DNA of 64,000 nt from Asterias amurensis (Eukaryota > Echinodermata > Asteroidea > Forcipulatida > Asteriidae), in contig NC_092666.1 of the NCBI RefSeq assembly GCF_032118995.1, positions 4,910,501 to 4,974,500 on the forward strand, read 5' to 3'. A program made the translations under genes and the position numbers. Under the pieces are notes generated by a model. It was not told the DNA's origin. It worked only from the letters and a program-made list of their open reading frames with translations, and ran no database searches. This document shows positions 1-64,000 of this stretch, piece after piece. Each line of letters begins with the position of its first letter. Position 1 is the stretch's first letter.

Positions 1-71
1 CACATCCCAGAGGGTGCCTGCCTAGAGGACATCATCCCATGTGATTGAAGCACATCAATCATTGGTAGATG
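1..71 (+). repeat. Tail of a 29-bp minisatellite cluster
   Basis: The window opens inside the same repeat that fills 50.9-53.5 kb: a CACATCCCAGAGGGTGCCTG unit followed by the cluster tail that starts TAGAGGACATCATCCC. After position 71 the sequence jumps straight into what is 54,296 onward in the second copy. About 0.8 kb present there, including the exon at 53,839, is therefore absent here. Confidence 0.85.
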
Positions 72-966
72 TACCATTTAAAATCAGCATAGCATACAAC
101 ATCATCATCACCACCTCATCTAAGGCGTCATGACAACAGATGAACACATTGTCAACAGAATGGAACCCAAGTACACGAATGAGACGAAGAGACAGACCAA
201 GTTGGCGTTTAGATGGATGACATCAAGCAACAAGCACAAGAAAGATCAAGGTGGAATGGTGATGAAGAAGCCTTCCTTCTGCAGTATGGAGCCACATAGG
301 CTAGATATTATGTCACTTACAATAACAAAAAAAAAGATTTGTGAAGATTTCACATTTCGTTGGCCTGTTTAATTCATTCTTGGAAGTATATGTGCTTTTA
401 GAAATATTGTCAACATACTTGCAAGTATGTAGACAGAATACATAATAAACTTGTATCGAGGTACTATACAAGTTCATGTATTCACATACAACAGTTGCAT
501 GTTTGTAATGAGGTACTTCATTACAATCATGTAATTATAACATGCTTGCAATAAAGTACCTTATTGCAAGTATGTAAAAGTTTCATGTGCGTAATGAAGT
601 ACCGCATTACAACCATGAAACAAGTTAAGTTAGTTTGTAATGCAGTTTGCTAATTACAAAATACGAAACAACATAATTTTATTTGTAGTAAATTCATAAC
701 AAATGAAAAGAGAATTTTTAAGTGTTTATTAGACATTAAGTTTTGTATTGTTACTACTTAATTTGAATAATGAATCAAATATAAAATGTAACTTTTGTAA
801 TGTGTCATTCTGTCTATCAATTATTTATAAGTCTAATTAGTTACATGGTATTTGTTCTGGGGTAGCTTACATGGTGGCCACCATGGTTTTTTGTTGGTAA
901 CTCTGAATAAAGCTTTTAATGTGAAAGGTCATGCCATTGTGTCGTGTGAAAATGGAGGTTGGTTAA
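72..966 (+). other. Left end of segmental duplication, 3'-exon-like sequence
   Basis: This segment matches 54,296-55,207 closely. In the second copy it follows a good splice acceptor (AG ending at 54,235), so it may be the 3' untranslated exon of the peptide gene at 50.3 kb. A short open frame at 130-372 is broken by a one-base difference in the other copy, so I do not call it coding. AATAAA occurs at 906-911. A 16-bp perfect palindrome lies at 870-885. Confidence 0.5.
414..620. repeat. Cluster of GTAC-centred hairpins
   Basis: There is a perfect palindrome CATACTTGCAAGTATG (414-429). Four imperfect palindromes of about 20-26 bp follow, each centred on GTAC: 449-473, 503-526, 545-570 and 591-610. 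The last sits inside a wider inverted repeat, 581-620. The arms differ in sequence, but the central GTAC and the approximate spacing (about 45-50 bp) recur. All recur in the second copy, which has one more hairpin. Confidence 0.75.
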
Positions 967-1990
967 GAGTACTCATTAAACGAGTTTATTTAGGTACAAG
1001 GGTCATGACAATGTCATAGAGTACTCATTAACGAGGTTAGTTAATAACACAGGGAATGACAATGTCATAGAGTACTCATTAACTAGGTTATTTAATTACA
1101 AAGGTCATGACAATGTCATAGAGTACTCATTAAAGAGCTGATTTAATTACAAAGGTATTGACAATGTCATAGGGTACTCATTAACGAGGTAAATTAATAC
1201 CAAAGGTGATGACAATGTCATAGAATACTCATTATGAGGTTAAATAATTGCAAAGGTGATGACAATGTCATAGAGTACTCATTAACGAGGTTAATTAATT
1301 ACAAAGGGAATGACAATGTCATAGAGTACTCATTAACGAGGTTAATTAATTACAAAGGGAATGACAAAGTCATAGAGTACTCATTAACGAGGTTAATTAA
1401 TTACAAAGGGAATGACAATGTCATAGAGTACTCACCAATGAGATGATTTAATTACGTAGGTATTACCAATGTCATAGGGAACTCATTAACGAGGTTATTT
1501 AATTACAAAGGAAATGACAATGTCATAGAATACTCATTAACGAGGTTAATTAATTACAAAAGGAATGACAATGTCATAGAGTACTCATTAACGAGGTTAT
1601 TTAATTACAAAGGGAATGACAATGTCATAGAGTACTCATTAACGAGGTTAATTAATTACAAAGGGAATGACATTGTCATAGAGTACTCATTAACGAGGTG
1701 ATTTAACTACAAAGGTGTTGACAATGTCATAGGGTACTCATTAACGATGTTATTTAATTACAAAGGTATTGACATTGTTTAGCTGTATAGAGTACTCATT
1801 GGCAAGGTTTAATAATTTCAAAGGTCATGACATTATCTGTATAGAGTACTCATTAACAAGGTTTTATAATTACAAGGGTCATGACATTGTCTTAGCTGTA
1901 TGGAGTACTCATTAACAAGGTTTAATAATTACAAAGGTCATGGCATTGTCTTAGCTGAATAGAGTACTCATTAACAAGATTTTATATTAT
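967..1990 (+). repeat. 51-bp minisatellite (about 20 units)
   Basis: Units begin GAGTACTCATTAACGAGG and repeat every 51 bp; later units are longer through a short TTAGCTGTA insertion. Since 51 is divisible by 3, a 17-residue repeat ORF appears by chance at 1,234-1,446. Each unit carries the palindrome ATGACAATGTCAT. The second copy (55,208-55,780) has only about 11 units. Confidence 0.9.
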
Positions 1991-2670
1991 AATAATAATA
2001 TAAAATAATAGTGATAAATAATTTTCAGAGAGGGGTAACATTACAAATAAGCAATTGTTGTAATGGTTACACACTCAAATTTATTACGATCCCTTTTGTG
2101 GGGTGGGAGATGACAACCTTCACGTGGTCCACCCTGTTGTTAACTAATTGTCATCAAACAATACAGCTGTATATACGTATGTATATATAGCTCTATGCAT
2201 TTAACCAATATACCCCATCAGGCTCGATGAACTTTCAAGAATGTTCATGATCAGTCAATGACCATGCCTAAAACAGTTCATAACCTGTTCATTAGAGCAG
2301 ATCATGAACCAAGTTCAAGAACTGTTTATCTGTTCAATTGATGGACGTTTGATAGGGGAACAAAAGGGAAGCGACAAATTCTTTATTGGCCCTTTAAAAC
2401 CAGCAGGGTCATTGCCAGGTGATAAAGGCCCGAGCAGATGGCGAGGGCCTTTATTGCACGGCAACATACGTTTAAGAACAAGTAACTACTCTTTTATTCC
2501 CATTAATAGTAATGCCCTTTTGTTAAAAAGCGCGCTTAGAAATAGATATGTGTGCGCACTTACATTATGCCCTGTTACTAAAAGCTATGAATTGCGTGTT
2601 TGGCATGAGTATATTGGCGTACGTGCAAGCCTGACACGCGGAAACCAGCCGGTTATAAACAGCTCCAGCT
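1991..2670. other. Spacer between minisatellite and satellite
   Basis: This is A/T-rich sequence, then a stretch with inverted GATCATGAAC/GTTCATGATC motifs. The open frame of 204 codons that starts at 2,304 runs from here into the 194-bp satellite. It is kept in both copies, but its second half is satellite, so no gene is called. Confidence 0.5.
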
Positions 2671-4432
2671 GGGCCCAATTTCATGGCTCTGCTTACAGTA
2701 AGCAGAGAATCAGTGCTTACCGAAGCAGGGAATCGGTGCTTACCGAAGCAGGGAATTCTGTGTATACGGCAAGCGTACTTCACGGGTTAGCGGAAAATTT
2801 TGGCTTTTGCGCGTGCCTACTCCACATTTCTAGGCATTCTGCGCTTAAAAGGCTAGCAATGAAATCCGGTTATAAACGGCTCCAGCTGGGCCCAATTTCA
2901 TGGCACTGCTTACGGTAGGCAGATAATTAGCGCTTACGGTAGCAGGGAATTCTGTGTATACGGCAAGCATATTTCACTGGTTAGCGGCGAATTTTGGCTT
3001 TTGCGCATGACGTTTCTAGGCATTCTCTAGCACATAAAACCGGTTATAAACAGCTCCAGCTGGGCCCAATTTCATGGCACTGCTTACCGTAAGCAGAGAA
3101 TCAGCGCTCTCCGAAGCAGGGAATTCTGTGTATACAGCAAGCATATTTCACGGGTTAGCGGCAAATTTTGGCTTTTGTGCGTGCCTACTCCATGTTTCTA
3201 GGCATTCTACGCTTTAAAGGCTAGCACATAAAGCCGGTTATAAACAGCTCCAGCTGGGCCCAATTTCATGGCACTGCTTACGATAAGCAGAGAATCAGCG
3301 CTTAAGGAAGCAGGGAATTCTGTGTATACGGCAAGCGTATTTCACAAGTTAGCGGCGTATTTTGGCTTTTGCGCATGCCTACTCCACGTTTCTAAGCATT
3401 CTACGCTTAAAAGGCTAGCAAAGAAATCCGGTTATAAACAGCTCCAGCTGGGCCTAATTTCATGGCACTGCTAACGGTAAGCAGAGAATCAGCGCTTACG
3501 GAAGCAGGGAATTCTGTGTATTCGACAAGCGTATTTCACCGGTTAGCGGCGAATTTTGGCTTTTGCGCGTGCCTACTCCACGTTTCTAGGCATTCTCTGC
3601 TTAAAAGGCTAGCACAGAAAGCTGGTTATAAACAGCTCCAGCTGGGCCCAATTTCATGGCACTGCTTACCGTAAGCAGAGAATCAGCGCTCTCCGAAGCA
3701 GGGAATTCTGTGTATACAGCAAGCATATTTCACGGGTTAGCGGCAAATTTTGGCTTTTGTGCGTGCCTACTCCATGTTTCTAGGCATTCTACGCTTTAAA
3801 GGCTAGCACATAAAGCCGGTTATAAACAGCTCCAGCTGGGCCCAATTTCATGGCACTGCTTACGATAAGCAGAGAATCAGCGCTTAAGGAAGCAGGGAAT
3901 TCTGTGTATACGGCAAGCGTATTTCACAAGTTAGCGGCGTATTTTGGCTTTTGCGCATGCCTACTCCACGTATCTAAGCATTCTACGCTTAAAAGGCTAG
4001 CAAAGAAATCCGGTTATAAACAGCTCCAGCTGGGCCTAATTTCATGGGAATTCTGTGTATTCGACAAGCGTATTTCACCGGTTAGCGGCGAATTTTGGCT
4101 TTTGCGCGTGCCTACTCCACGTTTCTAGGCATTCTCTGCTTAAAAGGCTAGCACAGAAAGCTGGTTATAAACAGCTCCAGCTGGGCCCAATATCATGGCT
4201 CTGCTTTCCGTAAGCAAAGAATCAGCGCTTACGGAAGCAGTGAATTATGTGTATATGGCAAGTGTATTTCACGGGCTTGCGACGAATTTTGGCTTTTGCG
4301 CAAGCCTACTCCACGCTTCTAGGCATTCTACGCTTAAAAGCCTAGCTCAGAAATTTGGCGCTTGCACGTAAGCGGGGAATCGTGATGGTAAGCGCGGAAT
4401 TCGGCGGTAAGCAGAGCCATAAAATTGGGCCC
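2671..4432 (+). repeat. 194-bp satellite inside a TIR element (9 units)
   Basis: Unit starts (GGGCCC or GGGCCT) lie at about 2,671, 2,888, 3,062, 3,256, 3,450, 3,643, 3,838, 4,032 and 4,183, mostly 194 bp apart. The left edge GGGCCCAATTTCATGGCTCT and the right edge ending at 4,432 are inverted repeats of about 26 bp with one mismatch. The whole array therefore looks like a MITE whose interior was amplified. A block of three units (about 581 bp) is itself duplicated. Open frames within it are by-products of the repeat. Confidence 0.85.
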
Positions 4433-5395
4433 TGGTCATTCTCAACCATTTAAACACCTCAGGTGTAGCGCTCTCAACCAATAGGAGTAGCGAAACTGTC
4501 TTGGGTATTTATGAATGGATTTTTATAAATTTCATGAATTTTCAGTAAAACTTCCGTCTAAGCTTTCTTAGTTTGCAGTTTATTAACTTTAATGCATTAT
4601 CATAACTCGACTGTGTATCAGCTCCCTGGCATTATGTTATTTTTAGTATCCGTATGTCATTGCTGGTAATGCTCATTAACATAATTATCAATCACTTTAC
4701 TTTGAAGTGTTTTCTTTTGCCATTAGGTCTAAGCTATAGTAAGTTTTAAAATGTTCAATTTGTGTTGCCAGGTTTTTTATTCATTCAAACTTACATTTAT
4801 CTTCATGAAATCAAGTACAAACAATTGGTTTTGTAAAGGATAACCAATAAACAAATCTGTTTATTGAGGCAGAGAAAAATATAGCTTAACATTCAGTGTA
4901 CAAGTATGGCTTTTGAGTAAAATAAATGCATTGGTCATGTGAAACAGGAAACAACTGTGTGATGTAGACTGATCATTGTTAAAAAATAGTAGAAATACCC
5001 CTGCCCTGTAAAACAACCGTGCATTGTTTAGTCAAAATGTCAAAGGAAAAGGGGCCTGTGTGAATTATGATTTGTTAACCTATAAAAAATCCGGAAAAAC
5101 CTTAAGTTATTTGGTTTGTATCCCACTCCAGTGAATTTGTCTTTGTTCACCCCAAAATCATTTACAATTTGCCCAGTCAGTAATTTCCTTTGATATGATT
5201 TGAAACTTTGCACGGTGGAAGTTTTATTAAAGAGATAGTACACAGTAAAACATCTGTTTTGAGAAGTGTTTGTTTTAAAGACCGTTGGTTAACGATTCTT
5301 TATGCCAGAACTTCAAACAAAGAATTAATCTGCAACAAAACATTTCAAAAAGTGATTGCGCTTTTAAAAACCTGTGTAATTTGTGTCAACATGGA
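4433..5395. other. Low-copy sequence, nothing recognised
   Basis: This A/T-rich sequence is shared with 57,698-58,660. It holds several short open frames on both strands but no splice-bounded or familiar coding signal. Confidence 0.5.
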
Positions 5396-6560
5396 AAGAA
5401 TTTTCCCTTTATATAGGAATACAAGCTGGAAAGCATTACCGCTGTAACGATTCTTATGTTCAATTTGTGAGAGGGGTTCAAAATTGTTACCCCTTTTTCA
5501 TCCCCTTAATGTACAAAAAAGATGAAATGTTTCTCAAAATGCAATTATCTAAAGCTGTTTACTAAGCTTCACCGCAGTTATAAGTTTTTACTGACCCATT
5601 ATTTGAAAGTTGAACATTATCTATAGGAATACAATCTGGGAGGCAATAAAGGCACTGTACACGTTTGGTAATTGTCAAAGACCAGTATTCTCACTTAGTG
5701 TATCCCATCATAAGCATAAAATAACAAGCCTGTCATAATTTTGGCTCAATTGGCCATCGAAGTGTGCTTGCAGATAGGAATAAAATACTTTTAGCTAGAA
5801 GTCTTTTAATATTTTAGTTAGAAATAACCCCTTTCTCAAAAATTACGTTACTTCGGAGGGAGTCGTTTCCCAGAATGTTTTATACCATGAACAACCGCTC
5901 TCCAATGCTCGTTACCAAGTCAGTTTTTAAGTTAATTGTTTTGAGTAACTACCAAACGTGTACCTTCCCTTTAACGCTTCTCATTTTAATTTTTTGGGAG
6001 AATAAAAATAGGAAGGATAATCCCAATAGGAATATAATCTGAGAAGCATTACCGCGGTAATGCGTGTTATGATCGGGGGGGGGGGGGGTCAAGCGTTTGT
6101 AACAGGAAGCGAAGTATAATTTTATAATTTTTATCTAAAACTTGCACTGTAGGGCCTACTATCCAACTGCTATAGGCCCTACTCCTCACCGCATGTATAA
6201 AGTTTTATGGCATTCCAGAGTTCAATATGGTCCAACTGGAAAGAATTTAGTCAAATTAGGATACAATAGGGATACAATCCGAGAAGCGTTACTGCGGTAA
6301 TGCTTTTATATTCAATTTGGGGGGGGGGGGGGGAGGGAATAAAAAGTGGTACCCCGTTTTCCATACCCGGACGTAAATGTACTTCTTAAACGATGCATTG
6401 TACTATCCAAAGCTGTCGTACTTCTTACCACTTACATTTTTTTCCACTGGTTTTTCAGAGTTTCATTGTCATAATGGGAAGAATAGTTCCTATAGAAACA
6501 CAATATGAGAAGCATTACCGCAGTGACGCTTCTTACATTAAATTTTGGGGTCGCCAGAAG
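5396..6560 (+). repeat. Diverged repeat around GCATTACCGCGGTAATGC
   Basis: Four diverged segments share a core of the form ATAGGAATACAATCTGAGAA followed by GCATTACCGCGGTAATGC. They lie at about 5,415, 6,026, 6,268 and 6,488. The core is a perfect 18-bp palindrome at 6,046-6,063. Poly-G runs follow two of the cores. A MITE sits between the first and second. Confidence 0.6.
5646..5974 (+). mobile_element. MITE family A copy (diverged)
   Basis: The left terminus is AAAGGCACTGTACACGTTTG and the right terminus is its inverse, ending CCCTTTAA. The middle resembles the other family A copies but is shortened. The same insertion is present in the second duplication copy, so it predates the duplication. 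Confidence 0.8.
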
Positions 6561-6943
6561 CCATTGGACACTATTGGTAATTGTCAAAGACCAGTCTTCC
6601 CACTTGTTGTATCTCAACATAATATGCATATAATAACAAACCTGTGAAAATTTGAGCTCGATTGGTCGTCGGAGTTGCGAGATAACTATGAAAGAAAAAA
6701 AACACCCTTGTCACACAAAATTGTGTGCTTTCAGATGCTTGATTTCGGGACCTCAAATTCTAAACTTGAGGTCTCGAAATCAAATTCGTGGAAAATTACT
6801 TCTTTCTCGAAAACTACCCACTTCAGAGGGAGCCGTTTATCACAATCTTTTATATTACGAACCTCTCCCCATTACTCATAACCAAGTAAGGTTTTATGCT
6901 AATAATTATTTTGAGTAATTACCAATAGTGTCCACTGCCTTTA
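6561..6943 (+). mobile_element. MITE family A copy
   Basis: Typical member: left end CATTGGACACTATTGGTAAT, internal inverted GAGACCTC/GAGGTCTC stem, right end CAATAGTGTCCACTGCCTTT followed by AA. It has no transposase. It is matched by 59,845-60,230 in the second copy. Confidence 0.85.
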
Positions 6944-7368
6944 AGCTTTTTTCTGTGCTTAGCAAGTGTTTGTGCTTCCAGGCATAATGAAATTAGGCCT
7001 ACGTTCCAGTCTATTTCCTGGCAGGCAATACGTTCCACTGCTCATATTATGAAAAATGCTGTATAATAACGACCAAATAAATAGAAGGCTGGATTTCTGC
7101 ACAAAAATATTGGAAAAAGTCATACAAAAAATGCTGTATAATAACGACCAAATAAATAGAAGGCTGGATTTCTGCACAAAAATATTGGAAAAAGTCATAC
7201 AAATTGAACTTTGATAGCGCCCTCTATTGACAGGCTAATTTCATTATGATTTAAATTATATCGCCAATTGTTCTTCACCAATGTTCTCCAATAATTTCAC
7301 GAAATCGCCTTAAAAATCACAGATTATTCTTCATCCATCAACCAGTTAATTCTCGCGCGTCCGTGCAG
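6944..7368. repeat. Spacer with a 75-bp tandem duplication (7,052-7,201)
   Basis: A 75-bp block starting AAAATGCTGTATAATAACGA occurs twice here and once in the second duplication copy (around 60,340-60,415). It is therefore a post-duplication gain or loss. Nothing else is recognised before the TATA box. Confidence 0.7.
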
Positions 7369-7376
7369 TATAAAAG
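7369..7376 (+). promoter_or_regulatory. TATA box candidate
   Basis: TATAAAAG sits just after a CpG-containing GCGCGTCCGTGCAG stretch, about 450 bp upstream of the first start codon/splice donor. It is conserved in the second copy at 60,582-60,589. The distance leaves room for a long 5' untranslated exon. Confidence 0.45.
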
Positions 7377-7830
7377 TGAGTAGGACTTTTCTTATTTTGT
7401 TATCTCTAAAGATGGGATATTGGTATTTTTTAAGTATGGGGCTCGTGATCAGTGTGACTGTGATGATCAATCATTGATGGTTTGCTGCGTGCATGGGAAA
7501 GTTTGTTATTTACCAGTTACGATATGGTAGTGTTTTACCGTAGTTACAGAAGTTCCGGAGTACCCAATCATCAAGTGGTTGATTATTAAGGTTACTAGTG
7601 CTGTGTTTCTTCTCTTTGGGCCTAATAATAATCTAGTTGATCTCATTGTTTTGTGTACATGCTGTATTACCTATAAAAAAAATATTAATAATTGACACTA
7701 GGCCTAGGCCTGTTTCGTTGTCTACGGATATGTGATGTGTGCTTTGTTTACCCACGCCTGCTTCTTCTATTCTGTGGAAGAGGTAAAGATATCACCAATC
7801 AGTGGTAAAGCTCGTTCATTTCAACAATGG

Positions 7831-8125
7831 ATGAAGGTAAGTGAAGATTGAACAACTTCTTTCCAATTTTCTCATTTGCTTTCACCTTTTTTGTTTACAG
7901 TACAGTACTCTTGATGTTGGAACTGTAATACTTACCTTCATTGGTGATGATCAGTGTTGTAGCCATGGTGGGCGACGGTGGGCGGGCCTGCCCAGTACTG
8001 ACATGTTCCGCCTGGCACTTCAGCTGAAAAACAGACTGCCAATACCACAACTAGTTCCAATGGTAGGTCTTGTATTGCATAATGGTCATCAGCCAGTGAG
8101 GCAGTTGAACATCTTCTGTGATTAA
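7831..8125 (+). CDS. Small two-exon ORF, unrecognised product
   Basis: A candidate gene start. Two overlapping start codons (7,827 and 7,831) precede the donor G|GTAAGT at 7,836/7,837. A 64-bp intron ends with TTTGTTTACAG at 7,900. Only the second ATG joins in frame to the open exon 7,901-8,062 (54 codons). The first ATG has the better context but would stop after about seven codons. The exon can end at the donor ATG|GTAGGT (8,062) or read on to TAA at 8,123, giving about 76 residues. The peptide contains TFIGDD and a charged GGRRWAGLPS stretch. I do not recognise a family. In the second copy the exon is intact with one C-to-Y change, while the intron differs in length, which supports the intron call. 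Confidence 0.4.
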
Positions 8126-8159
8126 TTTCTGGACAGAAGTTTTATTGGGCTGTTAAAGT

Positions 8160-8560
8160 CACCTGGAAGTGGTATTTTGGGTGTCTGGCGGGCCCCTGGA
8201 TGCAGCAATTTTTTTGTCGGGCGGCTGATACTGGTATTGGGAATAGTGTCATCATTTGTCATTTCAACTTGGTTTACAAGGGGGTCTGATATTTAACGTG
8301 GGGGGGGGGGGTCTGGCAGGCCTAATGCGGCAAAACCTTTGTCTGGTGGCTGATACTGGTATTGGGAATAGTGTCATCATTGGTCATTTCAACTTGGTTT
8401 TAGGTGGTTCCTCAGATCTTTAACCCAGGAGAGGGGGGGGGTGTGTCTGGCGGGCCCAATTCAGCAAATCTCAAGTCTGGTGGCTGTTACTGGTATTAAT
8501 TATAGTGTTATTGGTCCTTTCTCTATCTGGTCATTTCAACTGCGGTTCCTCTGTTGTTTA
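8160..8560 (+). repeat. G-rich minisatellite, short array
   Basis: About three units with poly-G tracts, GTGTCTGGCGGGCC, and GGTCATTTCAACTTGGTTT. The same family forms the 2.5-kb array at 22.5-25.05 kb and an expanded, partly inverted array in the second copy (62,130-62,960). Confidence 0.8.
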
Positions 8561-8859
8561 ACCTAGCTACTAGCATACTTGTTGTTATTAAATTATGGGC
8601 TCTTACGTTTTAAAAGAATACCAGGTCGACGCGTGGGGCCAGGGCCGGAGCTCCAGAAAGGGGGTGTTTTTAGAATTATGTATTTCAAGAGTATGAGTAT
8701 GGATTTCACTGAGTATGGATTGAATTTTTGGTGCATCTTCATAAACCCTTGGAGTATCAAGAAGACGACAGGCCTAACCATGCCGGATTAACATGAGTTG
8801 AGATTTGTGAGTTTGGTGTTATTTACCGAGCTTTGTTTGTTTTGATTGGCCGTTTGCAG

Positions 8860-8957
8860 GGAAGAGGTTGAATCAAGGAAGAGGCTTAGTGAGAACAATG
8901 CAGAGGACTTGAAGCATATGGATAAAAGACTAAGAGACAACCAGGAGCTCCACACAG
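8860..8957 (+). CDS. Charged helical exon (coiled-coil-like), unrecognised
   Basis: The acceptor TTTGCAG|G and donor ACACAG|GT bound a 98-nt exon with one open frame. The frame starts EEVESRKRLSENN and is dense in K, R, E and D, which suggests an extended helix. The exon takes phase 2 in and leaves phase 1 out. This phase matches neither the upstream exon (phase 0 out at 8,062) nor the next visible exon at 9,951 (phase 2 in). Exons may be missing, or the gene may be decayed. The exon sequence is unchanged in the second duplication copy at 63,240-63,337, which points to recent duplication or selection. Confidence 0.45.
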
Positions 8958-9950
8958 GTTATTACATTTGGAGAAATCTTTCCATAAAGCTTTGTCCCTT
9001 TTTATTGAAACTGTACTTAATTTTCGTCCAATACCAATCCATCAAGTAGTTTATTTATTTGTTTATTTATTTATTCACCCAGGCTTTAAAAACTTCAAAA
9101 CACACAGCAACAATAAGTAGAAATGTATAACTTTTGCATTATTAGTAAAATATTTAGAGACATATCAACAAAAAGCAAGCAGAAGCCTATAGGGATTGCC
9201 CAATAGGGAACCAAATCACTATTCAGTTCTTGAATTGGTCTCAACATTTTGACTAGCTTGCTCTAGTCATCGTCAAGAGACTGACTCCGGGGTAGTGCGG
9301 TTAATTATGATCCTATAAAGCTAAAGTAGTTGTACCTGCTAGGGTATATTTACAAAGCAGGACAGTTCTTTTCAGAACAAGTTTCCCCAAAATCTGATAT
9401 TCTACTCTTTGCGGTAGTAAAATAAAGCAAGACAGTTCTCTAAAGAACAAACTCTACCTGGCAAGTAGAAACACACATGGTGTTTGTTACTGCAAACCAA
9501 ATATATATTGATACCTCACCATGCAAAGCCTAAATTCTTTTGTACCCTTTTCACTGATGAAAGAGGTTTCTAAAAAAAGTATTGCCTTGTTAGTGATTTC
9601 CAATCCATGTTTAGTTTCACCTCACATGTAGGTACTTTTTTCCCCAAAAGACTTCGTTGGATTAAAACACAAGTGCTTTATTTGTCTTTAAAAAGACAAA
9701 TTTGTCTTTAAAAAGACAAATAGGTAATTAATATCTGCAAATTATTTATTATGGCCCATCAAAATGAACTAGGCATTTCTGAGCTTTTAAGAAACTGGTG
9801 ATTGTTAAATGTAATACTGTAAAAAATTAACTATGCCTAGTGATCAAATGCACACAAAACATGCAACTACACATGTAGATCATTCAGACTGAATTTCTTC
9901 GTTTAACAGCAGCTGATGTAAATTTGTCCGATATTTGTTGTCTATTGTAG
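8958..9950 (+). other. Intron-like sequence
   Basis: No coding exon recognised. It contains TTTA-type low complexity (about 9,050-9,090) and an 18-bp block with two direct copies of TTTGTCTTTAAAAAGACAAA near 9,680-9,720. It matches the second copy through the end of the window. Confidence 0.5.
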
Positions 9951-12900
9951 GTTGCGTAGAGAAGCCCTACAGAAGTACATTCGGCGAGCAGTAGCGTCTA
10001 GACAAACGGTAAGTACAGTCTTATGATTTTTCTCCTGTAGATGATCAGCGTATATTAATAGAAACATGAGTCTTTAACCAATAGTTCTTTTCCTAACCAA
10101 CACTATTCAAAAAGAGACTCACATGGTGTTATCGCAAAATGTTCTTATAGTTATAATTCCACCATACAAAGTTTCAAATTCTACTAATGGTGGTGGGCAT
10201 CAAATAGGTGGGGGTGGGGTGTGACAAGGGGAGAGGGGCACAATATCAAATGTCCCCCCCTATTTTTTTGACCCCCTTGATCATGAAGCCAAAGTATTGC
10301 ACTGTGTAAGACCAACCCTGTGTCTCGCCATGGGCATTAATCCTGGGGGCTAAGGATGACACAACTTTTTAGAAGGGTGGGGGACACTATATCAAACGTC
10401 CCCTCTCAAAATTGACCAAAGATTGCACCACAGAGCATCTAAAATGCAGAATTTTCCTGTGCCTATAGACGATGTGACCTCTGACATCACACGAAAACCA
10501 TAACATGATTTGCGCCCATACTGCCGGGCAAAACCTTTGTGTTTTGGCAGCCAGCTAGAAAGTGTACGCAATCTTACTGTGACTGCGCAACTCAGGTGCC
10601 CGACGAAACATGACGTATAGAGTGTTTTGTCAACAGAGGGTGTTTTGAATGTAAACATAGGTCACATCGTCTATAAGCGGGCCTGGACCCTATGCTATTT
10701 GGCTTCTCACACGAATGCTCAAACATTATGATTGATGCCATTGACGGGACACAGGGTTTGGTCTTATACGGTGCAATACTTGAGTTTCAAGATAAAGACA
10801 CGTCATTAGATACGGCAAACATTTGAGTTTATGCCCTCCACCCTTCAAAAATGGGGGGGGGGGGGGTGGGGGGGGGGATAGTCCCTTCCACTGTTTCAAG
10901 GGGGAGGTGCAATTTTGTCAACGTTTGAGCATTAGTGTGAGAAGCCAAACAGCATCTAGGATCCAGGCCTGATTAAAGGCAGTGGACACTATTGGTAGTG
11001 ACTCAAAATAATTGTCAGCCTAAAACCTCACTTGGTAACTTGCAATGGGGAGAGGTTGACAGTATCAAACATTGTGAGAAACGGCTCCCTCTGAAGTGTC
11101 GTAGTTCCCGAGAAAGAAGTAATTTTTCATGAAATTCATTTCAAGATCTCAGATTTAGAATGCAAGGTCTCGAAATCAAGCATCTGAAAGCACACTACTC
11201 TGTGTGACAGGTGTTTTTTTGTTTTGTGCATTAATATCTCGCAACGAACGATTGAGCTCAGATTTTCACAGGTTTGTTATTTTAGGCATTTTGAGATACA
11301 CCAAGTGAGAAGACTGGTCTTTGAAAATTACCAATAGTGTCCAGAGTCTTTAGGCAAGCCTGGACTCATGCCGTAAAGATTTCACACTCGCATGCCACTC
11401 TTTGACAGATTTGCCCCCTACAACTTGTGTCATGTAGATCCGTACTTGAAGATGCTGTTAACTCAAAAGGTTACTGCTGCTCACATTTTAAAGGCTTTGC
11501 TCTATTCCATTCTTTTTGCCTCTTGTTGACAGTTGCCCTAAGATTGCACCACAGAGCATCTAGAATGTGAACTGTTCCCAGGCCCCTCAAACGAGCCCGA
11601 CCCACGCCGTAAAGGTTTCACACGAGCATGCTTATAGATCCCCACATGAAGATGATGTTAACCAAAAAGGTTATACAACTGCTGCTCACATTTAAAAGGC
11701 TTTATAAATGTTCTGTTCCATTCGTTTTGCCTATTGGCCTAAGTTTGCACCAGAGAACACCTTGAATGCAAAGTTTTCCCAAGTTTTTTTCCGAAAAAGG
11801 TTTTGCGTTCCGCTTTATAGCATGCTCCATCTTTAATTGGTTTGCCCTACCAACAAGCCCCCACCCCCTTTATAGAATTTCCTGTCTTAATCCACCCTTG
11901 ACGATGCTAGGAATGAACCGCCGTCTGAGCATTATATGTAGAAATAATTTGTATACGCAGCTATAACTGAGTTGGTTTTTAGCTAATAACCAGGATAGCA
12001 ATTAAATGGTGCATCATTTGTCATAGCTCGAAATAGCCATTAAATTCCAAGATCTCAGATGGGGCACATCTTCCCTCAGACTCATAAGATTGCACTAGAG
12101 AGCATAAATGGCCTTAAAATTTTCCTGGGGCCCTTACTCGAGGCCGGACCCCACGCCGTAGATGGTATGACTAACGATGTTCCTCCCCCCATCTTTCAAG
12201 ACAGATTGACGCCGATGCTAATGGTCACTCTAAAGAAATTATAACATAAATGTTTTCTCATTTTCTCAGTTGCACAAAATCCAAGAGAGCAAAAGAGCTG
12301 AGCTGGAGAGTCAAATGAAGGATAACAGGAAGCGGAGGAAGACTGTGTAAGAGACACTGTTTTTTTTCTTATTCAAGATTACATCTCAGCAACACCGTAC
12401 TTAAGGGTTTGGATACCTTTTGTACAACACAAAACTCAATGTCAACAGATATACATTAAACTATCCGGTTTGAAGATAATGGTGGTAGAAGGCTTCTAAA
12501 ATATTACTTGCCTTGCTGAGGTTGTAAGTTTTGAGACATGAGTAAAAAAATATTATGAAAGTAGTTTTCGATTCATGAAACAAAAGTGATCTTAGCATGT
12601 AAAACGTATTTACGCTACTCTCCTGAAAACCTTGCTGTTTGATTTTGCCTTTTGTTTTCTTCGCAAAACTTTAAAACTAATGTTGCTAAAATTGTATAAT
12701 ACATGTACATCATTACAGTGCATAGGGATTTATGTAATGGGCAAAATTGTTATACAAAAGGTACCAAAACCCTTTAAAGATACAACTTTGTACTTGTTTT
12801 TGAGATCGTCATTCCTTTTATCGATTGTCCCTGAATGAGAATGCATTTATTAACTGAACCATTTCTGGGTTTATAATTTGTTTTTAACCTTTATACTGAT

Positions 12901-13268
12901 GTGTTTTAACCACTGTACCCTGTGAAAACAAATATAATATGCAAATCACTCGAGTGGGATTTGAACGCGCGACCTTTGCATTGCTAAAGCAGATGTCCTA
13001 CAACTAGACCACCGAGCTAGCCCGATGGCTAGAGGCAGCTCAAATCCTGGGTTTAAAAAACTGACTGACCCATAACCCTATTAACAATAAATAATTGTAG
13101 TGCCAGTAGTGAAAATTCGTGTTGTTTCTTTCCAAATTGCTTGTATTAGAAATGTAAAGTTATTGTGTAATGTTTATTTTCATCTGCAGCACGCAGCAGC
13201 GCTGGAGTGGGAGTGAAAAGATCACCTTTTGTCACAACAGTGGAGTCAGTGCTACTATACAGAGATGA
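9951..13268 (+). CDS. Three-exon C-terminal part of an unrecognised basic protein
   Basis: Three splice-bounded exons join in one frame: 9,951-10,008 (acceptor ATTGTAG, donor ACG|GTAAGT), 12,270-12,346 (acceptor TTTCTCAG, donor GT|GTAAGAG) and 13,190-13,268 (acceptor CATCTGCAG, stop TGA at 13,266). The frame reads through the KYIRRAVASRQT and LHKIQESKRAELESQ stretches to a KRRK cluster, then a short tail ending SATIQR. Composition suggests a charged helical region with a possible nuclear-localisation-like KRRK patch; this is inference. I cannot name the family. Probably the same gene as the exon at 8,860, though that junction is out of phase. Large introns hold foldback elements, a MITE and a SINE. 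Confidence 0.5.
10464..10675. mobile_element. 212-bp MITE with perfect 17-bp TIRs
   Basis: TATAGACGATGTGACCT at 10,464-10,480 is exactly inverted at 10,659-10,675; the outer TA may be the target duplication. It has no coding content. It sits beside a second inverted-repeat element (10,680-10,969), inside a wider region of inverted repeats. Confidence 0.8.
10680..10969. mobile_element. Foldback element with ~45-bp arms
   Basis: The arm at 10,680-10,726 (including TTGGCTTCTCACACGAATGC) is inverted at 10,923-10,969. The centre holds long G runs. An outer pair, AGACCAACCCTGTGTC near 10,308 and its inverse near 10,748, suggests a larger palindromic structure interrupted by the 10,464 MITE. Confidence 0.65.
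10973..11353 (-). mobile_element. MITE family A copy
   Basis: TTAAAGGCAGTGGACACTAT at the left and TACCAATAGTGTCCAGAGTC at the right. The internal order (ACTCAAAATAATT first, then CAAGTGAGAAGACTGG) is opposite to that of the copy at 6,561. Confidence 0.85.
11354..12269. repeat. Diverged tandem repeats within an intron
   Basis: The phrase AGATTGCACCACAGAGCATC followed by a CCCAGGCCC/ACGCCGTA block recurs at about 10,424, 11,540, 11,735 and 12,085 with heavy divergence. The spacing is irregular (about 200-350 bp among the last three). No coding signal is recognised in it. Confidence 0.5.
12945..13035 (-). mobile_element. tRNA-derived SINE head
   Basis: On the minus strand the sequence has an A-box-like TAGCTCGGTGGTCTAG and a B-box-like GCGTTCAAATCC with tRNA-like spacing, starting GGGCTAGCTCGG. 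The flank toward lower coordinates resembles the flank of the 39.8-kb element, so this is a dispersed SINE rather than a functional tRNA. Confidence 0.6.
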
Positions 13269-13290
13269 GACCTAGACCCTAACCACCAGG

Positions 13291-13653
13291 ATGGAGAAGT
13301 CTCTGGATGGTTGCTACACCAGGATGCAGCGTATGACCCTAAACATCCCCTGGCAAGACCACATGAGAAACTCCAATGGCTGGCCAAAGGCTACAGAGAA
13401 GATTCGTGAACGCCGCCTCAAGCTTGCTTGGCACTGTGTCCGCCACTCAGAGCTTGCCCCTTGCCCAATCATCCTCTGGGAGCCCACCCAAGGCAAGGCT
13501 TCTCGTGGGAGAAGATGACTCTCCTACCTAGACACACTGAAATGAGACATCGGCTTGACCAGCGCTGAAGAACTACGCTCCTTCATGCTGGACCGGAACA
13601 TCTGGAGAAAAATCACTGAGCAGGCTCGAGCCTCTAGATGGCGCTTGACTTGA
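13291..13653 (+). pseudogene. 3' end of a LINE reverse-transcriptase ORF (decayed)
   Basis: The reading frame contains LDGCYTRMQRMTLNIPWQ, then KIRERRLKLAWHCVRH, then LWEPTQGKASRGRR. This series is typical of the C-terminal end of animal LINE endonuclease/reverse-transcriptase proteins. The same frame continues through two stops (13,516-13,518 and 13,546-13,548) to SAEELRSFMLDRNIWR and ends at TGA 13,651. There are no upstream RT motifs, so this is a 5'-truncated, dead insertion. It lies just downstream of the stop of the preceding exon. Confidence 0.85.
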
Positions 13654-13763
13654 TTGATTGGGAGTATGATTCAAACTGTGAGCAGCTCAACAGGCCTCAT
13701 CCAAAACACCTGTCATCATAGTCCATAGTGATGGTACCCAAGCCCATCAAGAGAGCCCCATAG

Positions 13764-14126
13764 TCTGCCGACCAGAACACCAATGGGAATCTTGAGGTTC
13801 AGGTGGTCACCAAGCAAAATCCTAAGGAGAGGTCAGATAAGACTGGTGAGGTCAACCATTTTGAAGTCCAGTCGCTCAGACGGCATCATTTTTGTCACAG
13901 TGATGAATTTGGTAATGCTTCACCAAAGTCAGTCGGTTCAGAGCCTCCATCGCCAACACGATCAACGGAGAAATCTCCAAGAAAAGATGCTGTCATCCCA
14001 TCACCTTGGGGTTCACCACAGAAATCCCAAGGTGATGAGCTCTCTGCAGCGTTTCCTGGTCATCACACCAGAAGCATCAGCCATAAGAAAGTACCGGAAG
14101 AAGGCGTCAATCCCGAAGTTTTTTAA
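13764..14126 (+). CDS. Possible last exon, Ser/Pro-rich tail, unrecognised
   Basis: An acceptor-like CATAG ends at 13,763. The frame then stays open for 120 codons to TAA at 14,124. The product is rich in S, P and K, with PSPTRSTEKSPRKD and WGSPQKS, as in disordered C-terminal tails. A second overlapping frame is also open, so the coding case is weak. If real, it needs an upstream exon ending in phase 0; the LINE fragment has intruded in between. Confidence 0.3.
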   Translation, partial: SADQNTNGNLEVQVVTKQNPKERSDKTGEVNHFEVQSLRRHHFCHSDEFGNASPKSVGSEPPSPTRSTEKSPRKDAVIPSPWGSPQKSQGDELSAAFPGHHTRSISHKKVPEEGVNPEVF

Positions 14127-14144
14127 TTAGGTTTTATTGTTTTG

Positions 14145-16282
14145 TTATTCTTGAGTTTTATACATATTAACTGCAACAATGACGCTACAGTTGTACCAGT
14201 TGCTTTAAAATGTATTAAACCACCTCAGATGTATAATTATTTAACTTGGCTTTTAAGACACTGGACACTATTGGTAATTGTCAAACACTAGTCTTCACAG
14301 TTGGTGTATCTCAACATATGCACAAAATAACAAACCTGAGAAAATTTGAGCTCACAAAGTTTTATACTATCACCCTCTCCCCATTACTCATAATCAACTG
14401 GTATGCAGTGCTGACCCCTAAATGAATTAGCACCGTGGACTTGTTAATATCAAATTATGTGACAGGATGCCATACACAAAGCAGACCCTTTCCGTAAGGG
14501 CATGAATACAACAACAAATTAAAACAATTATATGATGTTATATGGGATAGTAGGGTTTGTATAAAAAGCAAAACTTATAACAAGGAACAAAGTTAACTTA
14601 CTGTTTTAAAGGCACTGTACACATTTGGTAATTACTCAAAATAGGCCTTTCTTAGCATAAAACATTACTTGGTAACGAGCAACGGAAGACTGTTGATAGT
14701 ATAAAACATTGTGAGAAACGACTTCCTATAAAGAGATAATTTCTCACTAAAATAATATATATAAAAATTGGCCAGAAGCACACTATTTTATACAACAAGG
14801 GTGATTTTTTCTTTCATCAGTTTCTTGCAACTTCAATGAACAGTTGAGTCCAAATTTCCACATTCTTGTTTCTTTATGCATATATGTTCGGATACACCGA
14901 GTAAGAATACTGGTCTTTGACAAAAACCAAACGTGTTCAGTCCTTATTGTTTTGTTTTTTAATTAAGATGCGTACTGCCTGTGATAGTATTAACAAACCA
15001 TGCAATGTACTTGTACAGTAGCATTAACATCAGTGCCCAATTTCATATAGCTACTTTTAGCAAGCACAAACCGTAGAGTTATATATAAGAACTAGAGCGC
15101 GCACTGACCTATATACGCGCCCCGGTATGCGAGCAGGCGACCATTTTTTAAGTTGACAACACAGCTATCTCACAGCGTGTGTTTGTGCGGCCATTTTGTA
15201 AGTTGAACAAACAGTATTCTTGAGTTTTATACATATTAACTGCAACAATGACGCTACAGTTGTACCAGTTGCTTTAAAATGTATTAAACCACCTCAGATG
15301 TATAATTATTTAACTTGGCTTTTAAGACACTGGACACTATTGGTAATTGTCAAACACTAGTCTTCACAGTTGGTGTATCTCAACATATGCACAAAATAAC
15401 AAACCTGAGAAAATTTGAGCTCACAAAGTTTTATACTATCACCCTCTCCCCATTACTCATAATCAACTGGTATGCAGTGCTGACCCCTAAATGAATTAGC
15501 ACCGTGGACTTGTTAATATCAAATTATGTGACAGGATGCCATACACAAAGCAGACCCTTTCCGTAAGGGCATGAATACAACAACAAATTAAAACAATTAT
15601 ATGATGTTATATGGGATAGTAGGGTTTGTATAAAAAGCAAAACTTATAACAAGGAACAAAGTTAACTTACTGTTTTAAAGGCACTGTACACATTTGGTAA
15701 TTACTCAAAATAGGCCTTTCTTAGCATAAAACATTACTTGGTAACGAGCAACGGAAGACTGTTGATAGTATAAAACATTGTGAGAAACGACTTCCTATAA
15801 AGAGATAATTTCTCACTAAAATAATATATATAAAAATTGGCCAGAAGCACACTATTTTATACAACAAGGGTGATTTTTTCTTTCATCAGTTTCTTGCAAC
15901 TTCAATGAACAGTTGAGTCCAAATTTCCACATTCTTGTTTCTTTATGCATATATGTTCGGATACACCGAGTAAGAATACTGGTCTTTGACAAAAACCAAA
16001 CGTGTTCAGTCCTTATTGTTTTGTTTTTTAATTAAGATGCGTACTGCCTGTGATAGTATTAACAAACCATGCAATGTACTTGTACAGTAGCATTAACATC
16101 AGTGCCCAATTTCATATAGCTACTTTTAGCAAGCACAAACCGTAGAGTTATATATAAGAACTAGAGCGCGCACTGACCTATATACGCGCCCCGGTATGCG
16201 AGCAGGCGACCATTTTTTAAGTTGACAACACAGCTATCTCACAGCGTGTGTTTGTGCGGCCATTTTGTAAGTTGAACAAACA
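14145..16282 (+). repeat. 1,069-bp tandem duplication containing two MITEs
   Basis: 14,145-15,213 is repeated at 15,214-16,282 with no difference that I noticed. Each copy carries an internally deleted family A MITE (14,253-14,395; 15,322-15,464). Each also carries a fuller, diverged one with GGCACTGTACACATTTGG termini (14,606-14,946; 15,675-16,015). The near-identity suggests a very recent event or an assembly duplication. Confidence 0.9.
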
Positions 16283-16834
16283 GCATCGCGTGAGCGTTCA
16301 ATACAAAAATTCAAACATGTATTTCGTATTCAACGCGCGTGCAGAATGATGCGCTTATCATCTTGCGGTCCCGTGGCGTTTGTGCACGAAGCATCGCTCT
16401 TGTGCCCTCTAGTTCGTATATATAATTCCATGGCACAAACACATTTCTTGTTACCAGACTAAAAAGATACCAGCAAGGAACCATGTCACATGGTCCATCT
16501 TTTGCTTGTTTCCTGCTTAAATTTGCTCAGCAGACAAGGAAATGTTAAGCAAAATTGTCTGTTTAAGCAGCTACATGAAATTTGCCTGCAGTGCGTTATC
16601 AGTATCAGTATTTTTCAGCATTATTGTTTTATTTTTAAGGTTCTGGTTTTTGTTTGTTTTTGCATTTTATTTGTTTCCCGAACTTAACTATAGTTTTACA
16701 ATTGGTGTCTGGACTCAAACTTCTAGAAAGTTATTATTCTATGCTATCTATTCTGGGGGAGGTTTATGAAATGTTATTGCTGTTTCAGATCTGTAGAGTA
16801 TTGAGCTTAAAGCTTTTAGTATCTTATTAAATAA
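16283..16834. other. Nothing recognised
   Basis: T-rich sequence with overlapping short open frames of hydrophobic composition (16,490-16,769). I see no splice borders or family signal. Confidence 0.4.
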
Positions 16835-16972
16835 GTTATCACACAACGCGAGTGGAATACGGAAAAATATAGCGCCTCTGCGTTCCATATCCAAAGAGGC
16901 CGAAGGCCGAGTTGGATATGGGACGCAGACGCGCTATATTTTCCGTATTTCCACGAGCGAGCGTGTGATAAC
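16835..16972. mobile_element. 138-bp hairpin MITE
   Basis: The left arm GTTATCACACAACGCGAGTG runs through GGATATGG-type sequence to a nearly complete inverse ending GAGCGTGTGATAAC. The element is almost entirely palindromic with a short loop, AGAGGCCGAAGGCCGA. It carries no coding content. Confidence 0.8.
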
Positions 16973-17303
16973 GTATTTATCTTTAAGCAAACTTGGCGCG
17001 TGACACACATGACGCATGGTAGTGATATTAGCCGTGCAATATAGGTTTTTATCACCACTCCATTCTGCCAATTTGATTGGAGAATTAGCGCGTACTTGAA
17101 GATAATTTCAGTTGATGTTGTATGCTATGTTTAATTAAAAGTACCACTTGGTGATCTTTAAATGAAAAACCAGAGTAGAACCATAGTTTCATTCTACAAT
17201 CAACCGTTCGTTACATTGTATAAAGTACTAAAATATGTAGTACAAAGCCTTTATATGGAACCAATTGATGGTACTTTTAATAGCGAGTTATTAGGTTGAC
17301 CCT
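16973..17303. other. Nothing recognised
   Basis: A/T-rich spacer between two MITEs with no open frame of note. Confidence 0.4.
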
Positions 17304-17619
17304 GAAGGCACTGGACACTATTGGTAATCACTGTCAGCATAAAGACTGACTTGTTAAAGAGCAACGGAGAGCTGTTGATAGTTTAAAACATTTGAGAAAT
17401 TTTTCCCTTCTGAAGTAATGAGAAAGAAGTAATTTTCCACTAGTTTATGAACAAAAAATTGATTTCGGGACTTACAATTTGTTTTAAGGTCTCAAAATCA
17501 AGCATCTAAAAGCACAAGAGATCGTGTAAACAAGGGTGTTTTTCTTCCATTATGTTACTACTTCGACGACCAATTGAGTTCAAATTTTCACAATAACCAA
17601 AGGTGTTCAGTTTCTTTAA
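17304..17619 (-). mobile_element. MITE family A copy (diverged)
   Basis: Starts GAAGGCACTGGACACTATTG and ends CCAAAGGTGTTCAGTTTCTT. The internal GGTCTCAAAATCAAGCATC stem half is retained; the middle is shortened. Confidence 0.75.
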
Positions 17620-18335
17620 GGGGTCCAATTTACACATCTATTGATATTCACTCTTCACAACAAACAAAACTACTACAACAAAGTTTCACAATTTGTTTTC
17701 ACATTTTGGTGAAAGTTCCACATTTACTTGTTTGTTATTAAATAAAATAAAGTAGGCCCCCATAGCTTATTTTACTCAAACGAGATTTTGCATTTGACAA
17801 CAATGGGTAATTAAAAATGGCATTTGGATAAGAAGTTGGACTTAGAAAGTTTCCCGCTCTTTTTGAGTGTGATGGTTCGACCTGTCCTGGTGTGTCATTT
17901 TGTTATCTAAACTAAATTAAGGAAGCAATGGGTGAGTGTTCTGAGGAATCCATCCCTGACCTGACGCTGGCTTTCCTGTGCAAACGTTGTTTTCATGATC
18001 TCGTTGGATAAAATTACACAATTTATTGTTTTTAGTTATTTATTATACAATACGCATAACTAAAGCTTTAACTATGTGTTGTAGTAAACCATCGGCCTAT
18101 TGAAACTTCTAAATATGTTATATTACTTTTATCATTTACCAATTATTTTATGTTTGTGGAGTTTTATTTAAATAAAGAAACAATAATATTTATACCAGCC
18201 ACAATGTTGTGTATTGCTTGTTTTGTATTAACTCATACATCAGGAGACTTTATAGCTCTGAAAAAGAATCTTGCCTTTAGGAACTTCCTCGGGTAGAAAA
18301 TCGGCCGTGTGACTTTCCTTTGGATCAAGGGGACA
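17620..18335. other. Nothing recognised
   Basis: A/T-rich, with short open frames only. No repeat family that I can identify. Confidence 0.4.
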
Positions 18336-18676
18336 TTAAAGACAGTGGACACTATTGGTAATTACTCAAAATAATTATTAGCATAAAACCTTTCTTGGTG
18401 ACGAGTAATGGGGAGAGGTTGCTGTTATAAAACATTGTGAGAAACGGCTCCCTCTGAAGTGCCACAGTTTTTTAGAAAGAAGTAGTTTTCCACGACTTTG
18501 GAGACCTCAGATTTTAGAACTTGAGGGCTCGAAATCAACCATCCAAACAAGGGTGCTTTTTCCTTTCATTATTATCTCGCAAGTTCGATGACCGATTTAG
18601 CTTAAAATTTCACATTTTAAAAAAATTTTTCACATGTTGAGATACACCAACTGTGAAGGCTAGTATTGACAAAACT
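18336..18676 (-). mobile_element. MITE family A copy, right end degraded
   Basis: Begins TTAAAGACAGTGGACACTAT and keeps the GAGACCTC/GAGGGCTC stem. The right terminus breaks off after GGCTAGTATTGACAAAACTG. Confidence 0.75.
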
Positions 18677-18825
18677 GCCACCGAGGTAATGGTCTAAAAT
18701 AATTCAATTTGATAAAACGAATCACACAGTTTTACCCTTTTTAAAGTATTTATATTCACTTGATAGTATATTGTGTGAATCCATAACAAATTTCATTTAC
18801 TCGAGGAGCATCACACCTACAACAA

Positions 18826-19464
18826 TTATTTTGTGTGAGGCATGCGTTTCGAAAAGATCCTTATCTCGGCGTTTGCGAAACTTCTCATTGATTTAGCTGG
18901 TTTATAGTATTTTTGGACCCTGAACTGGGAAAATGCCTGCGTTTCGAAACGGCGAAGAGAAATGAGCAGCCTTTTGAGCCTGAATGAAAAAAAAGAGCTG
19001 CGTTTCGAAAATACCCTTAGGCATTTCCCCAGGCTCTGAAGCCTAATAAAACCGCCGTTTCGAAAACACCCTGGTATATTCGAAACGGCCGACTGGGAAA
19101 CGCAGGCTTTAAAAGCCTGAACTTTGAAAATGCCCAAGTTTCGAAAATACCTTGGTATTTTCGAAACGTAGGCATTTTTCCAGTTCAGGCTTTCAAAGCC
19201 TATTAATTCCAGTCCGCCGTTTCGCAAATACCCTGGTATTTTCGAAACGGCGGACTGGGAAAAGCAGGCTTTAAAAGCCTGAACTTTGAAAATGTCCAAG
19301 TTTCGAAAATACCTTGGTATTTTCGAAACGTAGGCATTTTCCCAGTTCAGGCTCTGAAAGCCTGTTGTTTCCAGTCCGCCGTTTCGAAAATACCAGGGTC
19401 TTTTCGAAACGCAGGTATTTTTACAGGTCAGGATCCAAAAGTACTTAAAGCCTGCTATATCCAT
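18826..19464. repeat. 162-bp satellite built of palindromes
   Basis: Stems such as TCGAAAATACCTTGGTATTT alternate with GTTTCGAAAATACC and CCAGTCCGCC/GGCGGACTGG arms. The clearest repeat distance is 162 bp (19,131 to 19,293). Because 162 is divisible by 3, a 212-codon minus-strand frame stays open with a 54-residue repeat containing KIPRYFRNL. That frame has no splice or start context, so I treat it as a by-product. Confidence 0.8.
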
Positions 19465-19908
19465 TCGCCGTTTCTAAAACGCCCAGATAATTCGAACCCT
19501 GATGTTGTAGCGCCACCAACTGGCGGTGTATTCCTCGGCTGCTGAAACGGCGGAGATCCTGAAACTGGTCCGTGAACTGGACCACACAGCCGGTGTGTAT
19601 TTTCATAATTGTAAGGGCCTACAATAAGTATTCTGGCAAGAGAAGATCTATTAAGGTATGTTATGGAAAACCAAAGCAAAATTATTTATTTTGGTAGCGT
19701 ACCTTACTTCAGTCATCGGTGTTCAAACAAGAGTACTTCTTTTATTGACTCGAAATTGCCCAACTTCAACTTGCATATTCCTTTGTTAAGTACATTACTT
19801 ACCAATGCATAGTACACAGTACATGTGTACATCATAAGACATGTGCAATATTACCAGATACAGTACTTCTGCAGTATTATCTAACCTGCACCAATAAAAT
19901 GCCTAAAC
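19465..19908. other. Nothing recognised
   Basis: Spacer between the palindromic satellite and a small MITE. No coding signal seen. Confidence 0.4.
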
Positions 19909-20040
19909 GGAAAAGTTTCCGTATGGCGCCACCACTTTTTCATTCAAAATAAAATAATATAGTATCTAATTTACCTGATTGATATATCCCTTTTTGTAAA
20001 AATGAGTGAAAAGGTGGTGGCGCCATACGGAAAGTTATCC
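19909..20040. mobile_element. 132-bp MITE family C, complete
   Basis: A left arm of about 37 bp contains TTTCCGTATGGCGCCACCAC; its inverse at 20,004-20,040 contains GTGGTGGCGCCATACGGAAA. The centre is A/T-rich. A truncated relative lies at 41,459-41,555. Confidence 0.85.
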
Positions 20041-20220
20041 AAATGGTCAGATTTAGCGGAACTTGAGTGTAGTAGGCAACAAAATAGTTTGTTAATTCGG
20101 TTCACAGTTACTGACTGAGCATTTTGATTGACACCAGTATTAATGTTGCACTATGTCTATGAGTATGATTGAATGATGATGATGTTGTTTTGCAGAATTA
20201 TTATGGGCACCTGAGTGGCT

Positions 20221-20607
20221 GAAAGGCAGTGGACACTGTTGGTAATTGTCAAAGACTAGTCCCCACAGTTAGTGTATCTCAACATATGCATAAAATAACA
20301 AACCTGTGAAAATTTGAGCTCAATTGGTCATCGAACTTGCGAGATAATAATGAAAGAAAAAAACACCCTTGTCACACGAAGTTGTGTGCGTTTGGGATGG
20401 TTGATTTCGAGACCTCCAGTTCTAAATCTGAGGTCTCGAAATCAAATTCGTGGAAAATTACTTCTTGCTCGAAAACTATGGCACTTCAGAGGGAGCCGTT
20501 TCTCAAAATGTTTTTTACCATTAACCTCTCCCCATTACTCCGTACCAAGTAAGGTTTTGTGATAATAATTATTTTGAGTAACTACCAATAGTGTCCACTG
20601 CCTTTAA
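20221..20607 (+). mobile_element. MITE family A copy
   Basis: Full-length: GAAAGGCAGTGGACACTGTT to AATAGTGTCCACTGCCTTTA, with the inverted GAGACCTC/GAGGTCTCGAAATC stem in the centre. Confidence 0.85.
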
Positions 20608-21187
20608 AGTCAAATTTGAAAAGTTGCAAAAGCCCATTCACCCAATTCTAGAACCTTGGGAACTAGCACTTAAGCATCACATACTAGTTGCGATACGTAA
20701 CTCTCCTCCCGACGGCCGCCAGGCCGTAGGGTTACGAGATTCTTTTGATCGGAAACGGTTGATCTGGTCCAACACATACAAGTTCGACAGCTAGTCACCA
20801 GATTTGCCCCATCTTTACCACTTTCAAAAATCATGACACAAATTCTGAGGGTACGAACTTAATCTGCAATGTCTAATGCAGCCTTCCAAAATACTCAAAA
20901 CACCATTTAGAATATTTTTCGAAGAACAATGGACAAAAACTTACCGATCCTGGAGCGATTCCCAGGTTCATATTTTGAACCTGTCGCATCAAACGCATTA
21001 TTTTGTTGATGGGCTAAATGGGCTAAACCATTCTGTAAAATGGTTCCTGACCATTGAAAGTAAAAGTTAAACTTTTTTTCGTTGAAGCAGGTGATACTCT
21101 TTGAAATACCTTTCACTCAAACAAATCTATTTTTTAATGTTTGGGGCCAAACATCTGACATAGCATCTTTTAGCCGCTCAGGTGCCC
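20608..21187. other. Nothing recognised
   Basis: Contains a small inverted CGACGGCCGCCAGGCCGTAG region near 20,710 and short overlapping open frames on both strands. None has splice support or family similarity that I can see. Confidence 0.4.
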
Positions 21188-21583
21188 TTAAAGGCAGTCG
21201 GACACTATTGGTAATTACTCAAAATAATGTTCAGCACAAATCTTTTCTTGGTGACGAGTAGTAGGGAGAGGTTGATGGTATAAAACATTGTGAGAAACGG
21301 CTCCCTCTGAAGTGCCATAGTTTTCGAGAAAGAAGTAATTTTCCATGAATTTGATTTCGATACCTCAGGTTTAGAACTTGAGGTCTCAAAATCGACCATC
21401 TAACATGTCCTAACGCACACAACTTCGTGTGACAAGGGTGTTTTTTCTTTCATTATTATCTTGCAACTTTGATGACTGATTGAGCTCAAATTTTTACAGG
21501 TTAGTTATTTTATACATGTGTTGAGGTACACCAACTGTGGAGGCTAGTCTTTGATAATTACCAACAGTGTCCACTGCCTTTAA
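21188..21583 (-). mobile_element. MITE family A copy
   Basis: Full-length in the opposite internal order to 20,221. The left end TTAAAGGCAGTCGGACACTA has one inserted base; the right end is CAACAGTGTCCACTGCCTTT. Confidence 0.85.
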
Positions 21584-22193
21584 ATCCTGTGAATTGAATC
21601 AACCAATTATTTTATTGCATACTAATTCAGGTTCCGATAAATCTGACCATTTGTAAGTAGTTAAATACTTTGTTAGTGCAGTTTAGTTATTTTAGTGAGT
21701 TTTATTGTGTCCATATTATTTAGTGATTTATGGTTGTACATTTACTCTTTTTCGATGTGCTTTTTACATACATCTAGGCCTAAATCCCATGCCATATTCA
21801 AAATTCATCAAGAGGGACCAATACAATACATCAGGCCTGTATGCTATTGCTTCGTTTTTGAAAGGGCAAGCGCACCAAGGCATTTTCTCTTGGAAAAGGG
21901 GAGGAAATTATAAATTTGTACTGGAGCATTTCAAGGGCACCAAGGCAATGACCAGGGGCCACGGAGGCAATCGCCTTTGGTGCCACGGTGAAGTATCATA
22001 CATCTAGGCCTAAATCACATGCCATAGATTATTCCAAATTCATCATGACAGACCAATACAATACTACATGTAAATAGCTTCATACATGTTTTACTGTTAG
22101 TTCATGTCAGCGCTATGACAGAATTAGTCTTTAAACAATCTATTAATCTGCAAAAATAAATTAACTGATTTTTGTCTGTCTTTCTTCTTACAG
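21584..22193. other. Intron-like spacer
   Basis: Two diverged copies of CATACATCTAGGCCTAAATC with CATGCCATA occur at about 21,770 and 21,996. No coding signal before the acceptor at 22,193. Confidence 0.4.
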
Positions 22194-22456
22194 AATTTAC
22201 AAGCTAGATCCCAGTGTAGCCGTTAACATCCCAATGTCAACACGCACACAAGTAAACTTTCAAGACGTTTTCTTAAGCCCAAGACAAAACAGGTGTCAAG
22301 GACATCCCTGTGTAGGAAGAAGCGTTCTTCGCCCAGGTCCGGTGAGAAGGTTGCTCGAAGTAGGGAGACGTCTCACAGTCGGGATTGAGAATCGACGAAA
22401 TTGGAGGAAAATACACCCTGCAGAAGAATGGATACAATGAGGTGGCTGAGTGTAAG
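22194..22456 (+). pseudogene. Exon-like segment with coding signal in three successive frames
   Basis: The acceptor TTTCTTCTTACAG ends at 22,193 and a donor TGTAAG|GTAACT follows 22,456. Coding-like sequence moves between frames. It opens as IYKLDPSVAVNIPMSTRTQ, continues in a second frame as a basic, Ser/Arg-rich stretch (RRFLKPKTKQ to SRETSHSR), and finishes in the third as LRIDEIGGKYTLQKNGYNEV. This pattern fits one ancestral exon with two frameshifts, or a sequence carrying two indel errors. I cannot name the protein. The segment precedes the helicase exon array by about 3 kb on the same strand and could belong to the same or another broken gene. Confidence 0.4.
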
Positions 22457-22496
22457 GTAACTTTTACAAGATTCAAATCCATCAAAGTCAACAATC

Positions 22497-25050
22497 GAGC
22501 AAAGCAGAGGTTACTTTGTGATTGGGATTAGTGTTGTGGGTCATTTAAACATGGTTTTTTTAGGCTACTCTGATGTGGGGGGGGATGTATCTGGCAGGCC
22601 TAATGCAGCAGAAAACTTGTCTGGTGGTTGATACTTATTGTATGATGAATAGTGTTATTGGTCATTTCAACTTGGTTGGAGGTACTTTCTCAGATGGCAA
22701 ACCCAAGGAGAGGGGATAGAGGGTGTCTGGCAGGCAAAAAAGAGCAGACAATTTGTCTGGCTGTTGATCTTTTCTTTGAAAATAGAGTTACTGGTCATGT
22801 TCAACTTGGTTTCAAGTGGTTACTCCAATGTTGGGTGAGGGGGGGTGTCTGCATTGTCTGGTCGCTGATACTATGTATTCGGTATACTTTTTTGGTAATT
22901 TCAACATGATTTCAGGTGGTTACTCTGACGGGGAGGGGGGGGTTGTCTGGTGGGCCTAATGCAGCAAAACATTTGTCTGGCGGCTCATACAAGTATGTTG
23001 TTTAGGAAATAGTGTTTTTGGTCATTTCAATATTGTTTCATCGGGTGGTTCCTCCGATGTTGGGGGGGGGGGGGTTGTATGGCAGCCTAAAGCGGCAGAC
23101 AGTTTGTATGGTGGTTAATGCTTGTATGGAGAAAAGTGTTATTAGTCATTTCAACTTGGTTTTGACCAAGAGAGGGGAAGGGGGTGGTGTTCTAAGATGG
23201 TAAACCCAGGGAGGGGGGGGGGGGTGGGTGTCTGGGCGCAAAATGCAGCAGACAATTTGTCTAGTTGCTGATACTTTTCATTGGCAATGCTGTTATCATT
23301 CATTTGAACTTCGTTTCAGGTGGTACTTCGGGGGGTTGGGGTGCTTTCCATGGCAGGCCTAATGCAGCAAAGCAGAGGCTACTTTGTATTGGGATTAGAG
23401 TTTTGGGTCATTTAAACATAGCTTCATGGGGCTCCTCTGATGTGGGGGGGGGGTTTGGCTGGCCTAATGCAGCAGAAAACTTGTCTAGTGGTTGATGCTT
23501 GTATGAAGAAAAGTGTTATTGGTCATTTTCAACTACAGGTACTTTCTCAGATGGTAAACCCAGGGAGAGGGGGTATAGGGTGTCTGGCAGGCAAAATGCG
23601 GCAGACAATTTGTCTGGCTGTTGATCTTTTCATTGGGAATAGTGTTACTGGTCATATTCAACTTGGTTTCTAGTGGTTACTCCAATGTTGGGTGGGGGGT
23701 GTCTGCATCCTTACACAGCAAAACATTGTGTGGTGGCTGATACTTTGTAATCTGTATACTTTTTTTGGTCATCTTAACATGGTTTCAGGTGGTTACTATG
23801 ACGGTTAACCCAGGGGGTGGGGAGGAGGGGGTGGTTGTCTGGCGGGCCTTATGCAACAAAACAGTTGTACGGCGGCTTATACATTGTTTAGGAAATAGCG
23901 TTTTTGGTCATTTCAACATTGTTTCAGGTGGTTCCTCCGAGGGTGGGGGGGGGGGGGGGCCTAAAGCGGCAGACAATTTGTCTGGCAGTTAATGCTTGTA
24001 CATGTTGTATGGAAAAAAGTGTTATTGGTCATTTCAACTTGGTTTTGACCCAGAGAGGGGGAGGGGGTGGGTGTCCTTTGGGGCAAAATGCAGCGGACAA
24101 TTTGTCTAGCAGTTGATGCTTTTCATTGGGATAGTGTTATTGGTCATTTCAACATGGTTTCAGATAGCTCCTCCGATGTTGGGGGAGGGAGGGGGTGTGT
24201 CTGGTGGGCCTAATGCAGAAGACATGTTGTTTGGTTGTTGATACTGGTTGGAAGAGTAGTGTTTTTATTGGTCATTTCGACTTGCTGGGAGGTAGTTCCT
24301 CAGATGGTAAACCCAGGGAGGGGGCGGAGGAGGTATCTGGGCGCGCAAAATGCAGCAGACAATTTGTCTCGTGGTTGATACTTTTCATTGGCAATGGTGT
24401 TATTGGTCATTTGAACTTGGTTTCAGGTGGTTCCGATGGTGGGGGGTGGGGGGGGGTGTTGTCCATGGCAGGCCTAATGCAGCAAAGCAGAGGATACTTT
24501 GTATTGGGATTAGTTTTTTTGGGTCATTTAAACATGGTTTCATAGGGCTCCTCCGATGTGACGGGGAGGGGTGTGTTTGGCTGGCCTAATGCAGCAGACA
24601 ATTGATCTGGTGGGTGATACTTGTATGGAGATTAGTGGTGTTGGTCATTTCAACTTGGTTGCAGGTAGTTCCTCAGATGTTTAACCCAGAGAGGGGGGAG
24701 GGGGTGTCTGGGGGGCAAAATGCAGCGAACGATTTGTCTGGCTGTTGATCTTTTCAACTTGGTTTAGGGTGGTTCCTCCAATGTGGTCATTTCAGCATGG
24801 TTTCAGGTGGTTACTCTGATGGTTAACCCAGGAGGCAGGGAGGGGGGTTTGTCTGGCGGGCCTAATGCAGCAAAACATTTGTCTGGCGGCTCATACGTCG
24901 TATAGGAAATATTGATTTTGATCATTTCAACATGGTTTTAGGTGGTTCCTCCGATGTTTGGGGGAGGGGGACGTGTCTGGCGGTTGATACTTAAACGAAG
25001 AATATCGTTACTGGTCATTTCCACTTGGTTTCAGGTGGTACCTACAATGT
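22497..25050 (+). repeat. G-rich minisatellite, about 2.5 kb
   Basis: Roughly 18 units of variable length, often 110-170 bp. Each joins GGTCATTTCAACTTGGTTTC, a GGTGGTTCCTCCGATG block, a run of 6-14 G, and GTGTCTGGCGGGCCTAATGC followed by AGCA. Short open frames in it are by-products. The poly-G tracts are candidate G-quadruplex sites and also likely spots for sequencing indels. Confidence 0.85.
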
Positions 25051-25296
25051 TTGATTCAGCTCATGTGATGTTGTGTGTCCATGCGCCTCGGCAGACATCC
25101 ATATCTGACTATGTCAAGTTATCCAGTAAATGTTCTTGTACTCAATTATTGGTACCTTGTTCGTTTGACCAAAGTGCTCTGGGCTACTGGATGAGACAAG
25201 GCCAACACAACTTATTGAAAAAGAGTCAAGGAACTGAGCTGTTATGTAGGTTTTTAACAAATACAGATAGAGATGATGAATATTTAGCAGCATCAT
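25051..25296 (+). other. Short unique segment, coding status unclear
   Basis: A frame on the plus strand is open from the minisatellite through this segment (about 80 codons, including LGYWMRQGQHNLLKKSQ), and the minus strand is also open. No start, donor or family similarity is visible. It ends at a MITE. Confidence 0.3.
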
Positions 25297-25652
25297 TTAA
25301 AGACAGTGTACACTATTGGTAGTTGTCAAAGACCAGTCTTCTGTATCTCAACATCTGTATGCATAAAATAACAAAGTTGCGAGATATGAATAAAATAAAA
25401 AACACCCTTGTCACACGAAGTTGTGTGCCTTCAGATGCTTGATTTCCAAACCTCAAATTCTAAACTAAGAGGTCTCGAAATCAAATTCGTGGAAAATAAC
25501 TTCTTTCTCGAAAACTACGTCACTTCAGAGGGAGCCGTTTCTCACAATGTTTTTATACTATCAACCTCTCCCCATTACTCAATACCAAGTGAGGTTTTAT
25601 GCTAATTATTTTGAGTAATTACCAATAGTGTCCAGTGTCCACTGCCTTTAAA
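25297..25652 (+). mobile_element. MITE family A copy at the left edge of the array
   Basis: TTAAAGACAGTGTACACTAT to the right terminus CCACTGCCTTTA. From about 25,384 its sequence is that of the 1,171-bp array unit, so the array boundary lies inside this MITE. A second, half-length copy begins immediately at 25,648. Confidence 0.8.
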
Positions 25653-25718
25653 GGCAGTGGACACTATTGGCAATTACTCAAAATAATTATCAGCAAAAAA
25701 CCTCACTTCGTAACGAGT

Positions 25719-25985
25719 AATGGCCTAGCAGTTAAGAGCGGCAGATTCAAGCTCTGGCATAAGATCAGTAGAGTGTACGTAGGTTTGAGTCCTGGTCATT
25801 ACACATGTTACACTTGTGTTCTTAAGCAAGACATGTAACCATAATTGCTTCATAAAAGTTGGGGAGGTAGTGCTTTCTGCTATTCCAGCCAGGCTTCAGA
25901 TAGATGATGTACCCAAGCCTACATCTGTATGGACTGTAAAAGGGTTAATCCTGTAGAAAAATAGTTGTTTGTTGGCAATAACTTG
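25719..25985 (+). mobile_element. tRNA-derived SINE inside array unit 1
   Basis: A-box-like TGGCCTAGCAGTTAAGAGC and B-box GGTTTGAGTCC (25,782-25,792) are spaced as in tRNA-Ser/Leu-type heads. A body follows, beginning CTTAAGCAAGACATGTAACC and running to AAAAGGGTTAATCCTGTAG. It abuts a truncated half MITE. The same SINE recurs in every unit at +1,171 steps. Confidence 0.7.
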
Positions 25986-26245
25986 AAGTGGCCTTCAGGC
26001 CATGTGTGTCTGGCGACACAAAAAAATGTGTTGGCTGACAAGGCTTGATTGTTATATAATTATTAGTAAGGGTAATTGTTTTCATGTGCTATGTAGGTTT
26101 TTCCATCTTACATCTTATTTATTTCAAGTGGCATTCTTGTAACTAGATGCAATTTTAGACAAAACTCACAAACCATTTATGACTTGTAATTGAAAAACAA
26201 TGAGCAACTCATCCTATCTTTGTTTTCTTTGTGACCACCCAGTAG

Positions 26246-26374
26246 GTTCCTGTAACTATCAACCGATATTTGAGAGATTACCAAAGGGAGGGAGTGAAGT
26301 TCTTGTGCCAGCATTATAAGATGGGCGAGGGTGCTATATTGGGAGATGGCATGGGATTGGGAAAAACAGTTCAG
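26246..26374 (+). CDS. ERCC6L2: ERCC6L2-like SNF2 ATPase exon, motif I (copy 1)
   Basis: The acceptor CACCCAGTAG ends at 26,245 and the donor CAG|GTACGA follows 26,374. The 129-nt exon is phase 0 at both ends and has 43 codons. It begins [20 protein letters not shown] and ends [13 protein letters not shown]. The first part is the Q-motif/YQREG region of SNF2 ATPases; [12 protein letters not shown] is characteristic of ERCC6L2 (Hebo), a nuclear DNA-repair translocase. The second part is the Walker A P-loop GLGKT, which binds ATP phosphate. The residue before MGLGKT is G where the family has D or E. Because the exon is symmetric, any number of copies could be spliced in without shifting the frame. 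No start codon or other helicase motif is near, so this is one exon, not a gene. Confidence 0.85.
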
Positions 26375-27416
26375 GTACGACTAAATACTTGTTATGAGTG
26401 GTAGGGCATCAAGCAGGAATATTATCTGCTTTAAAGACAGTGGACGCTATTGGTAACTGTCAAGGAACAGTCTTCGCACTTGGTGTATCAAAACATATGC
26501 ATAAAAATACAGACATGTGAAAACTAGAGCTTAATTGGTCCTCGAAGTTGCAAGATATGAATAAAATAAAAAACACCCTTGTCACACGAAGTTGTGTGCC
26601 TTCAGATGCTTGATTTCCAAACCTCAAATTCTAAACTAAGAGGTCTCGAAATCAAATTCGTGGAAAATAACTTCTTTCTCGAAAACTACGTCACTTCAGA
26701 GGGAGCCGTTTCTCACAATGTTTTCATACTATCAACCTCTCCCCATTACTCAATACCAAGTGAGGTTTTATGCTAATTATTTTGAGTAATTACCAATAGT
26801 GTCCAGTGTCCACTGCCTGTAAAGGCAGTGGACACTATTGGCAATTACTCAAAATAATTATCAGCAAAAAACCTCACTTCGTAACGAGTAATGGCCTAGC
26901 AGTTAAGAGCGGCAGATTCAAGCTCTGGCATAAGATCAGTAGAGTGTACGTAGGTTTGAGTCCTGGTCATTACACATGTTACACTTGTGTTCTTAAGCAA
27001 GACATGTAACCATAATTGCTTCATAAAAGTTGGGGAGGTAGTGCTTTCTGCTATTCCAGCCAGGCTTCAGATAGATGATGTACCCAAGCCTACATCTGTA
27101 TGGACTGTAAAAGGGTTAATCTTGTAGAAAAATAGTTGTTTGTTGGCAATAACTTGAAGTGGCCTTCAGGCCATGTGTGTCTGGCGACACAAAAAAATGT
27201 GTTGGCTGACAAGGCTTGATTGTTATATAATTATTAGTAAGGGTAATTGTTTTCATGTGCTATGTAGGTTTTTCCATCTTACATCTTATTTATTTCAAGT
27301 GGCATTCTTGTAACTAGATGCAATTTTAGACAAAACTCACAAACCATTTATGACTTGTAATTGAAAAACAATGAGCAACTCATCCTATCTTTGTTTTCTT
27401 TGTGACCACCCAGTAG

Positions 27417-27545
27417 GTTCCTGTAACTATCAACCGATATTTGAGAGATTACCAAAGGGAGGGAGTGAAGTTCTTGTGCCAGCATTATAAGATGGGCGAG
27501 GGTGCTATATTGGGAGATGGCATGGGATTGGGAAAAACAGTTCAG
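27417..27545 (+). CDS. ERCC6L2: ERCC6L2-like motif I exon, copy 2
   Basis: Same exon one period on, with acceptor, donor and open frame intact; I see no base change from copy 1 inside the exon. Confidence 0.85.
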
Positions 27546-28587
27546 GTACGACTAAATACTTGTTATGAGTGGTAGGGCATCAAGCAGGAATATTATCTGC
27601 TTTAAAGACAGTGGACGCTATTGGTAATTGTCAAGGAACAGTCTTCGCACTTGGTGTATCAAAACATATGCATAAAAATACAGACATGTGAAAACTAGAG
27701 CTTAATTGGTCCTCGAAGTTGCAAGATATGAATAAAATAAAAAACACCCTTGTCACACGAAGTTGTGTGCCTTCAGATGCTTGATTTCCAAACCTCAAAT
27801 TCTAAACTAAGAGGTCTCGAAATCAAATTCGTGGAAAATAACTTCTTTCTCGAAAACTACGTCACTTCAGAGGGAGCCGTTTCTCACAATGTTTTCATAC
27901 TATCAACCTCTCCCCATTACTCAATACCAAGTGAGGTTTTATGCTAATTATTTTGAGTAATTACCAATAGTGTCCAGTGTCCACTGCCTTTAAAGGCAGT
28001 GGACACTATTGGCAATTACTCAAAATAATTATCAGCAAAAAACCTCACTTCGTAACGAGTAATGGCCTAGCAGTTAAGAGCGGCAGATTCAAGCTCTGGC
28101 ATAAGATCAGTAGAGTGTACGTAGGTTTGAGTCCTGGTCATTACACATGTTACACTTGTGTTCTTAAGCAAGACATGTAACCATAATTGCTTCATAAAAG
28201 TTGGGGAGGTAGTGCTTTCTGCTATTCCAGCCAGGCTTCAGATAGATGATGTACCCAAGCCTACATCTGTATGGACTGTAAAAGGGTTAATCCTGTAGAA
28301 AAATAGTTGTTTGTTGGCAATAACTTGAAGTGGCCTTCAGGCCATGTGTGTCTGGCGACACAAAAAAATGTGTTGGCTGACAAGGCTTGATTGTTATATA
28401 ATTATTAGTAAGGGTAATTGTTTTCATGTGCTATGTAGGTTTTTCCATCTTACATCTTATTTATTTCAAGTGGCATTCTTGTAACTAGATGCAATTTTAG
28501 ACAAAACTCACAAACCATTTATGACTTGTAATTGAAAAACAATGAGCAACTCATCCTATCTTTGTTTTCTTTGTGACCACCCAGTAG

Positions 28588-28716
28588 GTTCCTGTAACTA
28601 TCAACCGATATTTGAGAGATTACCAAAGGGAGGGAGTGAAGTTCTTGTGCCAGCATTATAAGATGGGCGAGGGTGCTATATTGGGAGATGGCATGGGATT
28701 GGGAAAAACAGTTCAG
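28588..28716 (+). CDS. ERCC6L2: ERCC6L2-like motif I exon, copy 3
   Basis: Intact, with splice sites retained. It sits in an A-type unit. Confidence 0.85.
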
Positions 28717-29758
28717 GTACGACTAAATACTTGTTATGAGTGGTAGGGCATCAAGCAGGAATATTATCTGCTTTAAAGACAGTGGACGCTATTGGTAATT
28801 GTCAAGGAACAGTCTTCGCACTTGGTGTATCAAAACATATGCATAAAAATACAGACATGTGAAAACTAGAGCTTAATTGGTCCTCGAAGTTGCAAGATAT
28901 GAATAAAATAAAAAACACCCTTGTCACACGAAGTTGTGTGCCTTCAGATGCTTGATTTCCAAACCTCAAATTCTAAACTAAGAGGTCTCGAAATCAAATT
29001 CGTGGAAAATAACTTCTTTCTCGAAAACTACGTCACTTCAGAGGGAGCCGTTTCTCACAATGTTTTCATACTATCAACCTCTCCCCATTACTCAATACCA
29101 AGTGAGGTTTTATGCTAATTATTTTGAGTAATTACCAATAGTGTCCAGTGTCCACTGCCTGTAAAGGCAGTGGACACTATTGGCAATTACTCAAAATAAT
29201 TATCAGCAAAAAACCTCACTTCGTAACGAGTAATGGCCTAGCAGTTAAGAGCGGCAGATTCAAGCTCTGGCATAAGATCAGTAGAGTGTACGTAGGTTTG
29301 AGTCCTGGTCATTACACATGTTACACTTGTGTTCTTAAGCAAGACATGTAACCATAATTGCTTCATAAAAGTTGGGGAGGTAGTGCTTTCTGCTATTCCA
29401 GCCAGGCTTCAGATAGATGATGTACCCAAGCCTACATCTGTATGGACTGTAAAAGGGTTAATCTTGTAGAAAAATAGTTGTTTGTTGGCAATAACTTGAA
29501 GTGGCCTTCAGGCCATGTGTGTCTGGCGACACAAAAAAATGTGTTGGCTGACAAGGCTTGATTGTTATATAATTATTAGTAAGGGTAATTGTTTTCATGT
29601 GCTATGTAGGTTTTTCCATCTTACATCTTATTTATTTCAAGTGGCATTCTTGTAACTAGATGCAATTTTAGACAAAACTCACAAACCATTTATGACTTGT
29701 AATTGAAAAACAATGAGCAACTCATCCTATCTTTGTTTTCTTTGTGACCACCCAGTAG

Positions 29759-29887
29759 GTTCCTGTAACTATCAACCGATATTTGAGAGATTACCAAAGG
29801 GAGGGAGTGAAGTTCTTGTGCCAGCATTATAAGATGGGCGAGGGTGCTATATTGGGAGATGGCATGGGATTGGGAAAAACAGTTCAG
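29759..29887 (+). CDS. ERCC6L2: ERCC6L2-like motif I exon, copy 4
   Basis: Intact, with splice sites retained. It sits in a B-type unit. Confidence 0.85.
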
Positions 29888-30929
29888 GTACGACTAAATA
29901 CTTGTTATGAGTGGTAGGGCATCAAGCAGGAATATTATCTGCTTTAAAGACAGTGGACGCTATTGGTAATTGTCAAGGAACAGTCTTCGCACTTGGTGTA
30001 TCAAAACATATGCATAAAAATACAGACATGTGAAAACTAGAGCTTAATTGGTCCTCGAAGTTGCAAGATATGAATAAAATAAAAAACACCCTTGTCACAC
30101 GAAGTTGTGTGCCTTCAGATGCTTGATTTCCAAACCTCAAATTCTAAACTAAGAGGTCTCGAAATCAAATTCGTGGAAAATAACTTCTTTCTCGAAAACT
30201 ACGTCACTTCAGAGGGAGCCGTTTCTCACAATGTTTTCATACTATCAACCTCTCCCCATTACTCAATACCAAGTGAGGTTTTATGCTAATTATTTTGAGT
30301 AATTACCAATAGTGTCCAGTGTCCACTGCCTTTAAAGGCAGTGGACACTATTGGCAATTACTCAAAATAATTATCAGCAAAAAACCTCACTTCGTAACGA
30401 GTAATGGCCTAGCAGTTAAGAGCGGCAGATTCAAGCTCTGGCATAAGATCAGTAGAGTGTACGTAGGTTTGAGTCCTGGTCATTACACATGTTACACTTG
30501 TGTTCTTAAGCAAGACATGTAACCATAATTGCTTCATAAAAGTTGGGGAGGTAGTGCTTTCTGCTATTCCAGCCAGGCTTCAGATAGATGATGTACCCAA
30601 GCCTACATCTGTATGGACTGTAAAAGGGTTAATCCTGTAGAAAAATAGTTGTTTGTTGGCAATAACTTGAAGTGGCCTTCAGGCCATGTGTGTCTGGCGA
30701 CACAAAAAAATGTGTTGGCTGACAAGGCTTGATTGTTATATAATTATTAGTAAGGGTAATTGTTTTCATGTGCTATGTAGGTTTTTCCATCTTACATCTT
30801 ATTTATTTCAAGTGGCATTCTTGTAACTAGATGCAATTTTAGACAAAACTCACAAACCATTTATGACTTGTAATTGAAAAACAATGAGCAACTCATCCTA
30901 TCTTTGTTTTCTTTGTGACCACCCAGTAG

Positions 30930-31058
30930 GTTCCTGTAACTATCAACCGATATTTGAGAGATTACCAAAGGGAGGGAGTGAAGTTCTTGTGCCAGCATTA
31001 TAAGATGGGCGAGGGTGCTATATTGGGAGATGGCATGGGATTGGGAAAAACAGTTCAG
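30930..31058 (+). CDS. ERCC6L2: ERCC6L2-like motif I exon, copy 5
   Basis: Intact, with splice sites retained. It sits in an A-type unit. Confidence 0.85.
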
Positions 31059-32100
31059 GTACGACTAAATACTTGTTATGAGTGGTAGGGCATCAAGCAG
31101 GAATATTATCTGCTTTAAAGACAGTGGACGCTATTGGTAATTGTCAAGGAACAGTCTTCGCACTTGGTGTATCAAAACATATGCATAAAAATACAGACAT
31201 GTGAAAACTAGAGCTTAATTGGTCCTCGAAGTTGCAAGATATGAATAAAATAAAAAACACCCTTGTCACACGAAGTTGTGTGCCTTCAGATGCTTGATTT
31301 CCAAACCTCAAATTCTAAACTAAGAGGTCTCGAAATCAAATTCGTGGAAAATAACTTCTTTCTCGAAAACTACGTCACTTCAGAGGGAGCCGTTTCTCAC
31401 AATGTTTTCATACTATCAACCTCTCCCCATTACTCAATACCAAGTGAGGTTTTATGCTAATTATTTTGAGTAATTACCAATAGTGTCCAGTGTCCACTGC
31501 CTGTAAAGGCAGTGGACACTATTGGCAATTACTCAAAATAATTATCAGCAAAAAACCTCACTTCGTAACGAGTAATGGCCTAGCAGTTAAGAGCGGCAGA
31601 TTCAAGCTCTGGCATAAGATCAGTAGAGTGTACGTAGGTTTGAGTCCTGGTCATTACACATGTTACACTTGTGTTCTTAAGCAAGACATGTAACCATAAT
31701 TGCTTCATAAAAGTTGGGGAGGTAGTGCTTTCTGCTATTCCAGCCAGGCTTCAGATAGATGATGTACCCAAGCCTACATCTGTATGGACTGTAAAAGGGT
31801 TAATCTTGTAGAAAAATAGTTGTTTGTTGGCAATAACTTGAAGTGGCCTTCAGGCCATGTGTGTCTGGCGACACAAAAAAATGTGTTGGCTGACAAGGCT
31901 TGATTGTTATATAATTATTAGTAAGGGTAATTGTTTTCATGTGCTATGTAGGTTTTTCCATCTTACATCTTATTTATTTCAAGTGGCATTCTTGTAACTA
32001 GATGCAATTTTAGACAAAACTCACAAACCATTTATGACTTGTAATTGAAAAACAATGAGCAACTCATCCTATCTTTGTTTTCTTTGTGACCACCCAGTAG

Positions 32101-32229
32101 GTTCCTGTAACTATCAACCGATATTTGAGAGATTACCAAAGGGAGGGAGTGAAGTTCTTGTGCCAGCATTATAAGATGGGCGAGGGTGCTATATTGGGAG
32201 ATGGCATGGGATTGGGAAAAACAGTTCAG
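32101..32229 (+). CDS. ERCC6L2: ERCC6L2-like motif I exon, copy 6 (last)
   Basis: Intact. It is the copy nearest the downstream exon at 33,055, from which it is separated by MITE fragments. If a transcript uses only one copy, this or copy 1 would be the natural choice. Confidence 0.85.
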
Positions 32230-32410
32230 GTACGACTAAATACTTGTTATGAGTGGTAGGGCATCAAGCAGGAATATTATCTGCTTTAAAGACAGTGGAC
32301 GCTATTGGTAATTGTCAAGGAACAGTCTTCGCACTTGGTGTATCAAAACATATGCATAAAAATACAGACATGTGAAAACTAGAGCTTAATTGGTCCTCGA
32401 AGTTGCAAGA

Positions 32411-32840
32411 TATGAATGAAATAAAAAACACCCTTGTCACATGAAGTTGTGTGCTTTCAGATGCTTGATTTTGAGACCTCAAATTCTAAATCTGAGGTCT
32501 TGGAAGTCAAATTCGTGAAAAATACTTCTTTCTCGTAAACTACGTCACTTCAGATGGAGCTGTTTCTTGCAATGTTTTATATTATATAACACCCAAGCTG
32601 ATCCTTGCCATTTGATTGCAGAATTGTCCGACACGTGTTAGCAAATAGTCTGAGGTCTCAAAATCAAATTCATGGAAAACTACTTCTTACTCAAAAACTA
32701 TGTCATTTCAGAGGGAGCTGTTTCTCACAATGTTTCACAACGTTCTTTACTATCGAACTCTCCCCATTACTCGCCACCAAGTAAGGTGTTATGCTAATAA
32801 CTATTTTGAGTCATTACCAATAGTGTCCACTTCCTTTAAT
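32411..32840 (+). mobile_element. MITE family A fragments at the right edge of the array
   Basis: The MITE continues out of the last unit but diverges (TTTTGAGACCTCAAATTC). It is interrupted near 32,585-32,650 by unrelated sequence, then resumes to TAGTGTCCACTTCCTTTAA. The two pieces overlap in content, so this is two truncated copies or one rearranged copy. Confidence 0.75.
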
Positions 32841-33054
32841 GAGCATATGAACTTCTCTTTACAAGGATTTTCACTTACTTATTTCTCTGCTCTCATTATT
32901 TTTCTTGTTCAGTACTAACACCCACCACATTGATAGGTGCCCAGTCCTGCTGTGATTTATTTCATTATTCATTTTTATTTCAACATATCTTGTAAAGTTT
33001 TGTATTCAGGGGGTGTTCCTAATTTATCATCCGTCTTCTTATCTGTATCTCCAG

Positions 33055-33136
33055 GTCCTTGCCTTTCTTTGAACCGTGCTTGGAAAGACTGGTACAGGGA
33101 AGACTGCCCAATACGCTTGCCACAGTTTTAAAGAAG
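33055..33136 (+). pseudogene. ERCC6L2: ERCC6L2-like exon following motif I, with a stop codon
   Basis: The acceptor TATCTCCAG ends at 33,054 and a donor G|GTATTG follows 33,136 (82 nt, phase 0 in, phase 1 out). The frame reads VLAFL, TGA (33,070-33,072), then TVLGKTGTGKTAQYACHSFK. In ERCC6L2 proteins the P-loop exon is followed by a stretch of the form V-I-S-F-L-A-A-V-L, which this matches in position and pattern except for the stop. One substitution could have produced the stop. This makes the locus a likely pseudogene or a diverged partial duplicate. The similarity is short, so the assignment is less sure than for the P-loop exon. Confidence 0.6.
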
Positions 33137-33670
33137 GTATTGTTTACAATCGAATCCAAAAAATTCATATAATTCCTTCGGATTACAACAATAGCTGATG
33201 GTACTGTACTTGTTTGTAACAATAGAGAAAAAGAAAATAAATACAGACAAAATAATAGTTTGTGAAGATTGGTATAAAACCTTGTTGGTCTTTTACATTT
33301 TAAGGTTGATCTTTGGGGGTTATAATTGTGCAGTATTTCTATCTTGTGTTACATTTTGGTTTATCTTATTTCATTGTCTTTTCTCATGTTGTTGTGTGTG
33401 TTTTTTTGGCATGTTCTTACTGTATTTTTAACCAAATAACTTTAATCAGTCAATCAATCAATCAATCACTCATTTAATGCTAGTTGTTCATCATACAGAG
33501 TGCGATACACAGTATAACCTGCCGTTGATTTCACCAAACTCTTCCTAACTTAGGATTAATCTAATGGCTTAGGACGAGTTAAATTCCGTAACCATACTAG
33601 TTATGACACATTGAACCCTACCTAAGTTGGGATGAGATACTTGTCCTTACTCTAGATCGGGATTAATCCC
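33137..33670. other. Spacer, nothing recognised
   Basis: T-rich sequence, a short (CAAT)n tract near 33,447-33,466, then the flank of a foldback element with TAGGATTAATC/GATTAATCC motifs. Confidence 0.45.
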
Positions 33671-34002
33671 AGACTTGTGGACAAGTCGTTAAATCAGCCC
33701 CACGCGCTTAGATAGTGCTCTCGCGAGATCACTGCTCTCGCCCGAACTGATGGCTCCCCAATTTCGACTCCTCAAAATGAGGAGTCGAAATCGGGGATCT
33801 CGCGATAGCCCTATCTCAGCGCGAGAGGCCGATTTAACGACTTGTCCACAAGTCTAGATTACTCCTAGACTTGTGGACAAGTCCTTAAATCGGCCCCACT
33901 CGCTGAGGAGTCAAAATCGGGAGCCATCAGTTCGCGTGAGAGCAGTGATCTCGCGAGGGCACTATCTCAGGGGGGCCGATTTAATGACTTGTCCACAAGT
34001 CT
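33671..34002. mobile_element. Two adjacent MITEs of one family (family G)
   Basis: Copy 1 is 33,671-33,855: AGACTTGTGGACAAGTCGTT at the left, inverted at the right, with inner arms (CTCGCGAGATC; GAGGAGTCGAAATCGG). Copy 2, 33,867-34,002, has the same termini but lacks much of the interior. The terminal GACTTGTGGACAAGTC is itself a near-palindrome. No coding content. Confidence 0.8.
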
Positions 34003-34240
34003 AGATTAATCCTAGCTTCTTTTTTTTAATTGCTGGCATTTGCAGCAAATTTCGGGTCAGGAAAGTGTGTACTTGGGGAAATTGACATGGCAAGGCTCCC
34101 CACCATATCTCTGAATTACTTCAAGTTTACACTTCGTCATGGAGTCCTTGATCATGTTCCATGCTTCTCCTCATTGAACCCCAGTCTCAACACTCATGGA
34201 GTGACAGGTCTTTTTCTTCAGCTTTGCCATGCATCTGGAT

Positions 34241-34921
34241 AATCATCATCATCATCATCATCATCGTCATCATCATTCCCTTAATACATTATGGGGATGT
34301 TAAGCTGCCAAACCAATGGGTTCTAATGCTCTTCACCACAGCTGCCATGCCCAGACCCGAAGTCCGCAAGGTCGGCAGGGGCGGGATCTTCCCTGTGCGT
34401 CGACATTCAGCTTAATGGTCACATGGGAAGGTGTATCCTCTGGGATGTCCTCAATGACGGTGGTCTCCGAGATTGTTGCATTAGTGATGAAGTTGACAAC
34501 TTGGGCTGAAGGCTTGGAGCCTTCCTGTGTCGTCTGCCCGGAGTGTCCATGTTTCTGAGCCAAAGAGTATGACGAGGAGGACACAGGTAGTAAATACCTT
34601 CAGCTTGGTTGTGAGCTTCAGGCGTTTGTTCCTCCAGACACAATCTCATTGGCCAAAGGTGGATGAGGCAAGTCCAAGACGTCGGAGAATGTCGGGGGAG
34701 GATGAGCCTGAGGAATGGATGTCACAGTCGAGATACCTGAACTTCTGTGTAATTTGGACAGAGTTACCCTCAACGTTGACTGAAGCAGGTGTTTGGCGGA
34801 GGTTGGTACAGTTCTGGATCTTGGTTTTTGCCCATGATGTGTGCATTCCCATCATCTCAGCTTCTTCCTCAAATCTTTGGAGTGAGGAACAGTGCAGCGT
34901 CGTACTGGCACTCTCTACCAC
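34241..34921 (-). pseudogene. 3' end of a LINE reverse-transcriptase ORF, minus strand
   Basis: Reading 34,921 to 34,646 on the minus strand gives WAKTKIQNCTNL, SVNVEGNSVQ, FRYLDCDIHSSGSSSPDI and RRLGLASS. This is the order seen downstream of the catalytic domain in animal LINE reverse transcriptases. Similar sequence continues in other frames (WLRNMDTPG; FITNATISETTVIEDIPEDT) to about 34,333, so there are frameshifts. A (GAT)n tract at about 34,241-34,270 may be the element's 3' microsatellite tail. No RT active-site motif is present. Confidence 0.75.
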
Positions 34922-35230
34922 TTAATCTTGGATCTTTTCTTTGTACCACAAAATTTAAATCTAATCAAAACTTACCTTATGCCACAGGTTTTCAATTAGG
35001 ACTAATTTTGTTGTGTCTGTTTTCTTTAATTTTGTTTTTGGTTTTTACTACGCCTTGAACACCCAGCATGGTGGATATGTGCACATTACAAGACTTTAGT
35101 TTTATCATTACTCTTAGTTAATACCAGGCAGGCCAACCAAGGGTAATTTGGAAAAGAAAAAGAGCTAACACCAAAACAAACCCAGTCAATTATTTACTAT
35201 ATTTCTGTCGGATTTCTTTATTTTTCTTAG
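34922..35230. other. Nothing recognised
   Basis: Spacer between a LINE fragment and a possible exon. Confidence 0.4.
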
Positions 35231-35340
35231 ATAGTCAGCACCACATACTTCTTCGCAAGAGAGTACTCCTTCCAGCCAATCAAATGGAGCACTACAAGAA
35301 ATCTCGCTTGGCCAATCAAAGCAAGCCTCTTATAAAATGA
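35231..35340 (+). CDS. Possible terminal exon, unrecognised
   Basis: The acceptor TTTTTCTTAG ends at 35,230. Taken in phase 1, the frame is open for 35 codons (SQHHILLRKRVLLPANQMEH onward) to TGA at 35,338. The phase fits the exon at 33,055-33,136, which ends in phase 1, so the two could be joined. However, I see no ERCC6L2 similarity in it. It may simply be a chance open segment. Confidence 0.25.
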
Positions 35341-35414
35341 ATGAAACAACAGTTCAGATTGGTCAGACACCTAGAGGAATCAGGAGGTATGATATTCAAC
35401 CCTGAACTAATGGT

Positions 35415-35764
35415 ATAATAATAATAACAAGTTCTTGTATAGCGCATTTCACAATAAACTGTATCAATGCGCTTTACATTAGTCCCCAGGTCATTGAGCC
35501 AATAAACATCCCTTTAATCTTTCTCAGCTCCCATTAGGGAGTATACAGCCCTGAGCTGCCGTGGCGCTCCGAAAGCTTTTCATTCACAATATCAACCTCT
35601 ACCCTGGCAGGTACCCATTTATACCCCTGGGTAAAAAGAAGCAATTATAGTAAAGTATCTTGCTCAAGGACACAAGTGTCACGACCGGGATTCGAACCCA
35701 CACTCCGGTGAATTCAGGCAGAACTTGAATTCAATGCTCTCAACCACTCGGCAGCGACACTCTA
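35415..35764 (-). mobile_element. Complete-looking tRNA-derived SINE
   Basis: On the minus strand: head GCTGCCGAGTGGTTGAGAGC (A box), B box GGTTCGAATCC (complement of 35,688-35,698), and a body with CCTTGAGCAAGATACTTTAC. The 3' tail reads GCGCTATACAAGAACTTG and ends in (TTA)n. The tRNA-Ser-like head and the structured tail fit a young SINE; it is related in its body to the SINE inside the 1,171-bp unit. Confidence 0.85.
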
Positions 35765-36000
35765 TGATAAACAAGTTTTATTTATCATTTCGAAAATTGG
35801 TGTGACTTCGAAGTAAAAGTAGTGACATTTTGTGAAGTTATAACACTTTCAAGTAGTGTGTATTAATGGTTTTCAAATTCAAAAACAATCTGTTTATTAT
35901 GTCTATAACACTCATGTATGCAACTATGGTGAAATTGGCGTTTCATGCATTTGTCACTTATTATTATGTCCTGAGTAGCTCTGACATTATTTTATTAAAA

Positions 36001-36364
36001 AAGCACTGGACACTTTTGGTAATTGCTCAAAATAATTGTTAGCATAAAAACTTTTTTGGCAACAAGCATTGGGGAGCTGTTGGGGAGCATTGTGATAAAC
36101 AGCTCCCTCTGAAGTAATGTGTTTTTTTTAGAAAGAAGTTATTCTCACTGAAATAATTGAGTTTGATTTCATGACCTCAGAACTGATTTTGAGGTCTCAA
36201 ATTCAGGCATCTGAAATCACACAACTTCGTGTGACAAGAGTTGTTTTCTCCCATTATTATCTCACAACTTCATAGTATGAACAGTTGAGTTCAAGATGTT
36301 GAGATACACCAAGTGAGAAGACTGGTCTTTGACAGTTACCAAAATGTGTTCAGTGTCTTTTTCT
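36001..36364 (-). mobile_element. MITE family A copy (diverged)
   Basis: AAAGCACTGGACACTTTTGG at the left and ACCAAAATGTGTTCAGTGTC at the right; the central inverted stem is present. Confidence 0.8.
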
Positions 36365-36477
36365 TGACAAGGTTAGATTGAAAATTGCAACCAAACTTTC
36401 TACTCAGTCCTGCTAGGGTCATTCTTTATTTGAAGAAATTAATCAATGTATTTTAATTCAATTTTTTTTCTGTTTTA

Positions 36478-36832
36478 TTAAAGGCACTGGACACTAATGG
36501 CAATTACCTAAAATAATTGTTAGCAATGGAGAGCTGTTTAAACGGATCTCTCTGAAGTAACGTAGTTTTTGAGAAAGATGTAATTTCTTGCTAAAATATT
36601 TGCATTGAATTCAAGACTTCAGCTGAGTTATCGGCTGATGTCTCAAATTCAAGCATCTGGAGCCCACAACTTTTGCGACAAGGGTGTTTTTTTCTTTCAT
36701 TATTATCTTGCTAGCTCGATGACCAATTGATTTCAAATTTTGACAGGTTTGTTATTTTAAGCATATTTTGAGATACACCAATGAGAAAACTGGTCTTTGA
36801 CAATAACCAAATGTGTCCAGTGCCTTTGAACA
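36478..36832 (-). mobile_element. MITE family A copy (diverged)
   Basis: TTAAAGGCACTGGACACTAA to AACCAAATGTGTCCAGTGCC. It belongs to the GGCACTGGACAC subgroup, distinct from the GGCAGTGGACAC subgroup. Confidence 0.8.
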
Positions 36833-37795
36833 TTTCAAATGTAAAGGCTAGTTTAATAATGTTTGATGCAACTTGTCCTCCGTCTTTATGCATTTAAATG
36901 TATGTAATAAGATTGTATTTCTGGCTTGATCTGCTGAAAGTCTTGCCATTCACAAGATGCCAAATGCAAAGTCTCTGTTTTAACTACCTGTAAATAAAGT
37001 AAGTTTTTAACCAGTTTAAAAAACGGGTTTAAATGTTACTTTTAATCTTTGGGCCACAACCCCTCTTGGGTTATAAACTTAGGCATGTTCTTATAAGATA
37101 CAAAAACTTTTATTCAAAGGCCACTTTCACTATTTTACTATCACCCTGATATTGTATCACACTTAAATAACCATTTTCTCCTGCGTATAGGATGCCATGT
37201 ATCTGAACTTCAAGGTAGACAACAAATCACATTTAGTCTTTCTGTGCGGCTCATTTTGCATCTTTAAAATCTTAGAAATGAGAAAAACGAAACTAATTTT
37301 AACAAACAATTGATACGGAGGTAGGCTTTACACGTATATTGTTGAGCCGCCACATTTATTTGGTTGATTTTGCCTTACACTGTACATGCCAAGTACCTTG
37401 TATCCTGTATGCAGGAAAGGACTGAAAACAAATCACTGAAATCATTCTGATCGGTAAATTTTACTGTCCAAGTTCTTGGTCTTTGTTCTGTTTAACTGGG
37501 GTCCCTTGCTTAATTTTAGCATGGTTGTAAACTAGCAATGTTTAACAAAATCTTGCAAGAACACTTGGGCAGTAGAAACAAATTGTTGTCCTTTCACATG
37601 ACTACATTTTTGTAAAATTTAACAACCATGCTACAATTTAGCAATGGACCCTTGCTAAAAGTGCTCTCGTGTGAATTAAGCTTTAAGTGTGATCTGTAAA
37701 CTCGAATAATACTTCTTGTTTGACTAGTCGATATGGTGCTCTCTAGGTGTCTGGAATTTTTGACATTCTCGTTTCTTGTTTCGTTTTTGTTTTAG
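36833..37795. other. Nothing recognised
   Basis: A/T-rich single-copy-looking sequence with no splice-bounded open frame that I can support. Confidence 0.4.
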
Positions 37796-38189
37796 TTAAA
37801 GGCAGTGGACACTATTGGTAAATTCTAAAGACTTCTCTTCACAGTTGGTGTATCTCCAACATTATGCATAAATAAACAAAGCTGTGAAAATTAGAGCTCA
37901 ATCGGTTGCCGAAGTTGCGAAATAATATTGAAAGAAAAAACACCCTTGTCACACGAAGTTGTGTGCTATCAGATGCTTGATTTCGAGACCTCAAATTCTA
38001 AATCTGAGGTCTCGAAATCAAATTCGTGGAAAAATACTTCTATCTCGAAAACTACATTACTACATTACAGAGGGAGCCGTTTCTCACAATGTTTTATACA
38101 ATCAACTTGTTTCCCATTACTCGTCACCAAGTAAGGTTGTATGTTAATAATTATTTTGAGTAACTACCAATAGTGTCCACTGCCTTTAA
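37796..38189 (+). mobile_element. MITE family A copy, complete with TTAA ends
   Basis: TTAAAGGCAGTGGACACTAT at the left and AGTGTCCACTGCCTTTAA at the right, in otherwise unrelated flanks. Either TTAA is the duplicated target site or it belongs to the TIR. Confidence 0.9.
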
Positions 38190-38546
38190 GCAACCAAAAA
38201 GTTATCTTAATAGTTTTGTTTTCACAAATCAACACTGAACACACACACAAAATAAATAAATAAATAAATAAACAATAGGAGAGAAGAGAGATAGAAAAAA
38301 ATAAGCTAAATAAATGTTGAATTAATTTAACAACAAAGAATACTTTTGGTACAAAGCAAAATATTGTAGGAGAGTGTTTGATTTGATTCCTCAAAGACCA
38401 CTTACTATAAAAACATTCAGTCTTTCTGATTAATTTCCAGTCTCTCCATAATTTGTCTTGAAAGATTGAGAGATTGGGTCAATTCTAAATCGGTATAAAT
38501 GTATTGCTCGCCTAGGAAAATCAATTACATTTTAAACAAATCTTGG

Positions 38547-38800
38547 TTAAAAGCTCACGACACTACTGGCAATTATTCAAAATAATTGTAAACAAAAATA
38601 ACAACTTACTTGGTAACGAGCAATGAAGTTGTCTTGAATTCAAGCATCTGAAAGCACACAACTTGTGCGACAAGGGTGTTGTTTCCTCCATTATTCTCTC
38701 GCAACTTTGACGACCAATGAGCTTGAATTTTCACTGTTTTGTTACATGTATGTTATGCATATGCTGAGATACACCTACCAAACGTGTCAAGCGCCTTTAA
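38547..38800 (-). mobile_element. MITE family A copy, internally deleted
   Basis: TTAAAAGCTCACGACACTAC to CCAAACGTGTCAAGCGCCTT; about a third of the usual interior is missing. Confidence 0.7.
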
Positions 38801-39177
38801 ACAAATTGTAACCAAACATGATAATATATTCAGAAGATCAATATTAGATTTTAATGTAAAACTCATTCTTACTTATCTTTTTTCTAAAGTAAAAAACTTA
38901 TGGCTAGTTGGCACAATAAGTGCACCATATCCTCAATATTATGGTTAAAAATGGTTCAATCTGGATAAAAACATCATTAACCATGAACCTATGAAGAAAG
39001 AAAATATGAAACCATCTGCAATTGACATCCTTTCGGAATTAAGCTTTCCGCTTATTCCAAATTTTGAAAGGACCTCGAACTTTGTCCATTAATCTGTTGT
39101 TAAGAAGACTGATTGGGAAAATTATTATCTAGCAATGCTTCAATATTCAAGGCACTGGACACCTTTGGTCAAAGACC

Positions 39178-39351
39178 AGGGCCCTACTTTATGGCTCTGC
39201 TTACCGCCGAATTCTGCCCTGACGATCACGATTCCCCGCTATTGCAAAGTCCGAGTTTCTGCGCTAGCCTTGTAAGCGTAGAGTGTCTAGTAACGCGGAG
39301 TACACACGCACATAAGCCAAAATAAGTGTTTATTCCAAGAAGTAGGGCCCT
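39178..39351. mobile_element. 174-bp TIR element related to the 194-bp satellite
   Basis: AGGGCCCTACTT at 39,178-39,189 is exactly inverted at 39,340-39,351. Read on the minus strand, the interior (TTTTGGCTTATGTGCG, ACTCTACGCTTACAAGGCTA, GCGGGGAATCGTGATC, GGCGGTAAGCAGAGCCAT) follows the same order as one satellite unit at 4.2-4.4 kb. It is therefore a single-unit relative of the satellite. It adjoins a MITE family A left-end fragment (39,150-39,177). Confidence 0.8.
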
Positions 39352-39405
39352 AGGTATTGCGTTTGCTTTAAAATGGAAATCACACAGTGAGCGCAAAATC
39401 TGCCG

Positions 39406-39726
39406 TTAAAGGCAGTGGACACTATTGGTAATTGTCAAAGAATAGCCTTCACAGTTGGTGTATCTCAACATCTGCATAAAATAACAAACCTGTGAAAATT
39501 TGAGCTCAATCGGTCATTGGAGTTGCGAGATAATGAAAGAAAAATAACCCTAGTCAGATTAAGTTGTGTGCGTTTAGATGGTTGATTTCGAGACCTCAAG
39601 TTCTAAATCTTAGGTCTCGAAATCAAATTCGTGGAAAATTACTTCCTTCTCGAAAACTATGGCACTTCAGAGGGAGCCGTTTCTCACAATGTTTTATACA
39701 ATCAACCTCTCCCCATTACTCGTCAC
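39406..39726 (+). mobile_element. MITE family A copy, right end missing
   Basis: TTAAAGGCAGTGGACACTAT through CCCATTACTCGTCAC, then unrelated sequence. Confidence 0.8.
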
Positions 39727-39749
39727 AAAGATTTTTACATGAGGATGAG

Positions 39750-40075
39750 GATTTTTACACTTACACACAGATGTGTTTAACAACCTTGTAAACTCAGTAC
39801 TTGTAAAATCACAGGCATATTACTCGGGTGAGATTGGAACCCACGACCCTTGAAATTCTAGAGCAGTGTCATACCAACTAAACCACATAGATTGCCCGGT
39901 GGCTACACTAGAGCAGTTCGGATATTATGTTTTAGCAGCGGGTACTGCGAACGATTTATTAATGTTAAATTTGCATCGGGGATAAAGAATATTCATTTTG
40001 TTTTTTTACCCACACACCGACGTGTGTTACCACTGTACATATGCCTACTCAGTACTCGGTACTCATATTTATTAA
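39750..40075 (-). mobile_element. tRNA-derived SINE fragments
   Basis: On the minus strand 39,826-39,905 reads as a tRNA-like head (TGGTTTAGTTGGTATGAC; B-box-like GGGTTCCAATC). The flank (GTGTTTAACAACCTTGTAAA, and again CGTGTGTTACCACTGTACAT near 40,020) recurs near the 12.9-kb element. Confidence 0.55.
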
Positions 40076-41458
40076 TCCATCCTTCCACCATGGTTAATCT
40101 TAAAACGAAATGGTGCATTGCCAACTTCTCATGAAAGCTGTGGAACATCTTAAAGTTTGTCCCGTTGTTATACAGAGAATCTTACATCATCCATTGATAC
40201 CAACAACAAGTCAAGAAAATAGTTGACATTCCTAGTTCAATGAAGCATAACCCTATACAGAAAAGGCGCTAGAAAATTTAGGTCAGGCCGCTATACGCCA
40301 TAGGATACATGTCAATACCTTACATTATAGTAAATCAGTACTATCGAGAAACGATGTGTAAAAAAAGAGGAGCCGACTGGGGTTTACACTGACTTGCCAT
40401 TCGAAATAGCATTATTTCGACTGAAAGCTGCAGTCGATCACAAACGCAACATCAAACGAGGCTGATGTAAGATTCAAAGAGCTTTGAACGGGGAGAGGCA
40501 CAACAGCTTACAATAGCGAGAAAATAGCACCGTTTTCATTTCTGCGGACAGTTTGAAATTCGGTTGGGAAAACTGATACAAGCAAATCTGGTCGGATAAC
40601 CATCATCCAACGTCTCGAGAGAGGGGAGAAAAACCAGCATTTCCTCAGAGGACAGACAGAGAGTTTTAGTATCAGAGGAGGCATCCAAGAAAGAATTGGA
40701 GCTAAGAAAGACCGTAGATGCCAAGATGGCTACAGGACACTTTCTGCAAACTGTGATCTTTTACGAGGTAATGAAACTTATAAAAATTGTAACCGATATT
40801 CTTTGTCAAACTCAAGTAGTCAAGGCGGCTGCTACCCATGCTTTGGAGTCAGACTGATGTGTCGGTGTAATTGTTATGTCGCCCGATACAGAACCCTATT
40901 TGATGCCTATACGCAAAGCAAAGGCGAATGAAAATTGAGTTTTGTTCGGTGGGAGGACTTAGCGTTGGCTGCAAGAATGCAACATCGCGGTAATAGTTGT
41001 CATACCTATAGACCTGGCGGCCATATACTTTCGTATTATTAAATATAGTGTACGGATTTACAGTACAAAGAGTCCTATACAGATCTACCATTCCTAGTTC
41101 ATTGAAGCATTACCAGGTGTTTTTTTAAAGCAAAGGAGGCGCTAGAAGATTACAGTTCAGCCCGTTATATGCCAAATAGTCTAGTCGTTAAAGGCCCCCC
41201 AAAAATTCCTTGACCTGTAGACGAAATTGCAACACCACATCGAAAAAGTAGAAAAAAGCAAGCAGGTAAAATATGCATTGTTTGTTAAATTTCAAGTTGC
41301 CATTTTGCCTCTATTTACATTAATGTATGTATGTATCCCTGGTAGTAGTCAAAGTTATATCATTTTCACTTCAAATTTTGAAATCAATTTTGAAACAACC
41401 CAAAACAATGTATCACGTAGAAAAAAAGGAACCACGAAAAATATTCATAACTGCATGA
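40076..41458. other. Nothing recognised
   Basis: Contains two diverged copies of CATTCCTAGTTCAATGAAGCAT (about 40,228 and 41,088) and moderate open frames on both strands. No splice-bounded coding signal that I can defend. Confidence 0.4.
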
Positions 41459-41555
41459 GGAAAAGTTTCCGTATGGCGCCACCACTTTTTCATTCGAAAT
41501 AAAATAATATAGTATCTAATTTACCTGATTGATATATCCCTTTTTGTAAAAATGA
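41459..41555. mobile_element. MITE family C, right arm lost
   Basis: Matches 19,909-20,003 almost base for base, then ends before the right inverted arm. Confidence 0.85.
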
Positions 41556-41770
41556 ATTCAAATTGTCTGTTTTCGCCTGTTTTCACTATGTGTATGTGTG
41601 TACACGCCCTTATAGTTTCATAGTTCGAGGTATCACAAATGCAAATACATTTTAATTGAATTTGTACATTTAGAGTTACGCGCGTATTATGCACTAACAA
41701 GTAATGCAATAATGACTGCGTCTTTAAATTATGTTTGACGTCTTGGACTTAGCACCCTAGGTTGAAAATG

Positions 41771-42140
41771 TTAAAGGAACACGTTGCCTTGGATCGGTCG
41801 AGTTGGTCTTTGAAAAGCGTCCTGTAACCGCTTGTTATGATTAGAAAGATGTTGTAAAAGTAGAATACAATGATCTACACAAATATGCCTCAAAATTGAG
41901 TGGTTTTCGTTTTACCTCGTCGATAAACACGGTCGGCCATTTATGGGAGTCAAAACTTTGACTCCCATAAATAGTCGACCGAGTTAGTTCACGACGTAAA
42001 ATGAAAAACGTGCAATTTTGAGTGATACTTGTGTGGATCATTATATTCTACTTTTAAAACATCTTTCTAACCATATGCAAACGGTTTCAAACGCTGTTCA
42101 TAGACCAACTCGTCCGATCTAAGGCAACGTGTTCCTTTAA
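41771..42140. mobile_element. MITE family B, 370 bp
   Basis: TTAAAGGAACACGTTGCCTT at the left, inverted at the right (AGGCAACGTGTTCCTTTAA). Inversion continues for about 50 bp, and a central stem ATGGGAGTCAAAACTTTGAC/TCCCAT follows. Its first bases, TTAAAGG, are the same as in family A. Confidence 0.9.
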
Positions 42141-42706
42141 GGAGGTTCCAAACTTTACACGTTTTTTATCCCTAGCCCTGTCATGGGGGTTCCAGTATAA
42201 TTTAATTAAATTTGTTTAATTAAGATTACGTGCGTAACAAGCCCCTACAAATGCTTGCAATAATGAGTGCACCTTTTTAAGGCCTGACCACACAAGGTCA
42301 GTAGATGTTAGGGAGGTTGACAGCCTTACCTAGTGGTGCCCAGTCTAAGGTGTCCAGCATAATTTAAAGCGCAAGTGACATAATTATTTCAACAACTTTT
42401 AGTGCATTGTAATACGTGACGTAATACTTATTAAACTAAGTTCAGTCCCAAAAAATACTTAAACCCCCATAACCATGCTAGAGATAATACTTTTGCAACC
42501 CCTCACTAATATCTTCCGTTCCAGTGGTGACCGGTCCAAGGCGACAGACATAAATTAAAGCAGTCTCGCATTTCTTGTTAGGCATTAAACGCAAGTAACT
42601 TTAATTAAACAAATTTAGTTTCACTTTATTGTCACCTTAGATACTTTATTTGGTAGGGTTAGTTTCAAGAGACAATTGCATGCAAATTCGGTGTGACAGT
42701 GATATC
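42141..42706. other. Diverged direct repeats, no gene
   Basis: A segment with AATTTGTTTAATTAAG and GCTTGCAATAATGAGTGCAC resembles 41,650-41,740. No coding signal. Confidence 0.4.
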
Positions 42707-42887
42707 AATAGACCGATCCAGAAGGCACCGCTCACGACGCACGTGTGATCAAGAACACGTGGGGCTCTCCAATGCTTTTCTGCAGAACTCTGCCGCGGGC
42801 GACAAGATGCGCGCACGCATGTCGGACCTTCGTTGCTTTGTGATTGGTCAATACGCAATTGGGCGGAGCTTAGTGAATCGGTCTATT
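42707..42887. mobile_element. 181-bp MITE-like element (family D)
   Basis: AATAGACCGAT at 42,707-42,717 is exactly inverted at 42,877-42,887. The interior is more G/C- and CpG-rich than its flanks (CACGACGCACGTG; CCGCGGGCGACAAG). Confidence 0.65.
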
Positions 42888-43135
42888 AAACAACTATCAG
42901 GGCGTGTGCACACATAAACTAGTGGAAATAACAGGCGAAAACGGCAATTTGAACTTGTGCAAGTTTCCAATATTTCTAAACTTGTATACGTTTTCGATGC
43001 TTTGTATTTTTAAGTTTCAAGAAACATTTGCATTAAAATTTGAGGTGAAAGTTTTATTAATTGTACTACTATCTGGGCCTATGAATGTTCAAATAGAATT
43101 GAAAATATTGGCCAAAAGTAGGCGTCCTTTTTTGG

Positions 43136-45960
43136 CTTGCATCGCTTAGATCCAAGCCACAGACACAGAACAAAAACACTAAACTGTAGCCAATGATTTA
43201 CGCTTTCCGTTGGTGTATAGTATGTGCGAATCAAATAATGTATTGGATATTATATGGGCCTCCGTGTAGTGTCATTATTTGGAGAAAAACTTACTTTTTT
43301 AGCCTTTTTCTCCCTTAGGGTGAGGGGTAGCTTTTTCGCCGCCCTTGTTGCGCAATATTATGTCACAGACTCGAAACAATTATAAACGTGTAGCTCTTGA
43401 ATAGGGCTTTCCTGTGGTGTATAATATGTGAGGATCAATAAATTTCTTCGGGTTCAAAATAACCTTTGTACTTTGAATTTCTCTCCAGAATGGCTAAAAT
43501 TGACATCCAGAAAACACTCTTTGTGCCAACCATTCGGAGTAGGCTTGCTTAAACGTTTTTTTGAGCACCACGGATTTGATGCAGGGTCTCCGCTACTTGA
43601 TCATCGGATGCGGTATTATTCAAGCCACACACAGGTACCCTGATTGTTTCTCTAGCCTACAAAGTTCAGGAATAATGGTCAAGTTCACAGACTCTGAGCG
43701 AACTTGTATGCCAACCATTTTCGGCATCCCGTTTCCTGGCGTTTTCAAACTTGCCCAAACTGGCCGAAAATGGCTCCCTCCTTTGTCGGCTTGAAACGCT
43801 TAGATCCAAGCCATAGACACCAAAAAAAAACATGAAACTGTAGCCCATGATTAGCGCTTTCCGTTGGTGTATAGTATGTGCGAATCCAATATTGTCTTGG
43901 ATATTATATGGGCCTCCGTGTAGTGTCATTATTTGAAGAAAAACTTACTTTTTTAGCCTTTTTCTCCCTTAGGGTGAGGGGTAGCTTATTCGCCGCCCTT
44001 GTTGCGCAATATTATGTCACAGACTCGAAACAATTATAAACGTGTAGCTCTTGAATAGGGCTTTTCTGTGGTGTATAGTATGTGTGGATCAACAAATTTC
44101 TTCGGGTTCAAAATAACCTTTGTACTTTGAATTTCTCTCCAGAATGGCTAATATTGACATCCGGAAAACACTCTTCGTGCCAACCATTTGGAGTAGGCTT
44201 GCTTAAACGATTTTTTGAGCACCACGGAGTTGATGCAGCGTCTCCGCTACTTGATGATCGGATGCGGTATTATTCAAGCCACACACAGGTACCCAGATTA
44301 TTTCTCTAGCCTACCAAGTTCAGGAATAATGGTCAAGTTCACAGACTCTGAGCGAACTTGTATGCCAACCATTTTCGGCACCCCGTTTCCTGGCGTTTTC
44401 AAACTTGCCCAAAATTGCCGAAAATGGCTCCCTCCTTTGTCGGCTTGAAACGCTTAGATCTATGCCATAGACACAAAACAAAAACATGAAACTGTAGCCC
44501 ATGATTAGCGCTTTCCGTTGGTGTATAGTATGTGCGAATCCAATAATGTCTTGGATATTATATGGGCCTCCGTGTAGTGTCATTATTTGAAGAAAAACTT
44601 ACTTTTTTAGCCTTTTTCTCCCTTAGGGTGAGGGGTAGCTTATTCGCCGCCCTTGTTGCGCAATATTATGTCACAGACTCGAAACAATTATAAACGTGTA
44701 GCTCTTGAATAGGGCTTTTCTGTGGTGTATAGTATGTGTGGATCAACAAATTTCTTCGGGTTCAAAATAACCTTTGTACTTTGAATTTCTCTCCAGAATG
44801 GCTAATATTGACATCCGGAAAACACTCTTCGTGCCAACCATTTGGAGTAGGCTTGCTTAAACGATTTTTTGAGCACCACGGAGTTGATGCAGCGTCTCCG
44901 CTACTTGATGATCGGATGCGGTATTATTCAAGCCACACACAGGTACCCAGATTATTTCTCTAGCCTACCAAGTTCAGGAATAATGGTCAAGTTCACAGAC
45001 TCTGAGCGAACTTGTATGCCGACCATTTTCGGCACCCCGTTTCCTGGCGTTTTCAAACTTGCCCAAAATGGCCGAAAATGGCTCCCTCCTTTGTCGGCTT
45101 GAAACGCTTAGATCTATGCCATAGACACAAAACAAAAACATGAAACTGTAGCCCATGATTAGCGCTTTCCGTTGGTGTATAGTATGTGCGAATCCAATAA
45201 TGTCTTGGATATTATATGGGCCTCCGTGTAGTGTCATTATTTGAAGAAAAACTTACTTTTTTAGCCTTTTTCTCCCTTAGGGTGAGGGGTAGCTTTTTCG
45301 CCGCCCTTGTTGCGCAATATTATGCCACAGACTCGAAACAGATATAAATGTGTAGCTCTTGAATAGGGCTTTCCTGTGGTGTATAGTATGTGTGGATCAA
45401 CAAATTTCTTCGGGTTCAAACTAACCTTTGTACTTTAAATTTCTCTCCAGAATGGCTAATATTGACGTCCGGAAAACACTCTTCGTGCCAACCATTCGGA
45501 GTAGGCTTGCTCAAACGTATTTTTGAGGACCATGGAGTTGATGCAGGGTCTCCGCAAGTTGATTATCGGATGCGGTATTTTGCAAGCCACACACAGGTAC
45601 CCAGATTATTTCTCTAGCCTACGAAGTTCAGGAATAGTGGTCAAGTTCACAGACTCTGAGCGAACTTGTATGCCAACCATTTTCGGCACCTTGTCTCCTG
45701 GAGTTTTCAAACCTGCCCAAAATTGCCGAAAATGGCTCCCTACTTTGTCGACTTGCATCGCTTAGATCCAAGCCACAGACACAAAACAAAAACACTAAAC
45801 TGTGGCCCATGATTAGCGCTTTCCGTTGGTGTATAGAATGTGCGAATCCAATAATGTCTTGGATATGATATGGGCCTATGTCGACTTGCATCGCTTAGAT
45901 CCATGCCACGGACACAAAACAAAAACCAATAACTTCTTTGGTCGTGTAAAATAGCGCTTT
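43136..45960 (+). repeat. 654-bp tandem array, four units plus partial ends
   Basis: The period is 654 bp. Units 2 and 3 are nearly identical, units 1 and 4 more diverged, and two partial units follow at 45,753 and 45,881. Each unit contains an exon-like segment (next entry). Open frames on both strands recur with the period. Confidence 0.92.
43489..43634 (+). other. Exon-like segment repeated in the 654-bp array
   Basis: The acceptor-like TTTCTCTCCAG ends at 43,488 and a donor ACACAG|GTACCC follows 43,634 (146 nt). One frame is open across the whole segment in all four units (also 44,143-44,288, 44,797-44,942 and 45,451-45,596). It contains QPFGVGLLKRFFEHHG and DHRMRYYSSHTQ. A second frame begins ATGGCTAA directly after the acceptor but stops after 20 codons. 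The phases in and out differ, so tandem inclusion would shift frame. I do not recognise the product; this may be an exon of an unrelated gene or a repeat with accidental splice signals. Confidence 0.3.
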
Positions 45961-45980
45961 TGTGTATCTCTCTTTAGCTT

Positions 45981-47262
45981 TTTAAGAGAGCCACTTTTGT
46001 ACTTCGTGGCCCCCGGGGCTGGATGTAACTATTAAGATGTTTACGTTTTTTGTTTTTTGTTTTTTTTATTTGACCAGTGTCGAATTTTGGCAACGTGGTT
46101 CTTTGAGTACGTAGTTGGTGTCATGGTGCGAAAAAAAGTGTTTTTGCAGAACGTGAAGTAAAAGGTTTTATGATAATTATTATTTATGCAAATATTTAGT
46201 CTCGAGAATTTGCCATCTTTGGGGCAGTTCTGCACTGAGTGAATAATTATTTTTAAATCGTTTATTTCACGCCCAATTTTCTACATGCTAACCATGACTT
46301 TAACTACGTACCCAAATTACCACCTAACCTAGTTTCCATATACGGTTAAATATTTTTCAACCAAAAATACTGTTTACGTAAAGATTATGGTGATATACAT
46401 ACAACCCGGGGCTACGAGGTAAAAGGGCCATGGTAGACCAATTTTGCTAATCAGTTGCACGGAAGCTGTAATTTTGCTCATACATATAATATTGCAGGCG
46501 TTTGTGCCGACTGAATTATTCATTCTTACAAATGTCATATAATAAGCTTGGGATATAATATATGTATGCCAATGCAATGCAGTTGACTTTTCCCTTGAAT
46601 AGAGAACTACAATATTTCCCTGTCTATATCGGATTTATGAAATGCAGATGACTAGTATCTGTTCAAAAATAATTTTGCCTTCTCTAACTTGCAAATCTGA
46701 AATGTAGAAATATACAATACAAATATTAGTTGTGAACGTTGCTTTTCAAAAGGTGTGTGTGTTATTGAGATACCGTCGAAAATATGGAGCGATTATGTGC
46801 ATGCACCCTATCGGTAAAGACATTCACCTCTTTTCTATTTGTTGATTTTGATATTAAGATAGCACTCACTGCTTGTATTGAACAAGAGTTTTACTCATTT
46901 CAAAGGTTTCTTATTTAGTCATTAGAATAGCTTTTTTATCTGTCTTTTGCTTTTTTAGAGAGCCACTTTGTACTTCGTGGCCCCCGGGGCTGGATGTATG
47001 TTTACATCCGCAGTATGGTTTTGTAGTTTAATATTCGACCAGAGACGACATTTGGCAAGGGGGTATTTTGGGTACGTAGTTCTAGTCATGGTGCGAAAAA
47101 GGGGGTATTTTGCAGAAATCGGACGAGGGGTAAACGTTTTAGACAAATAATTCGTATTCATGCAAATTTTGGTCACGAGAATTTATACATTTTTGGGCAA
47201 TTCTGCCTAAAGTGAGTAAATATTTTTAAAAACTTTCATTTCACGCCCGATTGTCTATTTAC
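45981..47262 (+). repeat. Pair of diverged ~300-bp repeats
   Basis: 45,981-46,284 and 46,944-47,262 share AGAGAGCCACTT, GTACTTCGTGGCCCCCGGGG, CATGGTGCGAAAAA, a TATTCATGCAAAT-type block and a TTTATTTCACGCCC end. The DNA between them is A/T-rich and unrecognised. Confidence 0.75.
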
Positions 47263-48100
47263 CGGGGGTATATGCTACAAAAATATATTTTGATAGTAAT
47301 TACAAATAGTGACTTTAACAGCTATATATGAAATTACCCCCTGGATGTATAACTTCGTACGTCATTTCAGAGCTGACCAATCATAACGCAGAAAGTAAAG
47401 GCCCACGAAGATTCCATTGATCGCTACTACTATAAGATCCCAGTGATTAAGACGAGCGCTTTTGGGATCCAATTTCTTTGTTATTTTGGTGTGGGGCTTG
47501 CATGCTCCTTGGCTAATTTGAATGTGAATAGCCCAGTTGTAAAAGTGTTACAATAGTCCTTCTCAAGTAAGCACGTGATTGAGTGGAAATTTCTGCTACG
47601 AAACCTGCACACGGCACGGTTGAGTGACTCGACGATATGCCGCGGTTGGGAGTGCTTGTTGGTGGACCTGTCTGCTGTGCTGTTTTGCTTTGCTTTGCTG
47701 TGCTGTGTTTTGTGAGTACTGGTTTTTCTTCGATACTTTCCAGGTTTCTATAGGACTCCTAGAACTATAACGACAACATAAATTCATTCTGCAACATATA
47801 TATAACTATCGACCGTCTCCTCGAACCTTTATTACACATTTCCTTTTGCACACCTGGAGTTTTGAAACTGGATATCTCAAAAATAAGTCACTAAGTTCTT
47901 GTCATAGTGAGCTCAGCGTGGGTCCAGGGAAAACAATCCAGCCCGCCAAAAAAAAGTGCAAAGGAAATTCTCACCGTTATCACATCACTGTTGAATAGTT
48001 GACAACGGTAAGCATGACAACACTTCACATAAATACAGTTCGGACATACTTTGGCTTCCAGTAAATCCAACTTATAAATCTTTGTGAGCTACTATATTGA
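47263..48100. other. Nothing recognised
   Basis: Includes a short TGCTGTGCTGTTTTGCTTTG stretch near 47,670-47,710. No coding signal. Confidence 0.4.
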
Positions 48101-49115
48101 GTATGAAATAAACCACAGGCGCCGCACTCTAATACTACTTATGCTAATTGTATAAATTAAACAAATTTGTATAGGATATAGTGCAATATATATAATTATA
48201 TAATTAAACTATATAAATGTATAGTTTTTATATAAATATATATTTCCACAGGTTCCTCATGCCTATTTGTAAAAAATCGTACTCTCCTTTCCTGGACCAT
48301 CCTCTCCACACTTTACTCTCATTGGTTCATAGCCACCAAATGTTTTCTAGAGACTTTGATTGGCTATAATCTAACCTTTTTTTCGGGATCCTTCTTTTAT
48401 TACCTTTCTCCTCTTTTTCTATGGACATGTAAATGTTTAAACATTTATAAATATACATATATTAAAGGTGTATTACTTAAAAAAATTAAGAAAATTAAGA
48501 AATTGTACGAAATATGTAAAGTCTATTAATCATAAAAATGTATTTAAAAATGTATTAAAAAAATGTAAACAAATTACAAAATCTATGTAAATTCTATGTA
48601 TTATACAAAAAAAAATTAAAAAAATAAGAAAAATTAAAAATCATGTAGAGTCTATTAATTATTTATCAAAAAAAAAAATAAGAAATTGTACGAAATATGT
48701 AAAGTCTATTAATTATAAAACAAAGTTAAAAAATGTATACAAAAAATGTATTAAAAAAAGGTATAAAAAAATACAAAATCTATGTAAAGTCTATGTATTA
48801 TAAAAAAAAAATTAAAAATTAAAAAAATTAAAAACAATGTAAAGTCTATTAGTTATTTAAAAAAAAGTGGAAAAAATGTATAAAATGTTACTAAATATTT
48901 AAAGTCGATTAAGTATTAAAAAATTTAAGTTTACAAAATGTATAAAATTAAAAAAAATTGAGTAAAATTTAAAAAAATGTATAAATGAAACAAATCACAA
49001 ATCCAAATTTAAAAAAAGATATAGAAAGTTTACAAAGTCAAGCTAAAAAATTATAGTTTATGAAATAATTAATTCTTAAAAATATATAAAAAATTACAAA
49101 ATATTTTAGGTGTTG
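48101..49115. repeat. A/T low-complexity region
   Basis: Irregular repeats of AAAATGTATAAAAAAAT and TATGTAAAGTCTATTAATTA, dense from about 48,470. Almost no G or C; no genes expected. Confidence 0.85.
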
Positions 49116-49123
49116 GCGAAACT

Positions 49124-49276
49124 ATGGCTCTCTCTCTATGCGTTCGTGTAAAAGAGCTGCATCCGTGGGCGTCTAGTTCGAGCGTCAGCAAAACCGAAGA
49201 AGACTTTACATTACCGCTCCTTGTGCCGCGCAACTTGTTTGAGCTACCTTCCCGCCTGAGCTGTGTTTTGCAGTAG
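49124..49276 (+). CDS. 50-codon small ORF, unrecognised
   Basis: Immediately after the A/T-rich tract the base composition changes and CpG appears. ATG at 49,124 opens 50 codons (starting MALSLCVRVKELHPWASSS) to TAG at 49,274. A weaker related segment (GAGCTTCCTTCTCGTCCGAG) follows at about 49,370. A second ORF of 84 codons starts at 49,442 (MNPKYKTPRSTQYHRARKRR) and ends by 49,696. Either could be part of a 5' exon of the gene at 50.3 kb, or chance. Confidence 0.2.
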   Translation: MALSLCVRVKELHPWASSSSVSKTEEDFTLPLLVPRNLFELPSRLSCVLQ

Positions 49277-50300
49277 TCATTAGTGTGCGCGTGATACGTT
49301 GCTTTGGGGATTTAAAAATATGTTTTAGTGATTGTTTAATGTTTATTATGATTAGCGCCGCGTTACCCATCCGAGCTTCCTTCTCGTCCGAGCTGTGTAA
49401 TCAATAGTAGGGGTTTGCGCGTGTTACGTGTAGTCGTTATAATGAATCCGAAATACAAGACCCCGAGGTCAACTCAGTACCATAGAGCGCGCAAAAGACG
49501 AGACCCCAATTATTTGACACCTAGTATTTTAGCTCACAAAAAGATATACGTCGGTCATGTCTTTACAATGAACACCTTGTACACCCTTACACCAGCAACA
49601 GTTAAAACAACACGCATGCTAAGTTCATGTCTTTCCCCAACGGAACATTGTCATGACCTTTCAGCAGGGGCTCGCAACAACACAACTCCACAATGATGCT
49701 GTGTTACAGCACCCCAACAAACACATTACTAACAAGATGAATAGCATTTCCATGCCAACATTCTTGTTCTTAAGCACCTTGTGCCGGCTCATTAAGGTGC
49801 TTAATTATGCAAAAACTATACTAAAAATGCTCCTTAGTTTATCACTTCTCTGATTTCTGTTGTCTAACTTGGAAATGTCACCCTTTTTCCCTACATGCAA
49901 TGACTGAGTCTGGTGACCTGGTATGGAGTCCTTCTCATCTCCACATGCCCTGCAACCTCTAGAATCCTGTTGATGATAAAGCGGTACTCAATATACTTGG
50001 ACACATCTTTAATTCATGGGAATCTACTGAGTTGCATTACCACAGAGGGATCTCGTCCACCTAGAAAGGTACATTATCAACCTTACTATCACTAATTTAT
50101 TTATAACTGCTATACTAACCAAACTTGCACGTCCTACCCATTGCGCAGCGTTGCACACTAACCTAAATCTACTAAGCTCATATCCCAGCATGCTTGCATG
50201 TGACATCTTAATCTCTAACTCCACACCATCCGTCATTGTTTACACGTCATGTAACAACCACGCACGCCATTTTTTCACACCTGACAATCATAAAGTTAAC

Positions 50301-51053
50301 ATGAATAACTCTGTTTCGAAGTGCACTTTTCTCACTGTTTATGTTTGTCTTTTATTTTCTACGGCGACGGTGAATGGAACCATCTGCCTATTGGAGTCCA
50401 ATGGAAACTGCACACGCCATCCAGGTCCGGCCACGAAGACATCAACGGGAGCTGTGTACGCTGTGAGGAAGGCAACAGCACAAGGTAAGTTTATTTTCAG
50501 TTTGATTGACAGCTGGGGAAGTAATGAGGGACCATAATTTGTTCAGATTTATCCTAAAAAAAAAAATTTTGTTTAAATTGAAAAAAGGGACTCCATGGTC
50601 AAGTTTATCTTTGTAAATCACCAATTTTCCATTTGCGAGAGTCCTCATGAGTATGGGGAGGGGGGTTAGATTATGAGTGTGTAAACTTCGTAAAATGCTA
50701 TTCTATTCGAAACCTTTCAATTACGATTCAAATATATTTGGGTTGAAATTTGAGTTGAAATTCAACAGAAATTTGTCAGTTCATTTCCAAATTTTGATCA
50801 TAATTAATCAAAAGGGCCCCAAGTCTATGCTTATGTATAGACCCACATAGAGACATGCAGTGTTACACTTTTTGATTTGACTCGATTGATATTTTATTCA
50901 GGAGTCTGCAGTTCTGCTGGGGATGTGCTGCTACCTGCTGCTGACAACATCCCAGAAGGTGCCTGGCTACGAGCCACATCCCAGAGGGTGCCTGACTACA
51001 AGCCACATCCCAGAGGGTGCCTGACTACAAGCCACATCCCAGAGGGTGCCTGA
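50301..51053 (+). CDS. Candidate secreted small protein, two exons, minisatellite-encoded C-terminus
   Basis: Exon 1, 50,301-50,484, starts MNNSVSKCTFLTVYVCLLFS. It has a short polar start, a hydrophobic core and a likely signal-peptidase site near residue 26 (TVNG). The donor AAG|GTAAGT is excellent. Exon 2 begins at 50,902 after ATTTTATTCAG. The phases match and the frame runs to TGA at 51,051, giving 111 residues. The predicted mature part has four cysteines, one N-glycosylation-type NCT and a dibasic RK. Its last ~35 residues come from 29-bp minisatellite units read in three successive frames. I do not recognise a family; a secreted peptide or host-defence-type molecule is a guess. The frame is open upstream of 50,301, but the signal-like start favours this ATG. 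Confidence 0.5.
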
Positions 51054-53470
51054 CTAGAGGACATCATCCCATGTGATTGAAGCACATCAAACATTGGTAG
51101 ATGGCTAGAAAATGATCTTGTTAATTCAAGGGGTCTCGGTTTAAGACTTGGTCCCTCTTAGAAAACTTTTTGGTTTAGACCCCCAAATGGTGTTGGAAGT
51201 CCCATCCCCTACATGGTTCCTTTCCGTAATATGCCTTTACAAGTGCTTGCCCTAGCCAAGTTGTTTTGTTTGGATCTTTTTAGTGCCTTACTACGAGCCA
51301 CATCCCAGAGGGTGCCTGACTACGAGCCACATCCCAGAGGGTGCCTGCCTAGAGGACATCATCCCATGTGATTGAAGCACATCAAACATTGGTAGATGGC
51401 TAGAAAATTATCTTGTTAATTCAAGGGCTCTCGGTTTAACACTTGGTCCCTCGTAGAAAACATGTTGGTTTAGACCCCCAAATGGTGTTGGAAGTCCCAT
51501 CCCCTACAAGGTGCCTTTCCTTCGATAAATGCCTTTAAAAGTGCTTTAAAAGTCAGTTTAAGCATTTTTTTAAGCAGTAGTCCTGTGATGATCATCTGGG
51601 ACCAATTTTATTGAGCTGTTTAGGCAGAAAATATTGCTAAAACAGTTCTCTATTATTTTAAGACTTGGTCCCTCTTAGAAAACTTTTTGGTTTAGACCCC
51701 CAAATGGTGTTGGAAGTCCCATCCCCTACATGGTTCCTTTCCGTTGATATATGCCTTTAAAAGTGCTTGCCCTAGCCAAGTTGTTTTGTTTGGATCTTTT
51801 TAGTGCCTTACTACGAGCCACATCCCAGAGGGTGCCTGACTACGAGCCACATCCCAGAGGGTGCCTGCATGACTACGAGCCACATCCCAGAGGGTGCCTG
51901 ACTACGAGCCACATCCCAGAGGGTGCCTGACTACAAGCCACATCCCAGAGGGTGCCTGCCTAGAGGACATCATCCCATGTGATTGAAGCACATCAAACAT
52001 TGGTAGATGGCTAGAAAATTATCTTGTTAATTCAAGGGCTCTCGGTTTAACACTTGGTCCCTCGTAGAAAACATGTTGGTTTAGACCCCCAAATGGTGTT
52101 GGAAGTCCCATCCCCTACAAGGTGCCTTTCCTTCGATAAATGCCTTTAAAAGTGCTTTAAAAGTCAGTTTAAGCATTTTTTTTAAGCAGTAGTCCTGTGA
52201 TGATCATCTGGGACCAATTTTATTGAGCTGTTTAGGCAGAAAATATTGCTAAAACAGTTCTCTATTATTTTAAGACTTGGTCCCTCTTAGAAAACTTTTT
52301 GGTTTAGACCCCCAAATGGTGTTGGAAGTCCCATCCCCTACATGGTTCCTTTCCGTTGATATATGCCTTTAAAAGTGCTTGCCCTAGCCTAGTTTTTTTG
52401 TGTGGATCTTTTTAGTGCCTGACTACGAGCCACATCCCAGAGGGTGCCTGACTACGAGCCACATCCCAGAGGGTGCCTGACTACGAGCCACATCCAAGAG
52501 GGTGCCTGACTACAAGCCACATCCCAGAGGGTGCCTGCCTAGAGGACATCATCCCATGTGATTGAAGCACATCAAACATTGGTAGATGGCTAGAAAATGA
52601 TCTTGTTAATTCATTGGGTCTCAGTTTAAAACTTGGTCCCTCTTACAAAGCATGGTGGTTTAGACCCCCAAATGGTGTTGGAAGTCCCATCCCCTACAAG
52701 GTTCCTTTCTTTCGATAAATGCCTTTAAATGTGCTTGCCCTAGCCAAGTTTTGTTTGTGTGGATCTTTTTAGTGCCTGACTTCGAGCCACATCCCAGAGG
52801 GTGCCTGACTACAAGCCACATCCCAGAGGGTGCCTGACTACAAGCCACATCCCAGAGGGTGCCTGACTACGAGCCACATCCCAGAGGGTGCCTGACTACG
52901 AGCCACATCCCAGAGGGTGCCTGACTACAAGCCACATCCCAGAGGGTGCCTGCCTAAAGGACATCATCCCATGTGATTGAAGCACATCAAACATTGGTAG
53001 ATGGCTAGAAAATGATCTTGTTAATTCATTGGGTCTCGGTTTAAAACTTGGTCCCTCTTACAAAGCGTGGTGGTTTAGACCCCAAAATGGTGTTGGAAGT
53101 CCCATCCCCTACAAGGTTCCTTTCCTTCGATAAATGCCTTTAAAAGTGCTTGTCCTAGCCGAGTTTTTTTAATCTTTTTAGTGCCTGACTACAAGCCACA
53201 TCCCAGAGGGTGCCTGACTACGAGCCACATCCCAGAGGGTGCCTGACTACGAGCCACATCCCAGAGGGTGCCTGACTACGAGCCACATCCCAGAGGGTGC
53301 CTGACTACGAGCCACATCCCAGAGGGTGCCTGACTACGAGCCACATCCATGAGGGTGCCTGACTACAAGCCACATCCCAGAGGGTGCCTGACTACGAGCC
53401 ACATCCCAGAGGATGCCTGCCTAGAGGACATTATCCCATGTGATTGAAGCACATCAAACATTGGTAGATG
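50949..53470 (+). repeat. 29-bp minisatellite in higher-order blocks
   Basis: The unit is CACATCCCAGAGGGTGCCTG plus ACTACRAGC (29 bp, no spacers). Six clusters of about 2-8 units lie at about 50,949, 51,288, 51,812, 52,421, 52,778 and 53,184. Most are followed by the same ~65-bp tail (TAGAGGACATCATCCCATGT) and a spacer starting GCTAGAAAATNATCTTGTTA. Most clusters after the first are preceded by CTTTTTAGTGCC, an acceptor-like sequence. Blocks of cluster, tail and spacer repeat as a whole. Confidence 0.92.
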
Positions 53471-53838
53471 GCTAGAAAATTATCTTGTTAATTCAAGGGC
53501 TCTCGGTTGAACACTTGGTCCCTCGTAGAAAATATGTTGGTTTAGACCCCCAAATGGTGTTGGAAGTTCCATCCCCTACAAGGTTCCTTTACTTCGATAA
53601 ATGCCTTTAAAAGTGCTTTAAAAGTCGGTTTAAGCATTTTTTAAGCAGTCGTCCTGTGATGATCATCTGGGACCAATTTTATTGAGCTGTTTAGGCAGAA
53701 AATATTGCTAAAACAGTTCTCTATTATTTTATGCTTTGATCCTTTTTGTGCCTATAAGCATCTCTATGAAATTTGCCCCTGATGATCTATGTCTTTATAT
53801 GGTTTGTACTAATGTAGTACATTGTAATGTTCTTTCAG

Positions 53839-53967
53839 ATGATTGTGACGACTGCTTTCCAGCCATCCCGTCAACATGGACCATGAAGATGTGACATCAC
53901 AGTACAGAGAGAGATACATCATGTTCTTGAGGCAGCTACATACCAGGGTCCCAAATGGAATATGAAG
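53839..53967 (+). CDS. Alternative terminal coding exon of the secreted-protein gene
   Basis: The acceptor TTCTTTCAG ends at 53,838 and the donor GAAG|GTAAGA follows 53,967. Exon 1 (50,484) ends in phase 1, and this exon starts AT GAT TGT. Splicing exon 1 directly here stays in frame and gives the tail DDCDDCFPAIPSTWTMKM, then TGA (53,892-53,894). That would skip the whole minisatellite and supply two different cysteines. Alternatively it is an untranslated exon after the stop at 51,051. It is absent from the left duplication copy. Confidence 0.4.
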
Positions 53968-54235
53968 GTAAGATGTCTTTTAAGTTAAGCTTGAGTTGAA
54001 AGTTTAGAAATCCATTAAAGTGCATAAAATAGACATTTCTTGGGTCTCACAATTAAAGTTAGTCCCATTTACCTTGCACGGATACTGCATGTTTAAAGGC
54101 CAGGAGCGTCACTGAATAAGGGATATGCATGCTTTATAAAAAGCCATTATTGTTACTATTATGCACAAATCTTCGATCTTTAAATCCATGTCGCAATCTA
54201 ACTGGTTTATTTTTCGGTTTTTGATCATATTACAG

Positions 54236-54640
54236 GACTAACGCAGTCGAACAACTTTGAGTTGGACACATCAAGATGCTGAGCCACCTTATGCAGTACC
54301 ATTAAAAATCAGCATAGCATACAACATCATCATCACCACCTCATCTAAGGCGTCATGACAACAGATGAACACATTGTCAACAGAATGCAACCCACGTACA
54401 CGAATGAGACGAAGAGACAGACCAAGTTGGCGTTAGATGGATGACATCAAGCAACAAGCACAAGAAAGATCAAGGTGGAATGGTGATGAAGAAGCCTTCC
54501 TTCTGCAGTATGGAGCCACATAGGCTAGATATTATGTCACTTAACAATAACAAAAACAAGATTTGTGAGGATTTCACATTTCGTTGGCCTGTTTAATTCA
54601 TTCTTGGAAGTATATGTGCTTTTAGAAATATTGTCAACAT
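54236..54640 (+). other. Probable 3' untranslated exon start
   Basis: The acceptor ATATTACAG ends at 54,235. From about 54,296 the sequence is the second copy of 72 onward. No long open frame is shared by the copies. AATAAA candidates occur at 54,791 and 55,148. Confidence 0.4.
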
Positions 54641-54641
54641 A

Positions 54642-54870
54642 CTTGAAATGAGGTACTTCATTACAAGTATGTAGACAGAATACATAATAAACTTGTATCG
54701 AGGTACTATACAAGTTTATGTGTTCACATACAACAATTGCATGTTTGTAATGAGGTACTTCATTACAATCATGTAATTATAACATGCTTGCAATAAAGTA
54801 CCTTACTGCAAGTATGTAAAAGTTTCATGTGCGTAATGAAGTACCGCATTACAACCATGAAACAAGTTAA
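54642..54870. repeat. GTAC-centred hairpins, second copy
   Basis: Same cluster as 414-620, plus an additional hairpin at the start (ACTTGAAATGAGGTACTTCA and its inverse). In the left copy that hairpin has collapsed to the short palindrome CATACTTGCAAGTATG. Confidence 0.75.
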
Positions 54871-55207
54871 GTTAATTTGTAATGCAGTTTGCTAATTACA
54901 AAATACGAAACAACATAATTTTATTTGTAGTAAATTCATAACAAATAAAAAGAGAATTTTTAAGGGTTTATTAGACATTAAGTTTTGTATTGTTACTACT
55001 TAATTTGAATAATGAATCAAATATAAAATGTAACTTTTGTAATGTGTCATTCCGTCTATCAATTATTTATAAGTCTAATTAGTTACATGGTATTTGTTCT
55101 GGGTTAGCTTACATGGTGGCCACCATGGTTTTTTGTTGGTAACTCTGAATAAAGCTTTTAATGTGAAAGGTCATGCCATTGTGTCGTGTGAAAATGGAGG
55201 TTGGTTA

Positions 55208-55780
55208 AGAGTACTCATTAAACGAGTTTATTTAAGTACAAGGGTCATGACAATGTCATAGAGTACTCATTAACGAGGTTAATTAATAACAAAGATCATG
55301 ACAATGTCATAGAGTACTCATTAACTAGGTTATTTAATTACAAAGGTCATGACAATGTCATAGAGTACTCATTAAAGAGGTTAATTAATTACAAAGGGAA
55401 TGACATTGTCATAGAGTACTCATTAACGAGGTGATTTAACTTTAAAGGTGTTGACAATGTCGTAGGGTACTCATTAACGATGTTATTTAATTACAAAGGT
55501 ATTGACATTGTTTAGCTGTATAGAGTACTCATTGACAAGGTTTAATAATTTCAAAGGTCATGACATTATCTGTATAGAGTACTCATTAACAAGGTTTTAT
55601 AATTACAAAGGTCATGACATTGTCTTAGCTGTATAGAGTACTCATTGACAAGGTTTTATAGTTACAAAGGTCATGACATTGTCTTAGCTGTATAGAGTAC
55701 TCATTAACAAGGTTTAATAATTACAAAGGTTATGGCATTGTCTTAGCTGAATAGAGTACTCATTAACAAGATTTTATATT
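55208..55780 (+). repeat. 51-bp minisatellite, contracted copy
   Basis: About 11 units against about 20 in the left copy; the first and last units correspond, and middle units are missing. Confidence 0.9.
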
Positions 55781-56462
55781 ATAAAAATAATATAAAATAA
55801 TAGTGATAAATAATTTTCAGAGAGGGGTAACATTACAAATAAGCAGTTGTTGTAATGGTTACACACTCAAATTTATTACGATCCCTTTTGTGGGGTGGGA
55901 GATGACAACCTTCACGTGGTCCACCCTGTTGTTAACTAATTGTCATCAAACAATACAGCTGTATATACGTATGTATATATAGCTCTATGCATTTAACCAA
56001 TATACCCCATCAGGCTCGATGAACTTTCAAGAATGTTCATGATCAGTCAATGACCATGCCTAAAACAGTTCATAACATGTTCATTAGAGCAGATCATGAA
56101 CCAAGTTCAAGAACTGTTTATCTGTTCAATTGATGGACGTTTGATAGGGGAACAAAAGGGAAGCGACAAATTCTTTATTGGCCCTTTAAAACCAGCAGGG
56201 TCATTGCCAGGTGATAAAGGCCCGAGCAGATGGCGAGGGCCTTTATTGCACGGCAACATACGTTTAAGAACAAGTCACTACTCTTTTATTCCCAATAATA
56301 GTAATGCCCTTTTGTTAAAAAGCGCGCTTAGAAATAGATATGTGTGCGCACTTACATTATGCCCTGTTACTAAAAGCTATGAATTGCGTGTTTGGCATGA
56401 GTATATTGGCGTACGTGCAAGCCTGACACGCGGAAACCAACCGGTTATAAACAGCTCCAGCT

Positions 56463-57697
56463 GGGCCCAATTTCATGGCTCTGCTTACAGTAAGCAGAGA
56501 ATCAGTGCTTACCGAACCAGGGAATCGGTGCTTACCGAAGCAGGGAATTCTGTGTATACGGCAAGCGTACTTCACGGGTTAGCGGAAAATTTTGGCTTTT
56601 GCGCGTGCCTACTCCACATTTCTAGGCATTCTGCGCTTAAAAGGCTAGCAATGGAATCCGGTTATAAACGGCTCCAGCTGGGCCCAATTTCATGGCAATG
56701 CTTACGGTAGGTAGATAATCAGCGCTTACGGTAGCAGGGAATTCTGTGTATACGGCAAGCGTATTTCACTGGTTAGCGGCGAATTTTGGCTTTTGCGCAT
56801 GACGTTTCTAGGCATTCTACGCTTGAAAGGCTAGCACATAAAACCGGTTATAAACAGCTCCAGCTGGGCCCAATTTCATGGCACTGCTTACGATAAGCAG
56901 AGAATCAGCGCTTACGGAAGCAGGGAATTCTGTGTATACGGCAAGCGTATTTCACAAGTTAGCGGCGTATTTTGGCTTTTGCGCATGCCTACTCCACGTT
57001 TCTAAGCATTCTAGGCTTAAAAGGCTAGCAAAGAAATCCGGTTATAAACAGCTCCAGCTGGGCCTAATTTCATGGCACTGCTAACGGTAAGCAGAGAATC
57101 AGCGCTTACGGAAGCAGGGAATTCTGTGTATTCGACAAGCGTATTTTACCGGTTAGCGGCGAATTTTGGCTTTTGCGCGTGCCTACTCCACGTTTCTAGG
57201 CATTCTCTGCTTAAAAGGCTAGCACAGAAAGCTGGTTATAAACAGCTCCAGCTGGGCCCAATATCATGGCTCTGCTTGCCGTAAGCAAAGAATCAGCGCT
57301 TACGGAAGCAGGGAATTCTGTGTATTCGACAAGCGTATTTCACCGGTTAGCGGCGAATTTTGGCTTTTGCGCGTGCCTACTCCACGCTTCTAGGCATTCT
57401 CTGCTTAAAAGGCTAGCACAGAAAGCTGGTTATAAACAGCTCCAGCTGGGCCCAATATCATGGCTCTGCTTGCCGTAAGCAAAGAATCAGCGCTTACGGA
57501 AGCAGTGAATTATGTGTATATGGCAAGTGTGTTTCACGGGCTTGCGACGAATTTTGGCTTTTGCGCAAGCCTACTCCACGCTTCTAGGCATTCTACGCTT
57601 AAAAGCCTAGCTCAGAAATTTGGCGCTTGCACGTAAGCGGGGAATCGTGATGGTAAGCGCGGAATTCGGCGGTAAGCAGAGCCATAAAATTGGGCCC
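56463..57697 (+). repeat. 194-bp satellite in TIR element, 6 units
   Basis: Unit starts at about 56,463, 56,680, 56,866, 57,060, 57,253 and 57,447. Same terminal inverted repeats as the left copy. Three fewer units, so the array changed length after the segmental duplication. Confidence 0.85.
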
Positions 57698-60581
57698 TGG
57701 TCATTCTCAACCATTTAAACACCTCAGGTGTAGCGCTCTCAACCAAAAGGAGTAGCGTAACTGTCTTGGGTATTTATGAATGGATTTTTATAAATTTCAT
57801 GAATTTTCAGTAAAACTTCCGTCTAAGCTTTCTTAGTTTGCAGTTTATTAACTTTAATGCGTTATCATAACTCGACTGTGTATCAGCTCCCTGGCATTAT
57901 GTTATTTTTAGTATCCGTATGTCATTGCTGGTAATGCTCATTAACATAATTATCAATCACTTTACTCTGAAGTGTTTTCTTTTGCCATTAGGTCTAAGCT
58001 ATAGTAAGTTTTAAAATGTTCAATTTGTGTTGCCAGGTTTTTATTCATTCAAACTTACATTTATCTTCATGAAATCAAGTACAAACAATTGGTTTTGTAA
58101 AGGATAACCAATAAACAAATCTGTTTATTGAGGCAGAGAAAAATATAGCTTAACATTCAGTGTACAAGTATGGCTTTTGAGTAAAATAAATGCATTGGTC
58201 ATGTGAAACAGGAAACAACTGTGTGATGTAGACTGATCATTGTTAAAAATTGTAGAAATACCCCTGCCCTGTAAAACAACCGTGCATTGTTTTGTCAAAA
58301 TGTCAAAGGAAAAGGGGCCTGTGTGAATTATGATTTGTTAACCTATAAAAAATCCGGAAAAACCTTAAGTTATTTGGTTTGTATCCCACTCCAGTGAATT
58401 TGTCTTTGTTCACCCCAAAATCATTTACAATTTGCCCAGTCAGTAATTTCCTTTGATATGATTTGAAACTTTGCACGGTGGAAGTTTTATTAAAGAGATA
58501 GTACACAGTAAAACATCTGTTTTGAGAAGTGTTTGTTTTAAAGACCGTTGGTTAACGATTCTTTATGCCAGAACTTTAAACATAGAATTAATCTGCAACA
58601 AAACATTTCAAAAAGTGATTGCGTTTTTAAAAACCTGTGTAATTTGTGTCAACATGGAAAGAATTTTCCCTTTATATAGGAATACAAGCTGGAAAGCATT
58701 ACCGCTGTAACGATTCTTATGTTCAATTTGTGAGAGGGGTTCAAAATTGTTACCCCTTTTTCATCCCCATAATGTACAAAAAAGATGAAATGTTTCTCAA
58801 AATGCAATTATCTAAAGCTGTTTACTAAGCTTCACCGCAGTTATAAGTTTTTACTGACCCATTATTTGAAAGTTGAACACTATCTATAGGAATACAATCT
58901 GGGAGGCAATAAAGGCACTGTACACGTTTGGTAATTGTCAAAGACCAGTATTCTCACTTAGTGTATCCCATCATAAGCATAAAATAACAAGCCTGTCATA
59001 ATTTGGGCTCAATTGGCCATCGAAGTTGCGAGAAAACATTTGGTGTGCTTGCAGATAGGAATAAAATACTTCTAGCTAGAAGTCTTTTAATATTTTAGTT
59101 AGAAATAACCCCTTTCTCAAAAATTACGTTACTTCGGAGGGAGTCGTTTCCCAGAATGTTTTATACCATGAACAACCGCTCTCCAATGCTCGTTACCAAG
59201 TCAGTTTTAAGTTAATTGTTTTGAGTAACTACCAAACGTGTACCTTCCCTTTAACGCTTCTCATTTTAATTTTTTGGGAGAATAAAAATAGGAAGGATAA
59301 TCCCAATAGGAATATAATCCGAGAAACATTACCGCGGTAATGCGTGTTATGATCGGGGGGGGGGGGTCAAGCGTTTGTAACAGGAAGCGAAGTATAATTT
59401 TTTTTATCTAAAACTTGCACTGTAGGGCCTACTATCCAACTGCTATAGGCCCTACTCCTCACCGCATGTATAAAGTTTAATGGCATTCCAGAGTTCAATA
59501 TGGTCCAACTGGAAAGAATTTAGTCAAATTAGGATACAATAGGGATACAATCCGAGAAGCGTTACTGCGGTAATGCTTTTATATTCAATTTGGGGGGGGG
59601 GGGGGGGGGGAGAGGGGAGGGAATAAAAAGTGGTACCCCGTTTTCCATACCCGGACGTAAATGTACTTCTTAAACGATGCATTGTACTATTCAACGCTGT
59701 CGTACTTCTTACCACTTAAACTTGTTTCCACTGGTTTTTCAGAGTTTCATTGTCATAATGGGAAGAATAGTTCCTATAGAAACACAATCTGAGAAGCATT
59801 ACCGCAGTGACGCTTCTTACATTAAATGTTGGGGTCGCCAGAAGCCATTGGACACTATTGGTAATTGTCAAAGACCAGTCTTCCCACTTGCTGTATCTCA
59901 ACATAATATGCATATAATAACAAACCTGTGAAAATTTGAGCTCGATTGGTCGTCGGAGTTGCGAGATAACTATGAAAGAAAAAAAAAACACCCTTGTCAC
60001 ACAAAATTGTGTGCTTTCAGATGCTTGATTTCGGGACCTCAAATCCTAAACTTGAGATCTCGAAATCAAATTCGTGGAAAATTACTTCTTTCTCGAAAAC
60101 TACCCACTTCAGAGGGAGCCGTTTATCACAATCTTTTATATTACGAACCTCTCCCCATTACTCATTACCAAGTAAGGTTTTATGCTAATAATTATTTTGA
60201 GTAATTACCAATAGTGTCCACTGCCTTTAAGCTTTTTTTTCTGTGCTTAGCAAGTGTTTGTGCTTCCAGGCATAATGAAATTAGGCCTACGTTCCAGTCT
60301 ATTTCCTGACAGGCAATACATTCCACTGCTCATATTATGAAAAATGCTGTATAATAACGACCAAATAAATAGAAGGCTGGATTTCTGCACAAAAATATTG
60401 GAAAAAGTCATACAAATTGAACTTTGATAGCGCCCTCTATTGACAGGCTAATTTCATTATGATTCAAATTATATCGCCAATTGTTCTTCACCAATGTTCT
60501 CCAATAATTTCACGAAATCGCCTTAAAAATCACAGATTATTCTTCATCCATCAACCAGTTAATTATCGCGCGTCCGTGCAG
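57698..60581 (+). other. Second copy of 4,433-7,368
   Basis: Includes the same two family A MITEs (58,909-59,254 and 59,845-60,230), the GCATTACCGCGGTAATGC repeat region with longer poly-G, and a single copy of the 75-bp block. No gene called. Confidence 0.8.
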
Positions 60582-60589
60582 TATAAAAG
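60582..60589 (+). promoter_or_regulatory. TATA box candidate, second copy
   Basis: TATAAAAG in the same context as 7,369. Confidence 0.45.
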
Positions 60590-61036
60590 TGAGTAGGACT
60601 TTTCTTATTTTGTTATCTCTAAAGATGGGATATTGGTATTTTTTAAGTATGGGGCTCGTGATCAGTGTGATGATCAATCATTGATGGTTTGCTGTGTGCA
60701 TGGGAAAGTTTGTTATTTACCAGTTACGATATGGTAGTGTTTTACCGTAGATACAGAAGTTCCGGAGTACCCAATCATCAAGTGGTTGATTATTAAGGTT
60801 ACTAGTGCTGTGTTTCTTCTCTTTGGGCCTAATAATAATCCAGTTGATCTCATTGTTTTGTGTACATGCTGTATTACCTATAAAAAAATATTAATAATTG
60901 ACACTAGGCCTAGGCCTGTTTCGTTGTCTACGGATATGTGATGTGTGCTTTGTTTACCCACGCCTGCTTCTTCTATTCTGTGGAAGAGGTAAAGACATCA
61001 CCAATCAGTGGTAAAGCTCGTTCATTTCAACAATGG

Positions 61037-61332
61037 ATGAAGGTAAGTGAAGATTGAACAACTTCTTTCCAATTTTCTCATTTTGCTTTCACCTTTTTTG
61101 TTTACAGTACAGTACTCTTGATGTTGGAACTGTAATACTTACCTTCATTGGTGATGATCAGTGTTATAGCCATGGTGGGCGACGGTGGGCGGGCCTGCCC
61201 AGTACTGACATGTTCCGCCTGGCACTTCAGCTGAAAAACAGACTGCCAATACCACAACTAGTTCCAATGGTAGGTCTTGTATTGCATAATGGTCATCAGC
61301 CAGTGAGGCAGTTGAACATCTTCTGTGATTAA
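61037..61332 (+). CDS. Small two-exon ORF, second copy
   Basis: ATG at 61,037, donor after 61,042, acceptor ending 61,107, exon 61,108-61,269 or read-through to TAA at 61,330. One amino-acid change (C to Y) from the copy at 7,831. The intron is one base longer, while the exon frame is preserved. Confidence 0.4.
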
Positions 61333-61516
61333 TTTGTGGGCAGAAGTTTTATTGGGCTGTTAAAGTCACCTGGAAGTGGTATTTTTTCAAAATAAAGCTT
61401 TTGTCACTAATGTGTTTTGATGAGTGGAATGTGAATCAGTTAACTGAGGTTTTCAAAAATCAGTTCTTATGTTATTTACAAATTTAACAGTAGACCCCGA
61501 CCCGAGAAGGCGCTGT

Positions 61517-61768
61517 TCGTGACGTCAATCGAGGCAGACTTTGCCTGTAATGCGTAGAGTAAACACAATTGCAAAATGTACGGACCAAGTCGTGAGTTTG
61601 TACTTTTAAAAACAAAAAAAATAGTTTTTTTCCGGCAATGCCGACCAGGTGTATTGCTGCTAAATGCAGAAAAACACTTTTTGAAATGTACCAACTCACG
61701 ACTTGGACGTACATGCACGTGTGTTTATTATACGCATTGCAGGCAAAGTCTGCCTCGAATGGCGTCAC
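61517..61768. mobile_element. Foldback element with a THAP-like start in its loop
   Basis: Arms of about 75 bp (including GAGGCAGACTTTGCCTGTAA and CCAAGTCGTGAG) are inverted around a loop at about 61,598-61,690. The loop contains ATG at 61,638 encoding MPTRCIAAKCRK. The M-P-x-x-C-x-A-x-x-C pattern is how THAP zinc-finger domains begin, as in P-element-like transposases. The frame then runs into the right arm, so no complete domain is present. The insertion is absent from the left duplication copy. Confidence 0.5.
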
Positions 61769-62129
61769 AAAAGGGGTAGGTGGAGTCAGCCCCCAAACAA
61801 CTTTATATATTTTTTTAACATATAAATCGTGACAAACAATTACTAAAAAAATTATAAACTCTTATGTTTGAAAGAAAAAAATTTCTACTTCCAGGTGACT
61901 TTAAGTTTGTACAATGATGCTTTAAGGCAAAATGAGTTGTCTTTCGACCCTTGTCATTTTTTATTTAATTTTTGGAAATCTGAAAAGAGCAAAAGCTATA
62001 CTCTGCTACTTTGAAAACTCTAGGTTTATACAACCTTTTGTTCAAAATTTATGAAAGGAGATAACACCAAGAGATCTGAGCAACTGTAAAAGGTTGAAAA
62101 CCCTTTCTGGTTTAAAACCCTTTACATCC

Positions 62130-62960
62130 ACAGGTATGAACTGCTAGACAAATTGCTTAGGCCTGCAGACATCCCGCTCCTCCGCCCCTTTAACATAATA
62201 TCGGAGGGACCACCTGCAACCAAGTGGAAATGACCAAAAACACTTTTCCAAAAACAAAGTGTCACCCGCCAGACAAATGTTTTGCTGCATTTGGCCTGGC
62301 AGACGCTCTGCTCCTCCCCCCCCCCCAACTTTGTATAGGGAATGGTGTTATTGGTCATTTCAACTTGGTTTATGTGGCTCCTCCGATGTTTAACCTGGGG
62401 GTTGGGATAGGAGGAGTCTGGCGGGCCCAATGCAGCAAAAACCTTGTCAGGCGGCTGATACTGGTTTGGGGAATAGTGTCATTGGTCATTTCAACTTTGT
62501 TTGAGGTGGTTCCTCTGATGTTAACTTAAGTAGGGGGGGGGGGGGGGTGTCGGGCGGGCCCAATGCAGCAAAACTTCTGTCAGGCAGCTGAATACTGGTA
62601 TTAAGAATAGTGTTAATCGTCCTAATTCTCTATGGTCATTTCAACTGCGTTTCAGGCTGTTCCTCTGATGTTTAACCCGGGGGGCGGGGGGTGTCTGGCA
62701 GGCCCCTGGATGCAGCAATTTTTTTGTAGGGCGGCTGATACTGGTATTGGGAATAGTGTCATCATTGGTCATTTCAACTTGGTTTTAGGTGGTTCCTCAG
62801 ATCTTTAACCCAAGAGAGGGGGGGGGGGGGGTGTCTGGCGGGCCCAATTCGGCAAATCTCAAGTCTGGTGGCTGTTACTGGTATTAATTATAGTGTTATT
62901 GGTCCTTTCTCTATCTGGTCATTTCAACTGCAGTTCCTCTGTTGTTTAACCCAGCTACTA
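62130..62960. repeat. G-rich minisatellite with an inverted segment
   Basis: 62,140-62,330 runs in reverse (CCACCTGCAACCAAGTGGAA; CACCCGCCAGACAAATG; a run of C). The family then resumes in the forward direction to 62,960. The left copy has only about three forward units. Confidence 0.8.
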
Positions 62961-63239
62961 GCATACTTGTTGTTATTAAATTATGGGCTCTTACCTTTTA
63001 AAAGAATACCAGGTCGACGCGTGGGGCCAGGGCCGGAGCTCCAGAAAGGGGGTGTTTTTAGAATTATGTATTTCAAGAGGCAGTATCACTGAGTATGGAT
63101 TGAATTTTTGGTGCATCTTCATAAACCCTTGGAGTATCAAGAAGACGACAGGCCTAACCATGCCGGATTAACATGAGTTGAGATTTGTGAGTTTGGTGTT
63201 ATTTACCGAGCTTTGTTTGTTTTGATTGGCTGTTTGCAG

Positions 63240-63337
63240 GGAAGAGGTTGAATCAAGGAAGAGGCTTAGTGAGAACAATGCAGAGGACTTGAAGCATATG
63301 GATAAAAGACTAAGAGACAACCAGGAGCTCCACACAG
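63240..63337 (+). CDS. Charged helical exon, second copy
   Basis: Same 98-nt exon as 8,860-8,957, with acceptor TTTGCAG and donor ACACAG|GT. I see no change in the encoded residues. The following exon would lie beyond the window. Confidence 0.45.
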
Positions 63338-64000
63338 GTTATTACATTTGGAGAAATCTTTCCATAAAGCTTTGTCCCTTTTTATTGAAACTGTACTTAA
63401 TTTTCGTCCAATACCAATCCATCAAGTAGTTTATTTATTTGTTTATTTATTTATTCACCCAGGCTTTAAAAACTTCAAAACACACAGCAACAATAAGTAG
63501 AAATGTATAACTTTTGCATTATTAGTAAAATAATTAGAGACATATCAACAAAAAGCAAGCAGAAGCCTATAGGGATTGCCCAATAGGGAACCAAATCACT
63601 ATTCAGTTCTTGAATTGGTCTCAACATTTTGACTAGCTTGCTCTAGTCATCGTCAAGAGACTGACTCCGGGGTAGTGCGGTTAATTATGATCCTATAAAG
63701 CTAAAGTAGTTGTCCCAGCCAATTTTCTATACCTGCGCCAGGGTATATTTACAAAGCAGGACAGTTCTTTTCAGAACAAGTTTCCCCAAAATCTGATATT
63801 CTACTCTTTGCGGTAGTAAAATAAAGCAAGACAGTTCTCTAAAGAACAAACTCTACCTGGCAAGTAGAAACACACATGGTGTTTGTTACCGCAAACCAAA
63901 TATATATTGATACCTCACCATGCAATACCTAAATTCTTTTGTACCCTTTTCACTGATGAAAGAGGTTTCTAAAAAAAGTATTGCCTTGTTAGTGATTTCC

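Follow-up and report, generated by a model that had tools for sequence, protein, structure and literature searches.

Tandem amplification of a helicase motif I exon, very probably inside a non-processed pseudogene fragment, in Asterias amurensis

Six consecutive copies of an exon encoding motif I of an SNF2 ATPase, on scaffold C19 of Asterias amurensis, raise the question of whether they are spliced into an enzyme with repeated nucleotide-binding loops, or chosen among as equivalent exons, as the initial annotation of this DNA had proposed, or whether they encode nothing. Self-comparison of the window (the whole 64,000-nucleotide stretch analysed) bore out the six tandem copies and the 1,171-bp period already described: the match at an offset of 1,171 bp was 96–100% per 50-bp interval from 25400 to 31299 and at background outside, and the six head-to-tail units are each exactly 1,171 bp long (Table 1). 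Units 3 and 5 are identical, as are units 2, 4 and 6; the two groups differ at two sites, unit 1 departs from unit 3 at three other sites, and the order of the units is an alternation, (AB)x3. There are no differences among the six exon copies, whose junction coordinates had been given correctly.

Table 1. Features of the window (positions counted from its first letter).
Feature	Position	Strand	Remarks
Start of one duplicated unit	71..9601	+	repeated at 54296-64000; main pieces 92-98% identical
Decayed copy of part of a C1 region	9829..19671	+	interrupted but collinear; C1 region unrelated; within duplicated unit
MITE_L, left flank, left recombination partner	25296..25652	+	without 33 bp present in MITE_R; alignments
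Tandem array	25374..32399	+	1,171-bp units x6, types A/B alternating
Motif I exon copy 1	26246..26374	+	43 codons; Pfam match
First of five hybrid MITEs	26430..26823	+	left part MITE_R-like, right part MITE_L-like; alignment
Motif I exon copy 2	27417..27545	+	unit comparison
Motif I exon copy 3	28588..28716	+	unit comparison
Motif I exon copy 4	29759..29887	+	unit comparison
Motif I exon copy 5	30930..31058	+	unit comparison
Motif I exon copy 6	32101..32229	+	unit comparison
MITE_R, right flank, right recombination partner	32285..32585	+	3' end unaligned
Broken next ERCC6L2-type exon	33055..33136	+	in-frame TGA, two 1-bp deletions relative to C13 gene
Start of next duplicated unit	54296..64000	+	runs on beyond window

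The exon is as intact, symmetric and splice-bounded as first reported: 129 bp, 43 stop-free codons in every copy, phase 0 at both ends and splice-like borders. Its peptide matches Pfam SNF2-rel_dom with 33.2 bits (cut-off 24.9) and shares 39 of 43 residues with the corresponding exon of an ERCC6L2-type gene on C13, upholding its assignment as motif I of that type. The 8 of 129 nucleotides that differ from the C13 exon comprise four amino-acid changes (A3V, Y21C, K26M and D35G) and four synonymous ones; identity to a human ERCC6L2 segment is 77%. The subfamily name ERCC6L2, which we apply to both the exon and the C13 gene, is provisional because the top PDB sequence match of the peptide is CHD1L (E 4.1e-06). 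A literature search pairing ERCC6L2 with echinoderms found nothing.

Little else of such a helicase sits at the C19 locus. The position named in the initial annotation as the next exon does hold an ERCC6L2-type exon, but its lesions (Table 1) had been missed: the translation reads VLAFL, a stop, then TVLGK. Pattern and tblastn searches of the window found no further SNF2 part above chance (the best other match, with 26% identity and E 0.059 on the opposite strand, is taken as chance), and a search with an N-terminal ERCC6L2 stretch gave chance-level matches only. The window thus contains the motif I exon and the broken next exon, and no open frame spanning motif I to the C-terminal helicase half. 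Such a frame is present in the C13 gene (~62.7–77.3 kb, minus strand), in which 14 exons, with approximate model borders, can be joined at AG/GT sites into 689 amino acids with 0 stops; its domains are SNF2-rel_dom (E 4e-52) and Helicase_C (E 5.2e-24). It has one motif I exon, and its motif III exon has one match in the genome, genome counts being lower bounds. A complete ERCC6L2 gene elsewhere had been named at the outset as one half of what would refute a coding array, and this intact-looking gene supplies that half; it also rules out gene loss with the window as the sole ERCC6L2 locus.

The C19 fragment is not a retrocopy of the C13 gene, as it retains intron: gene-strand positions 9843–10025 align to 26211–26393, and 10750–11066, a second intron-flanked alignment, to 32930–33266. 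The next exon is frameshifted in all 16 copies read, of at least 21 non-gene copies located. As in a duplicated pseudogene, the parent gene is present at another place and the copy carries disabling lesions; we conclude that the array was very probably amplified in tandem within a fragment of a non-processed pseudogene. Judged from its sequence it is most likely silent genomic debris, presumably untranslated, because it lies inside a broken multi-copy fragment and an intact-looking gene is present on another chromosome; the early caveat that it may be silent was well placed. Its function is probably nothing.

How could one exon of such a fragment have been multiplied? The exon is flanked by two MITEs of ~390 bp in direct orientation, which differ from each other by several gaps and many bases. 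A hybrid of the two stands at every internal junction and the parental MITEs stand at both outer ends, the arrangement expected from unequal exchange. In the first hybrid the switch from MITE_R to MITE_L falls in a 10-bp tract, 26553–26562 (or 18 bp, should the difference at 25381 have arisen later); its alignment has three single-base exceptions, each a known inter-unit SNP, and the remaining four hybrids differ from it by inter-unit SNPs only. The unduplicated state, one exon between the same flanks, is found at four C19 loci (L015–L018; flank comparison of pieces ≥150 bp without strong overlap), and at L015 both the left and right MITE types are present. Single copies elsewhere carry the A state at both sites (secure in 6 loci). 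The sequence thus shows, within a mosaic duplicated unit, a stretch that resembles two exons of the C13 gene with adjoining intron sequence, its second exon broken in all 16 copies read and its first exon flanked by the two same-orientation MITEs. The hybrids at the internal junctions are the expected product of unequal exchange between MITE_L and MITE_R, by which the array arose. A two-unit AB stage preceded six, because the two unit types alternate and every copy typed elsewhere is in the A state; further unequal exchange may then have expanded it to (AB)x3. A 20-kb region that includes the array recurs ~131 kb downstream, and the number six would be an outcome of copy-number drift without selected function.

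The second six-copy array, ~131 kb downstream of the first, bears on whether the assembly can be trusted here. The 20-kb region around it is equal in length to the first and differs at 4 of 20,000 positions, and two sampled 10-kb neighbours are also paired at about that distance with 99.98% identity (pieces >300 bp, gaps excluded). These near-identities, like the identity of units 3 and 5 and of units 2, 4 and 6, are what would be seen if the six copies, or the second array, were assembly artefacts, an explanation compatible with the pseudogene reading. Against it, the published A. amurensis assembly is described as made with hifiasm from HiFi libraries of ~15 kb (PMC10625585), which exceeds the 7 kb of the array; real unequal exchange leaves just such traces as the A/B alternation and the hybrid MITEs; and both MITE types are already in place at unduplicated L015. 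We therefore consider an artefact unlikely, and the 131-kb repeat less secure than the array itself.

The array belongs to a larger family of copies. Beyond the C13 gene, the motif I exon occurs once at each of at least 16 further places, with splice-like borders and an open frame in all 16. Together with the second array, these single copies show that the fragment at the C19 locus has been duplicated many times. It sits in a mosaic duplicated unit that recurs head to tail every 35–53 kb on C19 and is also found on C11, C13 and C17. In the C19 cluster at 4.88–5.20 Mb one probe detected at least 8 units, of which seven bear the exon and two of these seven the six-copy array; genome-wide copy counts are lower bounds, the unit-probe search having scored 40 of 870 first-look candidates and another genome search 40 of 68. 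A probe from 13700–14145 found at least 26 places, one being the C1 region itself (82%). The collinear C1 copy was traced from alignment rows of ≥100 bp outside the array and inside 9.6–54.3 kb.

With so many similar copies of the unit, transcription would be compatible with the evidence, and the product of the array or its unit might be a non-coding RNA, or else a new chimeric protein into which the exon has been recruited. We regard this as very improbable: the unit's other gene-like piece derives from a frame that is open on C1 but frameshifted here, and a six-frame Pfam scan of 9.6–24.6 and 32.4–47.4 kb (X at stops, no positive control) gave nothing at cut-off, its sub-threshold matches, ocr and VIT_2, being taken as chance.

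Scarcely any weight remains for a functional SNF2 ATPase that takes up the array by splicing, whether with serial nucleotide-binding loops or through mutually exclusive, equivalent exons. The exon is suited to it by its length of 129 bp, its phase 0 ends and the uninterrupted frame of every copy, but there is a broken next exon and no SNF2 part above chance elsewhere in the window to be spliced with it, which leaves the proposed ATPase with serial motif I copies unsupported. PF00176 has at least 94 matches in the genome, and each of the 23 on C19 is a copy of the motif I exon (profile positions 1–38). In the array exon, D35G removes the acidic residue ahead of the P-loop (MGLGKT), and its acceptor, a point likewise missed at first, is the tandem CAGTAG, in which the upstream CAG is new; use of the upstream AG would bring TAG into frame. 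The suggested choice among equivalent exons also lacks support, since choosing among identical copies alters nothing. It is just as hard to credit transcription of the amplified unit with serial splicing of its symmetric exons into a poly-P-loop peptide, or into linear or circular RNA interfering with the C13 gene or its transcript, and a copy number that differs from animal to animal.

The pseudogene reading places the locus beside known systems. Like other non-processed pseudogene fragments in segmental duplications it keeps intron, part of a gene, lesions common to the copies and an intact-looking parent elsewhere; here, in two of the cluster's seven exon-bearing units, one exon has gone on to be multiplied to six copies. 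Direct MITEs flanking the unit and hybrid junctions are shared with non-allelic homologous recombination between direct transposon copies, whereas the partners here are short and divergent and the switch tract is very short. Tandem exon duplication with mutually exclusive splicing, as described in the accounts cited (PMC9741552; Dscam, PMC1397879), likewise involves a symmetric exon in tandem with intron included; at the C19 locus, by contrast, no intact host gene surrounds the exons, the copies are identical and the next exon is broken. The head-to-tail units and the ~131-kb repeat above them resemble in outline macrosatellite-like or higher-order arrays; what sets the locus apart is that one probe detects at least eight units in the cluster and that dispersed copies of the unit lie on C11, C13 and C17. 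A clear mechanism accounts for the array: MITEs that are short and in direct orientation can start the tandem multiplication of a single exon within a segmental duplication. For annotation the locus is a warning, as automatic gene models on C19 could contain a helicase whose motif I is repeated.

Last, the substitutions speak little for constraint on the exon. Between the array and the 16 single copies there are seven distinct nucleotide changes, all seven non-synonymous; one of them, in a single copy, is G39R within the GKT loop. Having no synonymous change among seven is unlike purifying selection, which we reject for the exon copies, in what is a weak test because a neutral simulation gives 7/7 in 12% of runs. 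The open frame in the array and the 16 single copies likewise weighs little, because in a substitution-only neutral simulation with 8 changes the frame stays open in ~65% of runs. Between gene and array, 4 changes are non-synonymous and 4 synonymous, a non-synonymous share somewhat below the neutral expectation (P ~0.15 for ≤4, given no stop), as would be expected if part of the divergence falls on the constrained gene branch.

The tandem array reported in the initial annotation is present in the sequence as described: self-comparison of the window revealed six head-to-tail units of exactly 1,171 bp, each carrying a 129-bp exon for motif I of an ERCC6L2-type SNF2 helicase that is the same in all six units. 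Its 43 codons are stop-free and matched the Pfam SNF2-rel_dom profile at 33.2 bits (cut-off 24.9). No difference separates unit 3 from unit 5, or units 2, 4 and 6 from one another; the two sets are told apart by two sites, and three sites distinguish units 1 and 3. The unit order is therefore (AB)x3, A and B being the two unit types.

The tandem amplification is real and neatly explained by miniature inverted-repeat elements (MITEs). Two direct MITE copies, each about 390 bp long, flank the exon, and at least ten copies or pieces of this element, with inverted ends and TTAA-like borders, lie in the window; several have the ends AAAGGCAGTGGACAC and GTGTCCACTGCCTTT adjoining those borders. Between exon copies 1 and 2, the MITE agrees with the right element through position 26562 (one mismatch, 26457) and with the left element from 26553 onwards (two mismatches, 26725 and 26819); each of the three mismatched positions is an inter-unit SNP. 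The right-to-left switch thus falls within 10 bp, or within 18 bp if position 25381 diverged later, and the remaining four internal MITEs differ from the first at inter-unit SNPs only. Such a hybrid is, judged from the sequence, the expected product of unequal exchange between the two flanking MITEs. Four loci elsewhere (L015–L018) retain the unduplicated state with the same flanks. The A state occurs at both sites in nine single-copy loci (L012–L020), but in L012–L014 the flank of one site was mismatched, leaving six secure; seven other loci were untypable. Since the B states look derived, we suggest that unequal exchange between the left and right MITEs produced a single duplication, that one of the two units then diverged from A to B, and that the AB pair subsequently expanded to six units.

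Features of the window (window positions)
Feature	Position	Detail
Motif I exon array	25374-32399	six units
First motif I exon	26246-26374	then one per 1,171 bp
Next ERCC6L2-type exon, broken	33055-33136	in-frame stop (TGA); two single-base deletions against the C13 exon
Other MITE copies	6558-6946, 20222-20607, 37797-38191, 59842-60231 and others	
C1-like segment	9829-19671	decayed, interrupted, collinear copy of C1:17408408-17418211
Exact tandem duplication	14146-16283	1,069 bp, 100%; directly after the decayed C1-like open frame
654-bp tandem repeat	43125-45877	about four units, roughly 92-96% alike; similar 92-aa minus-strand open frame in three
29-bp minisatellite blocks	50947-53731	GTGCCTGACTACGAGCCACATCCCAGAGG, inside a larger repeated pattern
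194-bp tandem repeats	2711-4354, 56503-57619	close to where each duplicated unit starts; extents differ

An intact-looking ERCC6L2-type gene lies on scaffold C13, where the motif I exon is present once, on the minus strand, between other ERCC6L2-type exons. Its 14 exons (about 62.7–77.3 kb) can be joined at AG/GT boundaries in a single frame without stops over 689 aa, and the product matched SNF2-rel_dom (E = 4e-52) and Helicase_C (E = 5.2e-24); a further weak N-terminal match lies nearby (80.55–80.68 kb, 34% identity). Uniqueness in the genome was examined for the motif III exon, which gave one match, and for the two exons found in the window. The subfamily name, which we take to be ERCC6L2, is based on a human ERCC6L2 segment; the best PDB sequence hit for the 43-aa exon was CHD1L.

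Dispersed repeats aside, the C13 gene region aligned with the window in two pieces, one of 183 bp spanning the motif I exon (91%) and one of about 340 bp spanning the next exon (76%), and pattern and tblastn searches of the window found no further SNF2 parts above chance. Twenty-one copies of the next exon were located outside the gene; all 16 that were read are frameshifted, nine by the two deletions seen in the window and seven by a 2-bp insertion instead (six at C19 6.9–7.5 Mb, one at C13:15.2 Mb). Eight of the 129 bases of the array exon depart from the gene, and four of these alter the protein; one of the four, D35G, removes the acidic residue preceding MGLGKT. The array and 16 of 16 single copies share a tandem CAGTAG acceptor for this exon; that of the gene is CTTGTAG. 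The first AG of a tandem acceptor is usually favoured when it is CAG, and its use here would place an in-frame TAG at the start of every copy. Genome-wide, PF00176 gave 94 matches, and all 23 on C19 are confined to profile positions 1–38, the motif I exon. The array most likely sits in a dead gene fragment. The open frame of the exon says little about selection, because 65% of substitution-only simulations with eight changes kept it. Relative to the array, the 16 single copies carry seven distinct nucleotide changes, none synonymous and one in the GKT loop (G39R, locus L026); neutral simulations gave seven of seven non-synonymous in 12% of runs, a weak test with seven changes, and the changes fit neutral drift.

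The window spans C19:4910501–4974500. We searched 491,506,623 bases in 23 contigs (C1, 38,009,675; C19, 15,767,093) and found motif I exon DNA in at least 29 places: the two six-copy arrays on C19 account for 12, single copies on C19, C11 and C13 for 16, and the gene for one. Other window probes are distributed similarly: 13700–14145 in at least 26 places (25 at 98–100%, one on C1 at 82%), 32930–33270 in at least 22, gene included, 4800–5300 in at least 48 (at least 27 at 95% or more) and 49352–49696 in at least 41 (at least 13 full-length at 99–100%). At C19 4.88–5.20 Mb, probe 4800–5300 has eight head-to-tail occurrences spaced about 35–53 kb apart, and seven of these eight units carry the exon, two as six-copy arrays. 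A 180-codon frame open on C1 is frameshifted in the window's C1-like segment. With both C13-gene-like and C1-like pieces, the duplicated unit is, by sequence similarity, a mosaic resembling at least two unlinked regions.

A 20-kb region containing the array has a second copy 131,393 bp downstream, of equal length and with four differences. For the units that follow, two 10-kb samples each have a partner at roughly that spacing with 99.98% identity, against 99.79–99.80% between neighbours; on these samples, the latest event was probably duplication of a block some 131 kb long, unless the assembly repeated it. The published Asterias amurensis assembly is described as 22 scaffolds of 491,537,102 bases, with HiFi libraries of roughly 15 kb (PMC10625585). 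The assembly could be in error over precisely how many units the array has, or over the 131-kb repeat.

The C13 gene (62.7–80.7 kb) lies less than 81 kb from its scaffold start and duplicated-unit pieces on C17 lie 6–15 kb from one; because both are near scaffold starts, the pieces may have spread through exchange near chromosome ends. The 1,069-bp duplication is either very young or an assembly feature.
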